Origin: Mycobacterium sp. MS1601
GTDB taxonomy: Bacteria; Actinomycetota; Actinomycetes; Mycobacteriales; Mycobacteriaceae
Length of the DNA stretch: 64,000 nucleotides
NCBI RefSeq assembly: GCF_001984215.1
Contig: NZ_CP019420.1
Location: forward strand, 2,914,001-2,978,000
Direction of reading: 5' to 3'
How positions within the stretch are numbered: the first letter of the stretch is position 1; each line of letters opens with the position of its first letter. Of the stretch, positions 1-64,000 are shown one piece after another. Position numbers and translations under genes: made by a program. The notes under the pieces are model-generated. The model saw nothing but the letters and a program-made list of their open reading frames with translations. It had not been told where the DNA came from and did no database searches.

Positions 1-164
1 CCGGCGGTGAAAAGTAAGGTATCGCCGGGCAGGAACGGGAACAGTAGGCCAGTCTCGGTGAAGACGATGACGAAGACGCCCACCAGAACGGCAGAGGCGA
101 ACGGCCCGTGCTCGCCGAGCCAAAACATCGGATCCATGACCTCGGGCAACGCCATGGGTGTCAC
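1..164 (-). CDS. DedA family membrane protein (5' part only)
   Basis: Only the N-terminal ~54 residues are in the window; the gene runs off the left edge. The reverse strand reads MALPEVMDPMFWLGEHG, followed by a hydrophobic stretch and ETGLLFPFLPGDTLLFTAG. The sequence E(T/S)GLLFPFLPG(D/E)(S/T)LLF is the hallmark start of the DedA/SNARE-associated family, integral membrane proteins linked to lipid scrambling and proton-motive-force homeostasis. The closest type I recall is Rv0364 of M. tuberculosis. I place the start at GTG 164 (VTPMALPEV); ATG 155 is the alternative. The reading frame stays open further upstream, to about position 290, with coding-like composition, so a longer N terminus is possible. 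There is no obvious Shine-Dalgarno at either start. Confidence 0.85.
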   Translation of the reverse strand, partial: MTPMALPEVMDPMFWLGEHGPFASAVLVGVFVIVFTETGLLFPFLPGDTLLFTA

Positions 165-353
165 AACCGGCGAAACTACCTGTGCCACATTGCGGACGAG
201 GAAACGGCGTGCGAATGGAGCCAGGCGGTCAGCCTGCTCCTTCGACGGTCCACAGCACCGCAAGTGGCCTCCAGGACCGGAATTCAGGTGGCCGATTGTC
301 GACTGCCACCGAACTGAAACGTGTTACAGTTCGCCGATCCGAACGAGGGGCTG

Positions 354-1245
354 GTGACCGGAGTGCGTAGCAAGGCGACCTCGCTGTGGATCGTCACGTT
401 CGCCTATGCGGTGGCCGTCGCAGTGGCGGCAGGTTGGCTGATCTGGGGTCCGCAGACCGGTCGACTGTGGCTTGATGCGCTGGTGGCGGACCTGCTGGCC
501 ATGCTGGTGATCTTCGTATTCTCGCGTTCCTTCCGGAATTCCAGCTTCTACGATGCCTTCTGGAGTGTCATACCGCCGTTGCTACTTGCCTTCTGGTGGA
601 TCCGCGGGGATGGGGCAGCCGATCGGCTCCAATGCTGGCTCGTCGCCATAGTGGTGGTCTTGTGGGCCGTCCGGCTCACCGGTAACTGGGTGTACGCGTT
701 TCCCGGCCTGCACCACGAAGACTGGCGCTATCCGATGTTCAGGGAGAAAGCCGGCGCACTCGAATTCGTGGCCGATCTGGTTGCGATTCACCTCATTCCA
801 ACTCTTCAGGTGTTCCTGGCGATGCTGCCGGTGTACGTGGTGATGACCCGTCCGGGCGGTGATCTCCGATGGCTCACCGTGCTGGCCTTCGTGCTCGGTA
901 TCGCCGCGGTGGTGTTGGAGCTGGCCGCCGATGTCCAGATGCACCGCTTCGTCAAGTCCAGGGCGCCCGGAGCGGTGATGGACCGCGGTCTGTGGGCCTG
1001 GTCGCGCCACCCCAACTACTTCGGTGAGTTCACCTTTTGGCTGTCGTTGGCGCTTTTCGGTATCGCGGTCGCCCCTGCGGACTGGTGGTGGCTGTCACTG
1101 GGAGCTGTTGCGATGCTGGCCATGTTCCTGGGCGCCAGCATCCCGATGATGGAAGAACGCAGTTTGGGGCGGGCCCGACTACCAGGACGTCATCAACCGG
1201 GTGTCCCGGTTCGTGCCCCGCCCGCCGCGGAAAGTGCGTGCGTGA
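354..1245 (+). CDS. DUF1295 / steroid 5-alpha-reductase-like membrane protein, frameshifted near its 3' end
   Basis: Polytopic membrane protein with about seven hydrophobic segments and the DUF1295 motifs RLTGNW, HHEDWRY and GLWAWSRHPNYFGE. DUF1295 proteins belong to the steroid 5-alpha-reductase/ICMT membrane superfamily; the substrate here is unknown. Start taken as GTG 354 or GTG 363, because a GAGGGG Shine-Dalgarno lies at about 345-350. The natural C terminus (PDYQDVINRVSRFVPRPPRKVRA, ending at TGA 1243-1245) is in another frame. One extra G in the G/C run at about 1164-1175 shifts the frame, so the reading frame as written continues through the next gene to 2363 and encodes a ~670-residue fusion. 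After correction, the stop overlaps the next start as GTGA, the usual operon arrangement. A sequencing error or a real recent mutation are both possible. Confidence 0.8.
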
Positions 1246-2363
1246 CCGAGCGCCGCGTCCTGGTGGCGGGCCTGGGTGACACCGGAGTGCTCACTGCCAT
1301 TCGGTTGGCCCGAGACTTCGACGTCATCGGAATCTCGACGAAACCGGGACTGCTCAGCGGCCAAGAGCTCGGAGTAAGGCTGGCGCGGCCCGAGGCCTGG
1401 GCCCGCGACTACTGGATTCCCTTCGAGCGGTTCCGCGGCCTGGACCGGGTGCGGACCATCCAGGGCACCCTCACCGGCGCAGATCTCGACAGGAATTCGG
1501 TGACCGTCCGCCGGCCCGACGGCGACGATGTGACAGTCGGTTACGACGCCCTGGTGATCGCCACCGGTGTCACCAACGGCTTCTGGCGTAGGCCCACCAT
1601 CCAAACGGGCTCAGATATCGCCGGGGATCTGCGCGCCGCACACCAGCGGTTGGCCGCGGCCGACTCGGTGATGGTGCTCGGTGGCGGTGCGGCAGCGGTC
1701 AGCAGCGCGGCCAACCTCGCGGCGGTGTGGCCGCAGAAGACCGTGCATCTGTACTTCCCCGGTGAGCGGGCATTGCTCCAGCATCACCGTCGCATCTGGA
1801 ACACGGTGCGCCGCCGCCTCGTCGACAGCGGGGTCGTGTTGCATCCCGGTCACCGCGCCGTCGTCCCCGAGCGCTTCGGCTTCGACTCGATCACCGATCA
1901 GCCCGTGCACTGGAGCACCGGTCAGCCACCGGCGCGCGCCGACGCCGTGCTGTGGACCATCGGCGCGGTGACACCGAACACCGACTGGCTGCCCGCATCC
2001 TTGCTGGATGCGCAGGGCTATGTGCGGGTGCTGCCCGATCTGCAGGTACCCGAGACCTCCGGGGTGTTCGCCATCGGTGACGTCGCGGCCACCGATCCGC
2101 TGCGCAGCTCAGCACGCAACCGCGCCGACAAACTGTTGGCGCACAACGTAGCTGCGTGGTTTGCCGAAAAGCCGTTGCGGGATTACCGGCCGCCGAAACG
2201 CAAGTGGGGGTCGGTGCTGGGCGTGCAGGCGGACGGCCTCGAGGTGTTCGCACCGTCCGGGCACAGATTCCGCTTCCCGGCCTGGTCGATAGACCGCATT
2301 CTGCAGCCGTGGATCGTGCGCCGCGGAATCTACCGCGGCATCCGCGGACCAACGCGCTCCTAA
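1242..2363 (+). CDS. FAD-dependent NAD(P)H oxidoreductase, NDH-2/AMID-like
   Basis: 373 residues. Two-dinucleotide-binding-domain flavoprotein: an N-terminal FAD Rossmann motif VAGLGDTGVL (about residues 8-17), ALVIATGV (about 104-111), an NAD(P)-binding glycine cluster VMVLGGGAAAVSSA (about 144-157) and the FAD-contact motif VFAIGDVAATDPL near residue 285. There is no redox-active CxxxxC pair, which fits the type II NADH dehydrogenase / AIF-like branch rather than the disulfide reductases. Start GTG 1242 overlaps the restored stop of the DUF1295 gene (GTGA), so the two were probably one operon and cooperate in a redox step. Because of the upstream frameshift this frame is currently open from 321. 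The stop overlaps the convergent acyl-CoA dehydrogenase stop by 4 nt. Confidence 0.82.
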   Translation: MTERRVLVAGLGDTGVLTAIRLARDFDVIGISTKPGLLSGQELGVRLARPEAWARDYWIPFERFRGLDRVRTIQGTLTGADLDRNSVTVRRPDGDDVTVGYDALVIATGVTNGFWRRPTIQTGSDIAGDLRAAHQRLAAADSVMVLGGGAAAVSSAANLAAVWPQKTVHLYFPGERALLQHHRRIWNTVRRRLVDSGVVLHPGHRAVVPERFGFDSITDQPVHWSTGQPPARADAVLWTIGAVTPNTDWLPASLLDAQGYVRVLPDLQVPETSGVFAIGDVAATDPLRSSARNRADKLLAHNVAAWFAEKPLRDYRPPKRKWGSVLGVQADGLEVFAPSGHRFRFPAWSIDRILQPWIVRRGIYRGIRGPTRS

Positions 2364-3496
2364 GCGCCTGTGGCAACCCGCGGAACCCGTTCTGCCGCAG
2401 CTGTATCCAATACCATCGCCGCCACGCGGTCCCGGTGCTGCTCGGCTGAACCCAGTAACGCCGCATCGGTGGCCGCCCGCTTGAAGTACAGATGCGTCTG
2501 GTGTTCCCAGGTGAATCCGATACCGCCGAGCACCTGCACGGTGTCGGCGGCGATCCTGGCCGCCGCGGCCGAGCATGTTGCCTGCGCGATGGCGGCCGAC
2601 AACTCGGCGTCGTCGCTGCCGTCGGACAGCGCCCACGCCGCGTGATACGCCGTGGAGCGGGCATGCTCGGCGTCCACCAGCATGTCAGCCAGTCGGTGTT
2701 TGACGGCCTGGAACGAGCCGATTGGCCTGCCGAACTGCAGGCGATTCTTGGCGTAGTCGACAGCCAGATTCAGCAGGTGAGCGGCGATGCCGACTTGCTC
2801 GACGGCCAGCAGTGTGGCCCCGACCTGCAGTGCGTGGGTGATCACCCGCGTCGCCTCGGTGGGGCCGGCGATCAATTGCGCTGGTGCGGAATCGAACCGC
2901 ACCGTCGCCTGCGGACGGGTCAGATCCAGGGTGACCAGCTCGGTGCGGTCGGTGGCCGAGCCGTCGACGGTGTACAGCGCTGTCCCGTCCGGGCCTGTCG
3001 CGGCAACCAGTAGTGCGTCGGCCGTGCCGGCATCGACTACGCGCTCGACGGTGCCCGAGACGGTTGCGCCGTCGGAGGTGACTGTTGTGGAGTCCAATGT
3101 GGCTGCGCGATCGGCGATAGCGAAGGCCGCGGTGCGGCGGCCTTCCACCAGATCGGCCAGCAACGCATCGCGTTCCGGTGAGGCGGGGGCGGCCACCAAC
3201 GCCGGAATCGACAGGAAGACGGTGCCGAACAGCGGACCGCAGGCCAGCGCCGCGCCCATTTCCTCGACAGCCACCGCCTGGTCGACCAGCGTGCCGCCGG
3301 CGCCGCCCTGATCTTCGGGGGCCGACAGACCGAGCACCCCGAGTTCGGTGCCCAGGCGTTGCCACACCTTGAGGTCGAATCGTGGTGTCGACTCCATGAG
3401 TCGGCGCACCGTCTGCTCGTCGAAGTTGTCGCCGCAGAACTTGCGGACCGCTTGGCGCAGCTCCTGTTGCTCTTCGGAAAAGACGTACTCAGCCAC
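2360..3496 (-). CDS. Acyl-CoA dehydrogenase (FadE family, small subunit type)
   Basis: 378 residues, normal length for an acyl-CoA dehydrogenase. Order: N-terminal helical domain (EEQQELRQAVRKFCGDNF), degenerate middle beta domain, C-terminal helical domain with QFGRPIGSFQAVKHRLADM and LGGIGFTWEHQTHLYFKRA. Start GTG 3496 (VAEYVFSEEQQ) has an AAGGAG Shine-Dalgarno about six bases upstream and overlaps the end of the upstream fadE by 8 nt. Paired FadE genes of this kind in mycobacteria often encode the two chains of an alpha2beta2 dehydrogenase acting on steroid side chains or rings (family knowledge). The middle domain is poorly conserved, as in the partner chain of such complexes, so this chain may not be active alone. 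It oxidises acyl-CoA at C2-C3 with FAD in the cytoplasm. Confidence 0.88.
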   Translation of the reverse strand: MAEYVFSEEQQELRQAVRKFCGDNFDEQTVRRLMESTPRFDLKVWQRLGTELGVLGLSAPEDQGGAGGTLVDQAVAVEEMGAALACGPLFGTVFLSIPALVAAPASPERDALLADLVEGRRTAAFAIADRAATLDSTTVTSDGATVSGTVERVVDAGTADALLVAATGPDGTALYTVDGSATDRTELVTLDLTRPQATVRFDSAPAQLIAGPTEATRVITHALQVGATLLAVEQVGIAAHLLNLAVDYAKNRLQFGRPIGSFQAVKHRLADMLVDAEHARSTAYHAAWALSDGSDDAELSAAIAQATCSAAAARIAADTVQVLGGIGFTWEHQTHLYFKRAATDAALLGSAEQHRDRVAAMVLDTAAAERVPRVATGA

Positions 3497-4682
3497 GGGG
3501 GATCTCCTTCCAGGGCATACCGGCATCGGCGCGCAGATCACCGGGCAGCCCCAGCACCCGCTCACCCAGGATGTTGCGCATGACGTCCGAGGTGCCACCC
3601 TCGATGGTGTTGGCTCGGCTACGCAGGAACCGCTGTTGCACCGGGCCGCGCCAGTCCGCCTGGTCGTCCTCGTGTAGCAGGTCGTAGGTGTGGTACAGAA
3701 CCCCTTCTGCGCCAAGCAGATCCATGCACCACTGGTAGATATGCTGGTTCAGCTCGGCGCCCACCAGCTTGCCGATGGACCCTTCGGGACCGGGTCCGCC
3801 CACGCCGGCCGAGGCCCGCGAGCGCTCCGAGGTCAGCCGCTGCGCCTCTGCGCGCAACCACAGCTGGGTGAGCCGGTCACGCAGCACCGGGGTCTGCAGG
3901 TCGGGACGCGACGCCCACAGCGCGGTGGCGTCGGCGATGGTGCCTGCTCCGCGGCGTGTTCCGCTGCCGCCCAGGGCGCTGCGCTCGTTCATCAGGGTGG
4001 TCATCGCGACGCGCCAGCCGTCGTTCACGGCGCCGAGGCGCATGGTGTCCGGGATGCGGGCGTCGGTGAAGTAGACCTCGTTGAACTCGGCCTGCCCGGT
4101 CATCTGCCGCAGCGGGCGGGTCTCGACACCGGGGGAGTGCATGTCGATGACGAAGTACGTCAGCCCCTTGTGCTTGGGCAGGTCCGGGTCGGTGCGGGCC
4201 AGCAGCAGCCCCCAGCGGGCGCGGTGGGCCAGCGACGTCCACACCTTCTGACCGTTGATCACCCAGTCGTCCCCGTCCTTCACCGCGGACGTCGCCAAAC
4301 CGGCCAGGTCCGAGCCCGCACCCGGCTCGGAGAACAGCTGGCACCAGATGTGCTCGGTGGTGGCCAGTGGCCGCAGTAGCCGCTGTTTCACCTCGTCGGT
4401 CTGAGCGTGCTCACGGACCGTCGGCGCCGCCATCCCGTAGCCCATCGGATTGAGCCCCAGCGGGACCGGGCCGCCGGCGCCCTGCAGGATGCGGTCGGCC
4501 ACGGCCTGTAGCCCCCGCGACACCCCGAGGCCGCCCTGGCCCTGCGGGAAGTGCACCCAGGACAGGCCGGCGTCGAAGCATGCGCCGAGAAACTCCTGGA
4601 CCGGGACGGACTTGGGGTGGTGCTCGGCCACCACCCCGCGGGCCAACTCGGCGACCCGCTCCTCGTCAGATGTGGTGCTCAT
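3489..4682 (-). CDS. Acyl-CoA dehydrogenase (FadE family)
   Basis: 397 residues. Contains the flavin/substrate motifs WCQLFSEPGAGSDLAGL (about residues 130-145), VINGQKVWTSLAHRARWGLLLART and the C-terminal EGGTSDVMRNILGERVLGLP, typical of the larger FadE type that acts on bulky acyl-CoA substrates. First gene of the fadE pair; its stop lies 8 nt inside the next gene. Start ATG 4682, with GTG 4685 immediately before it as the alternative. A 24-bp imperfect palindrome 13 to 36 nt upstream of the start is the likely operator. Predicted partner of the downstream FadE in a heteromeric complex for beta-oxidation of steroid or branched lipid thioesters; the substrate cannot be read from sequence. 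Confidence 0.9.
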   Translation of the reverse strand: MSTTSDEERVAELARGVVAEHHPKSVPVQEFLGACFDAGLSWVHFPQGQGGLGVSRGLQAVADRILQGAGGPVPLGLNPMGYGMAAPTVREHAQTDEVKQRLLRPLATTEHIWCQLFSEPGAGSDLAGLATSAVKDGDDWVINGQKVWTSLAHRARWGLLLARTDPDLPKHKGLTYFVIDMHSPGVETRPLRQMTGQAEFNEVYFTDARIPDTMRLGAVNDGWRVAMTTLMNERSALGGSGTRRGAGTIADATALWASRPDLQTPVLRDRLTQLWLRAEAQRLTSERSRASAGVGGPGPEGSIGKLVGAELNQHIYQWCMDLLGAEGVLYHTYDLLHEDDQADWRGPVQQRFLRSRANTIEGGTSDVMRNILGERVLGLPGDLRADAGMPWKEIPRG

Positions 4683-4694
4683 CACGCCACCATA

Positions 4695-4718
4695 GGAAAT
4701 TGACTTGCGTCAACTTTC
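4695..4718. promoter_or_regulatory. Palindromic operator upstream of the fadE pair
   Basis: Read on the minus strand, the core is TTGAC-GCAA-GTCAA, perfect 5-bp arms around a 4-nt centre at 4700-4713. It extends outward as GAAAg...tTTCc with 8 of 10 symmetric positions matching. It sits 13-36 nt upstream of the fadE start, where a repressor would overlap the promoter. Size and symmetry suit a TetR-type dimer. It does not match the KstR box (TnnAACnnGTTnnA) found elsewhere in this window. Confidence 0.55.
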
Positions 4719-4745
4719 GCCGGGGTCGCTGTTCTCGTCGCGAGC

Positions 4746-5981
4746 TCAGCGGAGCGGGATCTCGCGGGCGATGGTGTCGAGTAGCGCGGTGTACCTGCCC
4801 GCTTCGGGGTGCCCGCTGGGCTTGCCGCTGCTGACCACTGCGGCGGCCAGATCGCGGGAAGGGTCGGCCCACACTGCGATGTCGGTCAGCCCGGTGTGCC
4901 CGAAGGCTGCAGCGGCGTCACGACCGAACGGCCCGAACCGCTTGGAGCCCAACATGTATCCGGTGCCCCAACGCATCGGCTTCAGCCCGACGGCCAAGTC
5001 GGGACGCAGGCGTCGGGCTTCGGCGCTGGCGGCGCGCAAGGTCTGCGGCGAGAGCACCTCAACCCCGTCGAGTTCGCCTCCGCGGACCAAGATCTCGGCG
5101 AACCGGGACAGCTCGCAGGCATTGGACACAGTGCTCGACGACGGGATGACGCTGGTGAGGAACTCACGCGTGTTGGAGAACGGGATGATGCGCTGCGGCG
5201 TGCCGCCGACAGCGATCTTGAACGCCTTGGCAATCGGTGCGGGCAGCGGTTTGCCGGTGACATGGCTGGGCGCCACGAGTGGGACATCGTCCGGTGCCAC
5301 ACCGTAGTTGGTCCAGCGGAAACCGAGGGGATCCAGGATTTCGGTGGCCAGGATCTCGCGGATGTCGCGTCCGGTGGCGGCCGAGACGATCTCACGCATC
5401 AGCGGTCCCCACGTCAGCCCGTGGTAGATGTGCACCAGGCCGGGCCGGTAGACGGGTTTGAGCTTGCCCAGCATCTCGCGGGCGTACTCGCTGTCATTCA
5501 TGCGCTTGAGGTCCACCCGCGGACCGGTGGCGAACGGCACCCCGGCACTGTGGGTCATCACGTGCCGGATGGTGGTGCGATCTTTGCCGTGGCTGGTGTA
5601 GGTCGGCAGGTAGTCACACACCCGGTCGTCGAGGGAGAATTCGCCGCGCTCGACGAGCATGTGCACCACCGTGGTGGTGATGGCCTTGGCGGCGGAGTAG
5701 ACGCAGAACGGCGTGGCGGTGGTGACGGGGATCTTCTCGGCACCGGGTTGGTCGGCGGGGCCGTTGCCCCAGCCGTGGCCGATGGCGCGGTTGAGCACCA
5801 CCCGGCCGCGATGACGCAGGCACACCTGGATGGCCGGATGCATCCCCGCGGCGTACCAGTATCGGGCTGCCGACCAGATGCGATTCAGTGCATCCGGGTG
5901 GAGGCTGCCCGGGTGCTCGTCGCCGGTATCGGTGACGGAGTCCAGGTCGGCCGGTACGGCGATCCGACCGTCGGCAGTCAT
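4746..5981 (-). CDS. Serine hydrolase of the class C beta-lactamase / esterase fold
   Basis: 411 residues. The Ser-x-x-Lys catalytic motif is FCVYSAAKAITTTVVHML, with the nucleophile Ser about residue 96. The family Tyr may be that of TSHGKDRTTIRHVMTHSAG or the YHGLTWG region, and the C-terminal FGHTGLTDIAVWADP (HxG class) replaces KTG. These proteins are mostly esterases or D-Ala peptidases; mycobacterial members (LipE/LipL type) are lipases rather than antibiotic-degrading enzymes (family knowledge). There is no signal peptide, so it should be cytoplasmic or membrane-associated. Start ATG 5981 overlaps the stop of the secreted-protein gene by one base (TGATG), implying translational coupling. 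Confidence 0.85.
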   Translation of the reverse strand: MTADGRIAVPADLDSVTDTGDEHPGSLHPDALNRIWSAARYWYAAGMHPAIQVCLRHRGRVVLNRAIGHGWGNGPADQPGAEKIPVTTATPFCVYSAAKAITTTVVHMLVERGEFSLDDRVCDYLPTYTSHGKDRTTIRHVMTHSAGVPFATGPRVDLKRMNDSEYAREMLGKLKPVYRPGLVHIYHGLTWGPLMREIVSAATGRDIREILATEILDPLGFRWTNYGVAPDDVPLVAPSHVTGKPLPAPIAKAFKIAVGGTPQRIIPFSNTREFLTSVIPSSSTVSNACELSRFAEILVRGGELDGVEVLSPQTLRAASAEARRLRPDLAVGLKPMRWGTGYMLGSKRFGPFGRDAAAAFGHTGLTDIAVWADPSRDLAAAVVSSGKPSGHPEAGRYTALLDTIAREIPLR

Positions 5982-6448
5982 CAGGGAGTGGGTGTGGCGG
6001 GGGCTTCTGCGGGTGCGGGAGCCGACGGCGCGGGCGGCGTCTTGGGACCGGTCAGAACCCGTCCCAGCTGGCTCAACACATCCAGAGGGGACGCGGGGGC
6101 GGGCAGGCAGCCAGGAGCGCAGTCGGTCTTCTGCCACGGCTGGCAGCCGTTGGTGGTGAAGGTGGTGTCGGTGGCCTCGATCTGCACGGCTTGAGCCTTC
6201 TTGCTCATGGCGTTGTCCAGGATCTCGTCGCCGCCGACGCGCTTCCAGTAGCAGGCGTCGCCTTCGACGGGACCGGCAGTCTGCCAGGTGCCAGGAGCGA
6301 TGTCGGTGCCCACGGCATAGGTGCCCCCGGAATCGATGCTGGTCTTCGGCCCATCCGGAGCGGGTGTGGGCTGGGGTTCGGCGTATGCGGTGCCGGCCGC
6401 ACACAGACCCACGAGCGCCAGTGCCGATAGCGATGCCGCCGATTTCAT
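5981..6448 (-). CDS. Small secreted protein of unknown function
   Basis: 155 residues from ATG 6448 (MKSAASLSALALVGLCAAGTAYA), a clear Sec signal peptide with predicted cleavage after AYA. The mature protein has a central region GTYAVGTDIAPGTWQTAGP...CYWKRV and TTFTTNGCQPWQK, a pattern of small exported actinobacterial domains (xDIaPGTW...CyWkR), then a low-complexity Pro/Ala tail. The mature region has Cys near residues 72, 107, 115 and 119, which could form disulfides outside the cell. GTG 6457 and TTG 6466 are alternative starts; a GGAGA lies immediately before ATG 6448. One-base overlap with the downstream hydrolase suggests an operon. No specific function can be assigned. Confidence 0.75.
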   Translation of the reverse strand: MKSAASLSALALVGLCAAGTAYAEPQPTPAPDGPKTSIDSGGTYAVGTDIAPGTWQTAGPVEGDACYWKRVGGDEILDNAMSKKAQAVQIEATDTTFTTNGCQPWQKTDCAPGCLPAPASPLDVLSQLGRVLTGPKTPPAPSAPAPAEAPATPTP

Positions 6449-6499
6449 TCTCCACACAACCGACAAGGGTAGACGAGCTAACTGAGAGAAGACACCGCT

Positions 6500-7219
6500 C
6501 TAGGCGCCGCGAGAGGTGGCGGTGCTCACCCGCAGCACGGGCCACCCCGCGTCGGCAGCGGTAGCCGCCAGCGTCCGGCGCGGGTTCACCGGGCGCGGAT
6601 TGCCCACCAACCGCATCGACGGCAGATCCTCCTCGCCGTCGGAGTAGAAGTAGCTCGACTGAAGTTCCAGTTGATGCTGCTCGCTGAACGTCAGCAGCGC
6701 CTCGGCTTTGCGGGTGCCCCAGATGATGGGTCTTTTGATGTCGCCGGTGAGCCGGCCGTCGGCATCCACCGCGAAGTGGTTGCAGAGCACGTGGGTGATG
6801 CCGAGCGACCGCGCCAGGGCATCGATGTGGATGTTGAGCGCCGAGGTCAGGATCACGACCGTGTGGCCTCGCCGTTGGTGTGCGGCGACGACGTCGCGCA
6901 TCTGCGGGAACATCCTGGACTCGATGCGTCGGGTGAACAGGTCAGCGCCCAACACGTCCAAGTCGGCCAGCGATTCACCTCGCAGGTATCCGGCTGCGCG
7001 TACCACCAGGCGTTCGAACTCCATGCGGCCCAGGCGATACCGGGTGGCGGCCTCCACGATGCCGAGTACTTCGCCGATTCTGGCTTGCCGCCGCTTGATG
7101 CGATGCCCCGCGTGCGGCACCGCGGTGAACCCGTCCACCAGTGTGCCGTCGACGTCGAAAAACGCGCCGACGTGTGGGCCTTGCGGTCCCTCGGAGACCG
7201 CGTCCGTCGCGGATTCCAT
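6500..7219 (-). CDS. HAD-IB family phosphatase
   Basis: 239 residues. HAD motif I is FFDVDGTLVDG (nucleophile Asp and general acid Asp at about residues 22 and 24), motif II VVILTSA (about 123), the motif III lysine is probably in the GTRKAEALL region, and motif IV YFYSDGEEDLPSM. The HAD-IB subfamily (SerB-like, and the phosphatase half of mycobacterial acyltransferase fusions) hydrolyses small phosphomonoesters; the substrate is not predictable. Start ATG 7219. The gene lies 51 nt upstream of the secreted-protein gene on the same strand, so it may lead that operon. Confidence 0.85.
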   Translation of the reverse strand: MESATDAVSEGPQGPHVGAFFDVDGTLVDGFTAVPHAGHRIKRRQARIGEVLGIVEAATRYRLGRMEFERLVVRAAGYLRGESLADLDVLGADLFTRRIESRMFPQMRDVVAAHQRRGHTVVILTSALNIHIDALARSLGITHVLCNHFAVDADGRLTGDIKRPIIWGTRKAEALLTFSEQHQLELQSSYFYSDGEEDLPSMRLVGNPRPVNPRRTLAATAADAGWPVLRVSTATSRGA

Positions 7220-7508
7220 GGGCTGATCCTCCGGCAGATGACGAGGTTGCCCAGACTACCGTCGATCGCCAAAGGCAGCCGAGACTGCGTCAGTTCGTTT
7301 GCCAAAGATGCTTGCCAATTGCTTCACATCGCAAAGGCTGCCCGTCGTCTGGAAACGCGGGATGAGCGTCAGCGCATCGAGCAGGGATTACTGATGAATC
7401 TATAGGGCGGAGCTGGGTCCTATAGTTGGTTGCTGGCCAGACGGACTCGGTTTGCCGGCCAACCGAGCTGGCCGATGTTGGTTCTGTTGCCGCTGACGGG
7501 AGTGGCGA
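7220..7508. other. Divergent intergenic region and GGDEF gene leader
   Basis: 289 nt between the divergent HAD and diguanylate cyclase genes. Two TTGCCAA direct repeats lie at 7299-7305 and 7312-7318. Two CTATAG hexamers lie at 7400-7405 and 7420-7425; TATAGT at 7421-7426 is a reasonable mycobacterial -10 for the rightward gene. An inverted repeat CTCGGTT-N8-AACCGAG (7446-7467) would fold in the leader of the cyclase mRNA, and GGGAG at about 7498-7502 is the Shine-Dalgarno for GTG 7509. I could not match the leader to a c-di-GMP riboswitch. Confidence 0.4.
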
Positions 7509-8615
7509 GTGGAGTACTCGAGAAGTGTGGCGCTGTTCGGCCGCCTCGTCCACGACTGGTGGAGCGAGCCGGTCGACTATGCCGCACAGGTGCAGTACTT
7601 CAGCAAGCGGTCAATCGCGACGGCGGTCCAGGTGCTCATCGGCCTGGGAACGGGCCTGAACGCGGTGATCTCAGCCGTTGTCTTGCTGCCTTCCGCCACC
7701 AACTCGGGGTCGCGGTTTGCCGTTGCGGTGTTTGTCGCGTTACAGCTCTTCTGGGCGTGGGTTTGGTGTCGCGGCCCTTGGCCGCCGCGGTGGGCGTCGG
7801 GTGCGTTCGTCGCCACCGCCGACATCGCGATCACCGTGATGGTCCTGCTCGATGCGAGTTGGGCGACAGGCCTGTTCGGGTTGAGCTTCTACACCATGCT
7901 CTCGGTGTACCTGATCTTCTTCGAGGGCCCCAAAGCGCTTGTGGCGCACATAACGTGGATTCTTGCGACAACGGCAGCCCTGGCCATTCGGATCGGCCTT
8001 GCCGCGCAGTTCGATGTTGCCGGATTCGCTGCAATGACACTGCTTCCGGTGGCGCTCATCGTCGGGACACCCCTGGGCATACAAGCCGCGATCTGGGCTC
8101 TTCGCAAGGACGCCAATGAGTCCATCAGCGATCCGCTGACCGGTCTGCTCAACCGGCGCGGCCTGCACATGCAGTTTGCCGACCTCCTGCACAATGTCAC
8201 CACAACGGAGGCCGAGGTGACCGTGATGGTCATCGACCTGGATCGCTTCAAGGTGATCAATGACAACTTCGGACACACGGTGGGCGACGGGGTTCTGATA
8301 GGCACCGCGCGGCGCATCAAGTCCTCAGTGCGGGGAACTGCGCTGGTAGCGCGGGTAGGCGGCGAAGAATTTGTTGTCGTCGACCTGGCTTCGGGCTGGC
8401 GGGCCCATCACGACCTCGATCGCGTCAGACTGGCAATCGCCGCTCAGACCGACTACGCCATCACCGCAAGCGTCGGCGTGACCGGCGTGGCTGTCGCCAA
8501 CTTTGTTGCCCCAGGCGGTGATCCTGCTGCGTTGCTCGATGCCACCATCGAGCGGGCTGACCAGGCGATGTTCATCGCGAAACGCAACGGCGGTAATGCA
8601 ACAGAGCTGCTCTAG
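7509..8615 (+). CDS. Membrane-bound diguanylate cyclase (GGDEF domain)
   Basis: 368 residues. An N-terminal half with about six transmembrane helices (residues ~35-200) is followed by a GGDEF domain: DPLTGLLNRRGLHMQ, VIDLDRFKVINDNFGHTVGD and the active loop ARVGGEEFVVV. GGEEF is a catalytically competent variant, so the protein should make cyclic di-GMP from two GTP. I see no RxxD inhibitory site five residues before the loop, so product inhibition may be absent. The membrane part is not a recognised sensor domain. Start GTG 7509 with GGGAG about six bases upstream; the leader carries a hairpin. A second, degenerate GGDEF protein of similar layout lies at 17137-18270. Confidence 0.9.
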   Translation: MEYSRSVALFGRLVHDWWSEPVDYAAQVQYFSKRSIATAVQVLIGLGTGLNAVISAVVLLPSATNSGSRFAVAVFVALQLFWAWVWCRGPWPPRWASGAFVATADIAITVMVLLDASWATGLFGLSFYTMLSVYLIFFEGPKALVAHITWILATTAALAIRIGLAAQFDVAGFAAMTLLPVALIVGTPLGIQAAIWALRKDANESISDPLTGLLNRRGLHMQFADLLHNVTTTEAEVTVMVIDLDRFKVINDNFGHTVGDGVLIGTARRIKSSVRGTALVARVGGEEFVVVDLASGWRAHHDLDRVRLAIAAQTDYAITASVGVTGVAVANFVAPGGDPAALLDATIERADQAMFIAKRNGGNATELL

Positions 8616-8645
8616 TTCTGCTGCGTCTGAGATTCAGACAATTCG

Positions 8646-9254
8646 CTACGGAAGTGGTTGAGCCCCAGCAGGGTTCAGGGCATCGGCCATCAGGCTCAGA
8701 TAGCGGCGGCGGAGTTCGGCCGGCTGGTTGAGTGCCACCGTGGCCGTGGTGACCATCGCCACGAAGTTGGTCACATCGTCGGCGGTGATGTCCAGGCGCA
8801 GCTCGCCTTTCTGCTGGCCGCGCTCGACTACTGCCTCGACCAAGTCCTGGTTGCGGCGAAACAGTGTGACGGTGAGTTCGGACAGTTGGTCGAGCGAGGA
8901 CAGCAGGGGCCGCTGTTGCACCATGACGTCGGTGAGCCGCTCGATGACGTCGAGGAAGGATTCGCGCGGGGCATCGCTTTCCACCAGCGCGGTGATCACC
9001 GGCTGCACCTCGGTGAGGAAGATGTCCTCGTAGACGGCGGCCGCCAGCGCCTGCCGGTTGGGAAAGTGGCGGTACAGCGTGGCGTTGCCGACGCCGGCCC
9101 TGGCGGCGACGTCGGTGAGCGTGGCCGAGTCGCCGTGTGCCGAGAAGACGTCCTTGGCCGCCTCGACAATGCGGTTGACGTTGGCGAAGGCATCCGCGCG
9201 GCGACGCTTGGCCGGCGGCGCCTGGGGCGCGGTCTCGGTCACGGTGTTCTCCAC
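8646..9254 (-). CDS. TetR family transcriptional regulator (probable MmpL regulator)
   Basis: 202 residues. The N-terminal helix-turn-helix is VEAAKDVFSAHGDSATLTDVAARAGVGNATLYRHFPNRQALAAAVYE in the usual TetR position (residues ~30-75), followed by an all-helical ligand-binding domain. Start GTG 9254. It is divergent from the MmpL exporter, with 106 nt between them that contain a palindrome (9331-9345). By the common TetR-exporter logic it should repress the exporter until an unknown ligand, perhaps an exported lipid or drug, binds it. The ligand domain resembles the SbtR-like C-terminal type, but that is a weak impression. Confidence 0.88.
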   Translation of the reverse strand: MENTVTETAPQAPPAKRRRADAFANVNRIVEAAKDVFSAHGDSATLTDVAARAGVGNATLYRHFPNRQALAAAVYEDIFLTEVQPVITALVESDAPRESFLDVIERLTDVMVQQRPLLSSLDQLSELTVTLFRRNQDLVEAVVERGQQKGELRLDITADDVTNFVAMVTTATVALNQPAELRRRYLSLMADALNPAGAQPLP

Positions 9255-9330
9255 AGTGCAGTGCCTTCCCGAATTGTGGTCCGCGTCATCCTGTCAGGCC
9301 ACGGTGGCGTCGACGACAAATGATAGCCCA

Positions 9331-9345
9331 CTCCCATATTGGGAG
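9331..9345. promoter_or_regulatory. Palindromic operator between tetR and the MmpL gene
   Basis: CTCCCA-TAT-TGGGAG, perfect 6-bp arms with a 3-nt centre, lies 16 nt before the exporter ATG and 77 nt before the tetR start. A looser outer match (TAG...CTA) extends it to about 9324-9350. No Shine-Dalgarno is visible between the palindrome and ATG 9361, so the exporter mRNA may be leaderless or nearly so, with the operator covering its promoter. Confidence 0.55.
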
Positions 9346-9360
9346 CCTACTCTCAGTTGC

Positions 9361-11640
9361 ATGTCGACCTTCCTTCATCGCCTGGGGCGCTTCGCGTACG
9401 CCCGCCCGTGGGCTGTACTGGGTGTCTGGCTGGCGTTGATCGCCGTTGTCGCCGGCCTGTTGCTGGTCAATCCCCCCAAGATCTCCAACGAGATGCGGAT
9501 CAACGGCACGCCTGCGCAGGAGGTCATCGACCAGCTGGCCACCGACCTGCCCGAGATGTCCGGCGGTCAGGGCATGATCGCCTTCGTCGCTCCTGACGGT
9601 CAGCGCATCGACCACGGCGCCAACCTCGCGGCTCTGATGTCGGCGGTGGATGCGGTGTCCCACGCCGAGCACGTCCTCGACCCGCGCGCGGCGGCACAGG
9701 AGGAGCTCGCCAAAGGCGCCGCCAGCCCGACGTTGACAGCGGGCGCGGCCATCGAACGCGTCCAGCACCAGCTGCCGCCGCCGGCCAATGCACCGGCGCC
9801 GCTGACCATCGACGGTCAACCGGTGCCCGGGCTCGTAGTCTCGGCCGACGGCCAGACCGCCCTGTTCCAGTTCCAGTTCGACAAGCAGACCAACGACCTG
9901 CCCACCGGTGCGGTGGAGCACGTCGTCGATCAGGCCACCGCCGCCGCCACCGGCCTGCAGGTGTTGCCGTCGGCGTCCATGGCACAGCTGCCGGAGATCA
10001 TCGGTGCAGGTGAGGTCGTCGGCGTCATGGTGGCCGCGCTGGTGCTCGTCATCACCCTCGGTTCCCTGGTGGCCGCGGGGTTGCCGCTGGCGACCGCGCT
10101 GACATCGGTGGCGGTCGGTGTCGGTGGCACGTTCCTGCTCTCACATGTCTTCGTCATGCAGTCCATCACCGCGGTGCTCGCCATCATGCTGGGCCTGGCC
10201 GTCGGCATCGACTACGCCATGTTCATCGTCAACCGGCAGCGTCGCCTGATCCTCGACCACGGCCACAGCGCCGCCGACGCGGCCGCGCGTGCGGTGGGTA
10301 CGTCCGGCAGCGCCGTGGTGTTCGCCGGTACGACGGTGGTGATCGCGCTGGTCGCCCTGTCGGTGGCGGGCATTCCGCTGCTCACCACCATGGCGCTGGC
10401 CGCTGCGTTCACTGTGCTGGTGGCCGTGCTGGCCGCGCTGACCATCCTGCCCGCGTTGCTGGGCCTGGTCGGCGAACGCATCTGCTCGGCCAAGGCACGC
10501 ACCCAGATCTCTGTTGCGGGCAACCACCGCTTTGCGACGGCCTGGGTGGGAGCGGTGCTGCGGCACCGTGTCCCGGTGGTGATCGCCGGCATTGCGCTGA
10601 CCGCTGTCCTCGCCATCCCTGCCCTCGGCATGCACCTCGGTCTGCCCGCCGGCTCCGGCTACAACGAGGGCACTTCTCAGCGGGCCAGCTACGACGTGGT
10701 GGCCGAGCACTATGGCGACGGGTTCAACGGCCCGCTGCTGGTGGTGGCCGAAAAGTACGCGCTGACCCAGGCGGAGATCGCCGAGGTCTACACCGACCTG
10801 CGTCTCCTCGACGGCGTGCAGGCGGTCACCATGCAGCTGGTGTCGGACGGATCGGACAAGGCTGTCTTCTCCGTGGTGCCCACCGCAGGCCCCACCGACG
10901 AGGCGACTGCCGATCTGGTCCGCGCCATTCGCGACCATGCGGGGCCGCTGGCCGATGCCACCGACATCGACCTCGGCGTCACCGGCATCACCGCCATGGG
11001 TATCGACATCTCAGACCGGATTGCCGCCGCTATTCCGCTGTACATCGGTGTGGTGGTGGGTCTTTCGCTGCTGGTGCTCACCCTGGTGTTCCGCTCGATC
11101 GCAGTGCCGGTGAAGGCCACCGTCGGCTTCCTGCTCAGCATCCTGGCCACTTTCGGCGCGACGACCGCGGTATTCCAATGGGGCTGGTTACAGCAGCTGT
11201 TCGGGCTCAGCGCCACCGGGCCGATCATGAGCCTGCTGCCCATCATCGTGACTGGCGTGCTCTACGGCCTGGCGATGGACTACCAGGTGTTCCTGGTGTC
11301 GTCGATGAAGGAAGCGCACGTGCACGGACTGCATGGCGACGACGCCGTGGCCCATGGCTTCACCCAGGCCGCCCGGGTGGTGACGGCCGCGGCGGTGATC
11401 ATGATGGCGGTCTTCGCGGGCTTCGTGTTCAATGCGGACCCGATGATCAAACAGATCGGATTCGCCTTGGCCTTCGGCGTTTTCATCGACGCCTTCGTGG
11501 TGCGGATGACGATGGTGCCCGCGGTGATGTCGCTGTTGGGCGACCGTGCCTGGTGGCTGCCGAAGCGGTTGGACCGGAGGCTGCCCGATCTCGACATCGA
11601 AGGCGACAAGCTCAACCGGGAGCTGGCGGCCACTACTTGA
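9361..11640 (+). CDS. MmpL/RND family membrane exporter
   Basis: 759 residues, a compact MMPL protein. TM1 follows the start (ARPWAVLGVWLALIAVVAGLLL), then a ~170-residue periplasmic domain, a five-to-six-helix bundle with the family motif GLAVGIDYAMFIVNRQRR, a second periplasmic domain (about residues 430-540), and a second bundle with LYGLAMDYQVFLVSSMKEAH. The paired GxxxDY motifs carry the proton-relay Asp-Tyr residues of RND exporters. Mycobacterial MmpL proteins export lipids, siderophores or drugs to the cell envelope. The upstream divergent TetR gene suggests inducible expression. The start is ATG 9361; the frame is open upstream but no better start is seen. Confidence 0.92.
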   Translation: MSTFLHRLGRFAYARPWAVLGVWLALIAVVAGLLLVNPPKISNEMRINGTPAQEVIDQLATDLPEMSGGQGMIAFVAPDGQRIDHGANLAALMSAVDAVSHAEHVLDPRAAAQEELAKGAASPTLTAGAAIERVQHQLPPPANAPAPLTIDGQPVPGLVVSADGQTALFQFQFDKQTNDLPTGAVEHVVDQATAAATGLQVLPSASMAQLPEIIGAGEVVGVMVAALVLVITLGSLVAAGLPLATALTSVAVGVGGTFLLSHVFVMQSITAVLAIMLGLAVGIDYAMFIVNRQRRLILDHGHSAADAAARAVGTSGSAVVFAGTTVVIALVALSVAGIPLLTTMALAAAFTVLVAVLAALTILPALLGLVGERICSAKARTQISVAGNHRFATAWVGAVLRHRVPVVIAGIALTAVLAIPALGMHLGLPAGSGYNEGTSQRASYDVVAEHYGDGFNGPLLVVAEKYALTQAEIAEVYTDLRLLDGVQAVTMQLVSDGSDKAVFSVVPTAGPTDEATADLVRAIRDHAGPLADATDIDLGVTGITAMGIDISDRIAAAIPLYIGVVVGLSLLVLTLVFRSIAVPVKATVGFLLSILATFGATTAVFQWGWLQQLFGLSATGPIMSLLPIIVTGVLYGLAMDYQVFLVSSMKEAHVHGLHGDDAVAHGFTQAARVVTAAAVIMMAVFAGFVFNADPMIKQIGFALAFGVFIDAFVVRMTMVPAVMSLLGDRAWWLPKRLDRRLPDLDIEGDKLNRELAATT

Positions 11641-11673
11641 GTTCGACGACCCGGCGTGCCGAGTGGGCGGCCG

Positions 11674-12270
11674 TCATGGGCCAGCCAGGCCGTTGCGCAG
11701 CTGAGCAAATCCTCTGTGCACCAGTGCTTCTGCTGATTCAGTCGGAGGCGGCGACTCGGCCAGCATCTCCACGATGGCGGCCGTGACGGCGCTGCAGGCG
11801 TGGTAGACCAGGCGCGGGTAGAGGTCGGTGTGCGGATCGGTGCCGGTGCGCCTGGCGATCTCGGCGACCATGCGCGCCGTCATCGCGTCGTGGGCCACCA
11901 TGGTCCTGGCGATCAGCGAGGGATATTGGCTCACCAGTCGCACCACGCTGACGGTGCGGTCCACCGCATCGGCGGAGGACACCAGTTCGCTCACCGCGGC
12001 GGCCAGGGAGTCCAGTACGTGTTCGTCGGGGTCGCGGAGCGCGAGAGTGTCGGCCACCTGGCGGTGGACGTCCTCGAGCAACGCCAGAATGGCGTCCTCC
12101 TTGCTGGAGAAATAGTTTCTGAACGTACGGGCGGACACGTGGGCACGTTCGGCGATGGCGTCGACGGTGACCGCGTCCAGGCCGTGCTGTCCGGCGAGGT
12201 CCAAGGCCGCCTTGCTCAGTGCGGCTCGGGTCTCGGCTTTCTTCTGCTCCCGCAATCCCACGCGCGCCAT
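11674..12270 (-). CDS. TetR family transcriptional regulator
   Basis: 198 residues from ATG 12270 (MARVGLREQKKAETRAAL). The helix-turn-helix is ALSKAALDLAGQHGLDAVTVDAIAERAHVSARTFRNYFSSKEDAILAL, the AcrR/EthR-like form. A longer start at ATG 12300 is possible. Divergent from the GH3 glycosidase gene with a perfect palindrome between them, so it probably controls that gene and itself. The convergent end lies 33 nt after the MmpL stop, so control of the exporter from here is unlikely. Confidence 0.87.
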   Translation of the reverse strand: MARVGLREQKKAETRAALSKAALDLAGQHGLDAVTVDAIAERAHVSARTFRNYFSSKEDAILALLEDVHRQVADTLALRDPDEHVLDSLAAAVSELVSSADAVDRTVSVVRLVSQYPSLIARTMVAHDAMTARMVAEIARRTGTDPHTDLYPRLVYHACSAVTAAIVEMLAESPPPTESAEALVHRGFAQLRNGLAGP

Positions 12271-12301
12271 TGCGCCACTGTAGAGCACGAGCTTCCTCAT
12301 T

Positions 12302-12315
12302 CTGCAAGTTTGCAG
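12302..12315. promoter_or_regulatory. Palindromic operator between tetR and the GH3 gene
   Basis: CTGCAA-GT-TTGCAG, perfect 6-bp arms around a 2-nt centre, sits 32 nt from the tetR start and 30 nt from the glycosidase start. Position and symmetry fit an autoregulatory TetR site controlling both genes. No strong Shine-Dalgarno is present before either gene. Confidence 0.5.
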
Positions 12316-12344
12316 GGATTGGAAAGGTCAGGCACCGTGGATGC

Positions 12345-14081
12345 ATGGCCACCCCGCAGCAACGTGCCGACGAATTGCTCACCCACCTGGATCTGCCTGC
12401 CAAGGTCGGGCTGATGTTCCACACCATGGTCGGCATCGGCGAGCTGGGCGATCGGCTGGCTACGTTCGGACTGCCCACCGTGGCGGCCCTGCTGGACAAA
12501 GGCATGACCCACTTCAACCTGCTGGGCGCGGCACCGCAGGGGCGGGAATTTGCGCAGTGGCACAACCAGATTCAGCAGCAGGCCGCCGCGCGTCCACATG
12601 GCGTCCCGGTGACCTTCTCGACCGACCCGCGGCACCATTTTGTCGACAACTATGCCGCGCAGATGATGGCGGGCGCGTATTCGCAGTGGCCGGAGACGTT
12701 GGGTCTGGCGGCCATCGGTGCTCCCGAACGCATCCGGGACTTCGCCGACATCGTGCGCCAGGAGTACCTGGCCGTCGGCATCCGGGTGGCGCTGCATCCC
12801 CAAATAGACCTCGCCACCGAACCCCGGTGGTCGCGGATCAACGGCACCTTCGGCGAAGACGCCGATCTCACCTCCAGGTTGGCGGTGGCGTACGTGCAGG
12901 GTTTGCAGGGCCAACAGCTGGGCGCCGGGTCGGTGGCGGCCATGGTCAAACACTTCCCGGGTGGCGGTCCCCAACTCGACGGCAACGACCCGCACTTCCC
13001 GTGGGGCCGCGAGCAGGTCTACCCGGGCGGCAACCTCGAATACCACCTGCGGCCGTTCCGGGCGGTGCTTGACGCCGGCGCCGCCGAGGTGATGCCGTAC
13101 TACGGCATGCCCATCGGAACCGATTGGGAGGAGGTCGGTTTCGGCTTCAACCGGTCGGTGGTCACCACATTGCTGCGGCAGGAGCTGGGGTTCGACGGTG
13201 TGGTGTGTACCGACTGGGGACTGATCACCGACAACCCGGACCTCGGCGATCTCGGCACCGCCAGGGCCTGGGGTGTGGAGCACCTGAGCCGCGAGGAGCG
13301 GATGCTGCGGGTGCTCGACGCAGGGGTGGACCAGTTCGGTGGAGAGCATTGTCCGGAGGTGCTGCTGGAGCTGGTGCAGTCCGGCCGGGTCAGCGAGCAG
13401 AGAATCGACGAGTCCGCTCGGCGGCTGCTGCGGGTGAAGTTCGCCCTCGGGTTGTTCGACAACCCGTTCGTCGACGAGGGCGTGGCCGCCGAGACCGTGG
13501 GCCGCGCCGATTTTGTTGCCGCGGGGGTACAGGCGCAGAAGGACTCGCTGACCCTGCTGACCAACAAGGTGTTGCCGCTGCAGCGGGGTATCAAGCTGTT
13601 CGCCCCGGACCTCGCCGATGACGCGGTGCGTCGATACGCCACCCCGGTAGGATCGCCGGACGAGGCCGACATCGCTCTGCTGCGACTCAAGGCCCCGTTC
13701 GACCCACCGGGTGAAGGCATGCTGGCGCAGCTGTTCCACCACGGCACACTGGAGTTCGCTGCCGCCGACATCGAGCGGGTGCGTCGGATCAGCGCCACGG
13801 TCCCCGCCGTCGTCGACGTCTACCTGGACCGGCCCGCGGTCCTCACCCCGTTCGTCGACACCGCGGCAGCGCTGCTGGTGAACTATGGCATCGGCGAAAA
13901 CGCCTTACTGGACGTGCTGTTCGGCAAATCCGGTCCACATGGCCGACTGCCGTTCGACCTGCCCCGCTCGGATGCGGCCGTCGCCGCGGCCCGCACTGAC
14001 GTCGCCTTCGACACCGAGGCACCGGTCTTCCGATTCGGCCACGGACTGCGGTATGGGGGATCACTAGAATCGCCGGCATGA
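12345..14081 (+). CDS. Glycoside hydrolase family 3 protein (beta-glucosidase-like)
   Basis: 578 residues. The N-terminal GH3 TIM barrel (about residues 20-370) includes VALHPQIDLATEPRWSRINGTFGEDADLTSRLA, the KHFPGGG substrate-binding motif, and the nucleophile region LGFDGVVCTDWGLITD with the catalytic Asp at about residue 289. The C-terminal alpha/beta sandwich (about 400-570) ends with LPFDLPRS and FRFGHGLRYG. GH3 enzymes release terminal beta-linked glucose, xylose or N-acetylglucosamine. The sandwich domain and length argue for a glucosidase rather than the short NagZ type. There is no signal peptide, so it is predicted cytoplasmic, for imported oligosaccharides or glycosides. Start ATG 12345 by homology; the Shine-Dalgarno is weak. 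Confidence 0.9.
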   Translation: MATPQQRADELLTHLDLPAKVGLMFHTMVGIGELGDRLATFGLPTVAALLDKGMTHFNLLGAAPQGREFAQWHNQIQQQAAARPHGVPVTFSTDPRHHFVDNYAAQMMAGAYSQWPETLGLAAIGAPERIRDFADIVRQEYLAVGIRVALHPQIDLATEPRWSRINGTFGEDADLTSRLAVAYVQGLQGQQLGAGSVAAMVKHFPGGGPQLDGNDPHFPWGREQVYPGGNLEYHLRPFRAVLDAGAAEVMPYYGMPIGTDWEEVGFGFNRSVVTTLLRQELGFDGVVCTDWGLITDNPDLGDLGTARAWGVEHLSREERMLRVLDAGVDQFGGEHCPEVLLELVQSGRVSEQRIDESARRLLRVKFALGLFDNPFVDEGVAAETVGRADFVAAGVQAQKDSLTLLTNKVLPLQRGIKLFAPDLADDAVRRYATPVGSPDEADIALLRLKAPFDPPGEGMLAQLFHHGTLEFAAADIERVRRISATVPAVVDVYLDRPAVLTPFVDTAAALLVNYGIGENALLDVLFGKSGPHGRLPFDLPRSDAAVAAARTDVAFDTEAPVFRFGHGLRYGGSLESPA

Positions 14082-14091
14082 GAGCTGGCCG

Positions 14092-14967
14092 ATGAGCTAT
14101 CCCGGCACACCACCGCCGCCGCCCACCGAAGTTCCCACCTGTTACCGCCACCCGGACCGGCAGACGTACGTCCGGTGCAACCGCTGCGGTCGCTTCATCT
14201 GTGGTGAGTGCATGCGCTCGGCAGCCGTCGGGCACCAGTGCGTCGAGTGCGTGAACGAGGGCAACAGAGAAGTCCGGCAGGTCCGCGGGCAGTTCGGCGG
14301 GTTGCGCCCCAACGGCACCGTGCCGGTGGTCACCTACACGCTGATCGCGGTCAACCTGGTGGCCTTTGTACTGCAGATGGCCATCCCGGACTTCCAGTCC
14401 AGCCTGGTGCTGTGGCCGCCCGCCGTCGCCGACGGCGAGTGGTACCGCCTCGTCACCTCGGCGTTCCTGCACTACGGCGTCATGCACATCCTGTTCAACA
14501 TGCTGGTGCTCTACGTCATGGGCCCCCAGCTGGAGCAGATGCTCGGCAGGCTGCGATTCAGCGTGCTGTACGGGGCGAGCGCCATCGGCGGATCCGTCGT
14601 GGTGTATCTGCTGTCGCCGCTGAACTCCGGCACTGCCGGGGCCTCGGGTGCCATCTACGGCCTGTTCGGCGCCACGTTTGTGGTGGCCAAGAAGATGAAC
14701 CTGGATCTACGTCCCGTGCTCGCGGTGATCGGGCTGAACGTGGCCTTCACCCTGATTGTGCCGCTGATCAGTTCGCAGAACATCAGCTGGCAGGGCCACC
14801 TCGGCGGGCTGCTCACCGGCGCACTGGTGACGGCGGCCTTCGTCTATGCACCCCGGCAGCGTCAGAGCCTGGTCCAGTCAGGCCTGATCGTCGCCCTGTT
14901 AGCCGTGTTCATCGTGCTGATCGTCTGGCGAACGCAGGCTCTCTACGCCCAGTTCGGCATCACCTGA
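14092..14967 (+). CDS. Rhomboid family intramembrane serine protease with N-terminal zinc finger
   Basis: 291 residues. The N-terminal cytosolic segment holds a B-box-like zinc-binding module, CYRHPDRQTYVRCNRCGRF-ICGECMR...GHQCVEC (residues ~17-55), then six or seven membrane helices. Rhomboid signatures: AFLHYGVMHILFNMLVLYVMG, the catalytic serine motif GASGAIYGLFG (about residue 185) and the catalytic histidine in WQGHLGGLLTG (about residue 236). It cleaves membrane protein substrates within the bilayer; the substrate is unknown. It is the counterpart of M. tuberculosis Rv0110. It starts 10 nt after the GH3 stop and overlaps the convergent MFS gene by 8 nt at its 3' end. Confidence 0.93.
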   Translation: MSYPGTPPPPPTEVPTCYRHPDRQTYVRCNRCGRFICGECMRSAAVGHQCVECVNEGNREVRQVRGQFGGLRPNGTVPVVTYTLIAVNLVAFVLQMAIPDFQSSLVLWPPAVADGEWYRLVTSAFLHYGVMHILFNMLVLYVMGPQLEQMLGRLRFSVLYGASAIGGSVVVYLLSPLNSGTAGASGAIYGLFGATFVVAKKMNLDLRPVLAVIGLNVAFTLIVPLISSQNISWQGHLGGLLTGALVTAAFVYAPRQRQSLVQSGLIVALLAVFIVLIVWRTQALYAQFGIT

Positions 14968-16195
14968 GCGACGGCGCAGGTCGCTGTCGTAGCACCGTCG
15001 CGGCAATGGCCGTCGCCAGCAGTACCAGGCTCAGCACTGTCGCGGCCAGGGCCGGCCAGCCGTGGGAGTCGAAGGCCACGCCACCGAACCAGCCCACCAG
15101 GCTGGACCCACCGTAGTAGGCCAGGTTGTACAGCGACGATGCCTGCGCTTTGCCGGTCCCGGCGTCGGCTGCCGTCCACCCGGACGCGATGGCGTGCGCT
15201 CCGAAGAATCCGATGGTGGCCACCACCAGTCCGGTCAGCACCACCAGCAGCTGGGGCGACAGCGTCATCACCACCCCGGCCGCCATCAGTGTCACCGACA
15301 CCAGCAGCACCCGTCGTCGTCCGAACCGGGTGGCTTCCGCACCGGCGCGCGACGACGCCCAGGTTCCCGCCAGGTACGCCACGAAGACCAGGCTGACCAG
15401 ATGTTCCGGCAGGTTGAACGGAGCGGCCACGAGCCGGAAGCCCAGGAAGTTGTACAGCGCGACAAAGCCGCCCATCAGCAAAAACGCCTGAGCGTAGAGC
15501 GCCAGCTGTCGTGGTGAGCGCAGATTGACGGCCAGCCGGTGCAACACGCCGCGTGCCGACGACGGCACAAAGCCACGCGGCCGCGGAGCCAGGGCGATGA
15601 AGCCTGCCGCGGCCAACGCACACAGCACCGCGACCACAAACACCCCCACGCGCCAGTGCACGGTCTCGGCGATGGGGCCCGCGACCACCCGGCCCAGCAG
15701 CCCGCCGATGGTGGTGCCCGCGACATAGATGCCGGCCGCCCGCGCGGAGTGACGCCGTTCCACCTCCTCGGTCAGGTAGGCGATGGCGACAGCGGGCACC
15801 CCGCCGAGGGCGATGCCCTCGACGAAGCGACCCGCCAGCAGCACGGGATAGGTCGGCGCCAACGCCACCAGCAACCCCGCAACGGTGGCTGCCGTCACCG
15901 AGATCGTCATGGCCCGCACGCGGCCCACCCGGTCGGCGACCATCGACCAGGGAATCACCGAGATGGCCAGGCCCGTGGTGGCCAGTGAAACCGTCAGCGC
16001 CGCGTCGGCCGCCCCGATCTTGTAGTGCTCGGCGAGCTGGGGCAACACGCCCTGCAGAGAGTAGAGCTGGGCGAAGGTCGCGACGCCGGCGCAGAACAAC
16101 GCGGCCAGCAGCCGCCGGTAATCGCTGGATCCACGCGCGTGGCCTGCCCAGTCCGGGCTGCCCGACGGCTGGATCTCGATGGACACCCGGTCCAC
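14960..16195 (-). CDS. MFS transporter, YnfM-like
   Basis: 411 residues with 12 predicted membrane helices. MFS motif A is MVADRVGRVRAMTIS between TM2 and TM3, followed by AGRFVEGIALGGVPAVAIAYLTEE and the second-half repeat RRRVLLVSVTL. It resembles the E. coli YnfM/arabinose-efflux-like drug:H+ antiporter group. Start GTG 16195; GTG 16186 (MSIEIQPS) is also possible. The LysR gene just upstream on the same strand is the likely regulator, as in the E. coli ynfL-ynfM arrangement, although there the genes are divergent. The substrate is unknown. Confidence 0.88.
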   Translation of the reverse strand: MDRVSIEIQPSGSPDWAGHARGSSDYRRLLAALFCAGVATFAQLYSLQGVLPQLAEHYKIGAADAALTVSLATTGLAISVIPWSMVADRVGRVRAMTISVTAATVAGLLVALAPTYPVLLAGRFVEGIALGGVPAVAIAYLTEEVERRHSARAAGIYVAGTTIGGLLGRVVAGPIAETVHWRVGVFVVAVLCALAAAGFIALAPRPRGFVPSSARGVLHRLAVNLRSPRQLALYAQAFLLMGGFVALYNFLGFRLVAAPFNLPEHLVSLVFVAYLAGTWASSRAGAEATRFGRRRVLLVSVTLMAAGVVMTLSPQLLVVLTGLVVATIGFFGAHAIASGWTAADAGTGKAQASSLYNLAYYGGSSLVGWFGGVAFDSHGWPALAATVLSLVLLATAIAATVLRQRPAPSLR

Positions 16196-16224
16196 GCTAA
16201 GGAGCGAAATTCAATGTGTCCAAT

Positions 16225-16248
16225 GCATGAAATCAATCAACTCCATGC
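16225..16248. promoter_or_regulatory. AT-rich promoter region with inverted repeat upstream of the MFS gene
   Basis: The 66 nt between the lysR stop and the MFS start are clearly more AT-rich than their surroundings. They contain GCATG-N14-CATGC, compatible in size with a LysR recognition site, and on the minus strand a TTGGAC hexamer as a possible -35. This supports a separate regulated promoter for the transporter rather than simple read-through from lysR. Confidence 0.35.
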
Positions 16249-16261
16249 GTACATATCATGA

Positions 16262-17140
16262 TCAGTGGTCGAGGGTTTTGACGAAACCGGCGAACCGTTC
16301 GGCCGCGGGAGGCAGTTGTCGCTCTGTGCTCCAGGTCAGACCGATATGCCGCTGGGCGTCGCGGTGTGGCAGCGCGACGTACTCGCAGTTGGGTTCGCCG
16401 CGTCCCGGACGTGGCTGCGGCACCACCGCCACTCCGAAGCCGGCGGCCACCATGCCTTCGACAGCGGGGATCTCCATCGCCTCGACGGCGATCCGCGGTG
16501 TCACGCCGGCCTTCGCGAACAGCTCGTCGGTGAGATGCCGCAACCCGAAACCCACGGGCAGTGCCACCACGGGTTCGTCGGCGATGTCGCCGAAACGCAC
16601 CGAGGGGCGGCCCACGAAACGGTGGCCCCGCGGCACTGCCAGACACAACTGTTCGACGTAGAGCGGGTGCCACCCGACGCCGGGACCGCTCGGCCGCGGC
16701 GAGGTGATCGCCAGATCGGCGTGCCCGGTACGCAGGCGCTCGACGATCTCGTGCGCGGCGCCCTGGTACAGATCGAACTGCACCTGAGGGCCCGCGGTGC
16801 GGAACCGGCGCAGCAGTTCGGGCACGTACCAACTGGACACCGAGTGCAGGAAGGCCAGGCGCACCGTGCCGGTGTCCGGATGACGCAGTGCGGCAATACG
16901 TTCCACCGCCGCATCCAGATCTGCGGTGGCGCGTCGGGCATGGTCGGCCAGGATTCGCCCGTATGCATTGAGGATCAGCCTGCGGTTGATCCGGTCGAAC
17001 AGCGGCGCACCCACCTGGTTTTCGAGCCGGGCCAGTGCCCGCGACAGGGTGGGCTGGCTGATCTGCAGTTCGGTGGCCGCGTCGGTGACATGTTCGGTAT
17101 CGGCGAGGACCAGGAACCAGCGCAGTTCGTCGAGGTTCAC
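16262..17140 (-). CDS. LysR family transcriptional regulator
   Basis: 292 residues from GTG 17140 (VNLDELRWFLVLADTEHVT). The winged helix-turn-helix occupies residues 1-60 (TDAATELQISQPTLSRALARLENQVGAPLFDR), followed by a linker helix and a periplasmic-binding-protein-like effector domain (residues ~90-290). The start overlaps the stop of the upstream GGDEF gene by 4 nt (GTGA), so transcription from that gene's promoter is likely. The MFS transporter 66 nt downstream is the probable target. Confidence 0.9.
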   Translation of the reverse strand: MNLDELRWFLVLADTEHVTDAATELQISQPTLSRALARLENQVGAPLFDRINRRLILNAYGRILADHARRATADLDAAVERIAALRHPDTGTVRLAFLHSVSSWYVPELLRRFRTAGPQVQFDLYQGAAHEIVERLRTGHADLAITSPRPSGPGVGWHPLYVEQLCLAVPRGHRFVGRPSVRFGDIADEPVVALPVGFGLRHLTDELFAKAGVTPRIAVEAMEIPAVEGMVAAGFGVAVVPQPRPGRGEPNCEYVALPHRDAQRHIGLTWSTERQLPPAAERFAGFVKTLDH

Positions 17141-18270
17141 CACTGGTCGTCGGCGTCGGACCTGTTCTCGGGTTCGATCGCCGCCGGCATCGGGCACACC
17201 GTGTAGCGGGCCTGGTTGCCGCCGCCCCGGCGGGCGTCGGCCATGGTCTGGCCCGCCAGCTCGATCAGCTCGTCGAGCAGTTCCTGCGGCGGGCAGTCCG
17301 CCAACACCCGCAGCGGGGTGCACACCACGCCGATGCTGGCGGTCAGCCGCGGCGGGGTGGTGGCCACCGCTCCGCGGACCCGCTCGACCAGAGGTGACGA
17401 ATCCGTCGAGGAGAAGGTGTCGGCGATGACGAACTCCGCGTCACCGATATGACCCACCACGGCGTTGCTCCTGGTGGTTTCGCGCAGGGTCTGCGCCACC
17501 GCCACCAGGGCCCGCTCGCAGGCGACGGTGCCACCGGCGCTCTTGAGCAGGCTGAAGTTGTCCAGCGTGATCAGCAGCAGCACCAGGTGTCGATCGTCGA
17601 CTCGCCCCCGCGCTGAGATCAAAGCGCCGGTGGCACGGTAGAACGCGTCCCGGTTGGGCAGCCCGGTCAATGTGTCGATCTCCGAGGCCAACACGTTGAT
17701 ACCGAGCAGGTGCACCATCGCCTGACATGCAGCGGGCACCGTGAATGTGACCATGGCCAGGAACGCCAGCGCGGCGAAGGTGAACACCGGATCGGACTCG
17801 GTCGCCAGCCGTGTGCCGAGCAGTACCGAGGTCACCGTCGCAACCGCGACGGTGAACACGATGTGGCGGGGCTGATGGAAGAAGGCGACGTACCCACTCA
17901 GGGCCGCGAAGGCCGTGGACCCCAGCAGTCCGGCAGCGGGGTCCGGTTGCACCAGGCAGCAGACGGCGATACCGACGGCAGCCGACACCACGAACGCCGA
18001 TGAACCGGCCTGGCTCGGCCAACGTCGTCGCAGCCACATGGCCGCGAAGGCGACGCAGATGACGGCCACCGACACGACGGCCAGCTGATTGACGGTGCCC
18101 TGGGGTCCGCGGGGGCTCTGCAGCATCGCGACATTGACGATTCCCAGGGCCACGACGGTGACAGCCAGCACGCGGCAGACAGTGGTCTGCAGTCCGCGTG
18201 CGGCAAGCAGAGAAGTCATCCAGTAGAAGTGGTCGGGTTGGCGCCACCAGCGTCGGATCGCCATCACCAC
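17137..18270 (-). CDS. Membrane protein with degenerate GGDEF domain
   Basis: 377 residues from GTG 18270, chosen for the GAGGAGG Shine-Dalgarno seven bases upstream; GTG 18267 and ATG 18264 follow directly. About six membrane helices (residues ~30-195) precede a GGDEF-fold domain beginning DTLTGLPNRDAFYRATG. The signature loop reads GHIGDAEFVIA, so the first two catalytic positions are G-D-A in place of G-G-D/E, and cyclase activity is doubtful. Such domains can bind GTP or c-di-GMP as receptors (family knowledge). It is similar in layout to the active-type cyclase at 7509. It is followed by lysR with a 4-nt overlap. Confidence 0.85.
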   Translation of the reverse strand: MVMAIRRWWRQPDHFYWMTSLLAARGLQTTVCRVLAVTVVALGIVNVAMLQSPRGPQGTVNQLAVVSVAVICVAFAAMWLRRRWPSQAGSSAFVVSAAVGIAVCCLVQPDPAAGLLGSTAFAALSGYVAFFHQPRHIVFTVAVATVTSVLLGTRLATESDPVFTFAALAFLAMVTFTVPAACQAMVHLLGINVLASEIDTLTGLPNRDAFYRATGALISARGRVDDRHLVLLLITLDNFSLLKSAGGTVACERALVAVAQTLRETTRSNAVVGHIGDAEFVIADTFSSTDSSPLVERVRGAVATTPPRLTASIGVVCTPLRVLADCPPQELLDELIELAGQTMADARRGGGNQARYTVCPMPAAIEPENRSDADDQW

Positions 18271-18600
18271 GGGCCACCCTCCTCGTTCGGTCTTCAAAAC
18301 GGTATCAAGCGATACAGAGCCTGGTCGAGAACAAAAAGGCAGCTCGCGGGCGTCCCGCACGTCAGCCAAGCGGTGCGTGAAGTTCGCGACCGAGGGGCCT
18401 TTCGTAGCTGTTCGTGGACAGTTTCGTGACGAATTTGAGGTGCCGCCGCAGTTCGCCACATCCTTCGAGCGATCCGGCAACGGCGGATCACGCCTTTGCC
18501 AAACAGCAGTCACCCTGGGAACCGCGAGTCGATCAGCTCGATGACTTTTTGGCCCGCAAGCCGTCTACATCACCAGAACGCCCACAGAGGAGAAACAGCC
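18271..18600. other. Intergenic region between divergent GGDEF and AHSA1 genes
   Basis: 330 nt without a convincing gene. The palindrome GTATC-AAGC-GATAC at 18302-18315 lies about 30 nt upstream of the GGDEF start and could be an operator. An AGAGGAG Shine-Dalgarno at about 18586-18592 serves ATG 18601. Short open frames on the plus strand here have no Shine-Dalgarno and no recognisable product. Confidence 0.4.
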
Positions 18601-19094
18601 ATGACCGAACCGCACCCCATCGACGTCGATCCCGCCACCGACCTGGTGCTCGAGCGTGTCGTCGACGTCAGCCCCAAGCAGTCTGGGACGCGTGGACCGA
18701 TCCCGAGCAGTTGGTGCAGTGGTTCACCCCGGCACCCTGGTCCACCGTCAAGGTCGAGGTGGATGTGCGCCCCGGCGGGAAGATGCACACCGTCATGGCC
18801 TCGCCGGAAGGCGACGAGTACCCGTCCACCGGGTGTTATCTCGAGGTGGTCGAAGGTCGTCGGCTCATCTGGACCTCGGCTCTGGGCCCCGGCTATCGCC
18901 CGGTTCCGGTCCCGGACGGGGAATTCCACATGACGGCGGTCATCGACATCGTGCCCGAGGGGGACGGCACCCGCTACACCGCAATCGCGTTGCACGACAA
19001 CGCTGCTGCCCGCAAGCAACACGAGGCGATGGGCTTTCACGAGGGCTGGGGTGCCGCGCTGGATCAGCTGGTCGCGCTGGTCGAGAACCGCTGA
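18601..19094 (+). pseudogene. AHSA1/SRPBCC domain protein, broken by a frameshift
   Basis: From ATG 18601, preceded by AGAGGAG, the protein begins MTEPHPIDVDPATDLVLERVVDVSPKQ, a normal AHSA1 N terminus. It then shifts frame at about 18680, and the rest of the domain continues in the next frame as VWDAWTDPEQLVQWFTP...GEFHMTAVIDIVPEGDGTRYTAIALH...MGFHEGWGAALDQLVALVENR. Adding one G after CAG (AAGCAG-GTCTGG) restores a ~164-residue SRPBCC protein. These small helix-grip proteins bind hydrophobic ligands; many bacterial ones pair with ArsR regulators, but none is adjacent here. As written, only ~27 correct residues would be made. Sequencing error and genuine inactivation cannot be told apart from the sequence alone. 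Confidence 0.8.
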
Positions 19095-19128
19095 CCCTCA
19101 AGCCTCGACTGGCCAGGCGCTCTCGCGG

Positions 19129-19872
19129 TCAGAAGAGGTTCTTGTGCGGCACGTCGGTGACGAGACCGCCGTCCATCACGAACTCACTGCCGGTCGAGAA
19201 CGACGACTCGTCGCTCACCAGGAACACGATGAAGGTGGACACCTCCTCGGACTTGCCGGGCCGGCCCAGCGGCGCGGTCACCATGTCATCGGGGAAGTGT
19301 TTGGTCATCGGGGTCCGGATGAAACCGGGATGCACCGAGTTCACCCGGATGTTGAACGGGCCCAGCTCCAGCGCCGCCGACTTCGCCAGGCCGCGCACCG
19401 CCCACTTGGAGGCAACATAGGGGTGCACCATCGGCGCGCCGCGCAGGCCCTCGATGGACGAAACGTTGATGATCGACCCGCCGCCGGCGGCCTTGAGCTG
19501 CTCCACCACGGCCTGCATTCCGAGGAACGTTCCGGTGAGGTTGACGTCGATCACCTTCTGCCACTTGGCCATATCGAACTTGCCGATCTTGCCCAGCGCG
19601 ACGATGCCCGCGTTGTTCACCAGGGCGGTCAGGGAGCCATAGGTGTCGACGGCGGTCTTCACCGCGGCGTCCCACTGTTCGGCTTCGGTGACGTCGAGGT
19701 GGACGTAGCGCGCTGAATCGCCGAGTTCGGCGGCCAGCGCCTCGCCCTTCTCGTCGAGGATGTCGCCGATCACCACCTTGGCGCCTTCGTCGACGAGCAT
19801 CTTGGCGTGTGACGCCCCCATGCCCTGCGCGCCGCCGCTGATCAGTACAACTTTTCCATCAACACGTCCCAT
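19129..19872 (-). CDS. Short-chain dehydrogenase, hydroxysteroid dehydrogenase (FabG3) type
   Basis: 247 residues, classical SDR. Cofactor motif SGGAQGMGASHA (residues ~12-23), NNAG at about 86-89, catalytic Ser in NVSSIEGLRG (about 139), Tyr and Lys in YVASK (about 152-156). The sequence resembles Rv2002/FabG3, a 3-alpha/20-beta-hydroxysteroid dehydrogenase (GDILDEKGEALAAELGDSARYVHLDVTEAEQWDAAV is strikingly parallel). It reduces or oxidises a hydroxyl/ketone with NAD(P)(H). A KstR-type operator lies 32 nt upstream of its start, consistent with a sterol metabolism role. Confidence 0.9.
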   Translation of the reverse strand: MGRVDGKVVLISGGAQGMGASHAKMLVDEGAKVVIGDILDEKGEALAAELGDSARYVHLDVTEAEQWDAAVKTAVDTYGSLTALVNNAGIVALGKIGKFDMAKWQKVIDVNLTGTFLGMQAVVEQLKAAGGGSIINVSSIEGLRGAPMVHPYVASKWAVRGLAKSAALELGPFNIRVNSVHPGFIRTPMTKHFPDDMVTAPLGRPGKSEEVSTFIVFLVSDESSFSTGSEFVMDGGLVTDVPHKNLF

Positions 19873-19903
19873 GGGGCGTCAGGCTACCCGACTGCGAGAA
19901 AAC

Positions 19904-19917
19904 TAGAACCTGTTTCA
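19904..19917. promoter_or_regulatory. KstR-type operator between the SDR and DapB-like genes
   Basis: TAGAACCTGTTTCA matches the KstR consensus TnnAACnnGTTnnA at every fixed position. It lies almost centred between two divergent starts, 32 nt from the SDR start (19872) and 32 nt from ATG 19949. KstR is the TetR repressor of the upper cholesterol pathway in mycobacteria (established knowledge). Assignment is by consensus match, not experiment. Confidence 0.75.
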
Positions 19918-19948
19918 ATTCCGCGTCCGAGCGGACATACTGCCAACC

Positions 19949-21028
19949 ATGACCATCCGCGTCGCGCTCGTCGGTACCGGCAACTGTGGCCGCATCGCCT
20001 TGACCCAGCTGATCGAAGACCCTCGCTTCGAACTCACCGCGGTCGGGGTGTCCACCGCCGAGAAACTCGGCAGGGACGCCGGCGAACTGGCCGGCCTGGA
20101 CGTGCGCACCGGTGTCGTCGCCACCCCGGGTATGGAGCAGGTGCTGGCCACCGTGCCCGACTGCCTCGTGTACTGCGCGATGGGCGACACCAGACCCGTC
20201 GAGGCCACCCGGGATGTCACCGCCGCGTTGGCGGCCGGAATCAACGTGGTGGGTTCGGCTCCGGGCGGGCTGCAGTTCCCCTGGAGTGTGCTGCCGGACA
20301 AGGTCATCAAGCGGGTGGAAGACGCCGCGCTGCAGGGTAATTCGTCGGTGTTCATCACGGGGGTCGATCCCGGCTTCGCCACCGACCTGATGCCGTTCGC
20401 GCTTGCGGGCACCTGTCAGCGCATAGAGCAGATCCGCACCATGGAGATCGCCGACTACGCCACTTACGACGGTGAAGTGGTGATGAAGATCGTCATGGGC
20501 TTCGGCAATCCCATGGACCAGCCGGGCATGCTGCTGCTGCCGGGCGTGCTGAGCGCGGCCTGGGGCACAGCGCTGAAGATGCTCGCCGCGGGCATAGGCG
20601 TCGAACTCGACGAGATCACCGAGAACTACGAATTGGAGCCCGCGCCTGAGGACATCGACACCGCCTGCGGCGTGATCGAGAAGGGCACCGTTGCGGCCAT
20701 GCGCTTCGAGATCAACGGCATGGTCGACGGCAGGGCTGCGGTGGTGGTCGAACACATCACCCGCGTCCGTGAAGATCTGCGGCCGGACTGGGCGCAGCCC
20801 GCGCAGCCCGGCGGCTCCTACCGCGTGGAGATCACCGGCGAACCGTCGTACGCCGTCGACATCTGCCCGACCAGTAGCCGTGGTGACCACAATTACGCGG
20901 CCATCCTGGTGGGGGCCGGACGCATCGTCAACGCGATTCCCGCCGTGGTGGAGGCGGCCCCGGGCATCCGGACCACCCTGGACATGCCGCTGGTCACAGG
21001 CAGAGGTGTTTACCGCCCCGCTGTCTGA
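19949..21028 (+). CDS. Dihydrodipicolinate reductase-like NAD(P)-dependent dehydrogenase
   Basis: 359 residues. The N-terminal Rossmann domain is VALVGTGNCGRIALTQLIEDPRFELTAVGV, with CLVYCAMGDTRP, followed by a DapB-like C-terminal domain. Members of this group include 2,4-diaminopentanoate dehydrogenase and many uncharacterised mycobacterial proteins; it is not the lysine pathway DapB, which is about 245 residues. It is divergent from the SDR gene, with a shared KstR-type operator between the starts, so I infer co-regulation with sterol catabolism. The substrate is unknown. A strong hairpin follows the stop. Confidence 0.78.
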   Translation: MTIRVALVGTGNCGRIALTQLIEDPRFELTAVGVSTAEKLGRDAGELAGLDVRTGVVATPGMEQVLATVPDCLVYCAMGDTRPVEATRDVTAALAAGINVVGSAPGGLQFPWSVLPDKVIKRVEDAALQGNSSVFITGVDPGFATDLMPFALAGTCQRIEQIRTMEIADYATYDGEVVMKIVMGFGNPMDQPGMLLLPGVLSAAWGTALKMLAAGIGVELDEITENYELEPAPEDIDTACGVIEKGTVAAMRFEINGMVDGRAAVVVEHITRVREDLRPDWAQPAQPGGSYRVEITGEPSYAVDICPTSSRGDHNYAAILVGAGRIVNAIPAVVEAAPGIRTTLDMPLVTGRGVYRPAV

Positions 21029-21030
21029 GT

Positions 21031-21055
21031 CGTTGACACCGCAGTGGTGTCAACG
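21031..21055. terminator. Bidirectional hairpin between convergent genes
   Basis: CGTTGACACC-GCAGT-GGTGTCAACG, a perfect 10-bp stem with a 5-nt loop, sits between the stop of the DapB-like gene and the stop of the acyl-CoA synthetase. No clear U-tract, as is common in mycobacteria. The right arm GGTGTCAACG is repeated once more at 21063-21072, across the synthetase stop. Confidence 0.7.
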
Positions 21056-21066
21056 GCGAAGCGGTG

Positions 21067-22734
21067 TCAACGACGAAGTGCGGCAGCTTCTTCGGCGACG
21101 GATTTAGCCCACCGGTAGTCGGCCTTGCCCGCGGGGGAGCGCATCACCTTGGGCGTGCGGATGAACGCCTTGGGGATCTTGTAGCGGGCAATGGTGCGTT
21201 GGCATACCTCGATCAGTTCGTCATCGGTGACCGACGCACCTTCGGCCAGCTGGACGACGGCCACCACCTCACTGCCCCACCGCTGCGACGGACGTCCGGC
21301 GACGACGACGTCGTACACCGACGGGTGTGCGGCCACCGCGCGCTCCACTTCCTCGGCGAAGATCTTCTCGCCGCCGGAGTTGATGGTCACCGAATCCCGG
21401 CCCAGCAACTCGATTCGGCCGTCGGCGAGTGCACGTGCCTTGTCGCCGGGCACCGACCAACGCACCCCGTCGATGGTCGGGAACGTACGCGCGGTCTTGG
21501 CCGCGTCACCCAGATAGCCCAGCGGAATCAGATCCCGTCGCGCCAGCCAACCCTCCCCGTCACCAGGTGCCAGCACCCGGGTGAACTCGAGATCGACCAC
21601 GGCGGTGTCGGATCCGGGATTGAACACCGGTGCGGTACCCGCAGTCTCGCCGGCGACTTCACCGATGACGGCGCTCATCTGCGCGCCGGACTCAGACGAA
21701 CCCACCGCGTCCATCAGTAGCAGATTCGGCAGCGCGGCCCGGATGCGGTCACGCACCGTCGGCGACATCGGCGCGCCGCCGTTGGTGATCGAGATCAGGC
21801 CGGACAGGTCGTAGTCACCGGTCTCGATCTCGTCGATCAGCGGCCGGGCCATTGCATCACCCACCACCGGGATGCTGCGTACCTCCTCGCGCTCGACCAG
21901 CCGAAGGACGTCGGCCACCTGCAGTTTTTCCACGTCGTCGGGAATCACGATGGCGCCGCCCATGGTGATGATGTTGTAGGCGGCCCACTGCGCCGCGCCG
22001 TGCATGAACGGCGGCAGCATCAGCAGCGACATCACCCCGGCGGCGGCCTTGGCTCGCTCGGCGATGGCGGCATAGGACGTCAGTGCTTCGGTGCTGCCGA
22101 ACGGCCGACCGCCCATGGCCGAGATGAAGATGTCGTGCTGGCGCCACAGCACGCCTTTGGGCATGCCGGTGGTGCCGCCGGTGTAGAGGATGTAAAGGTC
22201 GTCACCGGTGGGGCTGGGCATCGCCGGCGCGGGTGTTGTGACGATGGACTCGTAATCGACTGCGCCGGGCAATAACTCGTTGCCCGTGTGATCGGCCACC
22301 TGGATCAATACCCTCAGGTGTGGCAGTCGATCGCGGATGGCGGCCACCCGCGGGGCGAACTCGGCGTTGTAGGCCAGCGCTGTGGCCTTCGAGTCGTTGA
22401 GCAGGTACAGCAGCTCTTCCTCGACGTAGCGGTAGCTGACATTGAACGGCGCCACCCTGGCGCGGTAGGCCGCCACCATGGTCTCGAGGTACTGGTTGCC
22501 GTTGCGCAGGTACAGCCCGATGTGGTCCTGTCCGGACTCGTGGCCGTCCAGCTGGTCACGTTCGGTGTGGCAGCCCAGCCCGGCCGAAGCCAGATAGTGC
22601 GCCACCCCGTCGATCCGCGCGTCGAGCTGCGCATAGGTCAGCCGCAGGTCGCGCCACACCAACGCCGTGTTGTCCGGGATGGCCGTCGCCACGGTGGAGA
22701 ACACGCTGGACAGGTCGAAGGAGGCGCCGCTCAT
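21067..22734 (-). CDS. Fatty acyl-CoA synthetase (FadD family, FadD19-like)
   Basis: 555 residues, ANL superfamily. ATP-binding loop YILYTGGTTGMPKGVLW (about residues 180-196), PPFMHGAAQW, the adenylation motifs GSSESGAQ and INSGGEKIFAEEVE, and the catalytic lysine region RSPAGKADYRWAK near the C terminus. It activates a carboxylic acid to acyl-AMP and then acyl-CoA. The overall pattern is that of mycobacterial sterol side-chain synthetases such as FadD19. A KstR-type palindrome starts one base before ATG 22734, so the promoter must be very close and the mRNA is probably leaderless. zwf lies upstream on the same strand. Confidence 0.9.
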   Translation of the reverse strand: MSGASFDLSSVFSTVATAIPDNTALVWRDLRLTYAQLDARIDGVAHYLASAGLGCHTERDQLDGHESGQDHIGLYLRNGNQYLETMVAAYRARVAPFNVSYRYVEEELLYLLNDSKATALAYNAEFAPRVAAIRDRLPHLRVLIQVADHTGNELLPGAVDYESIVTTPAPAMPSPTGDDLYILYTGGTTGMPKGVLWRQHDIFISAMGGRPFGSTEALTSYAAIAERAKAAAGVMSLLMLPPFMHGAAQWAAYNIITMGGAIVIPDDVEKLQVADVLRLVEREEVRSIPVVGDAMARPLIDEIETGDYDLSGLISITNGGAPMSPTVRDRIRAALPNLLLMDAVGSSESGAQMSAVIGEVAGETAGTAPVFNPGSDTAVVDLEFTRVLAPGDGEGWLARRDLIPLGYLGDAAKTARTFPTIDGVRWSVPGDKARALADGRIELLGRDSVTINSGGEKIFAEEVERAVAAHPSVYDVVVAGRPSQRWGSEVVAVVQLAEGASVTDDELIEVCQRTIARYKIPKAFIRTPKVMRSPAGKADYRWAKSVAEEAAALRR

Positions 22735-22735
22735 A

Positions 22736-22767
22736 CCACCAATCTAGAACACGTTCTAGATTGGTGG
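22736..22767. promoter_or_regulatory. Extended KstR-type palindrome upstream of the acyl-CoA synthetase
   Basis: A 32-bp inverted repeat with 15-nt perfect arms, CCACCAATCTAGAAC on the left and its complement on the right, around a 2-nt centre (AC). The inner 14 bp (22745-22758, TAGAACACGTTCTA) fit TnnAACnnGTTnnA exactly. It abuts the synthetase start codon and ends 18 nt from the zwf stop, so it could also act as a terminator hairpin for zwf transcripts. Confidence 0.8.
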
Positions 22768-22785
22768 GTGGCGCGGGTCACACGT

Positions 22786-24285
22786 TCATGACTTCTTTTC
22801 CCGCCATGCCCGCTCGAACGGCAACCGCCACGCATTCGGGGCGATCAGCTGGTGAATGGCATTCGGGCCCCAGGTGCCGGGCGGATACGACTTCACCGGC
22901 GGCGGATCGTCCAGTAGTGCCGCCGACCGCTCCCACAACGATTCGATGCCCTCGGCGGTGGTGAACAACGTGTGGTCACCGCGCATCGCGTCCAGGATCA
23001 GCCGCTCGTAGGCCTCCAGCACGTTGCCGAGCGACTCGGTTTCCTGTGTGGAGAACTGCATGGACATCTTGTCCAGCTTCATCCCCGGTCCCGGACGCTT
23101 GCCGTAGAAGGACAGCGACACCTTCGACGCGTCGGCCAGGTCGAAGGTGAGATGGTCCGGTCCCTGCGAGCCGACACCGGAGCCGGCCGGGAACATGGTC
23201 CGCGGCGCCTCCTTGAACGCGATCGAGATGATGCGCTGTCCCTCGGCCATCCGCTTGCCGGTGCGCAGGTAGATCGGCACGCCGGCCCAGCGCCAGTTGT
23301 CGATGCCGACCTTCAGCGCGATGAACGTCTCGGTGTCGGAGTCCCGTGCCACCCCTTCGGTTTCCCGGTAGCCGGTGAACTGGCCGCGCACCACGTTCTC
23401 GCACTTGATGGGCAGCATGGAGCGGAACACCTTGTTCTTCTCCTCGCTGATGGCCCGCGGCTCCAGTGCGGTGGGTGGTTCCATCACCACGAACGCCATC
23501 ACCTGGAACAGGTGCGTGACCACCATGTCCTTGTAGGCGCCGGTGCTCTCATAGAAGTTGGCGCGCTGGTCCAGACCTAGGGTTTCGGGGATGTCGATCT
23601 GGATGTGGTCGATGAAGTTGCGGTTCCAGATCGGTTCGAACAGGCCGTTGGCGAAGCGGAACGCCAGGATGTTCTGGGCGGCTTCCTTGCCGAGGAAGTG
23701 GTCGATGCGGAAGATCTGCCGTTCGCGGAAGGTCTCGTGCACAAAGTCGTTGAGCGCCACGGCACTTGCCAGGTCGGTGCCGAACGGCTTTTCCATCACC
23801 ACCCGCGACCGCTCCACCAGGTTGGCATCACGCAGCATGGTGATGACGGCCCGGGCGGCCTTGGGTGGGACGGACAGGTAGTGCAGCCGCTGGGTGTCCG
23901 GGCCCAGTGCGGCCTCGGCGTCGGCGACAGCGGCGGCCAGCGCCTGGGGTCCGGCGCCCTGCGGCACGTAGGAGACCCGGGAGGCGAACGCGTCCCACTC
24001 CTGGTCGGTGAGCTTGTGGTTGCCGAAGGCGTTGATGGCCTCGCGGGCCACCTCGCGGAACTCCTCGTCGGTGTAATCCTCCAGGGAAGTGCCGACCACT
24101 CGGATCTGCGGCGCCAGAGCCGATTTCACCAGGTATGCCATTCCGGGCAGCAGTTTGCGTTTGGCGAGGTCGCCGGTGGCGCCGAACAACACGATCACGT
24201 GCGGAGCGAGCGTTTCCTCGCCGCGACGCAGCGGGCGAGAACCGGGGGACGGGTAGGCAATGGTCTGTGGCGTGTCGGTGGCCAT
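22786..24285 (-). CDS. zwf: Glucose-6-phosphate dehydrogenase
   Basis: 499 residues, full length. Coenzyme motif LFGATGDLAKRKLLPGM (about residues 33-49), the EKPFGTDL strand, the active-site signature RIDHFLGKEAAQNILAFRFAN (about 192-212) with the catalytic His, and the C-terminal GDHTLFTTAEGIESLWE. It oxidises glucose-6-phosphate to 6-phosphogluconolactone, making NADPH. It is not in the usual tal-zwf-opcA-pgl cluster; neighbours are the acyl-CoA synthetase and a divergent RclA-like flavoprotein, so it is probably a paralogue, perhaps supplying NADPH for lipid or redox work. Start ATG 24285. Confidence 0.95.
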   Translation of the reverse strand: MATDTPQTIAYPSPGSRPLRRGEETLAPHVIVLFGATGDLAKRKLLPGMAYLVKSALAPQIRVVGTSLEDYTDEEFREVAREAINAFGNHKLTDQEWDAFASRVSYVPQGAGPQALAAAVADAEAALGPDTQRLHYLSVPPKAARAVITMLRDANLVERSRVVMEKPFGTDLASAVALNDFVHETFRERQIFRIDHFLGKEAAQNILAFRFANGLFEPIWNRNFIDHIQIDIPETLGLDQRANFYESTGAYKDMVVTHLFQVMAFVVMEPPTALEPRAISEEKNKVFRSMLPIKCENVVRGQFTGYRETEGVARDSDTETFIALKVGIDNWRWAGVPIYLRTGKRMAEGQRIISIAFKEAPRTMFPAGSGVGSQGPDHLTFDLADASKVSLSFYGKRPGPGMKLDKMSMQFSTQETESLGNVLEAYERLILDAMRGDHTLFTTAEGIESLWERSAALLDDPPPVKSYPPGTWGPNAIHQLIAPNAWRLPFERAWREKKS

Positions 24286-24376
24286 CTGACGGATGATTCC
24301 ACCCCTGCAGTGCGCGCGCAGGTCTTACCGGTAGCCGGGTGGTCAACAGTGTGCAAAAGGCGTTGAGTACCTGACC

Positions 24377-25729
24377 ATGAACACAGTCGACGTCGACCTC
24401 ATCGTCATCGGATTCGGCAAGGGTGGCAAGACTCTGGCTGCCGCCCTGGGCAGCCAGGGTCGTCGAGTGGTGATGGTGGAGCAGTCCGCCCAGATGTACG
24501 GCGGCACCTGCATCAACATCGGCTGTGTCCCAACCAAATCCATGGTCTTCGGATCCGAGCGGCTGGAACCGGGGACGCCGCACACCTTCGCCTACCGGGC
24601 GGCCGTCGACACCACCGCCAAGCTGACGGGCTTCCTTCGTGGCCGCAATTTCGCGATGCTCGACAACCTCGACACCGTGACGGTGTTGACCGGGCGGGCC
24701 CAGTTTCTGGATGGCACCACCGTCCGCGTCGACGATGTGGACGGCACCGTCCACATCGTGCGCGCACCGCAGATTGTGGTGGGCACCGGCTCCGAACCGG
24801 TGCTGCCGGACATCCCGGGACTGGCGGGCAACCCGCGGGTGGTCACCAGTACCGAACTGCTGGTGCAGCCCGATCTGCCCTCACGGCTGGTGGTGCTCGG
24901 CGGTGGCTACGTAGGCCTGGAATTCGCCGCGATGTTCGCCGGATACGGGTCGACGGTGACGGTGCTGGAGAAACATGACCGCCTCCTCGGCGGAGAGGAC
25001 GACGATGTGGCTGCTGCGGTGGGCGAGTTGCTCGACCAAGCGGGTATCCAGGTGATCACCGGCGCCCAGGTCAACAGAATCGACGGCGGTACAGTACATT
25101 TCGATATCGGCGTCGTCGAAGGTGACCTGGTGTTGGTGGCGCTGGGTCGGCGGGCGGTGACGGCTGGTCTGGGGCTCGATCTCGCGGGGGTGGACACAGG
25201 TGCGGACGGATCGATCGTGGTCGACGAGCATCTGCGCACCAGCACGCCGCACATCTTCGCCGTCGGCGATGTCAACGGCGGCCCGCAATTCACCTACATC
25301 TCGCTCGACGACTACCGCATTGTCCTCGACCAGCTCACCGGATCCGGTGCCCGCAGCACCACCGACCGCAGGGCCGTGCCGTACTCACTGTTCCTCACTC
25401 CGCCCCTGTCGCGGGTGGGGCTCACCGAACGGGCTGCGCGGGAACAGGGGCTGACGGTGAAGGTGGCGGCCATGAAGGTGGCCGAGATGGCGACGGTGCC
25501 GCGGGCCCGCATCGTCGGTGACCCGCGCGGCATGATGAAGGTGGTGGTGGATGCCCACACCGACGCGATCGTCGGGGCCGCGCTGCTGTCCCACGACTCG
25601 CACGAGGTGATCAACACCGTGGCGCTGGCCATGCGCCACGGCATCACCGCCACCGCCCTGCGTGAGGAGATCTACACCCACCCGTCGATGACCGAGGCGT
25701 TCAACCAGCTGCTGGGGGCGTTGCGCTGA
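24377..25729 (+). CDS. RclA-like pyridine nucleotide-disulfide oxidoreductase
   Basis: 450 residues. FAD motif IVIGFGKGGKTLA (residues ~9-21), redox disulfide GGTCINIGCVPTKS (Cys about 46 and 51), NAD(P) motif VVLGGGYVGLEFAAMF (about 174-189), IFAVGDVNGGPQFTYISLDDYRIV and the C-terminal dimer region EIYTHPSMTEAFNQLL. The IGFGKGGKTLA start, the FTYISLDDYRIV block and VPYS-F-TPPLSRVGLTE match E. coli RclA, a flavoprotein that reduces hypothiocyanous acid and Cu(II) and protects against reactive chlorine species (family knowledge). It lacks the C-terminal HPSMTE-adjacent His-Glu pair context of mercuric reductases. The 3' end overlaps the convergent dehydratase gene by 29 nt. Confidence 0.85.
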   Translation: MNTVDVDLIVIGFGKGGKTLAAALGSQGRRVVMVEQSAQMYGGTCINIGCVPTKSMVFGSERLEPGTPHTFAYRAAVDTTAKLTGFLRGRNFAMLDNLDTVTVLTGRAQFLDGTTVRVDDVDGTVHIVRAPQIVVGTGSEPVLPDIPGLAGNPRVVTSTELLVQPDLPSRLVVLGGGYVGLEFAAMFAGYGSTVTVLEKHDRLLGGEDDDVAAAVGELLDQAGIQVITGAQVNRIDGGTVHFDIGVVEGDLVLVALGRRAVTAGLGLDLAGVDTGADGSIVVDEHLRTSTPHIFAVGDVNGGPQFTYISLDDYRIVLDQLTGSGARSTTDRRAVPYSLFLTPPLSRVGLTERAAREQGLTVKVAAMKVAEMATVPRARIVGDPRGMMKVVVDAHTDAIVGAALLSHDSHEVINTVALAMRHGITATALREEIYTHPSMTEAFNQLLGALR

Positions 25730-26663
25730 CCCAGCGGCGGTAGTCGTCGGCGTCGACATTGCTGCCGCACACGATGGTCACGACGTGCCTGCCGGCGAAG
25801 CGCTCGCGGTTCTCCAGCAGGGCCGCGACGCCGAGTGCCGCCGACGGTTCCACGACCAGGCCCGCGTGCTCCAGCAGCAGTTGCATCCCGGCCTTGATGG
25901 TCTGCTCGTGTACCAGCACGGCGTCATCGGCGACCAGCAGTAGGTCGTCGAGCACCTCGGCGATGGGGAACCGACCCGCCACCCCGTCGGCGATGGTGTT
26001 CAGCGAGTCGGTGGTGACCACCCGCCTGGCGTGGAATGAGCGTGTCATCGCCGGCGCACCCGCGGGCTGTACACAGATCACCTCGACGTGCGGCGCAAGT
26101 TCCTTGAGGACGTGGCCCACGCCGGTGGCCATCGCGCCGCCGCCCAGCGCGATGAGCACGGTGTCGAACTGGGTGCCCGTCAGTTCCAGGCCGATGGTGG
26201 CGGCACCTTCACAGGTCTCGAGGTCGAGGCTGTCTTCGAGCAACCGGATATTCTGCTGGCGGGCAATCGAACTCGCGCGTTGACGGGCTGTCTCGATATC
26301 GCCGTCGACCAGCTCCAGATGCGCACCGAGGGCGCGGATGCGGTCCAGTTTGACGGCGGGTGCGGATCGTGAGGCCACAACGATGGTGTCCAGCCCCCGC
26401 TTGCGGCCGGACCAGGCCAGAGCCTGACCCAGATTGCCCGCACTGGCGCAGACCACCGGACTGGTGAGCTGGCCGGTGACGACCTCGGTGCCGCGGCCCT
26501 TGAAGCTGCGGACCGGGTTCGCGGTTTCCAGCTTGACGCTGACCGCGCAGCCCAGTCGCGGCTCGAGTGCTTCGCAGCGAAACAGGGGTGAGTCCAGGAA
26601 CACTGGGTCGATCAGGTCGCGGACGGCGCGGATTCTCGCGGTATCCAGGCGGGTCCGAACCAC
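25701..26663 (-). CDS. Threonine dehydratase-like PLP enzyme (fold type II)
   Basis: 320 residues. The PLP lysine lies in NPVRSFKGRGTE (about residue 55), the phosphate-binding glycine loop is ALGGGAMATGVG (about 171-182), and the serine/cofactor N1 contact is near VCGSNVDADDYR. It lacks the regulatory ACT domain of biosynthetic IlvA, so it is the short catabolic or serine/threonine dehydratase type, or a related racemase. Start GTG 26663. Its last 29 nt overlap the end of the convergent RclA-like gene in a different frame, a longer overlap than elsewhere in the window. Confidence 0.83.
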   Translation of the reverse strand: MVRTRLDTARIRAVRDLIDPVFLDSPLFRCEALEPRLGCAVSVKLETANPVRSFKGRGTEVVTGQLTSPVVCASAGNLGQALAWSGRKRGLDTIVVASRSAPAVKLDRIRALGAHLELVDGDIETARQRASSIARQQNIRLLEDSLDLETCEGAATIGLELTGTQFDTVLIALGGGAMATGVGHVLKELAPHVEVICVQPAGAPAMTRSFHARRVVTTDSLNTIADGVAGRFPIAEVLDDLLLVADDAVLVHEQTIKAGMQLLLEHAGLVVEPSAALGVAALLENRERFAGRHVVTIVCGSNVDADDYRRWVSATPPAAG

Positions 26664-26738
26664 GAGCCATGACCCTACCCACCGAACTGGTTCACGGCAG
26701 GCCGACGCGCATCTTGCGCGGGCGTGCCGCGCACCCGA

Positions 26739-27113
26739 TCACTGCGAACCGACCACCCCGTTGCTGCACGGCTCGTAGCGGACGAACTCCCGCGTGAAGG
26801 TGGCGGTGCCGTGCGACAGGGAACGCAGGTCCACGGCGTAGCGGATCAGTTCGCGTTGCGGCACTTCAGCCTTGACCTCGGTTCCGGCGTCTGAGGTGCC
26901 GGTGCCCAGCACTCGGCTACCAAGTGAGGCGATGGAGCGGTAGCCGGTGTTGCCTGCCAGTCCGTCACGGTCGATCTCGGCGACGATGTCGACGATGCGC
27001 CCGTCGATGGCATTGCGGTGACCCGACAACTCCGCCAGTTCCTCGGACAACGCCTCCATCCGACGCTTGGGGCTTACCCCATCAGCGGCGAAAGACGTTG
27101 TTTCAGTGGACAT
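26739..27113 (-). pseudogene. Chimera of a DUF222 (13E12 family) N terminus and an EF-G C terminus
   Basis: 124 residues from ATG 27113. Residues ~15-65 (EALSEELAELSGHRNAIDG...EIDRDGLAGNTGYRSIASL) match the start of DUF222 / 13E12 repeat proteins, which normally run 400-500 residues and often carry a C-terminal HNH nuclease. Residues ~66-115 (GSRVLGTGTSDAGTEVKAEVPQ, RELIRYAVDLRSLSHGTATFTREF) match the end of elongation factor G domain V, specifically the mycobacterial FusA2 type. The middle of both genes is missing, and the last ~10 residues match neither. The two parts join in frame without an insertion sequence. Most likely a deletion remnant; whether it is expressed is unknown. Confidence 0.7.
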
Positions 27114-27201
27114 GCCAACATCAAAACAGGGACCACCGACCACTGGGTCGGCTGTAGACGGGTACCTCCGCGACTCCTTCGTCGCCGGTTGGCCGCCCCG
27201 T

Positions 27202-27930
27202 CTAGGCGTTGATGATGATCGGGTCGCCGACGCTCACGGTGTCGAAGTACCAGGCCGCGTTGTCGGGGCTCAGGTTGATGCAACCGTGGCTGACGTTGGC
27301 ATAGCCCTGCGAGCCCACCGACCATGGCGCGGAGTGCACGTACACCCCACCCCAGGTGACGCGCACGGCGTAGTTGACGTCCAGCAGATAGCCCTCGGCG
27401 GAGTCCAGCGGAATGCCGATGGTGCGCGAGTCCATCACCACGTCACGCTCCTTGGCCAGCGCGGTGAACGAACCGGTGGGAGTGGCGAATCCGGGCTTGC
27501 CCATCGACGCGGGCATCTGCCGGGCCTCCACCCCGTCGATGCTGACGGTGAAGGTGTGTTCAGAGATGTCGGCGACGCCCACCACCGAGGCACCGGTGTT
27601 GAAGGTCAGCGGGGTGTTCCCCACCGACAGCTGGATGGTCGAGTGCGCGGGCCAGAACCCGTCGGGGGTGAAACGGACGGTGTCGGTATCCAGCCATTCG
27701 AGTTTGCCGGTCATGCCTGCCGGTTCGACCACCCGGATGGAGTCTTCGATCGAACGTCGGTTCACCGGGGTGCTGACGGTGATGTCCACCGGGTGTGCGA
27801 CACCGACGGTCTGTCCGGCGGCGGGCACCACCTGAGTGACGACGGGCGTGGATACCGCGGCCGACGCCGTAGGAGTGGTGATGAGGCCGCTGAAGGCCAG
27901 GACGAGGACGAATCGAAGCGTTGTACGCAC
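27202..27930 (-). CDS. L,D-transpeptidase (YkuD domain)
   Basis: 242 residues from GTG 27930, with AAAGG nine bases upstream; ATG 27939 is the alternative. An N-terminal signal peptide (TLRFVLVLAFSGLITTPTASA) is followed by an Ig-like domain (residues ~30-115) and the YkuD catalytic domain with VYVHSAPW and the active-site SHGCINLSPDNAAW (nucleophile Cys about residue 216). It forms 3->3 cross-links in mycobacterial peptidoglycan and is inhibited by carbapenems (family knowledge). It has one Ig domain and lacks the long C-terminal tail of LdtMt2, so it is closer to the LdtMt1/LdtMt4-like shorter forms. Exported and probably envelope-bound. Confidence 0.93.
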   Translation of the reverse strand: MRTTLRFVLVLAFSGLITTPTASAAVSTPVVTQVVPAAGQTVGVAHPVDITVSTPVNRRSIEDSIRVVEPAGMTGKLEWLDTDTVRFTPDGFWPAHSTIQLSVGNTPLTFNTGASVVGVADISEHTFTVSIDGVEARQMPASMGKPGFATPTGSFTALAKERDVVMDSRTIGIPLDSAEGYLLDVNYAVRVTWGGVYVHSAPWSVGSQGYANVSHGCINLSPDNAAWYFDTVSVGDPIIINA

Positions 27931-28008
27931 GGTGACCATCCTTTCGCTGAGACGGACCACCGATGGTAGTGGCTCACTACCGATTCGTCGCTGAACTGGG
28001 GATTGCTG

Positions 28009-28764
28009 TTACAACAGCAGATCGGACAGCCAGCTGTGGATGCGCTGCGCCACCATCGGCCAACCGGGCTCGAGCATCAGGTTGTGGCCCATGTCGGGAA
28101 AGAACTCCGCATGGGTGCGATAGGCCTTGGCGGTGGCGCAGACCTCCCGCTGGCTGAAGAAGCCGTCGCTGGCGGCACCGAGCACCAGCAGGGGTGTCGA
28201 CACCTTGGCCGGCTCGGCGAGGTCGGCGTAGAGCAAGTCCCGGTACAGGGCACGGGTGCTTTCGTCGCACAGCCTTTCGGTGTAGCGGGCGACCAGATGT
28301 GCGGGGGTGGAGTCGCTGTAGAAGGTGTTGCGGGCGACTGCCGGGGCCCCGAAGAACAGCAGCGGCCTGCGTAGCGCCGCGGGGCGTCCGCTGTGGCGGG
28401 CATTGCGCCGGGCCACCCGCAGTGCCGCCTTGCCCAGTCCGTACGGCGGCGCCGACGCCAGCAGCACCCCCGCCGGGGCGGTATGCGCGGCCAGGTACTT
28501 CTGCACCACGAACCCACCCATCGAGTGTCCGATCACCACCGGAGGACGGGGCAGGGTGTCGGCGGCGGCGCGGACGTCGGCGACGTAGTCGGCTACCGTC
28601 GCACCGGTCGGATCACCCGGATGTTGACGCAGGTTCAGCGCCACCGCCCGGTAGCCGCGGCTGGCGAAGAACTCCAGGAAATGCTCGTCCCAGCACCATG
28701 CTCCGTGAAAAGCACCGTGTACGAACAACAATGGCGTGCCGTCGGGATCACCGCGGTCGATCAT
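28009..28764 (-). CDS. Alpha/beta hydrolase
   Basis: 251 residues from ATG 28764. Oxyanion-hole motif FVHGAFHGAWCWDEH (residues ~14-28), nucleophile elbow VIGHSMGGFV (Ser about 85), Asp in LVLGAASDGFF, catalytic His in DMGHNLMLEPGW (about 230). Lipase, esterase or lactonase type; the substrate is unknown. The start overlaps the SGNH gene stop by 4 nt (ATGA), so it is the last gene of the PaiB-CorA-SGNH-hydrolase operon. Confidence 0.87.
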   Translation of the reverse strand: MIDRGDPDGTPLLFVHGAFHGAWCWDEHFLEFFASRGYRAVALNLRQHPGDPTGATVADYVADVRAAADTLPRPPVVIGHSMGGFVVQKYLAAHTAPAGVLLASAPPYGLGKAALRVARRNARHSGRPAALRRPLLFFGAPAVARNTFYSDSTPAHLVARYTERLCDESTRALYRDLLYADLAEPAKVSTPLLVLGAASDGFFSQREVCATAKAYRTHAEFFPDMGHNLMLEPGWPMVAQRIHSWLSDLLL

Positions 28765-29534
28765 TCGTGGGAGTCTATGCCCCCGAGTTGCGGGCGTTTG
28801 GCCGATTTGCCGTATCCGGGTGGACGACTGCGCAGCGTGCGCCAAATCCACGGCGCCAGCATGTTGCGGGTCCACTGGGCCTGGGCCCGCACCCGCTGCG
28901 CGGGCCTCGGTGTCTGGCCGGTGCCTCGAGCGGTGGCCCAATCATGGTTGCTGTCAGGTAGTCCCAGTGCTTCGGCAGCCGCGTCGGCGAACAGTTGATG
29001 GCCGTACGGCGAGGCGTGCATGCGGTCGACGCTCCACACTTCGGGATCCATCATCGACGGCGCGTTGAACAGATCCACAAGCCCAAAGCCATGCTGGGCA
29101 GCGGAATTGGCGATCACCGCATTGATCTGCTGCAGCCGCGCCGCCAGCACCCTGCCCACCGGAAGGATCCTGGCGACGTCCGGAAACGTCGTCGTCACCA
29201 CCGTCGCACCGGTTTCCGCCAGGCGCGTGTACACCGTCTCCAGCTCCACCAGCGCTGTGTCGAACCATCGGCCCGGGCGCACCATGTCGTTCATTCCGAC
29301 GCAGACCGTCACCAGGTCGGGTTGCATGGCCAACCCCGCCGGCAACTGGTTGTCCAGGACGTCGCGGGTGGTGCGGCCCCGAACCGCCAGGTTCGCATAC
29401 TGCAGGCCCGGATACAGCCCGTTCAGGCGGATCGCGAGGCGATCGGCGAAGCCTCGTAAACCGCTGTCGTCGTCACCATCCCAGAGTCCTTCGGTCTGGC
29501 TGTCGCCGAGCGCCACATAGCGCGAGTACGCCAT
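28761..29534 (-). CDS. SGNH/GDSL family hydrolase
   Basis: 257 residues. Block I YVALGDSQTEGLWDGDDD (Ser about residue 11), block II Gly in NLAVRGRTTRDVL, block III VGMNDMVRP (Asn), block V DRMHASPYGHQLFA with the catalytic Asp and His (about 185-188). The C-terminal ~60 residues are basic and Arg/Pro-rich, not part of the fold. Start ATG 29534 with AAGGTG six bases upstream. No signal peptide. Likely an esterase on acylated lipids or sugars; same operon as the following hydrolase. Confidence 0.9.
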   Translation of the reverse strand: MAYSRYVALGDSQTEGLWDGDDDSGLRGFADRLAIRLNGLYPGLQYANLAVRGRTTRDVLDNQLPAGLAMQPDLVTVCVGMNDMVRPGRWFDTALVELETVYTRLAETGATVVTTTFPDVARILPVGRVLAARLQQINAVIANSAAQHGFGLVDLFNAPSMMDPEVWSVDRMHASPYGHQLFADAAAEALGLPDSNHDWATARGTGQTPRPAQRVRAQAQWTRNMLAPWIWRTLRSRPPGYGKSAKRPQLGGIDSHE

Positions 29535-29554
29535 GGCGGGCACCTTAGCGGGTT

Positions 29555-30553
29555 TTACAGCCAGTCTCGGCGACGGAACGCCACATAAAGGACGACCACC
29601 AGAAGAACGATCAGTGCCGTACTGGCGACAAACCCACCCCAGGAGTTGAATCCGGGGTAAGGAACGTTCTGACCGTAGAAGCCCGTGATGGCCGTCGGCA
29701 CCGCGATGATGGCCGCCCAGCCGGTCAGCTTCTTCATCACCGTGTTCAGTCGCGCGTCCTGCAGCGAAAGGTTGGTCTCGAACACCGTGGTGATCATGTC
29801 GCGCAGCGACTCGGTCCATTCGGTGGCGCGCAGCACGTGGTCATAGAGGTCTGTGTAGAGCGGGTCCAGTTCAGGGGCCCGGTGGGTTTCGGCGCGATGG
29901 TGCTGGATGGTGTTCACCACCTCGCGCATGGGCAGCACCACGCGGCGCAGGTTCACCAGGTCCTTGCGCAGTGCGAAGCTGCGACGCTGGATGTTGACGT
30001 TGCGTTTGGGCGGGTCGAACAGGGTGTCTTCCAGTCCTTCGATGCCGTCGTCGAGTACCTGAACCGCGTCGAAGTGCCCGTCCACCACCACGTCCAGCAG
30101 CCCGTGCACCAGTGCGCCGACGCCGAACTGCTGACCGCCCAGCTCCTCCCAGCGTCTTTTCACCTGGTCGATGTCCCACATCGGCGCGAGTCGCACCGTC
30201 ACCAGTGCGTTCTTCAGGACGAACGCGGAGATGCGGTGTTTGGTCAGCAGTGTCTGCGGCTCGTCGGTGGGGGCGGCCATGTCGACGGCGTACACGGTGA
30301 AGAACGTGTGGCTGGGGTAGACGGTGGCCTTGACACGTTCCGAGGGCGCGACGGCATCTTCGACCGCCCAGATGTTGAGGCCCAGTTCCTGGGCCAGAGC
30401 CTGCAGGGCGTCGTGGTCGGGGTTGTACATGTCGACCCACACCAGGGTGTCGGGCTCGGTGAGGTAGTCGGAGATCTTGTCGAACTCGAAGTCGTCGTGC
30501 AGCTTCCCCGAGCGCCAGACGCGGCCCTGCAGTTCACATCCCGGTGGTGTCAC
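29555..30553 (-). CDS. CorA-like divalent cation transporter with YGQN motif
   Basis: 332 residues: a large N-terminal cytoplasmic domain, a long helix (about 180-265) and two C-terminal membrane helices, the CorA layout. The loop after TM1 reads FYGQNVPYPG, where CorA channels carry YGMN; the Met of the selectivity loop is replaced by Gln. GxN variants occur in actinobacterial and ZntB-like members, so the transported ion (Mg, Co or Zn) is uncertain. It works as a homopentamer in the membrane (family knowledge). Start GTG 30553 overlaps the PaiB-like stop by 4 nt. Confidence 0.9.
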   Translation of the reverse strand: MTPPGCELQGRVWRSGKLHDDFEFDKISDYLTEPDTLVWVDMYNPDHDALQALAQELGLNIWAVEDAVAPSERVKATVYPSHTFFTVYAVDMAAPTDEPQTLLTKHRISAFVLKNALVTVRLAPMWDIDQVKRRWEELGGQQFGVGALVHGLLDVVVDGHFDAVQVLDDGIEGLEDTLFDPPKRNVNIQRRSFALRKDLVNLRRVVLPMREVVNTIQHHRAETHRAPELDPLYTDLYDHVLRATEWTESLRDMITTVFETNLSLQDARLNTVMKKLTGWAAIIAVPTAITGFYGQNVPYPGFNSWGGFVASTALIVLLVVVLYVAFRRRDWL

Positions 30554-31155
30554 AGGCTTTCCATCGCTTCTGCCATCTCGGTGTGGCCGTCACGGTGTAG
30601 TCCGTTGATGACTCCGCCTCGGTCGGCTTCGGATCGGTTCTGGCTCAGCTTCGCCTTGGCTTCGACTTTCTGGACGGTGATTTCGAGGCCGACGATGCCG
30701 TTGAGTTGGCCGCGGATGTATTGCTGCGGGGCGTCGGTGGTGCGCCAGGGTTGGCTTCTGGTTTGTTCATGGGTGTTTGTGAGGCGGTCGACGGCGTTTC
30801 TCAGCCAGTCGGAGTCGTCGTGCAGCGCCACGGTGCCGGTGAGATGTACCGCGCTGTAGTTCCAGGTGGGGACGACGCGGCCGTGCTCGGCTTTGGCGGG
30901 GTACCAGGACGGGCTGATGTAGGCCTGCGACCCGGTGCAGATCAGCAGCGCCGGGTCACCGTCGGCAATGCTCTGCCACTGTGGGTTGGCCTTGGCGATG
31001 TGGGCGATCACGGTGTCGTGTTCCCAGACGATGGGCAGCAGCGTCGACACGGGTACGCCGTTGTCGACTGTCACGAAGTTGGCCGTGGCCACCGCGGCGA
31101 CCAGCGCGCGGATCTCCTGGTCGTCGTCGAGGCGGTTTGCCGACGGTACATACAT
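30550..31155 (-). CDS. PaiB-like FMN-binding protein
   Basis: 201 residues from ATG 31155 (MYVPSANRLDD). The split-barrel FMN-binding fold is marked by NFVTVDNGVPVSTLLPIVWE, HIAKANPQWQSI and AYISPSWYPAKAEHGRVVPTWNYSAVHLTGT, the signature of the PaiB / negative transcriptional regulator family (Pfam FMN_bind_2). Some members affect sporulation or proteases; many are of unknown role. First gene of the four-gene operon running to 28009. The start codon is only 7 nt from the tandem repeat array, so the promoter must lie in the repeats or the mRNA is leaderless. Confidence 0.88.
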   Translation of the reverse strand: MYVPSANRLDDDQEIRALVAAVATANFVTVDNGVPVSTLLPIVWEHDTVIAHIAKANPQWQSIADGDPALLICTGSQAYISPSWYPAKAEHGRVVPTWNYSAVHLTGTVALHDDSDWLRNAVDRLTNTHEQTRSQPWRTTDAPQQYIRGQLNGIVGLEITVQKVEAKAKLSQNRSEADRGGVINGLHRDGHTEMAEAMESL

Positions 31156-31161
31156 GGTGGT

Positions 31162-31329
31162 CAGGTTAGCCCGGTCGATGAGCCGGCGAGGCACGAGCCG
31201 GGGAGGGAGGGCCGGGCTCCAGCAGGTTAGCCCGGTCGATGAGCCGGCGAGGCACGAGCCGGGGAGGGAGGGCCGGGCTCCAGCAGGTTAGCCCGGTCGA
31301 TGAGCCGGGCAGGCACGAGCCGGGCTGCA
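31162..31329. repeat. 61-bp tandem repeat array (about 2.75 copies)
   Basis: Copies start at 31162, 31223 and 31284, each with CAGGTTAGCCCGGTCGATG. The first two appear identical over 61 bp; the third diverges after about 25 bp and stops next to the following gene's stop. Each unit is GC-rich with internal self-complementary parts, for example CCGGGCT-N10-AGCCCGG across the unit junction (31212-31235) and GCCCGG-N7-CCGGGC in the third. The period is not a multiple of three and it fills the whole space between the PPOX and PaiB genes. It resembles a mycobacterial interspersed (MIRU/VNTR-type) repeat. Confidence 0.9.
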
Positions 31330-31722
31330 TCAGCCCAGCCCCCAAGTCCTCGTGCTCTCCACCGAGATCTCGATGACAGGGCCGTCGAGTGGAACCTGTT
31401 GGTACTGAGCATATTTAGCTCTGAGTGCGTGGAGTGCTTCGTTGTTCTCGCTGATGGTGGCCCGGCCGTCGACCCTGATCCACCAGAGTTGGGTCCAGTC
31501 CTCGTCATAGTGGTCGACCAGCAGGCTCACCTTGGGGTTGGCTGTGATGTTGCGCAGGCGCCTGAGCTTGGTGGTGGATTTCGGTTTGCCGTCGACGGCC
31601 GTGACGACGGCGTTCTGCCAGACGGCGAAGACGACCGGGACCAGGTGGGGTTGAGCATCGTCACCGACGGTCGCCAGCCTCGCGACCTTGGCCTCGATGA
31701 ATTTTTCGGGGAGTGCCACCAT
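31330..31722 (-). CDS. PPOX-class F420-dependent oxidoreductase family protein
   Basis: 130 residues, a single split-barrel domain: EAKVARLATVGDDAQPHLVPVVFAV, TAVDGKPKSTTKLRRLRNITANPKVSLLVDHYDEDWTQLWWIRVDGRA. The KPK-T-KLRRLRNI and LLVDHYDEDW patterns are those of the TIGR03668 F420-binding group found in mycobacteria. It probably reduces a small substrate with F420H2, or acts as an F420/FMN binding protein. Start ATG 31722, or GTG 31743 with VHTYSEL in front. The divergent LLM gene begins only 30 nt away, so both promoters are compressed. Confidence 0.85.
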   Translation of the reverse strand: MVALPEKFIEAKVARLATVGDDAQPHLVPVVFAVWQNAVVTAVDGKPKSTTKLRRLRNITANPKVSLLVDHYDEDWTQLWWIRVDGRATISENNEALHALRAKYAQYQQVPLDGPVIEISVESTRTWGLG

Positions 31723-31752
31723 CAGCTCAGAGTAGGTGTGCACACTTGGAGC

Positions 31753-32661
31753 ATGCAGATAAGCATGCTCGAGTACACCGGTGAACCCTTTTCCATCGAC
31801 GCCTACGTCACGCAGTTGGCGATGTTGCGCGATGAGGGTTTTGTCCGGGTGTGGAGCACCCAGCTTCCCTACGAGCGCGACCTGTTGACCGCGTTGGCCG
31901 TGGCGTTCCGCGAGGTGCCCGATATCGAGGTGGGCACTGGTGTGCTGCCGATACAGAATCAGCATCCGATGCTGATGGCTCAGCGGGTGCTGACCCTGAA
32001 TGCCATTGCAGGAGGACGTTTCACGCTCGGTATCGGGATGACCCACGCCGCTGTCGCCGAAGGCATGTGGGGCATTTCCTACGCCAAGCCGATCCGGCGC
32101 ATGAACGAGTACCTGGACGGCCTGCTGCCGCTGTTGAACGGCGAACCCGCCGATGTGTCAGGCGAGCTGGTGACCACGCGCGGGTCCGTCATGATTCCCG
32201 GCGCTCCCGCGCCTGACGTGTACATCGCAGCGCTGGGGCCGCAGATGCTCCGGCTGGCCGGCCGGCGGACCGCCGGGACGGTGACCTGGATGACCGGGCC
32301 CGCAACCCTGGGTTCCCATATCGGTCCCGTGATCCGTTCTGCGGCGGCCGAAGTCGGTCGTACTGCTCGAGTGGTGGCGGCCCTGCCGATCAGTGTCACC
32401 GACGACGTCGCCGGCGCCCGGGCGATGGCCGCCAAGCAGTTCGTGATGTACGGGCAGCTGCCGTCCTACCGGGCCATGTTGGACCGCGAGGGTTTCGCCG
32501 GCCCCGAGGACGCGGCATTGATCGGTTCTGAATCCGAGGTGTCCGAGCGCCTGGATGCTTTGCGCGACGCGGGGGTGGACGAATTCGTCGGAGCGACGTT
32601 CGAGCCGTCGCCCGAGGGTCGAGCACGGACGCGGGCGTTGCTGCGGAGTTGGGCGGTCTAG
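31753..32661 (+). CDS. LLM-class F420-dependent oxidoreductase
   Basis: 302 residues, luciferase-like TIM barrel. Features: LLTALAVAFREVPDIEVGTGVLPIQNQHPMLMAQRVLTLNAIAGGRFTLGIGMTH, the YAKPIRRMNEYLDGLLPLL stretch and the C-terminal LDALRDAGVDEFV. This is the LLM F420 oxidoreductase pattern (TIGR03564-like). The cofactor is F420; the substrate is unknown. Start ATG 31753; ATG 31765 in the same frame is equally possible. Divergent from the PPOX/F420 gene, so the two may be expressed together. Confidence 0.87.
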   Translation: MQISMLEYTGEPFSIDAYVTQLAMLRDEGFVRVWSTQLPYERDLLTALAVAFREVPDIEVGTGVLPIQNQHPMLMAQRVLTLNAIAGGRFTLGIGMTHAAVAEGMWGISYAKPIRRMNEYLDGLLPLLNGEPADVSGELVTTRGSVMIPGAPAPDVYIAALGPQMLRLAGRRTAGTVTWMTGPATLGSHIGPVIRSAAAEVGRTARVVAALPISVTDDVAGARAMAAKQFVMYGQLPSYRAMLDREGFAGPEDAALIGSESEVSERLDALRDAGVDEFVGATFEPSPEGRARTRALLRSWAV

Positions 32662-32678
32662 ATTCCGCCGCACACCGG

Positions 32679-33662
32679 CTACTCGGCAAGCCCCAGTATC
32701 TGCACCGTGGTCTCACCGCGGTCGAGCCGGTCGATGATGCCCGCCTCGAACGCATCCCGCGCGCGTGCGGCGTCCAGGACCGTCGGCCAGGCGGCCGCGG
32801 GCACGGCAACAGCACCATCGCGGTCCGCGCGCACGATGTCGCCGTTGGTGATCGACGTTCCCGCGAAGCTCACCGTGGTGGCCACCTCGCCGGGTGTCAC
32901 TTTCGCCGCGGCAGTGATCGCGAGACGGGTGGACCACACCGGCAGGTCGAGCCGGAGGAGCTCATCGATGTCGCGCACACCGCCATCGACGAGAATGCCC
33001 ACGATGCCGCGACGCAGTGCGGCATTGACCAGCACATCGCCCACGTAACCGACAGCGACGTCTGCTCCGGCGACCACCAGCACGTCGCCCGGTCTGGCCT
33101 GCGCGACGGCGCGGTGCACCGCGAGGTTGTCTCCCGGCTGACACCGTGCCGTGAGTGCAGTTCCAAGCACTGCGGCCGCTCCAGCCCGGTGCAGCAATCC
33201 CCGGCTCTCACCTCGGCGTCCGTTCGCCTCGTACAGCGTGCTGACTCCGGGTACCTCCGACGGAGGGGGAAGCAGTCGGGCGATCTGCATCACCTCCACG
33301 CGTAGGCAGGGCAGGGGTTCGAAGAACGCAATACGCCTTGTGTCGGAAAGTGTTTCGATGACCTTCGGTGCGCCGATGAGGTGCGGCTGCCAGTCCGGAC
33401 TCGCGAGAAAACAATCCAGATCATTGGTCTCGAGACTGACATGGGACCACCCTGTGGCCACGTCTGCGTCGGTGAAGATCGGCTGGACGAACAGGTTGAC
33501 CGCCGTCTCGCCGATCTCCACCTGGAGATAGGCGGTGCCGTCGGCCCTGCCGTCCCCGACCACCCGTGATCCGATGGTGTCGCAGAAGAATGCGCGTGCC
33601 ACCTCGAGGTCGGGGACCACGCCGCCAACATTGACGAGACGGAGGAAGGGTGTGCCTATCAT
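32679..33662 (-). CDS. VOC (glyoxalase-like) domain fused to RraA-like aldolase domain
   Basis: 327 residues with two folds. Residues ~5-135 form a VOC/glyoxalase domain (LVNVGGVVPDLEVARAFFCDTIGSRVVG, GWSHVSLETNDLDCFL, FFEPLPCLRVEVMQI). Residues ~145-327 form an RraA / HMG-aldolase-like domain (VSTLYEANGRRG, RCQPGDNLAVHRAVAQARPGDVLVVAGA, the metal/substrate motif ILVDGGVRDIDELLRLDLPVWS). RraA-fold enzymes are Mg-dependent aldolases or decarboxylases acting on 2-oxo acids; VOC domains are also metal enzymes. No frameshift or stop separates them, so the fusion is real in this sequence. It follows the DUF3500 gene by 3 nt in the LacI-linked locus and probably acts late in the pathway. Confidence 0.85.
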   Translation of the reverse strand: MIGTPFLRLVNVGGVVPDLEVARAFFCDTIGSRVVGDGRADGTAYLQVEIGETAVNLFVQPIFTDADVATGWSHVSLETNDLDCFLASPDWQPHLIGAPKVIETLSDTRRIAFFEPLPCLRVEVMQIARLLPPPSEVPGVSTLYEANGRRGESRGLLHRAGAAAVLGTALTARCQPGDNLAVHRAVAQARPGDVLVVAGADVAVGYVGDVLVNAALRRGIVGILVDGGVRDIDELLRLDLPVWSTRLAITAAAKVTPGEVATTVSFAGTSITNGDIVRADRDGAVAVPAAAWPTVLDAARARDAFEAGIIDRLDRGETTVQILGLAE

Positions 33663-33665
33663 CGG

Positions 33666-34823
33666 TTACTTGTTCTCCATGCTCTCTGGGTGCTCTGAGA
33701 AGTAGTGGGCGCGAAGCACATCGGTCGCGAAGTCAGTACGACGACTGCGCAGTGCGCTGTGGATGTGGTTCGCGGCGTTCTGGGTGTTGTCGAACTCGAT
33801 GGAGATGGCCGCTGAATCGAAGCAGTAATACCGTCCCACGCCGTTCTGGGTGGATCCGGCCCACGCGAAGCGCAGGTCCGCGGGAAGCGCGTCGCCGGCT
33901 TGCCAACCGAAGACATCGCGATGGATGTCGGCGGGAAACCGGAGCACGTAGTGCTGCAGAAGCTCGGCAACGAGTTGTTGCCCGGCGGGTGCCAGAGTGG
34001 CCACGGCGAGCCCGCGTTGTGACGGCGCGCTCCTGCTGAACTCGACAAGACCGCCCGAGGGGTCGGCCACCGTGGCCATGTGGCCGGAAAGTCCCAGCTG
34101 TGCAAGGAAATCGAGTACATCTGCCCGATCCGCCGTTGCCGGATACAGATCGGCGGGCGGATCGGGCAGAGCCCGGTCATCCACCAGTGGGCGGTTACCC
34201 TGCAAGATGTCCGCCGGTGCGATGGTGTCGAACACCGCGTCCGAACGCTGTTGATCGGTGAAGGTGTCCAACAGCTCGATGGCGATCTCCTCCTCGCCGC
34301 GAAGAGGCTGGAAGCGATTGCGTCCGAGCGAGGGTGCGACGGCGGGGTTGACTCCGATGAAGTGGGGAGTGGCCGAGACCACGGTGCCGTTCTCGACGAA
34401 GGCATGCACCACGAGGTGGTGGCCGGCGAATTGCCAACCCCATTCCCGCGAAGCGGGATCGCCGTAGATCTTGACGTAGTAGAGCAGTGGATCGCGACTG
34501 CGACCGTGACCGGGGCGCCCCGGATACAGATCCATCCAGCCTTCCTCGTAGGCGAGGTAGTTCTCCAGGCCCATGATGTAGGTGGCCAGCGAGTAGCCCG
34601 CCTCGCTGAGTCCGCTGCGCAGAAGGCGAAGCGCCCGTTGCTGATCGGCCGGGTCCATGTCCACGAGCGGGAGTCCGTCCCGTTCCGCCGGTGTGAAGAA
34701 CCAGACCGCGGTGCGGCGAGCCGATGCCGGGACGACGACGCGCGTCCGTTGTCCGGGAGGTAACGCCTGTAAGAACGCGGTGGCCTCGGACCTCATCCTG
34801 GCGACCGTCGATCCTGCCGTCAT
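33666..34823 (-). CDS. DUF3500 domain protein
   Basis: 385 residues. Matches DUF3500 by RTAVWFFTPAERDGLPLVDMDPADQQRALRLLRSGLSEAGY, DPLLYYVKIYGDPASREWGWQFAGHHLVVHAFVENGTVVSATPHFIGVNPA and the C-terminal YYCFDSAAISIEFDNTQNAANHIHSALR. The family is widespread in bacteria that degrade plant or complex organic matter, but its activity is not established. The invariant GHH and late His residues look like a metal or catalytic site (inference). No clear signal peptide from ATG 34823. It leads a two-gene unit with the VOC-RraA fusion and faces the divergent isomerase operon across two LacI-type sites. Confidence 0.83.
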   Translation of the reverse strand: MTAGSTVARMRSEATAFLQALPPGQRTRVVVPASARRTAVWFFTPAERDGLPLVDMDPADQQRALRLLRSGLSEAGYSLATYIMGLENYLAYEEGWMDLYPGRPGHGRSRDPLLYYVKIYGDPASREWGWQFAGHHLVVHAFVENGTVVSATPHFIGVNPAVAPSLGRNRFQPLRGEEEIAIELLDTFTDQQRSDAVFDTIAPADILQGNRPLVDDRALPDPPADLYPATADRADVLDFLAQLGLSGHMATVADPSGGLVEFSRSAPSQRGLAVATLAPAGQQLVAELLQHYVLRFPADIHRDVFGWQAGDALPADLRFAWAGSTQNGVGRYYCFDSAAISIEFDNTQNAANHIHSALRSRRTDFATDVLRAHYFSEHPESMENK

Positions 34824-34888
34824 CTCTGTCCCTTCTGTTGCCGTCTAGCCCTGAGAGGTGCCGTACGAGCTGTAAGTAAACCAAAAGA

Positions 34889-34905
34889 AATCGATTTCAT
34901 TCTGC
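34889..34905 (-). promoter_or_regulatory. LacI-type operator, copy 1 (DUF3500 side)
   Basis: On the minus strand GCAGAATGAAATCGATT, identical at 16 of 17 positions to copy 2. It contains the perfect 12-bp palindrome GAAATCGATTTC (34887-34898) with the central CG pair typical of LacI/GalR operators. It lies 66 nt upstream of the DUF3500 start. Confidence 0.72.
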
Positions 34906-35045
34906 GGTTCCTCCCCGTTGCGTCATCGCGAACCGTGTTACGGCATCTGAAAAGGCCTTACTGAGAGCCCTTATGGCCTTTGAAAAGTCATTCGGCGGTG
35001 TCCACCGCTTGACAAGGGCCGAGTGAGCTTAAACAATCGTGGCAT

Positions 35046-35062
35046 GCGGAATGAAATCGATT
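35046..35062 (+). promoter_or_regulatory. LacI-type operator, copy 2 (isomerase side)
   Basis: GCGGAATGAAATCGATT on the plus strand, the same 17-nt sequence as copy 1 with one change and in opposite orientation, so each copy points toward the gene unit it precedes. It ends 10 nt before ATG 35073; the right half of the palindrome here is GTACGG rather than TTTC. The two copies are 157 bp apart, about 15 helical turns, which would allow repression by looping. Confidence 0.72.
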
Positions 35063-35072
35063 GTACGGCTCG

Positions 35073-35864
35073 ATGAGACTGTCGGCGACGGCCGTCATCT
35101 ATCCGGAAGGCGCACTCGATGCTGCGCTCACCGACATCCACACCGCGGGGCTGGACGGCATCGAGCTGCAGGGCCATCACATCCGATGGCTGACCGCCGT
35201 ACCGGCGCGCGTGGCGCAGTTCCGCCGTCGGCTCGAGGACACCCAACTGGTGGTGAGCGCACTCATGCTCGGTTACCTCTTCGACGACGCGTCACACGAT
35301 GCTCACCTCGCCGTCCTGGACCTCGGCGCGGAACTCGGCAGCCGGGTGATACCGATCATGGCGCCCAGGCCCGGAATGGTCGAGCTACCCCGCTACTACG
35401 AACTACTCGAACAGATTGCTTCGCGTGCAGCGGATTCCGGTACAGTTCTGGCCGTCCACCACCATCTCGGCACCCTGATCAACACTCCCGAGCAGATCGA
35501 TGCGTTTGTTTGCGCCATCGGTGGGCACACCGGCATCGGCCTGTGCCTCGATACCGCTCACTTGGCCCTGCACGGCACCGACATCGCCCCCGCGGTCGCG
35601 CGCTGGGCCCCATCTGTGACACACGCGCACGTGAAGGATCTCCGACCCGATGCGCGCATTGATGTGTGCACTGCTGGCGCCCGAGCAGCTCAACATGCCT
35701 TCCGGACACCGGGGGACGGGGTTCTCGATTTCGGCGGGGTGCTACCGGCGCTCCTGCGCTCCGATCCGCCACCCTGGCTCAGCGTCGAAATCGAAACCTT
35801 CCACCGCCCACCGCTCGAATCGCTGCGCACCGCCGCAGCCACTCTCAGAGGAGTCCCACGATGA
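35073..35864 (+). CDS. Sugar phosphate isomerase/epimerase family TIM-barrel protein
   Basis: 263 residues from ATG 35073 (MRLSATAVIYPEGAL). Xylose isomerase-like AP endonuclease 2 fold: DGIELQGHHIRW, LAVHHHLGTLINTP (metal-ligand His), IGLCLDTAHLALHGTD and VTHAHVKDLRP (metal-ligand Asp/His/Lys), ending WLSVEIETF with a Glu ligand. Such enzymes isomerise or epimerise sugars, inosose or hydroxypyruvate using a divalent metal. First gene of the rightward operon; its stop overlaps the next ATG (ATGA). An upstream TTG at 35061 is less likely because it falls inside the operator. Confidence 0.87.
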   Translation: MRLSATAVIYPEGALDAALTDIHTAGLDGIELQGHHIRWLTAVPARVAQFRRRLEDTQLVVSALMLGYLFDDASHDAHLAVLDLGAELGSRVIPIMAPRPGMVELPRYYELLEQIASRAADSGTVLAVHHHLGTLINTPEQIDAFVCAIGGHTGIGLCLDTAHLALHGTDIAPAVARWAPSVTHAHVKDLRPDARIDVCTAGARAAQHAFRTPGDGVLDFGGVLPALLRSDPPPWLSVEIETFHRPPLESLRTAAATLRGVPR

Positions 35865-37048
35865 CTGTCCGAGCAGCACTCATCGGCCTAGGCTTCGCCA
35901 CTCAGGAGCTCAAGCTCCCCGGGTATCTCGCCGAAGACAACGTCGACGTGGTCGCCATCGCCGATCCCGATCCGAAGGCGCGTGCGGCGGTGGCCGAGCG
36001 GCTCGGTCTGGGCAAGAGCCAGCAGTTCAGCTCTTACGAAGAGCTCATCGGCACAGCCGAAGTCGACTACGTGGATGTCTCGACCCCACACGCAACTCAT
36101 CTCCCGATCTTCCGTCTGGCGGCGGCGTCGCAGGTATCGGTGGTGTGCGACAAGCCGATTGCCATGTCCATCGCCGAAGTTGACGAGATGATCGGCCTGG
36201 TCGAGCGTTCCGGGATCCGGGCCGGAGTGCACCACAACTTCATGCACTTCCCCTCGCACGCCGAAATGCTCAGGCAGGCGCGGGCGGGTGCGGTCGGTCG
36301 GGTGGAGTCGGTGTCGATGGGCGCCAATTCCATCTACGCCCCGGGGGTGCTGCCCGGTGACACCGGGTGGAGGGCCACGGCACGGTTTGCCGGCGGCGGC
36401 ATCCTGATGGATTACGGCATCCACCTGCTCTACCTCTCACTCAACCTGCTGGGTGAGGATTTTGTGCCCAGGACCGTCACCGCCCGTGCCGACAAACGGC
36501 GGATCCGCGAGGACGCCGACGTCGAGGACACGGTGATGGTCCACGTCGAGGGAACCGACGGACGCACCGCCACCCTGACATTGATGTGGGGAACGGGAAC
36601 CAGCGGACACACCCTGGTCGACGGATCCGAGGGCAGTATGGTGATCCACCACGCCAGCGGTCACTCAGCCCAGCACAACGTCGCCGACGAGATCCGCGTG
36701 GTGCGAACCCGCGACGACGCAGGTACCACTGTCCCGATAGAGTGGGAGCGGCTTCCCCTCACCTGGTACTACGGCGGTTCGATCGCGTCGTTCGCGCAAT
36801 ACGTGCAGACCGGAACACCCACGGGTGTGGCGACGTTGGACACAGCCCGCACCACCGTGTCGCTGGCACTGTCCGCCTACGAATCGATCGCCCTGGACCG
36901 TCCGGTAGAGGTCCCACTGGCGCCGTCCTCGCCGCTCTACAGCCTGGGCATCGTGGGGATCCGTGATCTGCCCATTGCCGCGGGCAACGTCATCCTCACC
37001 CGAGACCTGTACAGGCGGTGTGAGAAGGCACCGGGGGACCCGGCATGA
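35861..37048 (+). CDS. Gfo/Idh/MocA family oxidoreductase
   Basis: 395 residues from ATG 35861, with AGAGGAG eight bases upstream. The Rossmann domain is AALIGLGFATQELKLPGYLAEDNVDVVAIADPDPKARA (GxGxxxxE variant). The conserved VVCDKPIAMSIAEVDEM carries the EKP-type catalytic lysine as DKP. The C-terminal beta-sheet domain includes GGGILMDYGIHLLYLSL (GG-x-L-x-D-x-G-x-H). It is an NAD(P)-dependent dehydrogenase of a sugar, inositol or related polyol. The Gfo/Idh/MocA and TIM-barrel isomerase pair is the core of many inositol and sugar-acid pathways. The stop overlaps the ABC ATPase start by 4 nt. Confidence 0.9.
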   Translation: MTVRAALIGLGFATQELKLPGYLAEDNVDVVAIADPDPKARAAVAERLGLGKSQQFSSYEELIGTAEVDYVDVSTPHATHLPIFRLAAASQVSVVCDKPIAMSIAEVDEMIGLVERSGIRAGVHHNFMHFPSHAEMLRQARAGAVGRVESVSMGANSIYAPGVLPGDTGWRATARFAGGGILMDYGIHLLYLSLNLLGEDFVPRTVTARADKRRIREDADVEDTVMVHVEGTDGRTATLTLMWGTGTSGHTLVDGSEGSMVIHHASGHSAQHNVADEIRVVRTRDDAGTTVPIEWERLPLTWYYGGSIASFAQYVQTGTPTGVATLDTARTTVSLALSAYESIALDRPVEVPLAPSSPLYSLGIVGIRDLPIAAGNVILTRDLYRRCEKAPGDPA

Positions 37049-38136
37049 CCGGTGGGGGCGCGCCGTCGGTAGGTTCCGGTGCCGGCGGTTCGCCGAAGCA
37101 CGGCGCGAAGGTCGAGATCGAGGGCCTGAAGAAGAGCTATGACGGAAACCATTGGGCAGTCCAGGACCTCGATCTGGTTATCGAGCCCGGCGAGTTCGTC
37201 ACCATCCTGGGCCCCAGCGGTTCGGGCAAGACGACTGCCCTGATGATGCTTGCCGGGTTCGAGACCCCCACCGCCGGCTCGATCCGGCTCAACGGCACCG
37301 CGGTCGATCGGCTGCCCGCCTACAAACGCAACATCGGCATGGTTTTCCAGAGCTACGCGCTGTTCCCGACCATGAGCGTCGAGGACAACATCGCCTACCC
37401 CCTCAAGATGCGCAAGATCCCCAAGGCCGAACGCACCCGCCTGGTCGACGCCTCCCTGGAACTGGTTCAGCTGCAACAACACCGGCGAAAACGGCCCAAC
37501 CAACTCTCCGGCGGCCAGCAGCAGCGCGTCGCCCTGGCTCGGGCGACGGTGTTCACGCCCGGCCTGTTGCTCATGGATGAGCCCCTCGGGGCACTCGATC
37601 GCAAACTGCGCCAGACCATGCAGAACGAGATCGCCAACATCCACCGCACCCTCGGTGTCAGTGTCGTCTCGGTGACCCATGACCAGGAGGAGGCGCTGAG
37701 TCTCTCCGATCGGGTGCTCATCATGGCCGAGGGGCGCATGCAGCAGCTGGGCACGCCGGTCGAGATCTATGAGAAACCAGCCAATGCGTTTGTCGCCGAC
37801 TTCATGGGTGAGGCGAATGTCCTGGCGGTCAGCGGCAGTCGTTTGGCTGAATCAGCAATCCGGACAGTGGGACCGGGCGGCACCGCCCACCTCAACGGTG
37901 CCGCACAAGCCAGCGTGCGCCCGGAGATGATTCTCCTGCAAGCGGATCCCGCGGGTGAGGGCATCATAGACAGCGTCACCTATTGTGGCAGCACCGTCCG
38001 CTACGAGGTGGTGCTCCCCAGCCGGGAACGCGTGGTCGCGCGTCGGCAAGCCAGTCCCGAGATCACCCAGTTCTCGCGCCGGGACCGGGTTTCGCTGAGC
38101 GTCACCGCCGACGCCATCGTCGCGTTGGCGGACTGA
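37045..38136 (+). CDS. ABC importer ATP-binding protein (PotA-like)
   Basis: 363 residues. Walker A GPSGSGKTTALMML (about residues 57-70), Q-loop NIGMVFQSYALFP, signature LSGGQQQRVALARA, Walker B LLLMDEPLGALD, H-loop VTHDQEEAL, then a C-terminal TOBE domain (about 270-360) for regulation. PotA/CysA/FbpC-type import ATPase. It couples ATP hydrolysis to the two permeases immediately downstream. Start overlaps the dehydrogenase stop by 4 nt. Confidence 0.92.
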   Translation: MTGGGAPSVGSGAGGSPKHGAKVEIEGLKKSYDGNHWAVQDLDLVIEPGEFVTILGPSGSGKTTALMMLAGFETPTAGSIRLNGTAVDRLPAYKRNIGMVFQSYALFPTMSVEDNIAYPLKMRKIPKAERTRLVDASLELVQLQQHRRKRPNQLSGGQQQRVALARATVFTPGLLLMDEPLGALDRKLRQTMQNEIANIHRTLGVSVVSVTHDQEEALSLSDRVLIMAEGRMQQLGTPVEIYEKPANAFVADFMGEANVLAVSGSRLAESAIRTVGPGGTAHLNGAAQASVRPEMILLQADPAGEGIIDSVTYCGSTVRYEVVLPSRERVVARRQASPEITQFSRRDRVSLSVTADAIVALAD

Positions 38137-38146
38137 GGTGGGCAGC

Positions 38147-39040
38147 GTGAATCTGGCCACCGTCGCACGCGGAGGTGACGCGGGCTCGCCGCAGCGCCAG
38201 CGTCCCAACCGGCGGCACCTCGGTCTCCTGCCGCTGCTGGTGTTCTATGCGGCGCTGCTGGTGTATCCGATGTGCCTGGTGGCCTCGCGTGCCTTCACCA
38301 GCGCCGACACGGGCGCGTTCACACTGGAGAATTTCACCAGGCTCGTCACCGAGCCGGTGTTTCGCAACGTCATCGTCGACACGCTGCGCGTCGCCACCAT
38401 CACCACGGTGTGCTGTGTCGTCCTGGGTTACACAGTGGCCTACGTGATCTGCCACCTCGGGCCCATGGGCCGGTTCCTGGAGGCACTGGTGATCATTCCG
38501 CTGATGACCAGCGTCCTGGTACGCGCCTTCGTGTGGATCGCACTGCTGGAAGATCGCGGGATCGTCAACACGACGTTGATGAAAATAGGCATCACAGATG
38601 CGCCAATAACGTTGGTGTACAACGAAACCGGCGTCCTCATCGGAATGGTCCACGTGATGCTGCCGTTCACCATCATTCCGATGATTGCGGTGTTCCGTTC
38701 GATCGACCCACGTTTAGCTCAGGCATCCGAATCGTTGGGCGCCAACCCGTGGTCCACATTCTGGCGGGTATACCTGCCACTGAGCATGCCGGGCGTCGCC
38801 GCCGGCGGCGCACTGTGTTTCGTACTCTCCCTGGGCTTCTTCACCACTCCGGCGATGCTGGGCGGTGGGCAGACGATGCTGCTCGCCCAGTTGATCGACG
38901 TGCAGATCCAGCGACTGCTGCAGCTCAACCAGGCCAGCGCTCTGGCGCTGAGTCTTGTCGTCTTGGCACTGATCGTCTGGCTGCTGGTCACGGCACTGCG
39001 TCGAGTGCGCCGACTGACTGGAACGGACCGTGCACAGTGA
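38147..39040 (+). CDS. ABC importer permease (PotB-like)
   Basis: 297 residues from GTG 38147, with GAGG eight bases upstream; GTG 38138 is the alternative. Six membrane helices. The permease EAA loop that docks the ATPase is FRSIDPRLAQASESLGANPWSTFWRVYLPLSMPGV (about 190-225). PotB/spermidine-putrescine-type integral membrane subunit, working with the next permease as a heterodimer. The stop overlaps the next start by 4 nt. Confidence 0.9.
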   Translation: MNLATVARGGDAGSPQRQRPNRRHLGLLPLLVFYAALLVYPMCLVASRAFTSADTGAFTLENFTRLVTEPVFRNVIVDTLRVATITTVCCVVLGYTVAYVICHLGPMGRFLEALVIIPLMTSVLVRAFVWIALLEDRGIVNTTLMKIGITDAPITLVYNETGVLIGMVHVMLPFTIIPMIAVFRSIDPRLAQASESLGANPWSTFWRVYLPLSMPGVAAGGALCFVLSLGFFTTPAMLGGGQTMLLAQLIDVQIQRLLQLNQASALALSLVVLALIVWLLVTALRRVRRLTGTDRAQ

Positions 39041-39837
39041 CGCCCTTCAGAATCGGTCGCGTACTTTTGATCGCCTTCGCCTTCGCGGTGCTGATCTTCC
39101 TGTTCGCCCCGACCGTGCTGGTGTTCGGGATGGCCTTCAACGCCGCTCCCGACCTTTCGTTTCCGCCGAGCGGGTTCTCACTGCAATGGTTCGAGAGCTA
39201 TTTCTCCAATCGCGCGTGGATGGAGGCGACCACTCGCAGCGCGATCATCGGCGTCAGTGCGACGGTGTTGTCGGTGTTCATCGGCACGGCCGCCGGGATA
39301 GGACTCGCCAAGACCCGTGGACGGGCGTTCGCCGTGATGAGTGCCGTCATCGGCCTGCCACTGGTGCTGCCCGCAATCGTCCTCGGACTGGCGCTCTTCG
39401 ACTTGTATTCACGCCTGCAGGTGGTCGGCAATATGTTCGCGGTGATCCTGGCTCACACGCTGCTGGGTATTCCCTACGTCTTCGTCAACGTGATCGCGAG
39501 CTTCACGAAGTTCGATTTCCGCCTGGAGCAGGCCGCGCAGGGACTCGGCGCGCACCCGCGACGATCGTTGGTCGACGTGACTCTGCCGGGAATCATGCCG
39601 GGGATCGTGGCCGGAGGCTTCTTCGCGTTCATCGCGAGCTGGGACGAGCTGGCGGTCACCATGCTGATCGCGGGGACCGACACCCGAACGCTCCCAGTGG
39701 TGATGTTCAGTGGTATCAGGTTCAACGTCGATCCCACCATTGCCGCGGTGGCGGCGGTGCTCACGGCGGTGGTGCTCGTCATGGCCGTCCTGCGAACACT
39801 CCTGGAACGCCGGCTCCAACGCGGCATTCGCCAGTGA
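39037..39837 (+). CDS. ABC importer permease (PotC-like)
   Basis: 266 residues, six membrane helices starting at GRVLLIAFAFAVLIFLFAPTVLV. EAA loop: FDFRLEQAAQGLGAHPRRSLVDVTLPGIMPGI (about 160-190). Second permease of the importer, start GTG 39037 overlapping the previous stop (GTGA). The next gene, the binding protein, follows after 66 nt. Confidence 0.9.
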   Translation: MTPFRIGRVLLIAFAFAVLIFLFAPTVLVFGMAFNAAPDLSFPPSGFSLQWFESYFSNRAWMEATTRSAIIGVSATVLSVFIGTAAGIGLAKTRGRAFAVMSAVIGLPLVLPAIVLGLALFDLYSRLQVVGNMFAVILAHTLLGIPYVFVNVIASFTKFDFRLEQAAQGLGAHPRRSLVDVTLPGIMPGIVAGGFFAFIASWDELAVTMLIAGTDTRTLPVVMFSGIRFNVDPTIAAVAAVLTAVVLVMAVLRTLLERRLQRGIRQ

Positions 39838-39903
39838 AAACAGTTGTATCCCAGTCTTACTCAGACCCGGTATGTGACCGGCTGACCAACGAAAGGAAAT
39901 GAC

Positions 39904-40965
39904 GTGAAGGTCCACAAGATGGTTGCGGTCTCGTCGGTGGCGCTTCTGGCGGTCGTCGGCTGCTCCTCGGCAACCCAGGAGGGGAATGGTTCAGCAGGCA
40001 CCGGTACGCAACCGGAATCTATTGTGGTCGCCGGTTACGGCGGCACCTTCTCCGATGCGCAGCGTGTTGCCTACTACGAACCCTTCACCACCGAGACCGG
40101 TATCGGCATCGTCGAAGCCGAGACCAGTATCGCAGCACTGCAGTCTCAGGTGGACACGGGCAACGTCCAATGGGACGTCATGGTGTTGTCGACCACCGAC
40201 CTGGCGCAGGGGACGGCGAATGACCTCTTCGAGAGTGTCGATGGTGTGGTGGATCCGGCGAACTTCGTCACAGACACCGTGACCGATTACGGTATCGGGC
40301 TGGACTTCTCCTCGAACGTGCTCGCGTGGAACACCGAGAAGATCGGCTCTGCGGCTCCGCAGTCCTGGAGTGACTTCTGGGATTTCGACAAGTTCCCCGG
40401 CAAGCGCGCGGTTCCGTCGTGGGGCCCTGATGCCCAGTTGTTCGAATTCGCCTTGCTCGCTGATGGTGTCGCGATGGACAGCCTCTATCCACTCGACGTC
40501 GACCGCGCGCTGCGCAAGCTCGAGGAGCTGCGCGACGACATGATCGTCTACGACTCCAACGCTCAGGGACTCCAGCTGGTCACCGGGGGACAGGCCGACA
40601 TGGCCCTTCTGCCCAACGGGCGGGTGGAGCTCGCTGCCAGGTCCAGCATGCCGATCGACTTCACGTTCAACGAAGGTGCGTTGGTGGTGGACTGGGCCGC
40701 CATTCCGAAGGGCGCACCGAATGCCGACGCGGCGAAGGAGTTCCTGCGCTTCGCGACCGAGGTTCCCCAGCAGCAGGCCTTCCTCGCCCAGATCCCCTAC
40801 TCCGGAACCAACACCGGTTCACTGGAGGGGCTGTCGCCGTCGGTTCTGCGCACACTGCCCACCAACGAAGAGGCGATGGCGGTGCAGTTCCGTCCCGATG
40901 CAGCGTATTACGCAGAGCACGGTTCTGAACTGGTCACGGCCTGGCAGGGTTTCCTCTACGGCTAG
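39904..40965 (+). CDS. ABC importer substrate-binding lipoprotein (PotD-like)
   Basis: 353 residues. Type II signal peptide with lipobox VALLAVVGCSS (lipid-modified Cys about 20), then a family 1 / PotD-type two-lobe binding domain: VVAGYGGTFSDAQRVAYYEPFTTETGIGI, WDVMVLSTTDLAQG, WNTEKIGSAAPQSWSDFWDFDKFPGKRA. PotD-like receptors bind polyamines, but close relatives bind opines, sugar-like or carboxylate ligands, so the ligand is open. Start GTG 39904 with AAAGGA about six bases upstream. It is anchored outside the membrane facing the two permeases. Confidence 0.9.
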   Translation: MKVHKMVAVSSVALLAVVGCSSATQEGNGSAGTGTQPESIVVAGYGGTFSDAQRVAYYEPFTTETGIGIVEAETSIAALQSQVDTGNVQWDVMVLSTTDLAQGTANDLFESVDGVVDPANFVTDTVTDYGIGLDFSSNVLAWNTEKIGSAAPQSWSDFWDFDKFPGKRAVPSWGPDAQLFEFALLADGVAMDSLYPLDVDRALRKLEELRDDMIVYDSNAQGLQLVTGGQADMALLPNGRVELAARSSMPIDFTFNEGALVVDWAAIPKGAPNADAAKEFLRFATEVPQQQAFLAQIPYSGTNTGSLEGLSPSVLRTLPTNEEAMAVQFRPDAAYYAEHGSELVTAWQGFLYG

Positions 40966-41065
40966 GCGCGGCTGATAATCTTCCCCCCATTCGTACATTC
41001 TCGACTACGCATCCAGCGCTCCAGAGTGACAAGATGTTTCCCTTTCCCGAGTTACGGAACAAACC

Positions 41066-42070
41066 GTGAAGCCTCCCACCATCTATTCCATCGCTGAAGA
41101 GTTGGGTCTTTCGCCGGCCACCGTCTCGCGGTCCCTGAATGGTTCGCCGAGGGTGACCGAGAAGACCCGTGACCGGGTGCTGCGCGCGGCGGAGAACCAG
41201 GGGTACATCCGCAACCAGCAGGCGCGTGCGCTGCGGCAGACCAGTACGCGGATGATCGGTCTGCTGGTTCCCGATCTGACCTCAGAAGTGTTCAACGTGC
41301 TGGCATCGTGCATCCAGCTCGAGCTGCACGAGCGAGGTTATGGCCTGATCATCGGGCAGTCGCTCAATCAGGCCGAGCTCGACCGGAACTACCTGCAGGC
41401 ATTCCAGAGTCAGAAGGTCGACGGCATCCTCCATGCACCGTGCACACCACACGGCGTCGACGACACCTTTGCCACAGTCCCTGTTCCCGTTGTCGAGATC
41501 ATCCGCGAGAGCGACGGACAGCCCAGAGACTCGTTCTGCAATGCCGATATCAACGACGCCGTGCTCCTCACCTCGTACTTGGCCCGCCGCGGCTATGAGG
41601 AGATCTTCGTCGTGCTCGGCCCGCAGGAGTTCAGCAGCGCACGACTGCGCGGTGAGGGAGCGGGCAGAGTCACCGCCGCTCACCCAGGCGTGGCAGTGCA
41701 TCTCTGCCACGGGCCTTTCACCGAAGAGTGGGGCTACCAGGTCGGAGCACAGGTGGCGGCCGCGAGTCAGACCGGCAGCGCTCGGGTCGGTATTGCCGTG
41801 ACCAGCAATACCTTCATGGCCGGTGTTCTCGGTGCGTTGAAGGATCGTGGTGTCAGGGCGCCGAAGGACGTCGGAATCGTGGGGATGGAAGATCCGAACT
41901 GGTACCGGGTCGCGGATCCGCCGATCACCGCGGTGGCCGGGCCGACCTGGGAGCTCGGAAAACAGGCGAGCCGTAAGCTGCTCGAGCTCATTGAAGATGG
42001 CCAGGGCGCTGGACCGGTCACACGCACCGAACTGCATGGCGTCCTGCGTGAGCGCGAGTCGACGATGTGA
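41066..42070 (+). CDS. LacI family transcriptional regulator
   Basis: 334 residues. LacI helix-turn-helix TIYSIAEELGLSPATVSRSLNGSPRVTEKTRDRVLRAAENQGYIRN (residues 4-48) with the hinge helix following, then a periplasmic-binding-like effector domain: TRMIGLLVPDLTSEVFN, IGQSLNQAELDRNYLQAFQSQKVDGIL, VGIVGMEDPNWYRVADPPITAVAGPTWELG. Last gene of the importer locus, 100 nt after the lipoprotein. The two ATGAAATCGATT-containing sites between the divergent operons are its likely operators. Binding of the imported compound or a metabolite should relieve repression. No copy of the site is seen at its own promoter. Confidence 0.92.
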   Translation: MKPPTIYSIAEELGLSPATVSRSLNGSPRVTEKTRDRVLRAAENQGYIRNQQARALRQTSTRMIGLLVPDLTSEVFNVLASCIQLELHERGYGLIIGQSLNQAELDRNYLQAFQSQKVDGILHAPCTPHGVDDTFATVPVPVVEIIRESDGQPRDSFCNADINDAVLLTSYLARRGYEEIFVVLGPQEFSSARLRGEGAGRVTAAHPGVAVHLCHGPFTEEWGYQVGAQVAAASQTGSARVGIAVTSNTFMAGVLGALKDRGVRAPKDVGIVGMEDPNWYRVADPPITAVAGPTWELGKQASRKLLELIEDGQGAGPVTRTELHGVLRERESTM

Positions 42071-42134
42071 CTGCGTGATGGAACCACAGAGTTACTGAAC
42101 GTCGACCGGCGCAACTGAATTCGGGATGGAGTGC

Positions 42135-42941
42135 TTACTCGGCCGACTGTGCAGCCTTCACCAAAGCTACCGTCGCAGCACGCATTTCACTCACGGCATT
42201 CAGGCGCTGCGGGTATCCGACTCGCGTGTAGGCGACCCCGCGTGGCGTCGTCACCTTGAGATCCAAGCCGTACCGATCAGCCCCGGTGCACAACGCGGCC
42301 GTCGCATCGGGGAACCCGCCGAGCGCCTGGGCCATCACGGCAAGGGAATCGGCATGGTCGGCATTCAGATGCGCGATGGCGCCGGAAGCTTCCAGTGTCA
42401 CCGGATCCGGTTCAGCCGCAGCGTAGTCCGAGCCGACAGCCGAATCCATCCGACCGTATCCGCCGACCCAGCGGACACGATTGACCCGCAGCACCCACAA
42501 GGCGAAGTCGCTGTAGTCGATGTAGTACTTGGCGGCAGGCACGGCGGCCACATGTGCGGCGCGGGCAGCCTGCAACTCTGCACCGACCGGGTGCTCCACG
42601 ACACCGGCCAGCGTGATGCGGGCATTGGCCAGCGGATCGGTATCGGTGGCGGGGGCGACGACGGCGATGCTGGCGCGCGGATCCCCGGCGAGGTTGCGAC
42701 CGTGCTCGGCCATGTGCGACACACACAGCACGGGGGAGCCGTCGTCGAGCAGGCCGTAGGTCACCAGCGAGGCCCACGGGTCGCCGTCACCGGTGAGTGA
42801 CGCGAGAATCCCGGTGTTGGTCGAGGCGGCGATGGTGCGGGCCTCTTCGGCGGCCGACGGCCGCACAGGATTGACGGCTTCGGTCAGCGGTGCAGGAATG
42901 GACGGCGCATCACCGGGATCGCCGTGGTCACGGTTCGCCAC
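42135..42941 (-). CDS. HugZ-type PPOX/DUF2470 protein (possible heme-binding)
   Basis: 268 residues. N-terminal split-barrel (about residues 30-170: ILASLTGDGDPWASLVTYGLLDDGSPVLCVSHMAEHGRNLAGDPRASI) and a C-terminal DUF2470 helical domain (IAHLNADHADSLAVMAQALGG, about 190-265). The same two-domain layout occurs in HugZ/HutZ heme-degrading or heme-binding proteins, with a conserved His in the DUF2470 part (HLNADHAD). Role in heme iron release is plausible but not certain in mycobacteria. Start GTG 42941; it lies 3 nt downstream of the hydrolase gene stop on the same strand. Confidence 0.82.
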   Translation of the reverse strand: MANRDHGDPGDAPSIPAPLTEAVNPVRPSAAEEARTIAASTNTGILASLTGDGDPWASLVTYGLLDDGSPVLCVSHMAEHGRNLAGDPRASIAVVAPATDTDPLANARITLAGVVEHPVGAELQAARAAHVAAVPAAKYYIDYSDFALWVLRVNRVRWVGGYGRMDSAVGSDYAAAEPDPVTLEASGAIAHLNADHADSLAVMAQALGGFPDATAALCTGADRYGLDLKVTTPRGVAYTRVGYPQRLNAVSEMRAATVALVKAAQSAE

Positions 42942-42944
42942 GGC

Positions 42945-43703
42945 TCAGACTGTACGCCCCAGCCAGGACAACACGGGTGGTGCAACAGTCTCGACAGCCG
43001 ACTCGGCGATGATCCAGTGCGGCAATCCCGGGTGGACCTGGTGCTGGGCGTTGTACCGAGCCGCGATCCGCCGCGAAATCCATTGCGCGACATTGCGATC
43101 TGATCCGGCGCTGACATTCAACACCGGGCAGGTGACATCCGAAGCTTTCACGTGAGTGGCAGGCACCCCCAGTGACATCTCCCGGAACACCCGGCCCGAA
43201 TCTCGCACCAGCCGCGGCAACAGCAGATCCTGCTCGGCGCGAGACAGCGTGGAAAGCGGCACCGACCGTATGGTCGACTCCGACGGGAAGAACGGCCGCC
43301 CCCGCAGAATCGACGGCATCAACGGCGCCAGATGGTGCAACACCGACGCCCGCGGGATCAACGGCCCAGGCGGGATCGATGCCAACAACACCAGCGCGGC
43401 AGGGGAGCGGGCGGCGGCCACCTTCTGCCCCAGCAACCCGCCGAGGCTGTGGCCGATCACGATCGCCGGCCCATCCAGCGCGTCATACGCAGACAGCGCA
43501 ACGGCATAACAGTCGTCGATGCCGGTACGCGCCAACACGGTGTCATCGGAAGGATCGCGGCCGGGCAGCGCAGGCGCATGGCAGGTGTAACCGGCAGCGG
43601 TGAAGTAGTCGATCCACGGACCCCACAGCGACGGGCGGCCGAAGAAACTGTGCAGGAACAGGATCTTTGGGCGGGATGCTGGGAGAGGGTCCGGGTTGCC
43701 CAT
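42945..43703 (-). CDS. Alpha/beta hydrolase
   Basis: 252 residues from ATG 43703. Motifs: FLHSFFGRPSLWGPW (oxyanion loop), nucleophile elbow VIGHSLGGLLG (Ser about 84), Asp in NVSAGSDRNVAQW, His in HPGLPHWII (about 234). Lipase/esterase type without signal peptide. It sits between the CrtI-like gene (32 nt upstream) and the HugZ-like gene (3 nt downstream), all on the minus strand, so the three may form one unit under the TetR at 45304. Confidence 0.85.
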   Translation of the reverse strand: MGNPDPLPASRPKILFLHSFFGRPSLWGPWIDYFTAAGYTCHAPALPGRDPSDDTVLARTGIDDCYAVALSAYDALDGPAIVIGHSLGGLLGQKVAAARSPAALVLLASIPPGPLIPRASVLHHLAPLMPSILRGRPFFPSESTIRSVPLSTLSRAEQDLLLPRLVRDSGRVFREMSLGVPATHVKASDVTCPVLNVSAGSDRNVAQWISRRIAARYNAQHQVHPGLPHWIIAESAVETVAPPVLSWLGRTV

Positions 43704-43735
43704 GAAAGCCAGTATGCCCGCGACGGGCAAACAGA

Positions 43736-45271
43736 TTATCGGGAATCAGACAACGCCTGATGTGCGGCGTTGTATCCCGGAATGAAGGTGATGCCGGGCC
43801 CGCCGTGGCAACCAGCGCCACCCAGGTACAACCCGGCGACAGGCAAGGGCTGATCGACGTAACCCGTCGGCCCGGGCCGGTTGATCCCGATCTGATCGGA
43901 GTGCAGCAGCCCATGGCAGTAGTCGCCGCCGGGCGCGCCGAACATGGTGCCCATGTGCTTGGGGGTGAAGGTGGTGTGCCGGATGATCTGCTGCTCGAAT
44001 CCCGGGGCAATTCGACTGATCTTGTCGATCACCGCCTGCCCCATCGCGGCTTTCGCTGCTCCGTAGTCGCCGGTCAATGGGAACCACAACGCGAATGCCG
44101 ACGCCGCATGCTTGCCGTCAGGGGCCAGCGAGGGGTCGTGCACCGACGGTATTTGCAGGGCGATCGCCGGATCGGTCGGCACCACGCCGTGGCGACTGGC
44201 TTCCCATTGCTCCTGCAGCTCCTCGGGCGTACTGAACAGCCCGATGGCCGACTGCATTGCCGGGTCGTTCAACACCTCATACGGCTCGGCGAACTCCGGG
44301 ATGCCGTCCAGGGCGAAATGCATCTGTAGATAACTGCCGCGATGGTCGATGCGCGAGTAACGCTCCCGATCGGGAACAGAAGCCAACGCCACCGTGAGGT
44401 CGGGGGCGAGCGAAGAGATGACCACGGGAGCGGAAAGAACCGAGCCGTCCTGCAACGTCACACCGGACGCCCGCCCGTCGGAAACCAGGATTTCGGTGAC
44501 CTGACTGCGCAACCGCACTTCACCACCGGCGGACTCGAACAACGACTGCAAATGTGACGTCAGCGCACCGATACCGCCGCGCAGCTTCTTCATCAGCGCG
44601 GCATTGGCGTCGGGAACCGCCAGCCCGTAGGCCAAGGCCGCGGCCGACCCGGGCGTCTGCGGCCCGCGATAGGTGGTGTTGACAGCCAGGAACGCCAGCA
44701 TGCCGCGCAGTGCGCCGTGCTTCTCCTTGTCCGGTAGGTAGCGGTCCAGGACGTCCGACACCGACGCGAACAACATGTCGGTGATGGCTGATCGCTCCGC
44801 TTCCGACGTGGCGCAGGCGTACATCTGGTCGAAGGTCTTGGGTGGTGCGCCGGCGTCGAACCGACCCAGTGCGCGGGTGGGTGCCAGGCTCCACGCCATC
44901 AGTTGCGCCATTCCCATGACGGCCTCGGAGCCGTGCACGTCATTCAGGTGGTTCATCAACTGCATGGGGTCGGTGTAGTAGACGACGGGCGCGTCGCCTA
45001 CGCCGCGCAGCGACACCGACATGACGTCGACATCCACGGTTGGCAGCGTGTCCAGGCCCAGTTCCTCGCTGACGGTCAGCGAGGTGGGGAACTGCAGGGA
45101 CCCGGCGATCTCGAACTGATACCCGTCAAACAGCTCGACGGTCGAGGCCATGCCGCCGGCGTAGCGCTTGGCGTCCAGGCAGACGGTGCGCAGCCCGGCC
45201 TGGGCGAGGATGGCCGCGGACGTCAGTCCGTTGTGCCCGGCGCCGATGACGATCGCATCAAAATCTGGCAT
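43736..45271 (-). CDS. Phytoene desaturase (CrtI)-like FAD oxidoreductase
   Basis: 511 residues from ATG 45271, with GGAGGG Shine-Dalgarno six bases upstream. The N-terminal FAD motif is VIGAGHNGLTSAAILAQAGLRTVCLDAKRYAGGMAS, the C-terminal signature YLGGAGCHGGPGITFIPGYNAAHQAL, both typical of CrtI/CrtN and the mammalian PYROXD2 type. The PYROXD2-like proteins keep the flavin fold but need not act on carotenoids, and no crtB or crtE is nearby, so I do not call a carotenoid gene. The promoter region holds a palindrome overlapping the end of the tetR gene. Confidence 0.85.
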   Translation of the reverse strand: MPDFDAIVIGAGHNGLTSAAILAQAGLRTVCLDAKRYAGGMASTVELFDGYQFEIAGSLQFPTSLTVSEELGLDTLPTVDVDVMSVSLRGVGDAPVVYYTDPMQLMNHLNDVHGSEAVMGMAQLMAWSLAPTRALGRFDAGAPPKTFDQMYACATSEAERSAITDMLFASVSDVLDRYLPDKEKHGALRGMLAFLAVNTTYRGPQTPGSAAALAYGLAVPDANAALMKKLRGGIGALTSHLQSLFESAGGEVRLRSQVTEILVSDGRASGVTLQDGSVLSAPVVISSLAPDLTVALASVPDRERYSRIDHRGSYLQMHFALDGIPEFAEPYEVLNDPAMQSAIGLFSTPEELQEQWEASRHGVVPTDPAIALQIPSVHDPSLAPDGKHAASAFALWFPLTGDYGAAKAAMGQAVIDKISRIAPGFEQQIIRHTTFTPKHMGTMFGAPGGDYCHGLLHSDQIGINRPGPTGYVDQPLPVAGLYLGGAGCHGGPGITFIPGYNAAHQALSDSR

Positions 45272-45292
45272 GGCGAACCCTCCACCGACGAA

Positions 45293-45316
45293 AGTTTTGT
45301 CAATTATGACGAAACT
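45293..45316. promoter_or_regulatory. Palindromic operator upstream of the CrtI-like gene
   Basis: AGTTTTGTCA-ATTA-TGACGAAACT: 10-nt arms matching at 9 of 10 positions around a 4-nt centre, 22 nt upstream of the start at 45271 and covering the last codons and stop of the upstream tetR gene. A site of this length fits a TetR dimer and suggests that the neighbouring TetR controls the oxidoreductase unit. Confidence 0.6.
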
Positions 45317-45927
45317 AGGTCGCGAACGATGCCGGATTCGAGAGATGAGAGCGCGGTCTGGCACAGCCGGGTCAATTCCGTCAGAGTTCGGTCATCCCCG
45401 ACCATCCACACCTCCATCGCCCCGAACACCGCCGCGGCGATACACCGGGCGGCCACAGTGAGATGCAGGCGGTGATCGGGCGACGACACCCCCCGCCGGG
45501 TGCGATAGAGGTGCGACTCGACCGAAACCGCAAAATCAGCCTCCACCTGCCGGATGTTGCGGACTATGCGCTCAGTGTCCAGCTCGTTGGCGCGTAGTCC
45601 GGCGATCTTGGTGACAGCCTCCGCGTCGTATGGGAAGGCTTCGATGGCGGCGGTGACGGCGGCCAGTACCGGCTCATCGGCGGGCCGGGCCGCCAGTGCG
45701 GCACGAAACCACTGCAGGCCCGCGTCGAAGTCCGCGAACAGCAAGTCATGCTTCGAGGTGAAGTGCCGGTAGAACGTCCGCAGCGACACGCCAGCGTCGG
45801 CGGCAATCTGTTCCGCCGATGTCGCTTCGACGCCCTGTGCCAGGAATCTGACCAGCGCCGCTTGCCGTAACGCTTCCCTGGTGCGTCCACTGCGCACTGT
45901 TTGTGCAGGTCGAACCATTTCGGTCAC
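45304..45927 (-). CDS. TetR family transcriptional regulator
   Basis: 207 residues. Helix-turn-helix LRQAALVRFLAQGVEATSAEQIAADAGVSLRTFYRHFTSKHDLLFADF (residues ~20-67), followed by a helical domain of the MftR/AcrR C-terminal type. Start GTG 45927. Same strand as the CrtI-like gene 32 nt downstream, with an operator in the junction, so it likely represses that gene and may be partly co-transcribed with it. Confidence 0.87.
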   Translation of the reverse strand: MTEMVRPAQTVRSGRTREALRQAALVRFLAQGVEATSAEQIAADAGVSLRTFYRHFTSKHDLLFADFDAGLQWFRAALAARPADEPVLAAVTAAIEAFPYDAEAVTKIAGLRANELDTERIVRNIRQVEADFAVSVESHLYRTRRGVSSPDHRLHLTVAARCIAAAVFGAMEVWMVGDDRTLTELTRLCQTALSSLESGIVRDLVSS

Positions 45928-46069
45928 GCTACCGCAGCCTGATGCGACGACACATTTGCCGAAACTTCGATTTAATTGTGGGTCGCGTAAGTGGCCCTCT
46001 ATCAGTTAGCGTCCACTATCGCCAGCTGGGAGTCACCTGTAGCCTGCCCAGCAGGGGAGTCGTGTGTGA

Positions 46070-47101
<1,032 letters not shown>

Positions 47102-47117
47102 ACGCATAACGGCGAAG

Positions 47118-47142
47118 TCCCCCAACTGTCACAGTTGGGGGA
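47118..47142 (+). terminator. Hairpin terminator after fbpC
   Basis: TCCCCCAACTGT-C-ACAGTTGGGGGA: 12-nt complementary arms, extendable outward with GAAG/TTTC to about 16 pairs with one mismatch, followed by ATTTCGTCATTTTC. It begins 16 nt after the fbpC stop and should insulate fbpC from the importer operon. Confidence 0.85.
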
Positions 47143-47247
47143 TTTCGTCATTTTCGGGGCCGTCCGCCGGTTACGTTCACTCAGGCGCCGTCCGGTGGCT
47201 ACCGGGGCGTCACGGGAAAGTCGAATGTCCACCGGAAGGTTCGGCCC

Positions 47248-48363
47248 ATGAACTTGTCGTCCCAGCGCCTGCTCGGCGTTTTCGCCGCCGCCACTCTGAC
47301 TCTCGGTCTGGCGGCCTGCGCGCCGCCGGCCGAGAAGGAAAGTACGGGGGAGCAGTCCGAGTCCGGCGTCAATGCCGCCGAAGCCACCTCGGCCGCCGAC
47401 TTCGGCGGGTTGGAGGCCCTGGTCGAAGCCGCCAAAGCCGAAGGCGAACTGAACGTCATCGCGCTGCCGCCGGACTGGGCCAACTACGGCGCCATCATCG
47501 AGGCGTTCGGCGAGAAGTACGGCATCAAGGTCAACTCCGCGCAGCCCGACGCCTCCAGCCAGGAGGAGATCAACGCCGCCAACCAGCAGAAGGGACGCAG
47601 CACCGCACCCGACGTCTTCGACCTCGGCCAGTCGGTGGCCCTGGCCAACACGGCGATGTTCGCGCCCTACAAGGTGCAGACGTGGGAGGACATCGCCGAC
47701 GAGAACAAGGATGCCGACGGCCTCTGGGTCAACGACTACGGCGGCTACATGTCCATCGGCTTCGACTCGGCCAAGGTGCCGCCGGTGACCGGCGTCGACG
47801 ACCTGCTCAAGCCCGAATACGCCGGCAAGGTGGCGCTCAACGGCGACCCGACGCAGGCCGGCGCCGCGTTCTCCGGCGTCGTCATGGTCGCGGTGTCCCA
47901 GGGCGGATCCGCCGACGACATCGCACCTGGCGTCGAGTTCTTCCGAAAGCTGAAGGAGGCAGGCAACTTCTTGCCCGTGGATCCGACGCCGGCCACCATC
48001 GAGTCCGGCCAGACCCCGGTGGTGATCGACTGGAACTACCTCAACGAGGCCGAGGCCAAGAAGCTGCCGAGTTGGCAGACCGTGGTTCCGGACAACGCTG
48101 CCGTGGCCGGTTATTACTACCAGGCCATCAACAAAGAGGCTCCGCATCCCGCCGCGGCCCGGTTGTGGCAGGAGTTCCTCTACAGCGACGAGGGGCAGAA
48201 GCTCTACGCCGAGGACGGTGTGCGCCCGGTGCGGGCGGACGCGCTGATCGATTCGGGTGTGCAGATCGCCCAGATCGACGGGCCCACCACGATCCTGACT
48301 CAGGAGCAGACGGACGCGGCATCGAAGTACCTGGCAGAGAACTGGGCTGCGGCGATTGGTTAA
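47248..48363 (+). CDS. ABC importer substrate-binding lipoprotein
   Basis: 371 residues. Lipoprotein signal with lipobox LTLGLAACAPP (Cys about 25), then a family 1 binding domain: EGELNVIALPPDWANYGAIIEAFGEKYGIKVNSAQPDASSQEEINA, PDVFDLGQSVAL, WVNDYGGYMSIGFDSAKVPP. It resembles iron, thiamine or 2-aminoethylphosphonate-type receptors of the PotABCD/FbpABC group; I cannot tell the ligand. First gene of a complete importer operon; the next start lies 8 nt inside its 3' end. Start ATG 47248. Confidence 0.9.
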   Translation: MNLSSQRLLGVFAAATLTLGLAACAPPAEKESTGEQSESGVNAAEATSAADFGGLEALVEAAKAEGELNVIALPPDWANYGAIIEAFGEKYGIKVNSAQPDASSQEEINAANQQKGRSTAPDVFDLGQSVALANTAMFAPYKVQTWEDIADENKDADGLWVNDYGGYMSIGFDSAKVPPVTGVDDLLKPEYAGKVALNGDPTQAGAAFSGVVMVAVSQGGSADDIAPGVEFFRKLKEAGNFLPVDPTPATIESGQTPVVIDWNYLNEAEAKKLPSWQTVVPDNAAVAGYYYQAINKEAPHPAAARLWQEFLYSDEGQKLYAEDGVRPVRADALIDSGVQIAQIDGPTTILTQEQTDAASKYLAENWAAAIG

Positions 48364-49201
48364 GCGCTTTCGCGACTCGCTACCACTGCTGCCGTTCTTC
48401 GTCTTCGTCGGGATCTTCCTGATCGTCCCGACGGTGACGGTGATCGTCAACGCGTTCATCGGCGAACAGGGCTTCACCTTCGACCTGGTGGCCGCTCTGT
48501 TCTCCAAGACCGCGCTGACGGCGCTGTGGCGAAGCCTGCTGCTCTCGGCCAGCACCGCACTGCTGGGCGCGGTGCTGGGGGCGGTGCTGGCGTGGCTGAT
48601 CCTGGCCCGGCCCGCGACGTCGATGTTCCGCCGGGCGACGCTGGCGCTGTGCAGCGTGCTGGCCCAGTTCGGTGGTGTGGCACTGGCATTCGCGTTCCTG
48701 GCGACCATCGGGCTCAACGGCGTATTGACCGTGTGGGCGGTGGATCTGCTGGGAATCAACCTGGCGCAGGGCGGCTGGCTCTACGGGCTACCGGGGTTGA
48801 CCCTGGTGTACACGTACTTCCAGATTCCGCTGATGGTCATCGTGTTCCTTCCCGCACTCGAGGGGTTGCGGGAACAGTGGCGCGAGGCAGCCGTCAGTCT
48901 GGGGGCGACCACCTGGCAATACTGGCGGGAAGTGGCGTTGCCGCTGCTGACCCCCGCGTTCTTGGGGGCGGCACTGTTGCTGTTCGCCAACGCTTTTGCC
49001 GCCTATGCCACCGCCGCGGCGTTGGTGAGCCAGGGCAGCCCGATCCTGCCGTTGTTGATCAGGGCGGCGCTGACCAGTGAGGTGGTGCTGGGCCAGTCCG
49101 GCTTCGCCTATGCGTTGGCGCTGGAGATGATCGTGGTGGTGGCGGTGGTGATGATCGCCTACAACCTGCTGGTGCGACGCACGAGTCGGTGGCTGCGATG
49201 A
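48356..49201 (+). CDS. ABC importer permease
   Basis: 281 residues with six membrane helices. EAA loop: LEGLREQWREAAVSLGATTWQYWREVALPLLTPA (about 165-195). Start TTG 48356 (MVKRFRDSLPLLPFFVF), an unusual start codon, overlapping the receptor gene by 8 nt; no better start is seen downstream before the first helix. The stop overlaps the next ATG by 4 nt. Confidence 0.88.
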   Translation: MVKRFRDSLPLLPFFVFVGIFLIVPTVTVIVNAFIGEQGFTFDLVAALFSKTALTALWRSLLLSASTALLGAVLGAVLAWLILARPATSMFRRATLALCSVLAQFGGVALAFAFLATIGLNGVLTVWAVDLLGINLAQGGWLYGLPGLTLVYTYFQIPLMVIVFLPALEGLREQWREAAVSLGATTWQYWREVALPLLTPAFLGAALLLFANAFAAYATAAALVSQGSPILPLLIRAALTSEVVLGQSGFAYALALEMIVVVAVVMIAYNLLVRRTSRWLR

Positions 49202-49953
49202 CGCGGGCGGTACGCGGTGCGCTGTGGGTATTGTTCGGGTTGTTCTTCTTGTTCCCGCTCTACGCCATGGCCGACTTCTCGACACGGAACCTGTTGGGCG
49301 AAGGGCGAACTCTGCAGGCGTGGATCAACTTGGTTGAGGACGACGCATTGTTCGACTCGATCATCACGTCGCTGCTGCTCTCCGTGCTGACGGTCGCGGT
49401 AATGCTGGTGCTGTTGCTGCCGACGATGATCTGGGTGCGATTGAAGGCGCCGTGGGCCAGTGGCCTGGTGGAGTTCTTGTGCCTGCTGCCGTTGACGATT
49501 CCCGCATTGGTGATCGTGGTGGGCCTGCGCAACGTGTATCTGTGGGTGACGTACTTCCTGGGGGAATCGGCGCTGACGTTGACGTTCGTGTACGTGGTGG
49601 TGGTGCTGCCGTTCGCCTACCGGGCACTTGACGGCGCGTTGTCCGCCATTGACCTGCAGACACTTTCGGAAGCATCCCGCTCGCTGGGAGCCGGCTGGCT
49701 GACCACCATCGCCAGGGTGATCGTGCCCAACGTGTGGTCCGGGGTGCTGGCGGCGGCGTTCATCTCGATCGCGGTGGTGCTGGGCGAGTTCACCATCGCC
49801 TCGTTGACCGGGTACAACACCCTGCAGGTGCAGATCGTCACTATCGGCAAAGCCGACGGGCCCACGTCGGTGGCGGCGTCACTGGCTGTGCTGCTGTTCG
49901 GGTTTGTTCTGCTGCTGGGATTGTCACTGTTCGGACGGAAGAAGAGGGCATGA
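49198..49953 (+). CDS. ABC importer permease
   Basis: 251 residues from ATG 49198 (MTRAVRGALWVLFGLFFLFPLYA). Six helices; EAA loop LSAIDLQTLSEASRSLGAGWLTTIARVIVPNVWSGV (about 145-180). Second permease of the importer; overlaps both neighbours by 4 nt (ATGA), so translation of the operon is coupled. Confidence 0.88.
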   Translation: MTRAVRGALWVLFGLFFLFPLYAMADFSTRNLLGEGRTLQAWINLVEDDALFDSIITSLLLSVLTVAVMLVLLLPTMIWVRLKAPWASGLVEFLCLLPLTIPALVIVVGLRNVYLWVTYFLGESALTLTFVYVVVVLPFAYRALDGALSAIDLQTLSEASRSLGAGWLTTIARVIVPNVWSGVLAAAFISIAVVLGEFTIASLTGYNTLQVQIVTIGKADGPTSVAASLAVLLFGFVLLLGLSLFGRKKRA

Positions 49954-50987
49954 GCACCGGCCTGGCTGTTGAACTCAAGAACCTGACCCGGGCCTACGGG
50001 GCGGTGAAGGCGCTCGACGGGCTGAGCCTGTACCTGCAGCCCGGCGAGATGGTGGCGCTGTTGGGCCCGTCGGGCTGCGGCAAGACCACCGCGCTGCGCA
50101 TCCTGGCCGGTCTGGACGAGCCCACCACCGGCACCGTCGAGGTCGGCGGCAAGGACATCACCCGGGTGCCCGCCAACAAGCGCGACATGGGCATGGTGTT
50201 CCAGGCCTACAGCCTGTTCCCACACCTGACCGTCGTCGACAACATCGCGTTCGGGCTCAAGCTACGTGGAAAAGGCAAGCAGCAGAGGGTCTCTCGGGCC
50301 CGCGACATGCTGGACCTGGTAGGTCTGTCCGAGCACGCCGAGAAGTACGCCAACCAGCTCTCCGGCGGCCAGCAGCAGCGGGTGGCCCTGGCCCGGGCTC
50401 TGGCCATCGAGCCGCGGGTGCTGCTGCTCGACGAACCGCTCTCGGCGCTGGATGCCAAGGTGCGGGTGCAGCTGCGCGACGAGATTCGCCGTGTGCAGCT
50501 CGAAGTCGGCACCACCACCCTGTTCGTCACCCACGATCAGGAGGAGGCGCTGGCGGTCGCGGACCGGGTGGGCGTGATGAGTCGCGGCAAGCTGGAGCAG
50601 ATCGACTCTCCGGCTCAGCTCTACACCAACCCGGCCAGCCCGTTCGTCGCCGAGTTCGTCGGCCTCAACAACAAGGTCCCCGCGCAGGTGGGGCACGGCA
50701 CCGCGACCGTGCTGGGCAGCTCCATGCCGGCACTGCCAGGCTCGGTGGGTGGCAGCGGTGTGGCCATGGTGCGCCCCGAGGCTGTCACGGTCGACGCCGA
50801 CCCCGCGGGCACGTCGAACATCGCGGCAGTCGCGTTCCTGGGGCCGGTGTCGCGGGTGAGCGCCACCTTGGCCGACGGCACCCTCGTCGTCGCACAGATG
50901 CCCAGCGCCCGCGCACAGCAGTTCAGCCCGGGGGATCGGGTGCGGGTCGGGGTGTCGTCGGTGCCGGTGTTGGTGGTGGCGGGCTAG
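49950..50987 (+). CDS. ABC importer ATP-binding protein
   Basis: 345 residues. Walker A GPSGCGKTTALRIL (about 39-52), Q-loop DMGMVFQAYSLFPHL, signature LSGGQQQRVALARAL, Walker B VLLLDEPLSALDAKV, H-loop VTHDQEEALAVADR; C-terminal TOBE domain from ~240. Start ATG 49950 with GAGGG just upstream, overlapping the permease stop. The stop overlaps the convergent GntR gene by 4 nt. Confidence 0.92.
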   Translation: MSTGLAVELKNLTRAYGAVKALDGLSLYLQPGEMVALLGPSGCGKTTALRILAGLDEPTTGTVEVGGKDITRVPANKRDMGMVFQAYSLFPHLTVVDNIAFGLKLRGKGKQQRVSRARDMLDLVGLSEHAEKYANQLSGGQQQRVALARALAIEPRVLLLDEPLSALDAKVRVQLRDEIRRVQLEVGTTTLFVTHDQEEALAVADRVGVMSRGKLEQIDSPAQLYTNPASPFVAEFVGLNNKVPAQVGHGTATVLGSSMPALPGSVGGSGVAMVRPEAVTVDADPAGTSNIAAVAFLGPVSRVSATLADGTLVVAQMPSARAQQFSPGDRVRVGVSSVPVLVVAG

Positions 50988-51697
50988 CTCCCAGAAAGCT
51001 GACTGAGCCCGGAGTGCTCGTAGAACTCATGGATGTGGCGGGTCACCGCGGCTGTCGCCTCCTGCGGCGCGCGGCGGGCGATGGCGTCCACCACCGCGTG
51101 GTGCTCGCTGCGCAGCTTGTCCAACAGCGTGGGCCAATCGGTGATTTGTGGAATCGAGGCCACCACATAGGTCTCGATGGAGCTGCGCAGCGATGTCATC
51201 ATCTGCGCCACCACCGCGTTGCCGGACAGGGCGGCGATGGCCACGTGCAGTTCGGCATCCAGCCGCAGGAACTCGCGGACGTCGATATCGGGGACGTCCA
51301 TCTTCTCGAGCAGCTCACGCACGTCGTCCAGCGGCGCATCGGCGAGGGCGGCGCGGGACACCGCCCATGATTCCAGCAGTACCCGCGTCTCCACCACCTG
51401 CGCCACGGGGAACGCGCGGGTGGCCACATGCAGTCGCAACGCGGCGTCCAGCGGGGCGGACGGTTCGGCGATCAGGATGGCGCCGGCCTCCTGGCCGGAG
51501 CCGACCGCGCGTCGCACCACACCCATGGCGGCCAGTACCTGCAGCGCTTCGCGGACTGATCCACGAGAGACCTTGAGCTGTTCGGCCAGGCCGCGCTCAC
51601 CGGGCAGACGCATGCCGACCTGCAGGTCCCCGGCCTCGAGCTGCTGCTCGATGAAGCGCAAGACGATGTCGGTGGCACGCACCTTCGAACTGTACAA
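50984..51697 (-). CDS. FadR/GntR family transcriptional regulator
   Basis: 237 residues from TTG 51697 (YSSKVRATDIVLRFIE); GTG 51682 is the other choice and starts at the first HTH helix. Neither has a convincing Shine-Dalgarno. GntR winged helix: ATDIVLRFIEQQLEAGDLQVGMRLPGERGLAEQLKVSRGSVREALQVLAAMGVV; C-terminal FCD effector domain (about residues 90-225) with DAELHVAIAALSGN and EHHAVVDAI carrying the metal-binding Asp/His residues. It may regulate the importer operon, which converges on it, or the maltokinase gene, which is divergent and only 48 nt away. A frame open to 51781 would overlap the maltokinase start and is less likely. Confidence 0.85.
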   Translation of the reverse strand: MYSSKVRATDIVLRFIEQQLEAGDLQVGMRLPGERGLAEQLKVSRGSVREALQVLAAMGVVRRAVGSGQEAGAILIAEPSAPLDAALRLHVATRAFPVAQVVETRVLLESWAVSRAALADAPLDDVRELLEKMDVPDIDVREFLRLDAELHVAIAALSGNAVVAQMMTSLRSSIETYVVASIPQITDWPTLLDKLRSEHHAVVDAIARRAPQEATAAVTRHIHEFYEHSGLSQLSGS

Positions 51698-51745
51698 GCG
51701 CGGGGTGCCCGATTGAGTGGTGGGCGGTTCGGGTAGAAGGGTGTC

Positions 51746-53029
51746 ATGGAGCTGCCCTTCGATGAGTGGCTGCCGAAACAACGCTGGTACGCCGGACGCA
51801 ACCGCACGCTGGTCTCGGCGACGCCCGCGGCGGTGACGGCGCTGCGTGAGGACCTGGATCTGGTCCTGGTGGACGCCGTCTACGCCGACGGCCCGCAGGA
51901 GCGGTACCAGGTGCTGGTGGCCTGGGATGCGACCGTCACCAACGAGGCCGCGGTGATCGGCGTCGACGGCGCGCGCACGGGCTCCGACGCCTTGTTCGAC
52001 CCGGCGGCCGCCGCTTTTGTCCTGTCGCTGATCGACGGCTCCGCACGCCGCGGCGAGGTGGGCTTCGAGCGTGAACCCAACGTGGTGCTGCCCACGGACG
52101 CCACCCCGCGGGTGTCGTCAGCCGAGCAGAGCAACACCAGTGTCATCTTCGGCAAGCAGGCCATGTTCAAAGCGTTTCGCCGGGTGAGCCCGGGCATCAA
52201 CCCCGATATCGAGATCAACCGGGTGCTGGGCAGAGCAGGCAACAACAACGTCGCCAAACTGCTCGGTGCCTACGAAACGGTGTGGGACGGCCAACCCTGC
52301 CCGCTGGGCATGCTCACCGATTTTGCCGCCAATTCCACTGAGGGCTGGGACATGGCCACCGCCAGCTCACGGGCGCTGTACGCCGGTGAGCCGGGTGGTG
52401 ACCTCGCGGCGGAAACCTATCGTCTGGGTGAGGCCGTGGCCTCCGTGCACAAAGCTCTGGCCGTCGAACTGGGCTCGGGCACAGCCGAATTCCCCGTCGA
52501 GACCGCGCTGGCCCGGCTGGCGTCAGCCACGTCGCAGGTGCCGCAGCTCGCCGAGTACGGACCTGCCATCGAAGCGCGGTTCCGCGCGCTGGCCGGCGTG
52601 CCGATGGTGGTTCAGCGTGTACATGGCGATCTGCACCTCGGTCAGGTGCTCCGCACCCCGGAGACCTGGCTGCTGATCGACTTCGAAGGCGAACCCGGTG
52701 CACCGCTGGAGGAACGACGCAAAGCGGATTCGCCCATCCGTGATGTGGCGGGCATGCTGCGCTCCTACGAGTACGCCGCCTACCAGCCGTTGGTGGGGAC
52801 CGAGGTTGGGGTCGACGCGTTGGCGCAAGCGACGGCCTGGGTGGATGCCAACCGCACCGCGTTCTGCGACGGGTACGCCGCGGTCTCGGGAACCGACCCT
52901 CGCGCGGAGAAAGCTCTGCTGGCGGCGTATGAATTGGACAAGGCCGTCTACGAAGCGGCCTACGAATCGCGGTACCGGCCGGATTGGTTGCCGATCCCGC
53001 TTCGTTCCATCTCGCGTTTGGTGGTGTGA
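51746..53029 (+). CDS. mak: Maltokinase (trehalose/GlgE pathway)
   Basis: 427 residues. N-terminal cap [17 protein letters not shown]-lobe with [27 protein letters not shown], catalytic loop [37 protein letters not shown] (catalytic Asp in HGDLH, metal Asp in DFEGEP), ending [13 protein letters not shown]. It is very similar throughout to M. tuberculosis Rv0127, which phosphorylates maltose to maltose-1-phosphate for GlgE. In most mycobacteria mak is next to or fused with treS; here treS is not adjacent, and the neighbours are a GntR regulator, an importer and an SRPBCC gene. A second, specialised copy is possible. Start ATG 51746, AGAAGGG upstream. Confidence 0.88.
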
Positions 53030-53487
53030 TGCACGCTTCGGTCACTGTCCGCATGAACGCTCCCGCCGAGGAGATCTGGGACGTCGTCGCCGACGTCCGC
53101 AACACCCCTAAGTTCTCTCCCGAGGTGTTCGAGTCCGAATGGCTCGATGGCGCAACGGGCCCCGCGTTGGGTGCGAAGTTCCGGGGGCACGTCAAGCGCA
53201 ACGAGATCGGCCCCGTGTACTGGACGACCTGCCGGGTGACAGCCTGTGAGCGGGGTCGCGAGTTCGGCTTCGAGGTGCTGGCAGGTGGCAAATCGGTGAA
53301 CAACTGGCACTATGCCTTCGCTCCGGCAGCCGGTGGCGGTACCGATGTCACCGAGTCGTTCCGGATGACCGAGGGGCTACTGGCGACGGTGTTCGGCATC
53401 TTCGGCGGGCAGCTACGGACCCGGCGCAACAAGCGGGATATGACCACCACGCTGAACCGCATCAAAGACGTGGTTGAGGTCCGGTAG
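53029..53487 (+). CDS. SRPBCC/polyketide cyclase-like small protein
   Basis: 152 residues. Helix-grip fold pattern: [87 protein letters not shown]. These proteins bind or cyclise hydrophobic ligands; the substrate is unknown. ATG 53029 shares one base with the maltokinase stop (TGATG), so it is translationally coupled to maltokinase, a pairing I cannot explain from known biology. Confidence 0.85.
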   Translation: MHASVTVRMNAPAEEIWDVVADVRNTPKFSPEVFESEWLDGATGPALGAKFRGHVKRNEIGPVYWTTCRVTACERGREFGFEVLAGGKSVNNWHYAFAPAAGGGTDVTESFRMTEGLLATVFGIFGGQLRTRRNKRDMTTTLNRIKDVVEVR

Positions 53488-53532
53488 TCGGCAACTGCAC
53501 GCTCACTACAGTGTCGACGCAAGTGATAGTCC

Positions 53533-55140
53533 TCAGCGGGCGGCTGTGCGGAGGCACCGTTCTATCCGCTCCAGGATTTGCTCCAGCAGGTCGGGTGTGG
53601 TCGCGAAGTTCAACCGTGCGAACGACGCGGTGTCCACGGCGGTGTGCTGACTGAAATCGGCGCCGGCACTGAGTTGAACTCCGCCGTCGAGGATGTGCTT
53701 GGCGGGATCCCGGAAAAGGGCAGTGCCGCTGAAATCCAACCAGGCCAGGTAGGTGGCCTCCGGCTCGCGGTATCGCAATCCGTGCTGGGTGGCGACCCAC
53801 TCTGAGACGCGGGTTCGGTTGCGGTGCAACAAGTCAGCCATCTGCTTCTGCCAGGCGTCGCTGTCCCGCCAGGCAGCCACCGTTGCCTTCCGGCTCAGTA
53901 CGCTCGGGGTGCCGAAGTAGTCCAGAGGTGCCCTGTCCAACGCCCGGGCGGTGGGCTGGTGCCCGACGTGGGCGACGGCGCAGCGGATACCGGCCAGGTT
54001 GAACGCCTTGGTGGCCGATGTGGCGGTGACGGTGAGTGCGGCGACGTCTGGTCCCAGGGATGCGAACGGGACGTGAGTGTACGGAGCGTACGTCAGATCG
54101 GAATGGATCTCGTCGGCGAACACCGGGATCTGTTGGGCACGGACGAGATCGGCGAGGGCTCGCAGTTCCTGAACGCGGAACACCCGACCGGTCGGGTTGT
54201 GTGGGTTGACCACGATCAGCAGGCGCGGTTTGTGCTGCGCCACTGCGTCCCGGTGTTGCTCGAGATCCAGTTCTCCGGATTCGCGCAAGCGCAGCGAAAC
54301 GATGGTCCGTCCGGCCCGCTCGATGGCCGCCAGGAACGGTGGATAGGTTGGAACATGCAGTGCCACAGCATCACCAGGAGAGGTGGTCTGTTCGATGACC
54401 ACCTGCAGCACCTGAATCAGGTCGCTGAACACCCGGGTGCGATCCGGCATCGGGGTCCAGCCGTAGCGTGTCATCATCCGATCTGTGAAAGCATTGACCA
54501 CCGGGTCACCCTCGGGCCAGTGCGGATAGCCGAGGTCCTGCCGATCAAGGGTCTGCCGCAGTGCTGCCGACACCGCGGGCGGGATGCCCAGATCCATGTC
54601 TGCGACCCAGGCGGGCAGCACCGTCGGTGGCACAGCCGTCCACTTGGCGCCGTGCCCGTCGCGCAGCCGTTCCGGGTTCTCGGAGGGCTGACGGGCCAAG
54701 ACGTCCCGCAGGGTCTCCATCTGCCCGTGGTGCTGGGCCAGTTCCTCGAAAACGTGCTGCAGCGCGGCGGCCTGCGTGAGTTCACGCGCCGGGCCCAGAA
54801 ATTCGGCCGGCGGCTGTCGCAACAGGCAGGCCTCGGGTTCGGCGGCACCGACGTCGGTGTGCATGCGCATTCGGGTCTGGGCGCAGCGTCCCAGTAACTC
54901 GTCCACCGGCCCGCTGGCACTGAACTCGGCTTCGCGGTCGCGGTCCACCGGCCGGCCGCGGACAAAACCACCGACCCACGTGTCGACCACGGCCAGGCAG
55001 TGATGAAGCAGCGCGTAGGGGGTGTTGGCGCCGGGGTAGGCGTGCGCATTGGCCCGTTCGTCGCCCAACTCGGCCACGAGCGAGGCCATCCCGTCCAGGG
55101 CGCGGTCGGTGAAGTAGAGATAGTCGTCGCGTGTCAGCAC
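53533..55140 (-). CDS. DinB-like domain fused to a MalY/PatB-type PLP C-S lyase
   Basis: 535 residues from GTG 55140 (MLTRDDYLYFTDRAL), chosen for AAGGAG seven bases upstream; the frame is open to GTG 55203. Residues ~1-155 form a DinB/DUF664 four-helix domain with metal-ligand His in LLHHCLAVVDTW and EELAQHHGQMETLRDVL. Residues ~160-535 form a fold-type I PLP enzyme of the cystathionine beta-lyase/MalY group (VLPAWVADMDLGIPPAV, VNPHNPTGRVF, ADEIHSDLTY, PLP Lys in TSATKAFNLAGIRCA). DinB domains of actinobacteria include mycothiol-dependent transferases, so a thiol or C-S chemistry theme is plausible. Divergent from the CGNR regulator. Confidence 0.85.
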   Translation of the reverse strand: MLTRDDYLYFTDRALDGMASLVAELGDERANAHAYPGANTPYALLHHCLAVVDTWVGGFVRGRPVDRDREAEFSASGPVDELLGRCAQTRMRMHTDVGAAEPEACLLRQPPAEFLGPARELTQAAALQHVFEELAQHHGQMETLRDVLARQPSENPERLRDGHGAKWTAVPPTVLPAWVADMDLGIPPAVSAALRQTLDRQDLGYPHWPEGDPVVNAFTDRMMTRYGWTPMPDRTRVFSDLIQVLQVVIEQTTSPGDAVALHVPTYPPFLAAIERAGRTIVSLRLRESGELDLEQHRDAVAQHKPRLLIVVNPHNPTGRVFRVQELRALADLVRAQQIPVFADEIHSDLTYAPYTHVPFASLGPDVAALTVTATSATKAFNLAGIRCAVAHVGHQPTARALDRAPLDYFGTPSVLSRKATVAAWRDSDAWQKQMADLLHRNRTRVSEWVATQHGLRYREPEATYLAWLDFSGTALFRDPAKHILDGGVQLSAGADFSQHTAVDTASFARLNFATTPDLLEQILERIERCLRTAAR

Positions 55141-55157
55141 GGCGGCGCTCCTTCGAT

Positions 55158-55180
55158 AGTAACCAGCTGAACCGGTGACG
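55158..55180. promoter_or_regulatory. CGNR-type operator, site 1 (imperfect)
   Basis: aGTaACC-N9-GGTGACG: left arm 5 of 7, right arm 7 of 7 against CGTCACC-N9-GGTGACG. It lies 18 nt before the DinB-lyase start at 55140. Its centre is 40 bp from site 2. Confidence 0.5.
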
Positions 55181-55197
55181 AAGTTTGCCTGATCGAG

Positions 55198-55220
55198 CGT
55201 CACCGGTCAAGATGGTGATG
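55198..55220. promoter_or_regulatory. CGNR-type operator, site 2
   Basis: CGTCACC-N9-GGTGAtG, 13 of 14 arm positions matching. The last base is the first base of the CGNR regulator GTG, so binding here would block its own start region (autoregulation). The GGTGACG of site 1 and CGTCACC of site 2 also form a longer inverted repeat, CCGGTGACG-N17-CGTCACCGG. Confidence 0.65.
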
Positions 55221-55759
55221 TGGAGTTCGTCTTCGTGAGCGGAAACCTCGGGCTGGATCTCGCGGGCACTAGGAAATGGCGCCGCACCGAGCCCGAAGAA
55301 CTGCTGCCCGACGCCGATGCGCTGGCCCGTTGGTTCGCCGAAACCGGAGAGATGCCGGCAGGTATCCGGGTGGATTCGGAGGTATTCGGCGCCGCGTTGA
55401 TGCTGCGCGAGGCTATCTACCGACTGGCCGCCGCGCGAGTGTCGGGATCTCCCTTTGATGCCGATGACCTGGTATCTGTAAACCGCTGGGCCGTGCAGCC
55501 AGGCTTCGGTATAGAGCTGACCAGCGACGGCGTGACGCGCGCCGGGGGAGCGCGGGCAGCGTTGGCGGAGGTGGCCCGCTCTGCGGCCGTTGTACTCGCC
55601 GATGTCGATGCGCCCATGAAGGAGTGTGGTCGTCCCACCTGTACCCGCATCTATCTGGACCGGTCACGCGGCATGCGACGCACCTGGTGTGGCATGGACG
55701 AGTGCGGCAACAGAGTCAAGGCCGCGGCTTACCGCGCACGTAAGCGCGAGCGGGCTTAG
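55220..55759 (+). CDS. CGNR zinc-finger transcriptional regulator
   Basis: 179 residues from GTG 55220. The N-terminal ABATE-type stress-ligand domain (FVFVSGNLGLDLAGTRKWRR ... ALMLREAIYRLAAARV) is followed by the CGNR zinc finger CGRPTCTRIYLDRSRGMRRTWCGMDECGNRVKAAAYRARKR (about 137-177), whose four Cys coordinate zinc and which ends in a basic DNA-contact segment. Regulators of this family have few known targets or operators. Here it is divergent from the DinB-lyase gene and 111 nt upstream of the MFS gene; two operator-like sites precede each of these units, so I infer that it controls all three genes. Confidence 0.88.
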   Translation: MEFVFVSGNLGLDLAGTRKWRRTEPEELLPDADALARWFAETGEMPAGIRVDSEVFGAALMLREAIYRLAAARVSGSPFDADDLVSVNRWAVQPGFGIELTSDGVTRAGGARAALAEVARSAAVVLADVDAPMKECGRPTCTRIYLDRSRGMRRTWCGMDECGNRVKAAAYRARKRERA

Positions 55760-55778
55760 AAGCTTTACTTCCCCGAAA

Positions 55779-55801
55779 CGTCACCTGCTTGACAGGTGAC
55801 G
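55779..55801. promoter_or_regulatory. CGNR-type operator, site 3, with promoter
   Basis: CGTCACC-N9-GGTGACG, perfect; the arms extend inward to CGTCACCTG-N5-CAGGTGACG. The hexamer TTGACA (55789-55794) within the site, 17 nt upstream of TGATGA (55812-55817), is a plausible -35/-10 pair, so the site covers the -35 of the MFS gene. Confidence 0.68.
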
Positions 55802-55823
55802 CTGTGCGTCCTGATGATCTTCC

Positions 55824-55846
55824 CGTCACCAGTTGAAGTGGTGACG
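55824..55846. promoter_or_regulatory. CGNR-type operator, site 4
   Basis: CGTCACC-N9-GGTGACG, perfect, arms extendable to CGTCACCA-N7-TGGTGACG. It is 45 bp centre to centre from site 3 and 24 nt before the MFS start. Two sites on similar helical faces suggest cooperative binding. Confidence 0.68.
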
Positions 55847-55870
55847 TTACTGAACACGGAAGGTCACCCC

Positions 55871-57250
55871 ATGGATCCCACCCTGCCCACGGCAGTTCAC
55901 TCCCAACGGCTCACCACCGCGGAGGTCTCCGCCCGCCTGGAACGCCTGCCGTGGACGCGCTATCAACGCGGCCTGTTCCTGGTCATCGCGACCGCATGGT
56001 TGTTCGATTCGATCGACCTCGGTGCGTTGACATTCCTGCTGGCGCCGATCAGTCGTGAGTTCGGGCTCAGCGCGGCACAAGCAGGACTGGTGGGCAGCGC
56101 CACCTTCGCGGGCATGTTCATCGGCGCGGTGGGGGCCGGGCTGCTGGCCGACCGCTTCGGCCGGTTGGCGGTCTTCAAATACAGCATCATCGTGTGGGGC
56201 ACCGCGAGCCTGTTGTTGGCGTGCTCCTGGGATTTCGCCAGCCTGGCATCCTTCCGCTTCCTGCTCGGCATCGGTATGGGCGCTGAATTTCCCGTTGCCG
56301 CAGCACTTCTCTCCGAGTTCGTGCCGTCGGCCAAACGCGGGCGCTACGTCGCGCTGATGGAGGGCACCTGGCCGGTGGGCTTCATCCTGGCCGGCGTGCT
56401 GTCGTTTGTCCTGCTCACCACCACCCTGGGCTGGCGCGGCTTTTTCGTCATGCAGTCGGTGTTGGCCATCGTCGCGTTGATCGTGCGGCGCAATCTGCCG
56501 GAGTCGCCGCGCTGGCTGGTCTCGCGCGGACGGCACGACGACGCCGCGGCGGTGCTCGACACCCTCGAACGTCGCACCGAACAGGCCCATGGCAAGTCGC
56601 TGCCAGAGCCCGTGGTTGTCCAGGTCGCAGAAAACGGTGAAAAGGCGGGATTGCGTGCGCTTTTCACTTCTGCATACCGCCGCCGTACCATTGCCAGCTG
56701 GGCCATGTGGTTCTGCCTGCTGGGCGGCTACTACGGTCTGACGACGTGGTTGGGCAAGCTGTTGGCCGACAGCGGTTTCGACATGGTGAAATCAGTCGGG
56801 TATATCGTGGTGATGGCGCTGTGGGGCATTCCGGGATTCCTCACGGCCGCATACTTGATCGAAGTGGTGGGCCGGAAAACGTGCCTGGTGGGCTTTACGC
56901 TGAGCTCGGCCGTCGCCGCCTTCGCCTACGGAAACGCCTCCGGTGTCACCGAACTGATCATCGCGGGGTCGTTCCTGCAGTTTTTCTTCTTCGGGATGTT
57001 CTCGTCGATCTTTGCCTACACCCCGGAGCTGTTCCCCACCCGTGCCCGCGCCATCGGGATGGGCAGTTCCACCGCGGCGGGCCGGCTGGGGTCGATATTC
57101 GGGCCCGTCGTGGTGCCGATGGTGATCGCCAGCAACGGCACTGCTGTCGTATTCACCTGCAGTGCAGTGTTGTTCGTCATCGGCTCGCTGATCGCTGTCT
57201 TCGCGTTGCCGGAGACGCGGCAGACGGTGTTGGAAGAGATATCGGCCTAG
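55871..57250 (+). CDS. MFS transporter (sugar/organic acid:H+ symporter type)
   Basis: 459 residues from ATG 55871 (MDPTLPTAVHS), with GGAAGG seven bases upstream. Twelve helices; MFS signatures LLADRFGRLAVFKYS after TM2, FLLGIGMGAEFPVAAALLSEFVP, RGRYVALMEGTWPVGF, and the central RRNLPESPRWLVSRGR. It belongs to the AAHS/SP-like group with NiaP and aromatic acid transporters. The two upstream operator sites link it to the CGNR regulator. The substrate may be related to the DinB-lyase reaction, but this is inference. Confidence 0.88.
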   Translation: MDPTLPTAVHSQRLTTAEVSARLERLPWTRYQRGLFLVIATAWLFDSIDLGALTFLLAPISREFGLSAAQAGLVGSATFAGMFIGAVGAGLLADRFGRLAVFKYSIIVWGTASLLLACSWDFASLASFRFLLGIGMGAEFPVAAALLSEFVPSAKRGRYVALMEGTWPVGFILAGVLSFVLLTTTLGWRGFFVMQSVLAIVALIVRRNLPESPRWLVSRGRHDDAAAVLDTLERRTEQAHGKSLPEPVVVQVAENGEKAGLRALFTSAYRRRTIASWAMWFCLLGGYYGLTTWLGKLLADSGFDMVKSVGYIVVMALWGIPGFLTAAYLIEVVGRKTCLVGFTLSSAVAAFAYGNASGVTELIIAGSFLQFFFFGMFSSIFAYTPELFPTRARAIGMGSSTAAGRLGSIFGPVVVPMVIASNGTAVVFTCSAVLFVIGSLIAVFALPETRQTVLEEISA

Positions 57251-57804
57251 AAGATGGTCTCGGTGCAGTAGGTGCGCTCGGGCGACGGGTAGGGCCAGAC
57301 GAACTGGTTGCCGACGTCCGGGCACATCTGCCTGTCGTGCACTTCGTAGCGCTGGTTCACCTGCACCAGCACACCACCGGCCGGATTGGGTTCTGCCGTC
57401 GCGCAATCGGCAAGTTGCAGGGCACCGAACGGAAGCTGCATCAGGTAGCAGTGTTCGGCCAACAGATTGGGCACCAGGCACAACCCGGCGGTGGCCTCGT
57501 CGGCCACGTCACGATCGAAGCGCTGGTATTCCGGCGTCGGGCACTCATCGCCGGCGGCGACGGTGGCGCCGACGACGTAGCTCGGGTCCTCGATGCACGA
57601 AGCCTTCCTCGCCTGAACGTGATTGGGCTCATCGGACGGCACCACCACGCAGTCGCCGACGGCGAAGGACCGGGCGTGTTCCTCGTCGAACGCGACGCGG
57701 GCGCGGTGTAGTGAACTGACGCCGACAACCGTCGCCGCCGCCACCATCACGGTGACAGCGACCGCAACGACGGAGCGCTCCTGGCGGCGTAGGCGTGGCG
57801 TCAC
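57247..57804 (-). CDS. Single-pass membrane protein of unknown function
   Basis: 185 residues. Basic N terminus, one membrane helix (SVVAVAVTVMVAAATVVGV, about 11-29), then an extracytoplasmic domain with Cys near residues 52, 70, 87, 109, 119, 134, 161 and 180 arranged as DCVVVPSD...ASCIED...DECPTPE...GLCLVPNLLAEHCYL. The cysteine spacing resembles that of mycobacterial LppU-like and other exported disulfide-rich proteins. Start GTG 57804. It converges on the MFS gene with a 4-nt overlap. No function assigned. Confidence 0.7.
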   Translation of the reverse strand: MTPRLRRQERSVVAVAVTVMVAAATVVGVSSLHRARVAFDEEHARSFAVGDCVVVPSDEPNHVQARKASCIEDPSYVVGATVAAGDECPTPEYQRFDRDVADEATAGLCLVPNLLAEHCYLMQLPFGALQLADCATAEPNPAGGVLVQVNQRYEVHDRQMCPDVGNQFVWPYPSPERTYCTETIF

Positions 57805-57970
57805 GCAAAGAGAGTCGCAGACGTTTTCGCCCCTGTCTCGCGAACCCCTTTACCTCCGTTTTTGTGAAATTTCTGAACGACACGCCGGTAATTCACGAGA
57901 AAACTATCCGCTGGCTGCTGTTACGCGTGTGACAGAAGTTGAGGTAGCGAACTACTCTAGACCCGCCATA

Positions 57971-57984
57971 GTGACCAATGTCAC
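57971..57984. promoter_or_regulatory. Palindromic operator upstream of the P450 gene
   Basis: GTGAC-CAAT-GTCAC, perfect 5-bp arms with a 4-nt centre, 23 nt before the P450 ATG. It shares the TGAC-N4-GTCA core with the fadE operator at 4700-4713, which may be coincidence or a common regulator. Confidence 0.45.
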
Positions 57985-58006
57985 ACTCGTGGTGAAGGGG
58001 GTCGCC

Positions 58007-59314
58007 ATGACTGCAACCATCGGACCGACCGGTTTGGCCCACCGCGAGAACGGAACGCCGCCGCCATACGTGCCGCTGTCGGAGGTCCGCCTGGACCAAC
58101 TCGACTTCTGGGCCATGGACGACGATATCCGCGACGGCGCGTTCGCGACCCTGCGCCGCGAGGCTCCGATCACCTTCCACGAGGTGCCCGAGGTCCCGGG
58201 TTTCCCCACCGGCCCCGGACACTGGGCGCTGGCGTCGTACGAGCACGTCCACCACGCCAGCAGGCACCCCGACATCTTCAGCTCGGTGCCCACCTCCACC
58301 GCGCTCAACGACACCGCCGTCGAGCTCGCCGAGTTCCTCGGCTCGATGATCAACCTCGACGACCCCCGCCATCAACGCCTGCGCTGCATCGTCAACCGTG
58401 CCTTCACCCCGAAGGTGCTCACCCGCATCGAACAAAGCGTCCGTGACCGGGCGCGACGGCTGGTGGACACCTTGATCGCCGAGCATCCGGACGGGCAGGC
58501 CGACTTCGTGACGGCCATGGCGGGGCCGCTGCCGCTGCAGATCATCTGCGACATGATGGGCATTCCCGAGGAGGACGAGCCCAAGATCTTCCAGTGGACC
58601 ACCGTCCTGCTGGGTGCCGGTGATCCCGAAGTGGCGCACGATTTCGAGGAAGTGGTGGCAGCGGGCACCAATCTTGCGATGTACGGGATCGAGCTGGCGG
58701 AGTCGCGGCGGGCGCAGCCCACCGAGGATCTGACGTCCAACCTGGTGCACGCCGAGGTCGACGGCGAAAGCCTGCATTCGGAGGAGATCGCCTCGTTCTT
58801 CATCCTGCTGTCGGCGGCCGGCAACGAGACCACTCGCAACGCGATGAGCCATGGCATGGTGGCGCTGTCGCGTTACCCCGAACAACGTGAGATCTGGTGG
58901 AACGACTTCGACGCCGTGGCCCCCACCGCAGTCGAGGAGATCGTCCGCTGGGCCTCGCCGGTGATCTTCATGCGCCGCAATCTCACCCGCGACATCGAAC
59001 TGGGCGGCGTCGCCATGAAGGCCGGCGACAAGGTGTCCATGTGGTACAACTCCGCCAACCGTGACGAACGAAAGTTCGTCAATCCGTGGATGTTCGACGT
59101 GACCCGCGATCCCAACCCTCAACTGGGCTTCGGCGGTGGCGGAGTGCACTTCTGCCTGGGCGCGAACCTGGCGCGCCGAGAACTGCGGGTGGCGTTCGAC
59201 GAGCTGCGCACGCGGGTGCCGGACATCGCCGCCGTCGAGGAACCGGCGATCCTCAAATCGGCCTTCATCCACGGGATCAAACGACTACCCGTGGCATGGA
59301 CTCCGGTTACCTAG
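58007..59314 (+). CDS. Cytochrome P450, CYP124-like
   Basis: 435 residues from ATG 58007 with GAAGGGG Shine-Dalgarno. I-helix AGNETTRNAMSHG (about 268-280), ExxR in PTAVEEIVRWASP, heme-ligand loop LGFGGGGVHFCLGANLARRE (Cys about 383). The whole N-terminal half (NGTPPPYVPLSEVRLDQLDFWAMDDDIRDGAFATLRREAPITF) matches M. tuberculosis CYP124A1 (Rv2266), an omega-hydroxylase of methyl-branched lipids that also attacks the sterol side chain. It needs ferredoxin and a reductase, none adjacent. 202 nt of upstream region holds one palindrome. Confidence 0.92.
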   Translation: MTATIGPTGLAHRENGTPPPYVPLSEVRLDQLDFWAMDDDIRDGAFATLRREAPITFHEVPEVPGFPTGPGHWALASYEHVHHASRHPDIFSSVPTSTALNDTAVELAEFLGSMINLDDPRHQRLRCIVNRAFTPKVLTRIEQSVRDRARRLVDTLIAEHPDGQADFVTAMAGPLPLQIICDMMGIPEEDEPKIFQWTTVLLGAGDPEVAHDFEEVVAAGTNLAMYGIELAESRRAQPTEDLTSNLVHAEVDGESLHSEEIASFFILLSAAGNETTRNAMSHGMVALSRYPEQREIWWNDFDAVAPTAVEEIVRWASPVIFMRRNLTRDIELGGVAMKAGDKVSMWYNSANRDERKFVNPWMFDVTRDPNPQLGFGGGGVHFCLGANLARRELRVAFDELRTRVPDIAAVEEPAILKSAFIHGIKRLPVAWTPVT

Positions 59315-59345
59315 TCGGGAGGCGCGGTCGGTAGTTTTGCCGACG

Positions 59346-62300
59346 ATGGCACTGCACCTTCACCGCGCTGAACGCACCGACCTGCTGGCCGACGGCCTCG
59401 GTGAACTGCTGAGTACGCCGCTGCCCGACCCGTTCGCCGAGGAACTGGTGCTGGTGCCCGCACGCGGTGTCGAGCGGTGGCTCAGCCAGCGTCTGGCCCA
59501 CGTGCTGGGCCGTGGAGAACGCTCCGACGGGGTGTGCGCCGGGGTGGCGTTCCGCTCGCCTCGGTCCCTGATTGCGGAGATCACCGATACCGCCGACGAG
59601 GACCCCTGGGCCCCGGACGCACTGGTGTGGCCGCTGCTCGATGTCATCGACGCCAATCTCGACCAGCCGTGGTGTCGACCGCTGGCCACTCACCTCGGAC
59701 ACTTCGACAGCGGCGACGAAGCAGCGCTACGCCAGGGCCGCCGTTATGCCACCGCCCGCAGGCTGGCATCACTGTTCGCGTCCTACGCCGCCCAGCGGCC
59801 CCAGATGCTGGCCGAATGGAACCGCGGAGCCGGCACCGTCGACAGCGACCTCAGTTGGCAGCCCGAACTGTGGCGGGCACTGTGTGCGCAGATGCCCGTA
59901 CCCACGCCGGTGCACCGACACGTCGACGCCTTGACCCGCCTGTATGACGCCCCCGCCCGCCTCCCGGAACGGCTGTCGCTGTTCGGGCACACCCGGTTGT
60001 CGACCACCGACCTGGAACTGCTGGAGGCGCTGGCCACCCACCACGACCTACACCTGTGGCTGCCGCACGCCAGTGACGCCCTGTGGGCCGCGTTCTCCGG
60101 TTCCCGCGGGTCGGTGCCGCGTGCTGTCGACGAAAGTCATCGTGACGCAAGGCATCCGCTGCTGGCCACCTTGGGCCGCGACCTGCGTGAACTGCGCCGC
60201 AGCCTGCCCGACGCGACCACCGATCAGCACTGTCCCGGAGTGGACCGGCCCGAGACCCTGCTCGGCTGGCTGCAGTCGGACATCGCCGCCAACGCCGTCG
60301 CCCCGAGGGGCCGCACCCTGGCCGACAACGACCACTCGGTCCAGGTGCACAGCTGCCACGGCGCCGCACGCCAGGTCGACGTGCTGCGAGAGGTGCTGCT
60401 GGGGCTGCTCGCCGACGACCCGACGCTGGAACCCCGCGACATCCTGGTGATGTGTCCGGATATCGAGACGTTTGCGCCGCTGATCGTCGCGGGCTTCGGC
60501 CTCGGTGAGGTGGCCGGCGACCTGCATCCGGCACACCGGTTGCGGGTGCGGCTCGCCGATCGTGCTCTGGTGCAGACCAATCCGTTGCTGGGAGTGGCCG
60601 ACCAGGTTCTGACGCTGGCCGATGCCCGGGCCAGCGCCTCCGACGTGCTGAACCTGGCCGAAGCCGCTCCGGTGCGGGCCCGGTTCGGGTTCACCGACGA
60701 CGACCTGGAATCGGTGACCGCGTGGGTGCGAGACTCCGGGATCCGCTGGGGGATCGACAAAGCCCACCGCGCACGCTTCGGTCTGGACGCCTACGTGCAG
60801 AACACCTGGCGGTTCGGCATCGACCGGGTGCTGGCCGGGGTGGCGATGTCCGACGACGCCCAGGCGTGGCTGTCCACCACCCTGCCGCTGGACGACGTGG
60901 GCTCCAACAAGGTCGAATTGGCGGGCAGGCTGGCCGAATTCGTGGACCGATTGACGACGGTGATCGACGGGCTGGCCGGGACGCGGCCGCTGCGGGAGTG
61001 GGTGGACACCTTGCGCGATGGGGTGGGGCTGCTCACCCGCGCCGACGGCGACGACAGCTGGCAGAGCGGGCAGCTGCAGCGCGAGTTCGCCGACATCCTG
61101 GACCGCGCCGCCAGTCATGCCGATATCCCTCTGCAGCTCAACGATGTTCGTGCACTACTGCACCGCCAGCTTGCGGGTCGACCCACCAGGGCAAACTTCC
61201 GCACCGGGACTCTGACGGTGTGCACCATGGTGCCCATGCGCTCCATCCCGCACCGGGTGGTGTGCCTGGTCGGGCTCGACGACGGGGTGTTTCCCCGCAT
61301 CGACCTGGTGGACGGCGACGACGCGCTGGCGCGCCGGCCGATGACCGGCGAACGCGACATCCGGTCAGAAGACCGGCAACTGCTGCTCGACGCGGTGATG
61401 TCGGCCACCGAGAGGCTGGTGGTCACCTACACCGGCGCCGACGAGATCAGCGGGCACCGCCGCCCACCCGCGGTGCCGCTGGCCGAGGTGCTCGACGCCC
61501 TGGACCAGACCACGAGCGCACCTGTGCGGGACCGCATCCTGGTGACACATCCGTTGCAGCCCTTCGACATCCGCAACGTCACCCCGGGCGCACTCGGAGT
61601 CCCCACCCCGTTCACCTTCGACCCGACCGTGCTCACCGCCGCAACGGCGGCATCGGGTGCACTGACCGAATCTCGGCCGTTCCCGGACGGGCCGCTGTTG
61701 CCACGGGGCACCGGGGACATCGCCTTGGCAGATTTGATCTCGTTCGTGAAGAACCCGGTTCGCGGCTTCTTCCGCACCCTCGACATGGCGTTGCCCCGCG
61801 ACGAGGACAGCATCGAGGATGCCATGCCCATCGAACTCGACGGGCTGCAGCGCTGGCAGGTTGGCGAGCAGATGCTGAGCGACCTGCGCGCCGGGAAAGA
61901 CCAGCAGTGGGTGCTGCACTCCGAATGGCGCCGCGGCACACTGCCTCCCGGTCAGCTCGGCTGGCGACTGGCCAAGGGCATCCGCGACCAGGCCGAGATG
62001 CTGGCGCGGGCCGATGCCCCCTATCGTGAGCTGACACCACAAGCCGTGGACATCGACGTCGACCTCGGCGACGGCCGCAGGCTCACCGGCACCGTCACAC
62101 CCGTGTACGGCACCACCGTGGTGGCCACCACCTTCTCGCGACTGGACGGCAGACACCTGCTGGAACCATGGGTGCGCATCCTGGCACTGGCCATGGCCGA
62201 GCCGGCGCACGACTGGACTGCGGTCTGCACCGGCCGGGCCGGCGAGGGTGTGTCGACCCGGATCCTCGGCGTGCCCGCCGAGGGGCCGCAAACTGCGCTG

Positions 62301-62621
62301 AAAGACCTTGTGGCCCTGTATGACCAGGGTCTCACCGAGCCGTTGCCGCTGCCGGTCCGCACGTCCTACACATGGGCCGAGAACCGGTTCCGCCACCGTG
62401 ACCCGTGGCCTGCCGCGCAGCGCACCTGGCGGAACAAATACGGAGGCGACCAGGACGACGTCGCGCACATCCGGGTGTGGGGTGGACCGCCGGCGCCGTT
62501 CGCGGCGCTGACGGTCCCGCCACGTCCGGGTGAGGAGGTCGACGGTGAGGACACCCGGCTGGGGGCGTTCGCTGTCCGGCTGTGGTCGCCGTTGCTTGCT
62601 GCCGAGCGGAGGCGGCGATGA
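59346..62621 (+). CDS. recC: RecBCD exonuclease V, RecC subunit
   Basis: 1091 residues, complete. RecC features: N-terminal LHLHRAERTDLLADGLGELL, PFAEELVLVPARGVERWLSQRL, the Chi-scanning helicase-like domain LLADDPTLEPRDILVMCPDIETFAPLI, FRTGTLTVCTMVPMRSIPHRVVCLVGLDDGVFPR, and the inactive nuclease-like C-terminal domain DLISFVKNPVRGFFRTLDM. It binds RecB and RecD in the complex that processes double-strand ends. In mycobacteria RecBCD works mainly in single-strand annealing, while AdnAB leads end resection (family knowledge). The stop overlaps recB by 4 nt. Confidence 0.95.
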   Translation: MALHLHRAERTDLLADGLGELLSTPLPDPFAEELVLVPARGVERWLSQRLAHVLGRGERSDGVCAGVAFRSPRSLIAEITDTADEDPWAPDALVWPLLDVIDANLDQPWCRPLATHLGHFDSGDEAALRQGRRYATARRLASLFASYAAQRPQMLAEWNRGAGTVDSDLSWQPELWRALCAQMPVPTPVHRHVDALTRLYDAPARLPERLSLFGHTRLSTTDLELLEALATHHDLHLWLPHASDALWAAFSGSRGSVPRAVDESHRDARHPLLATLGRDLRELRRSLPDATTDQHCPGVDRPETLLGWLQSDIAANAVAPRGRTLADNDHSVQVHSCHGAARQVDVLREVLLGLLADDPTLEPRDILVMCPDIETFAPLIVAGFGLGEVAGDLHPAHRLRVRLADRALVQTNPLLGVADQVLTLADARASASDVLNLAEAAPVRARFGFTDDDLESVTAWVRDSGIRWGIDKAHRARFGLDAYVQNTWRFGIDRVLAGVAMSDDAQAWLSTTLPLDDVGSNKVELAGRLAEFVDRLTTVIDGLAGTRPLREWVDTLRDGVGLLTRADGDDSWQSGQLQREFADILDRAASHADIPLQLNDVRALLHRQLAGRPTRANFRTGTLTVCTMVPMRSIPHRVVCLVGLDDGVFPRIDLVDGDDALARRPMTGERDIRSEDRQLLLDAVMSATERLVVTYTGADEISGHRRPPAVPLAEVLDALDQTTSAPVRDRILVTHPLQPFDIRNVTPGALGVPTPFTFDPTVLTAATAASGALTESRPFPDGPLLPRGTGDIALADLISFVKNPVRGFFRTLDMALPRDEDSIEDAMPIELDGLQRWQVGEQMLSDLRAGKDQQWVLHSEWRRGTLPPGQLGWRLAKGIRDQAEMLARADAPYRELTPQAVDIDVDLGDGRRLTGTVTPVYGTTVVATTFSRLDGRHLLEPWVRILALAMAEPAHDWTAVCTGRAGEGVSTRILGVPAEGPQTALKDLVALYDQGLTEPLPLPVRTSYTWAENRFRHRDPWPAAQRTWRNKYGGDQDDVAHIRVWGGPPAPFAALTVPPRPGEEVDGEDTRLGAFAVRLWSPLLAAERRRR

Positions 62622-64000
62622 TCGAACCTTTCGACCTGCTGGGTCCGCTGCCGCAACCGGAGTCGACGACCGTGCTGGAAGCCAGCGCAGGCACCGGCAA
62701 GACTTTTGTGCTGGCCGGCTTGGTCACCCGCTACCTGGCCGAGACCGACGCCACCCTCGACGACATGCTGCTGATCACCTTCAGTCGCGCGGCCACCGCG
62801 GAACTGCGAGAGCGCGTGCGTGAGCAGATCGTGGCCGTGGTCGCCGCGTTCGACGGGGCGCACGTGCACCGCACGGACCTGATTGCCCACCTGCTGACCG
62901 GTAGCCCCGAAGAGTTGGTGCTCCGCCAGGCTCGGCTGCGGAATGCGCTGGCGGAGTTCGACTCCGCCACCATCGCCACCACCCACGAGTTCTGCCGACT
63001 GGTACTGACCTCTCTCGGGGTGGCCGGTGACAGCGACGCCGGAGTGTCTCTGGTGGAGGACCTCGGTGAGCTGGTCCGCGAGATCGTCGACGACGTGTAC
63101 CTGCGGCGTTTCGGAGGACAGGCCGACATTCCTCCCTTCGACCACGAGGCGGCCCTGAAACTGGCCAGGTCGGTGGTCGAGAAGGCCGGCACCGAACTGC
63201 GCCCGGTTGAAGCCGACCCGGGATCGCTGGCACATGCCCGGGTCGAGTTCGCCCGGGATGTGCTGACTGAGTTGGAGGTTCGCAAACGTCGGCTCGGTAT
63301 CCTGCACTTCGACGACCTGCTGTCCCGGCTCGCCGACGCACTGGAGCCGGACGATTCGCCGGCCCGGCAGCGGATGCGGCGACGCTGGCGCATCGTGATG
63401 ATCGACGAGTTCCAGGACACCGACCCGGTGCAGTGGCAGGTGGTGGACCGTGCCTTCCGCGGTCACGCCACCCTGGTCCTGATCGGTGACCCCAAACAGT
63501 CCATCTACGCGTTCCGCGGTGGTGACATCGATGCCTATCTCGAGGCGTCACGCACTGCCGGAAAGAAATTCACCCTTGCCACCAACTGGCGCAGCGACAG
63601 CGCGCTGGTGGAGCGGTTGCAGGCGGTGCTGCGCGGCGCTGCGCTTGGTGACCCGGAGATCGTCGTGCACGATGTCGACGCCGCGCACGTCGGGCACCGA
63701 CTGGCCGGCGCACCGCACAATGCACCGTGGCGGTTACGCGTGGTCTCCCGTGACACGCTGGGGTATTCACGCACCCAGAACATCCCCATCGAAGAGGTGC
63801 GCAACCACGTCACCGCCGACATGGCCGCCGATATCGCCGCCACGCTGACCTCCGGGGCCACCTTCGACGGCCGACCGCTGCGTGCTGGTGACCTGGCGGT
63901 GATCGTGGAGAGCCATGCCGACGCCCGCCGCTGCCAGAGCGCGCTGGCGGACGTGGGTGTGGCGGCGGTGTACACCGGTGACTCCAACATCTTCGCCTCG
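62618..64000 (+). CDS. recB: RecBCD exonuclease V, RecB subunit (5' part)
   Basis: The first 461 residues are in the window, then the gene runs off the right edge. UvrD/Rep-type SF1 helicase: Walker A VLEASAGTGKTFVLAGLV (about 20-37), motif Ia LLITFSRAATAELRERV, motif II IVMIDEFQDTDPVQW (about 256-270), motif III LIGDPKQSIYAFRGGD, motif IV LATNWRSDS. The C-terminal nuclease domain is outside. Start ATG 62618 with GGAGG five bases upstream, coupled to the recC stop (ATGA). recD is expected to follow. Confidence 0.94.
   Translation, partial: MIEPFDLLGPLPQPESTTVLEASAGTGKTFVLAGLVTRYLAETDATLDDMLLITFSRAATAELRERVREQIVAVVAAFDGAHVHRTDLIAHLLTGSPEELVLRQARLRNALAEFDSATIATTHEFCRLVLTSLGVAGDSDAGVSLVEDLGELVREIVDDVYLRRFGGQADIPPFDHEAALKLARSVVEKAGTELRPVEADPGSLAHARVEFARDVLTELEVRKRRLGILHFDDLLSRLADALEPDDSPARQRMRRRWRIVMIDEFQDTDPVQWQVVDRAFRGHATLVLIGDPKQSIYAFRGGDIDAYLEASRTAGKKFTLATNWRSDSALVERLQAVLRGAALGDPEIVVHDVDAAHVGHRLAGAPHNAPWRLRVVSRDTLGYSRTQNIPIEEVRNHVTADMAADIAATLTSGATFDGRPLRAGDLAVIVESHADARRCQSALADVGVAAVYTGDSNIFAS

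Follow-up and report, generated by a model that had tools for sequence, protein, structure and literature searches.

Which compound is imported and degraded by the nine genes at positions 32679-42070 of the window, i.e. of the whole 64,000-nt stretch of DNA that was analysed? The genes form two divergent units flanking a 249-nt control region (Table 1). This arrangement, with two near-identical 17-nt sites in the shared region, had been proposed in the first-pass annotation and was confirmed; the two sites differ by a single base. The answer we consider best, with a probability of roughly 0.45, is a self-contained cassette under LacI control, serving the import of a single small, ring-shaped compound (a polyol or sugar-like) and its degradation by oxidation, two dehydrations and aldol cleavage.

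Table 1. Features of the locus, in window coordinates.
Feature	Position	Strand	Evidence
VOC-RraA fusion	32679..33662	-	PF03737 116 bits; 3noj match; D-X20-R-D-X2-E; VOC by model only
DUF3500 protein, predicted as likely dehydratase or other lyase	33666..34823	-	
Divergent control region, 249 nt	34824..35072		
Putative LacI-type operator 1, GCAGAATGAAATCGATT	34889..34905	-	
TTGACA, conserved, putative -35 element of TIM/Gfo/importer unit	35009..35014	+	
Putative LacI-type operator 2, GCGGAATGAAATCGATT, core conserved in Leucobacter	35046..35062	+	
IolE-like TIM barrel (AP_endonuc_2), predicted as likely dehydratase	35073..35864	+	PF01261 87.3 bits
Gfo/Idh/MocA dehydrogenase	35861..37048	+	PF01408 70.7 bits; DKP at residue 97
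PotA-type ABC ATPase	37045..38136	+	Profile matches
PotB-type permease	38138..39040	+	Profile matches
PotC-type permease	39037..39837	+	Profile matches
Lipoprotein receptor	39904..40965	+	PF13416 132.7 bits
LacI-family regulator	41066..42070	+	PF00356 and PF13377, both above cut-off

The operator core is TGAAATCGATTG, and TTGACA is positioned 43 bp upstream of the core of operator 2. Two-mismatch matches to the core also occur inside genes of the 64-kb window (n=3, at 34309, 40652 and 43074); in a control using the window composition alone, chance would produce 2.05 such matches per 64 kb. All nine genes are present, in changed order, in Leucobacter massiliensis and L. chromiiresistens, which belong to another family. 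The nine proteins of these two loci (L088 and L089) are 48-74% identical to those of the window, the LacI proteins 60-63%, and the flanking genes that were examined differ. Each Leucobacter locus carries the operator core at two control regions, in pairs 121-129 bp apart; three of the eight cores are exact, three have one mismatch and two have two mismatches. TTGACA lies 43 bp upstream of the operator core in L088 and 45 bp in L089. A LacI protein and a near-palindromic operator common to different genera, as expected of a LacI regulon, are thus both found.

In protein searches with about 8,000 candidates scored each, the window Gfo protein had very few close relatives (8 at E<=1e-60 among the matches listed), and VOC-RraA fusions of full length were likewise very rare. 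Matches to Gfo, DUF3500 and VOC-RraA were found on contigs of equal size (34,821 and 217,513 nt), and Gfo and VOC-RraA matches also both on a 9,464-nt contig, co-location being judged only where contig sizes allow matching. Because the nine genes and the operator core recur in Leucobacter, and because rare fusion and Gfo relatives share contigs with DUF3500, the locus is, by these comparisons of sequence, a real LacI-type uptake-and-catabolism cassette. Gene content, linkage and the shared operator thereby support the earlier proposal of one regulon joining uptake and catabolism, and the co-occurrence of DUF3500, VOC-RraA, Gfo and importer, which that proposal left to be checked in relatives, holds in both Leucobacter genomes. 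The patchy occurrence indicates that the cassette probably spread horizontally. No Gfo relatives were found on plasmids at E<=1e-30. DUF3500 is found in 33 plasmid records, every one below 60% identity, and in seven of these (L051-L057) the other eight cassette genes were absent by phmmer.

The DUF3500 protein scores 224.8 bits with its profile (PF12006, cut-off 27.2) and carries the residues HH, E, D and H.H that are invariant in an alignment of 62 sequences. These are also kept (HH135-136, E343, D345, H353 and H355) in PDB entry 9x86 (ApmL/Amc20), the sole solved DUF3500 relative found, which is a dehydratase by its entry title. The cassette protein has the ApmL-type fold and shares the HH...E.D...H.H core. 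The relationship is distant, with 35% identity in the VIA structural alignment and 25% in the other structural alignment; ApmL is also a shorter chain (297 residues) and belongs to antibiotic (amipurimycin) biosynthesis. Nothing besides 9x86 stood out in the fold comparison, which excludes no fold. A second lead is AN10530 of Aspergillus nidulans gallate metabolism, described in a review (PMC12388069) as DUF3500-containing and downstream of the hydroxylase PhyA, with a proposed dioxygenase activity on 1,2,3,5-tetrahydroxybenzene. The initial statement that DUF3500 has no assigned activity is therefore out of date, and the two leads conflict: a dehydratase by the title of an antibiotic-pathway entry, a dioxygenase by proposal in a fungus. 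From our analysis, the cassette protein is likely a dehydratase or other lyase. DUF3500 matches occur in 143 of 397 genomes of this bacterial order (protein search) and in 26 of 396 across the phylum (profile search).

A Gfo/Idh/MocA dehydrogenase and an IolE-type TIM barrel are shared with the myo-inositol (iol) cluster, which is under LacI control in some hosts. Unlike that cluster, the nine genes include no IolD-type TPP enzyme or kinase, and DUF3500 and VOC-RraA are added. Against our best reading, the TIM barrel scores 83.9 bits with the IolE model TIGR04379 (cut-off 290) and the Gfo protein 72.5 bits with the IolG equivalog (cut-off 355), both far under cut-off. Since IolE and IolG are below cut-off and the host IolD, above its own, is elsewhere in the genome (C1:4273050), housekeeping use of inositol was rejected. 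The TIM barrel has the motif HHHxGT (HHHLGT, residue 129) common to 3cny and 9zmu, and because it is IolE-like with this motif, a dehydratase is more likely than an isomerase. The order 'isomerise, oxidise, cleave' given in the first-pass annotation thus has to be revised, as such an enzyme points to dehydration after oxidation. Where the cassette TIM barrel has HHHxGT, the IolE-like proteins of a sibling locus (L113) and of the host genome, there near IolD, read HPHADS; their identity to it is only 23%. The IolE-like (129.8 bits) and IolG-like (364.4 bits) genes of L113, both below cut-off, are directly upstream of DUF3500, and a LacI gene lies behind DUF3500 on the opposite strand. The rhizopine moc genes likewise combine a MocA-type dehydrogenase with an IolE-like partner; to our knowledge they contain no DUF3500 or RraA.

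The fusion consists of an N-terminal VOC-like fold (about residues 1-129, by model only) and a C-terminal RraA domain (about 139-322). The RraA half matches the HMG/CHA aldolase 3noj of protocatechuate degradation, which has no VOC-like domain fused to it, and carries the class II aldolase motif at residues 209-234; we take D-X20-R-D-X2-E/D to be the motif of RraA-type HMG/CHA aldolases. With the HMG/CHA aldolase model TIGR02798 it scores 131.4 bits, below the cut-off of 304.5. The putative metal positions of the VOC half, assigned by eye after those of glyoxalase, are N11, N56, H74 and E123, invariant in six fusions; with these residues the VOC half may be inert. It resembles HPPD and methylmalonyl-CoA epimerase, a likeness that leaves its function undecided.

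The importer has a gene set of the same kind as the PotABCD-type polyamine importer, and its ATPase scores 336.5 bits with the PotA subfamily TIGR01187, below the cut-off of 355.6. The best solved relative of the receptor is 4eq7, others including 6dgv, 6hly, 5l9s and 5l9g.

Within this frame, LacI would repress both units through the paired operators, one of them just downstream of a promoter, until a ligand frees it; the pairing suggests DNA looping. The PotABCD-type importer would bring the compound in, and the Gfo/Idh/MocA enzyme would oxidise one of its ring hydroxyls to a ketone. One water would then be lost through the IolE-like TIM barrel and a second through DUF3500, acting like ApmL, so that the product is an aromatic ring or a highly unsaturated enol. 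The VOC half and DUF3500 are the candidates for opening the ring, after which the RraA half would split a 4-hydroxy-2-oxo acid into two acids of central metabolism. A narrower version, in which the two dehydrations turn an oxidised cyclitol-like ring into a polyhydroxybenzene that is then opened and passed to the gallate-type aldolase fused to VOC, seems quite unlikely. Chemically this route is allowed: myo-inosose yields 1,2,3,4-tetrahydroxybenzene when dehydrated in acid, and the 1,2,3,5 isomer can be reached from a benzylated inosose by base elimination (PMC11467972).

Neighbourhoods of DUF3500 were surveyed at 107 loci, the genome loci being the best 80 of 346; L070, L071, L072 and L075 are close kin. 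At 11 loci, DUF3500 had an RraA gene no more than 5 kb away. The contigs of L058/L102 and L060/L163 are of equal size and were taken as the same contigs, so that at most 105 of the 107 loci are distinct and the RraA linkage becomes 10/105, or 8/103 without the two Leucobacter cassettes. Gfo (5/107 loci; 3/107 within 5 kb) and the TIM barrel (4/107; 1/107 within 5 kb) are at these counts rare partners. The survey profiles were small (Gfo 6, TIM 6, flavin hydroxylase 4 and RraA 78 sequences, 76 of the last taken from one of the protein searches) and built partly from the same loci, so some matches are built in; a phmmer search using nothing but the window proteins recovered the same 11 RraA loci.

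The commoner neighbour is a flavin hydroxylase, and this bears on the alternative that DUF3500 is an O2-dependent ring-cleaving enzyme, Gfo and the IolE-like protein making a polyhydroxylated aromatic or enediol ring and RraA cleaving the product in a gallate-type lower pathway. The hydroxylase count varies with the threshold: 27 of 93 loci, 34 of 107 within 5 kb at E<=1e-5, or, above 200 bits, 28 of the 106 tree rows plus L120 (grouped under RraA). That of L090, the only one tested, is most like 2,6-dihydroxypyridine hydroxylase (2vou). Such a setting is as compatible with ring cleavage as with dehydration; the proposed AN10530 dioxygenase and the RraA half, nearest the aldolase of the protocatechuate route, also favour cleavage. 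The fungal activity is, however, a proposal, 9x86 is titled a dehydratase, and the nine cassette genes include no hydroxylase. Moreover, the cassette DUF3500 proteins form a separate clade on a long branch (SH-aLRT 100) outside the group with hydroxylase-linked members (support 88), in a quick tree with several long branches from which L102 and L163 (duplicates) and rows below 300 residues (by our count L057) were omitted. We regard ring cleavage by DUF3500 as doubtful.

A glycoside, uronate or other sugar derivative as substrate is unlikely. Gfo would then oxidise C3, the TIM barrel and DUF3500 would eliminate from the 3-keto sugar and RraA would cleave a 2-keto-3-deoxy acid. This is consistent with the top Gfo model, D-xylose dehydrogenase Gfo6 (76.0 of 350 bits), the best solved Gfo relative, aldose-aldose oxidoreductase 5a02 (80.8 bits), and weaker Gfo matches to levoglucosan dehydrogenase (55.5 bits) and to glycoside 3-dehydrogenases (18-23 bits). 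A weak match also links the TIM barrel to the 2-hydroxy-3-keto-glucal hydratase 8ro4 (29.6 bits), and in the amipurimycin pathway, to which ApmL belongs, a deoxy-keto sugar has been proposed as an intermediate. Yet HHHxGT favours IolE over 8ro4, and the nine genes encode neither a glycosidase nor a DUF1080/DgpB-type partner. Very unlikely, finally, is an amino-acid conjugate (opine-, mycosporine- or peptidyl-sugar-like) whose ring part is handled as above, for which the GABA-sensor, agropine- and mannopine-binding proteins among the receptor's solved relatives speak, as does a Peptidase_S58 gene between operator pair and receptor gene in L. massiliensis. However, the Arg aligned with that of the GABA receptor, presumably its carboxylate-binding residue, is present in the window receptor and kept in neither Leucobacter receptor; a GABA-like ligand was rejected for this reason. 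The window's nine genes include no peptidase, transaminase or deaminase, the receptor-DUF3500 gap in L089 is only about 300 nt, so that no S58-type gene lies between, and the three S58 genes of the own genome are far from the cassette. Mycosporine uptake was considered and had no support among the literature matches listed.

In the literature on DUF3500 and on the gene combination, available in part and queried with combination terms that were perhaps too narrow, no characterised pathway with the full set was found, in line with the original view that the combination is not a described pathway. The cassette in three hosts links DUF3500 to a defined dehydrogenase, an IolE-like enzyme, an aldolase and a receptor, and its substrate and reaction therefore become open to stepwise testing. 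If the aromatising route were true, catabolism of cyclitols, i.e. of sugar-like rings, would be newly joined to aromatic lower pathways.

The genome collection (84,980 species) was scanned once with a DUF3500 alignment, and the best 80 of 346 loci were retained. Two of these, L088 from Leucobacter massiliensis and L089 from L. chromiiresistens, carry 9/9 cassette genes. The first-pass annotation had linked DUF3500, VOC-RraA and the Gfo/Idh/MocA dehydrogenase (Gfo) to a LacI in the window, and in both loci the whole nine-gene set is linked. Identity between window and Leucobacter proteins is lowest for the IolE-like TIM barrel, at 48-49%; Gfo, the ATPase and the permeases reach 69-74%, and the other four proteins (VOC-RraA, DUF3500, the receptor, LacI) 58-64%. 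Gene order differs from that of the window, with receptor and LacI lying in Leucobacter on the strand opposite to the remaining seven genes. Flanking genes are unlike among the three hosts (7 scanned in Leucobacter, 2 in the window), and therefore the nine genes appear to be the conserved unit. The two genes bordering the cassette in the window (see table) were not found among the scanned Leucobacter flanking genes. Cassette GC content (64.1%) is below the 66.1% of the window as a whole.

The predicted operator core TGAAATCGATTG recurs in all three hosts (see table). Each Leucobacter locus has an operator pair in both of its control regions, spaced 121-129 bp, and the window has one pair, 164 bp apart, between its two units. 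In 20 simulated trials using the window composition, chance hits per 64 kb were 0 for exact, 0.05 for one-mismatch and 2.05 for two-mismatch sites; the two-mismatch sites are thus supported by position and not by score. A TTGACA lies upstream of the proximal core, at 43 bp in the window and L088 and at 45 bp in L089. Judged from sequence, this layout would fit LacI repression just downstream of a promoter, and DNA looping between the paired predicted operators is possible. By our own judgement, the linkage of the nine genes and the shared operators are strong claims (probability about 0.95). A Peptidase_S58 gene lies within L088; none is among the nine genes of the window, and L089 has no room for one at the corresponding place. 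The window's own genome has three S58 genes, located elsewhere than the cassette.

Coordinates and scores of features in the cassette loci and in other DUF3500 loci
Feature	Locus	Position	Strand	Remark
Operator, exact	window	35052
Operator, exact	L088	1123
Operator, exact	L089	2545, 9923
Operator, one mismatch	window	34888
Operator, one mismatch	L088	1000, 9774, 9897
Operator, two mismatches	L089	2424, 9794
Operator, two mismatches, additional	L088	8348		upstream of receptor gene
Peptidase_S58 gene	L088	8507-9763	minus	between operator pair (9774, 9897) and receptor gene
Luciferase-like monooxygenase and CREG/PNPOx-DUF2470 genes	window	31300-32661 and 42135-42941		cassette flanks
Sibling system of the cassette	L113 (actinobacterial MAG)	1-7487
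IolE-like gene	L113			first, before IolG-like and DUF3500; 129.8 bits of 290
IolG-like gene	L113			between IolE-like and DUF3500; 364.4 bits of 540, inositol/chiro-inositol dehydrogenase model
LacI gene	L113		opposite	behind DUF3500; divergent from the next two genes
Levoglucosan-dehydrogenase-like gene	L113			253.1 bits of 650
Second TIM barrel	L113			with the preceding gene
DUF3500 with flavin hydroxylase	L090	6455-11119		and 26 further loci of one cluster
Stand-alone RraA immediately upstream of DUF3500, LysR gene downstream	L150 (Mycolicibacterium)	9148-12061
Same arrangement	L163 (Mycolicibacterium wolinskyi)	9145-12102
Zinc alcohol dehydrogenase adjoining DUF3500	L146 (Nocardia)	8815-11107		score does not reach the threonine or scyllo-inosose dehydrogenase cut-off

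Protein searches covered 5.8 billion proteins, and about 8,000 best candidates were scored in each. Among these, full-length VOC-RraA fusions number six entries including the window's own, the other five being 58-81% identical to it; the other 76 listed matches cover little of the query beyond the RraA domain (48-65% of its length). For DUF3500, six entries stand close together at 58-100% identity, well ahead of the next match at 38%. With Gfo as query, 8 relatives reach E<=1e-60, and identity is 63-94% for six of these. With contigs equated by size only, all three proteins occur together on a 34,821-nt contig of a Mycobacterium MAG and a 217,513-nt contig of L. massiliensis, and VOC-RraA and Gfo on a 9,464-nt contig. 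A search of 60 genomes belonging to the window's genus gave a DUF3500 of one kind or another in 4 (G000, G008, G018, G033). The G033 protein (locus L074; 31% identity) belongs to a different type, the G018 one has a low score, and the G008 one is cut off by the end of its contig and too partial for typing. From this patchy occurrence we infer that the cassette spread horizontally.

The neighbourhood survey covered 107 DUF3500 loci, of which no more than 105 are distinct: 11 have RraA <=5 kb from DUF3500, 5 have Gfo anywhere in the locus and 4 have a TIM barrel. The 20 genomes of L058-L077 hold 48 RraA matches in about 133 Mb (rounded sizes), and by hand calculation about 0.08 of 20 loci would have RraA within 5 kb, versus 5 observed (L060, L070, L071, L072, L075; four are kin). 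The tree requires at least 4 label changes between RraA-linked and hydroxylase-linked rows (67 unlabelled rows left out), so a single origin without loss is insufficient for the RraA linkage. The cassette DUF3500 proteins fall in a clade by themselves (SH-aLRT 100), which sits on a long branch apart from the main group that holds the hydroxylase-linked rows (support 88). By clustering, a flavin hydroxylase occurs in 27/93 loci; a single one was set against solved structures, where it comes closest to 2,6-dihydroxypyridine hydroxylase. Families scanned by one representative each include a PPOX/F420-like protein (22/93) and an acetolactate-synthase-like TPP enzyme (16/93). Clustered relatives of the Nocardia zinc alcohol dehydrogenase occur somewhere in six further Nocardia loci (L143, L148, L153, L159, L160, L161).

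The best solved match of the TIM barrel is IolE 3cny (52.4 bits), with which it shares an HHHxGT motif absent from the weaker match 8ro4; against TIGR04379 it reaches 83.9 bits, far under the 290 cut-off. Two IolE-like proteins, one encoded in L113 and one next to IolD in the window's own genome, are 23% identical to it and have HPHADS instead, so the motif by itself is not decisive. Gfo keeps the DKP motif, which we take to be catalytic, and no close characterised relative was found among the family models and solved structures searched. The RraA half keeps the class II aldolase motif, and its nearest solved relative is the HMG/CHA aldolase 3noj. Among solved structures the receptor falls in one group with 4eq7, the GABA sensor and the binding proteins for agropine and mannopine. 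An arginine of the GABA site is present in the window's receptor and not conserved in the Leucobacter ones, so these relatives do not point to one ligand.

The predicted DUF3500 model (pLDDT 89.6) has one clear solved match, 9x86, entitled 'Crystal Structure of dehydratase ApmL in Amipurimycin biosynthesis', whose chain is named Amc20. The dehydratase label comes from the PDB title; the passages covered on amipurimycin and related enzymes do not describe ApmL. It is at odds with the dioxygenase role that, according to a review (PMC12388069), was proposed for an A. nidulans DUF3500 protein, from 1,2,3,5-tetrahydroxybenzene to 5-hydroxydienelactone. On the dehydratase reading, Gfo would oxidise the substrate, the IolE-like enzyme would remove water, DUF3500 would dehydrate again and RraA would perform aldol cleavage. 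This order is a reasoned proposal, to which we give slightly less than an even chance. Loss of two waters from inosose to give tetrahydroxybenzene has been achieved chemically (PMC11467972), and the cassette may offer a candidate cellular route. Plain myo-inositol is unlikely as the main substrate, since IolD of the own genome (over cut-off, 910.8 bits) lies away from the cassette.

The first-pass annotation did not recognise the combination as a described pathway, and the literature searched for DUF3500 and for the combination gave no description of the enzyme set. The most telling neighbour is L113, which supports, independently of the window, the view that DUF3500 in clusters of this sort acts on a cyclitol or sugar ring. 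The cassette is real, well bounded and catabolic, and its general kind is already known.
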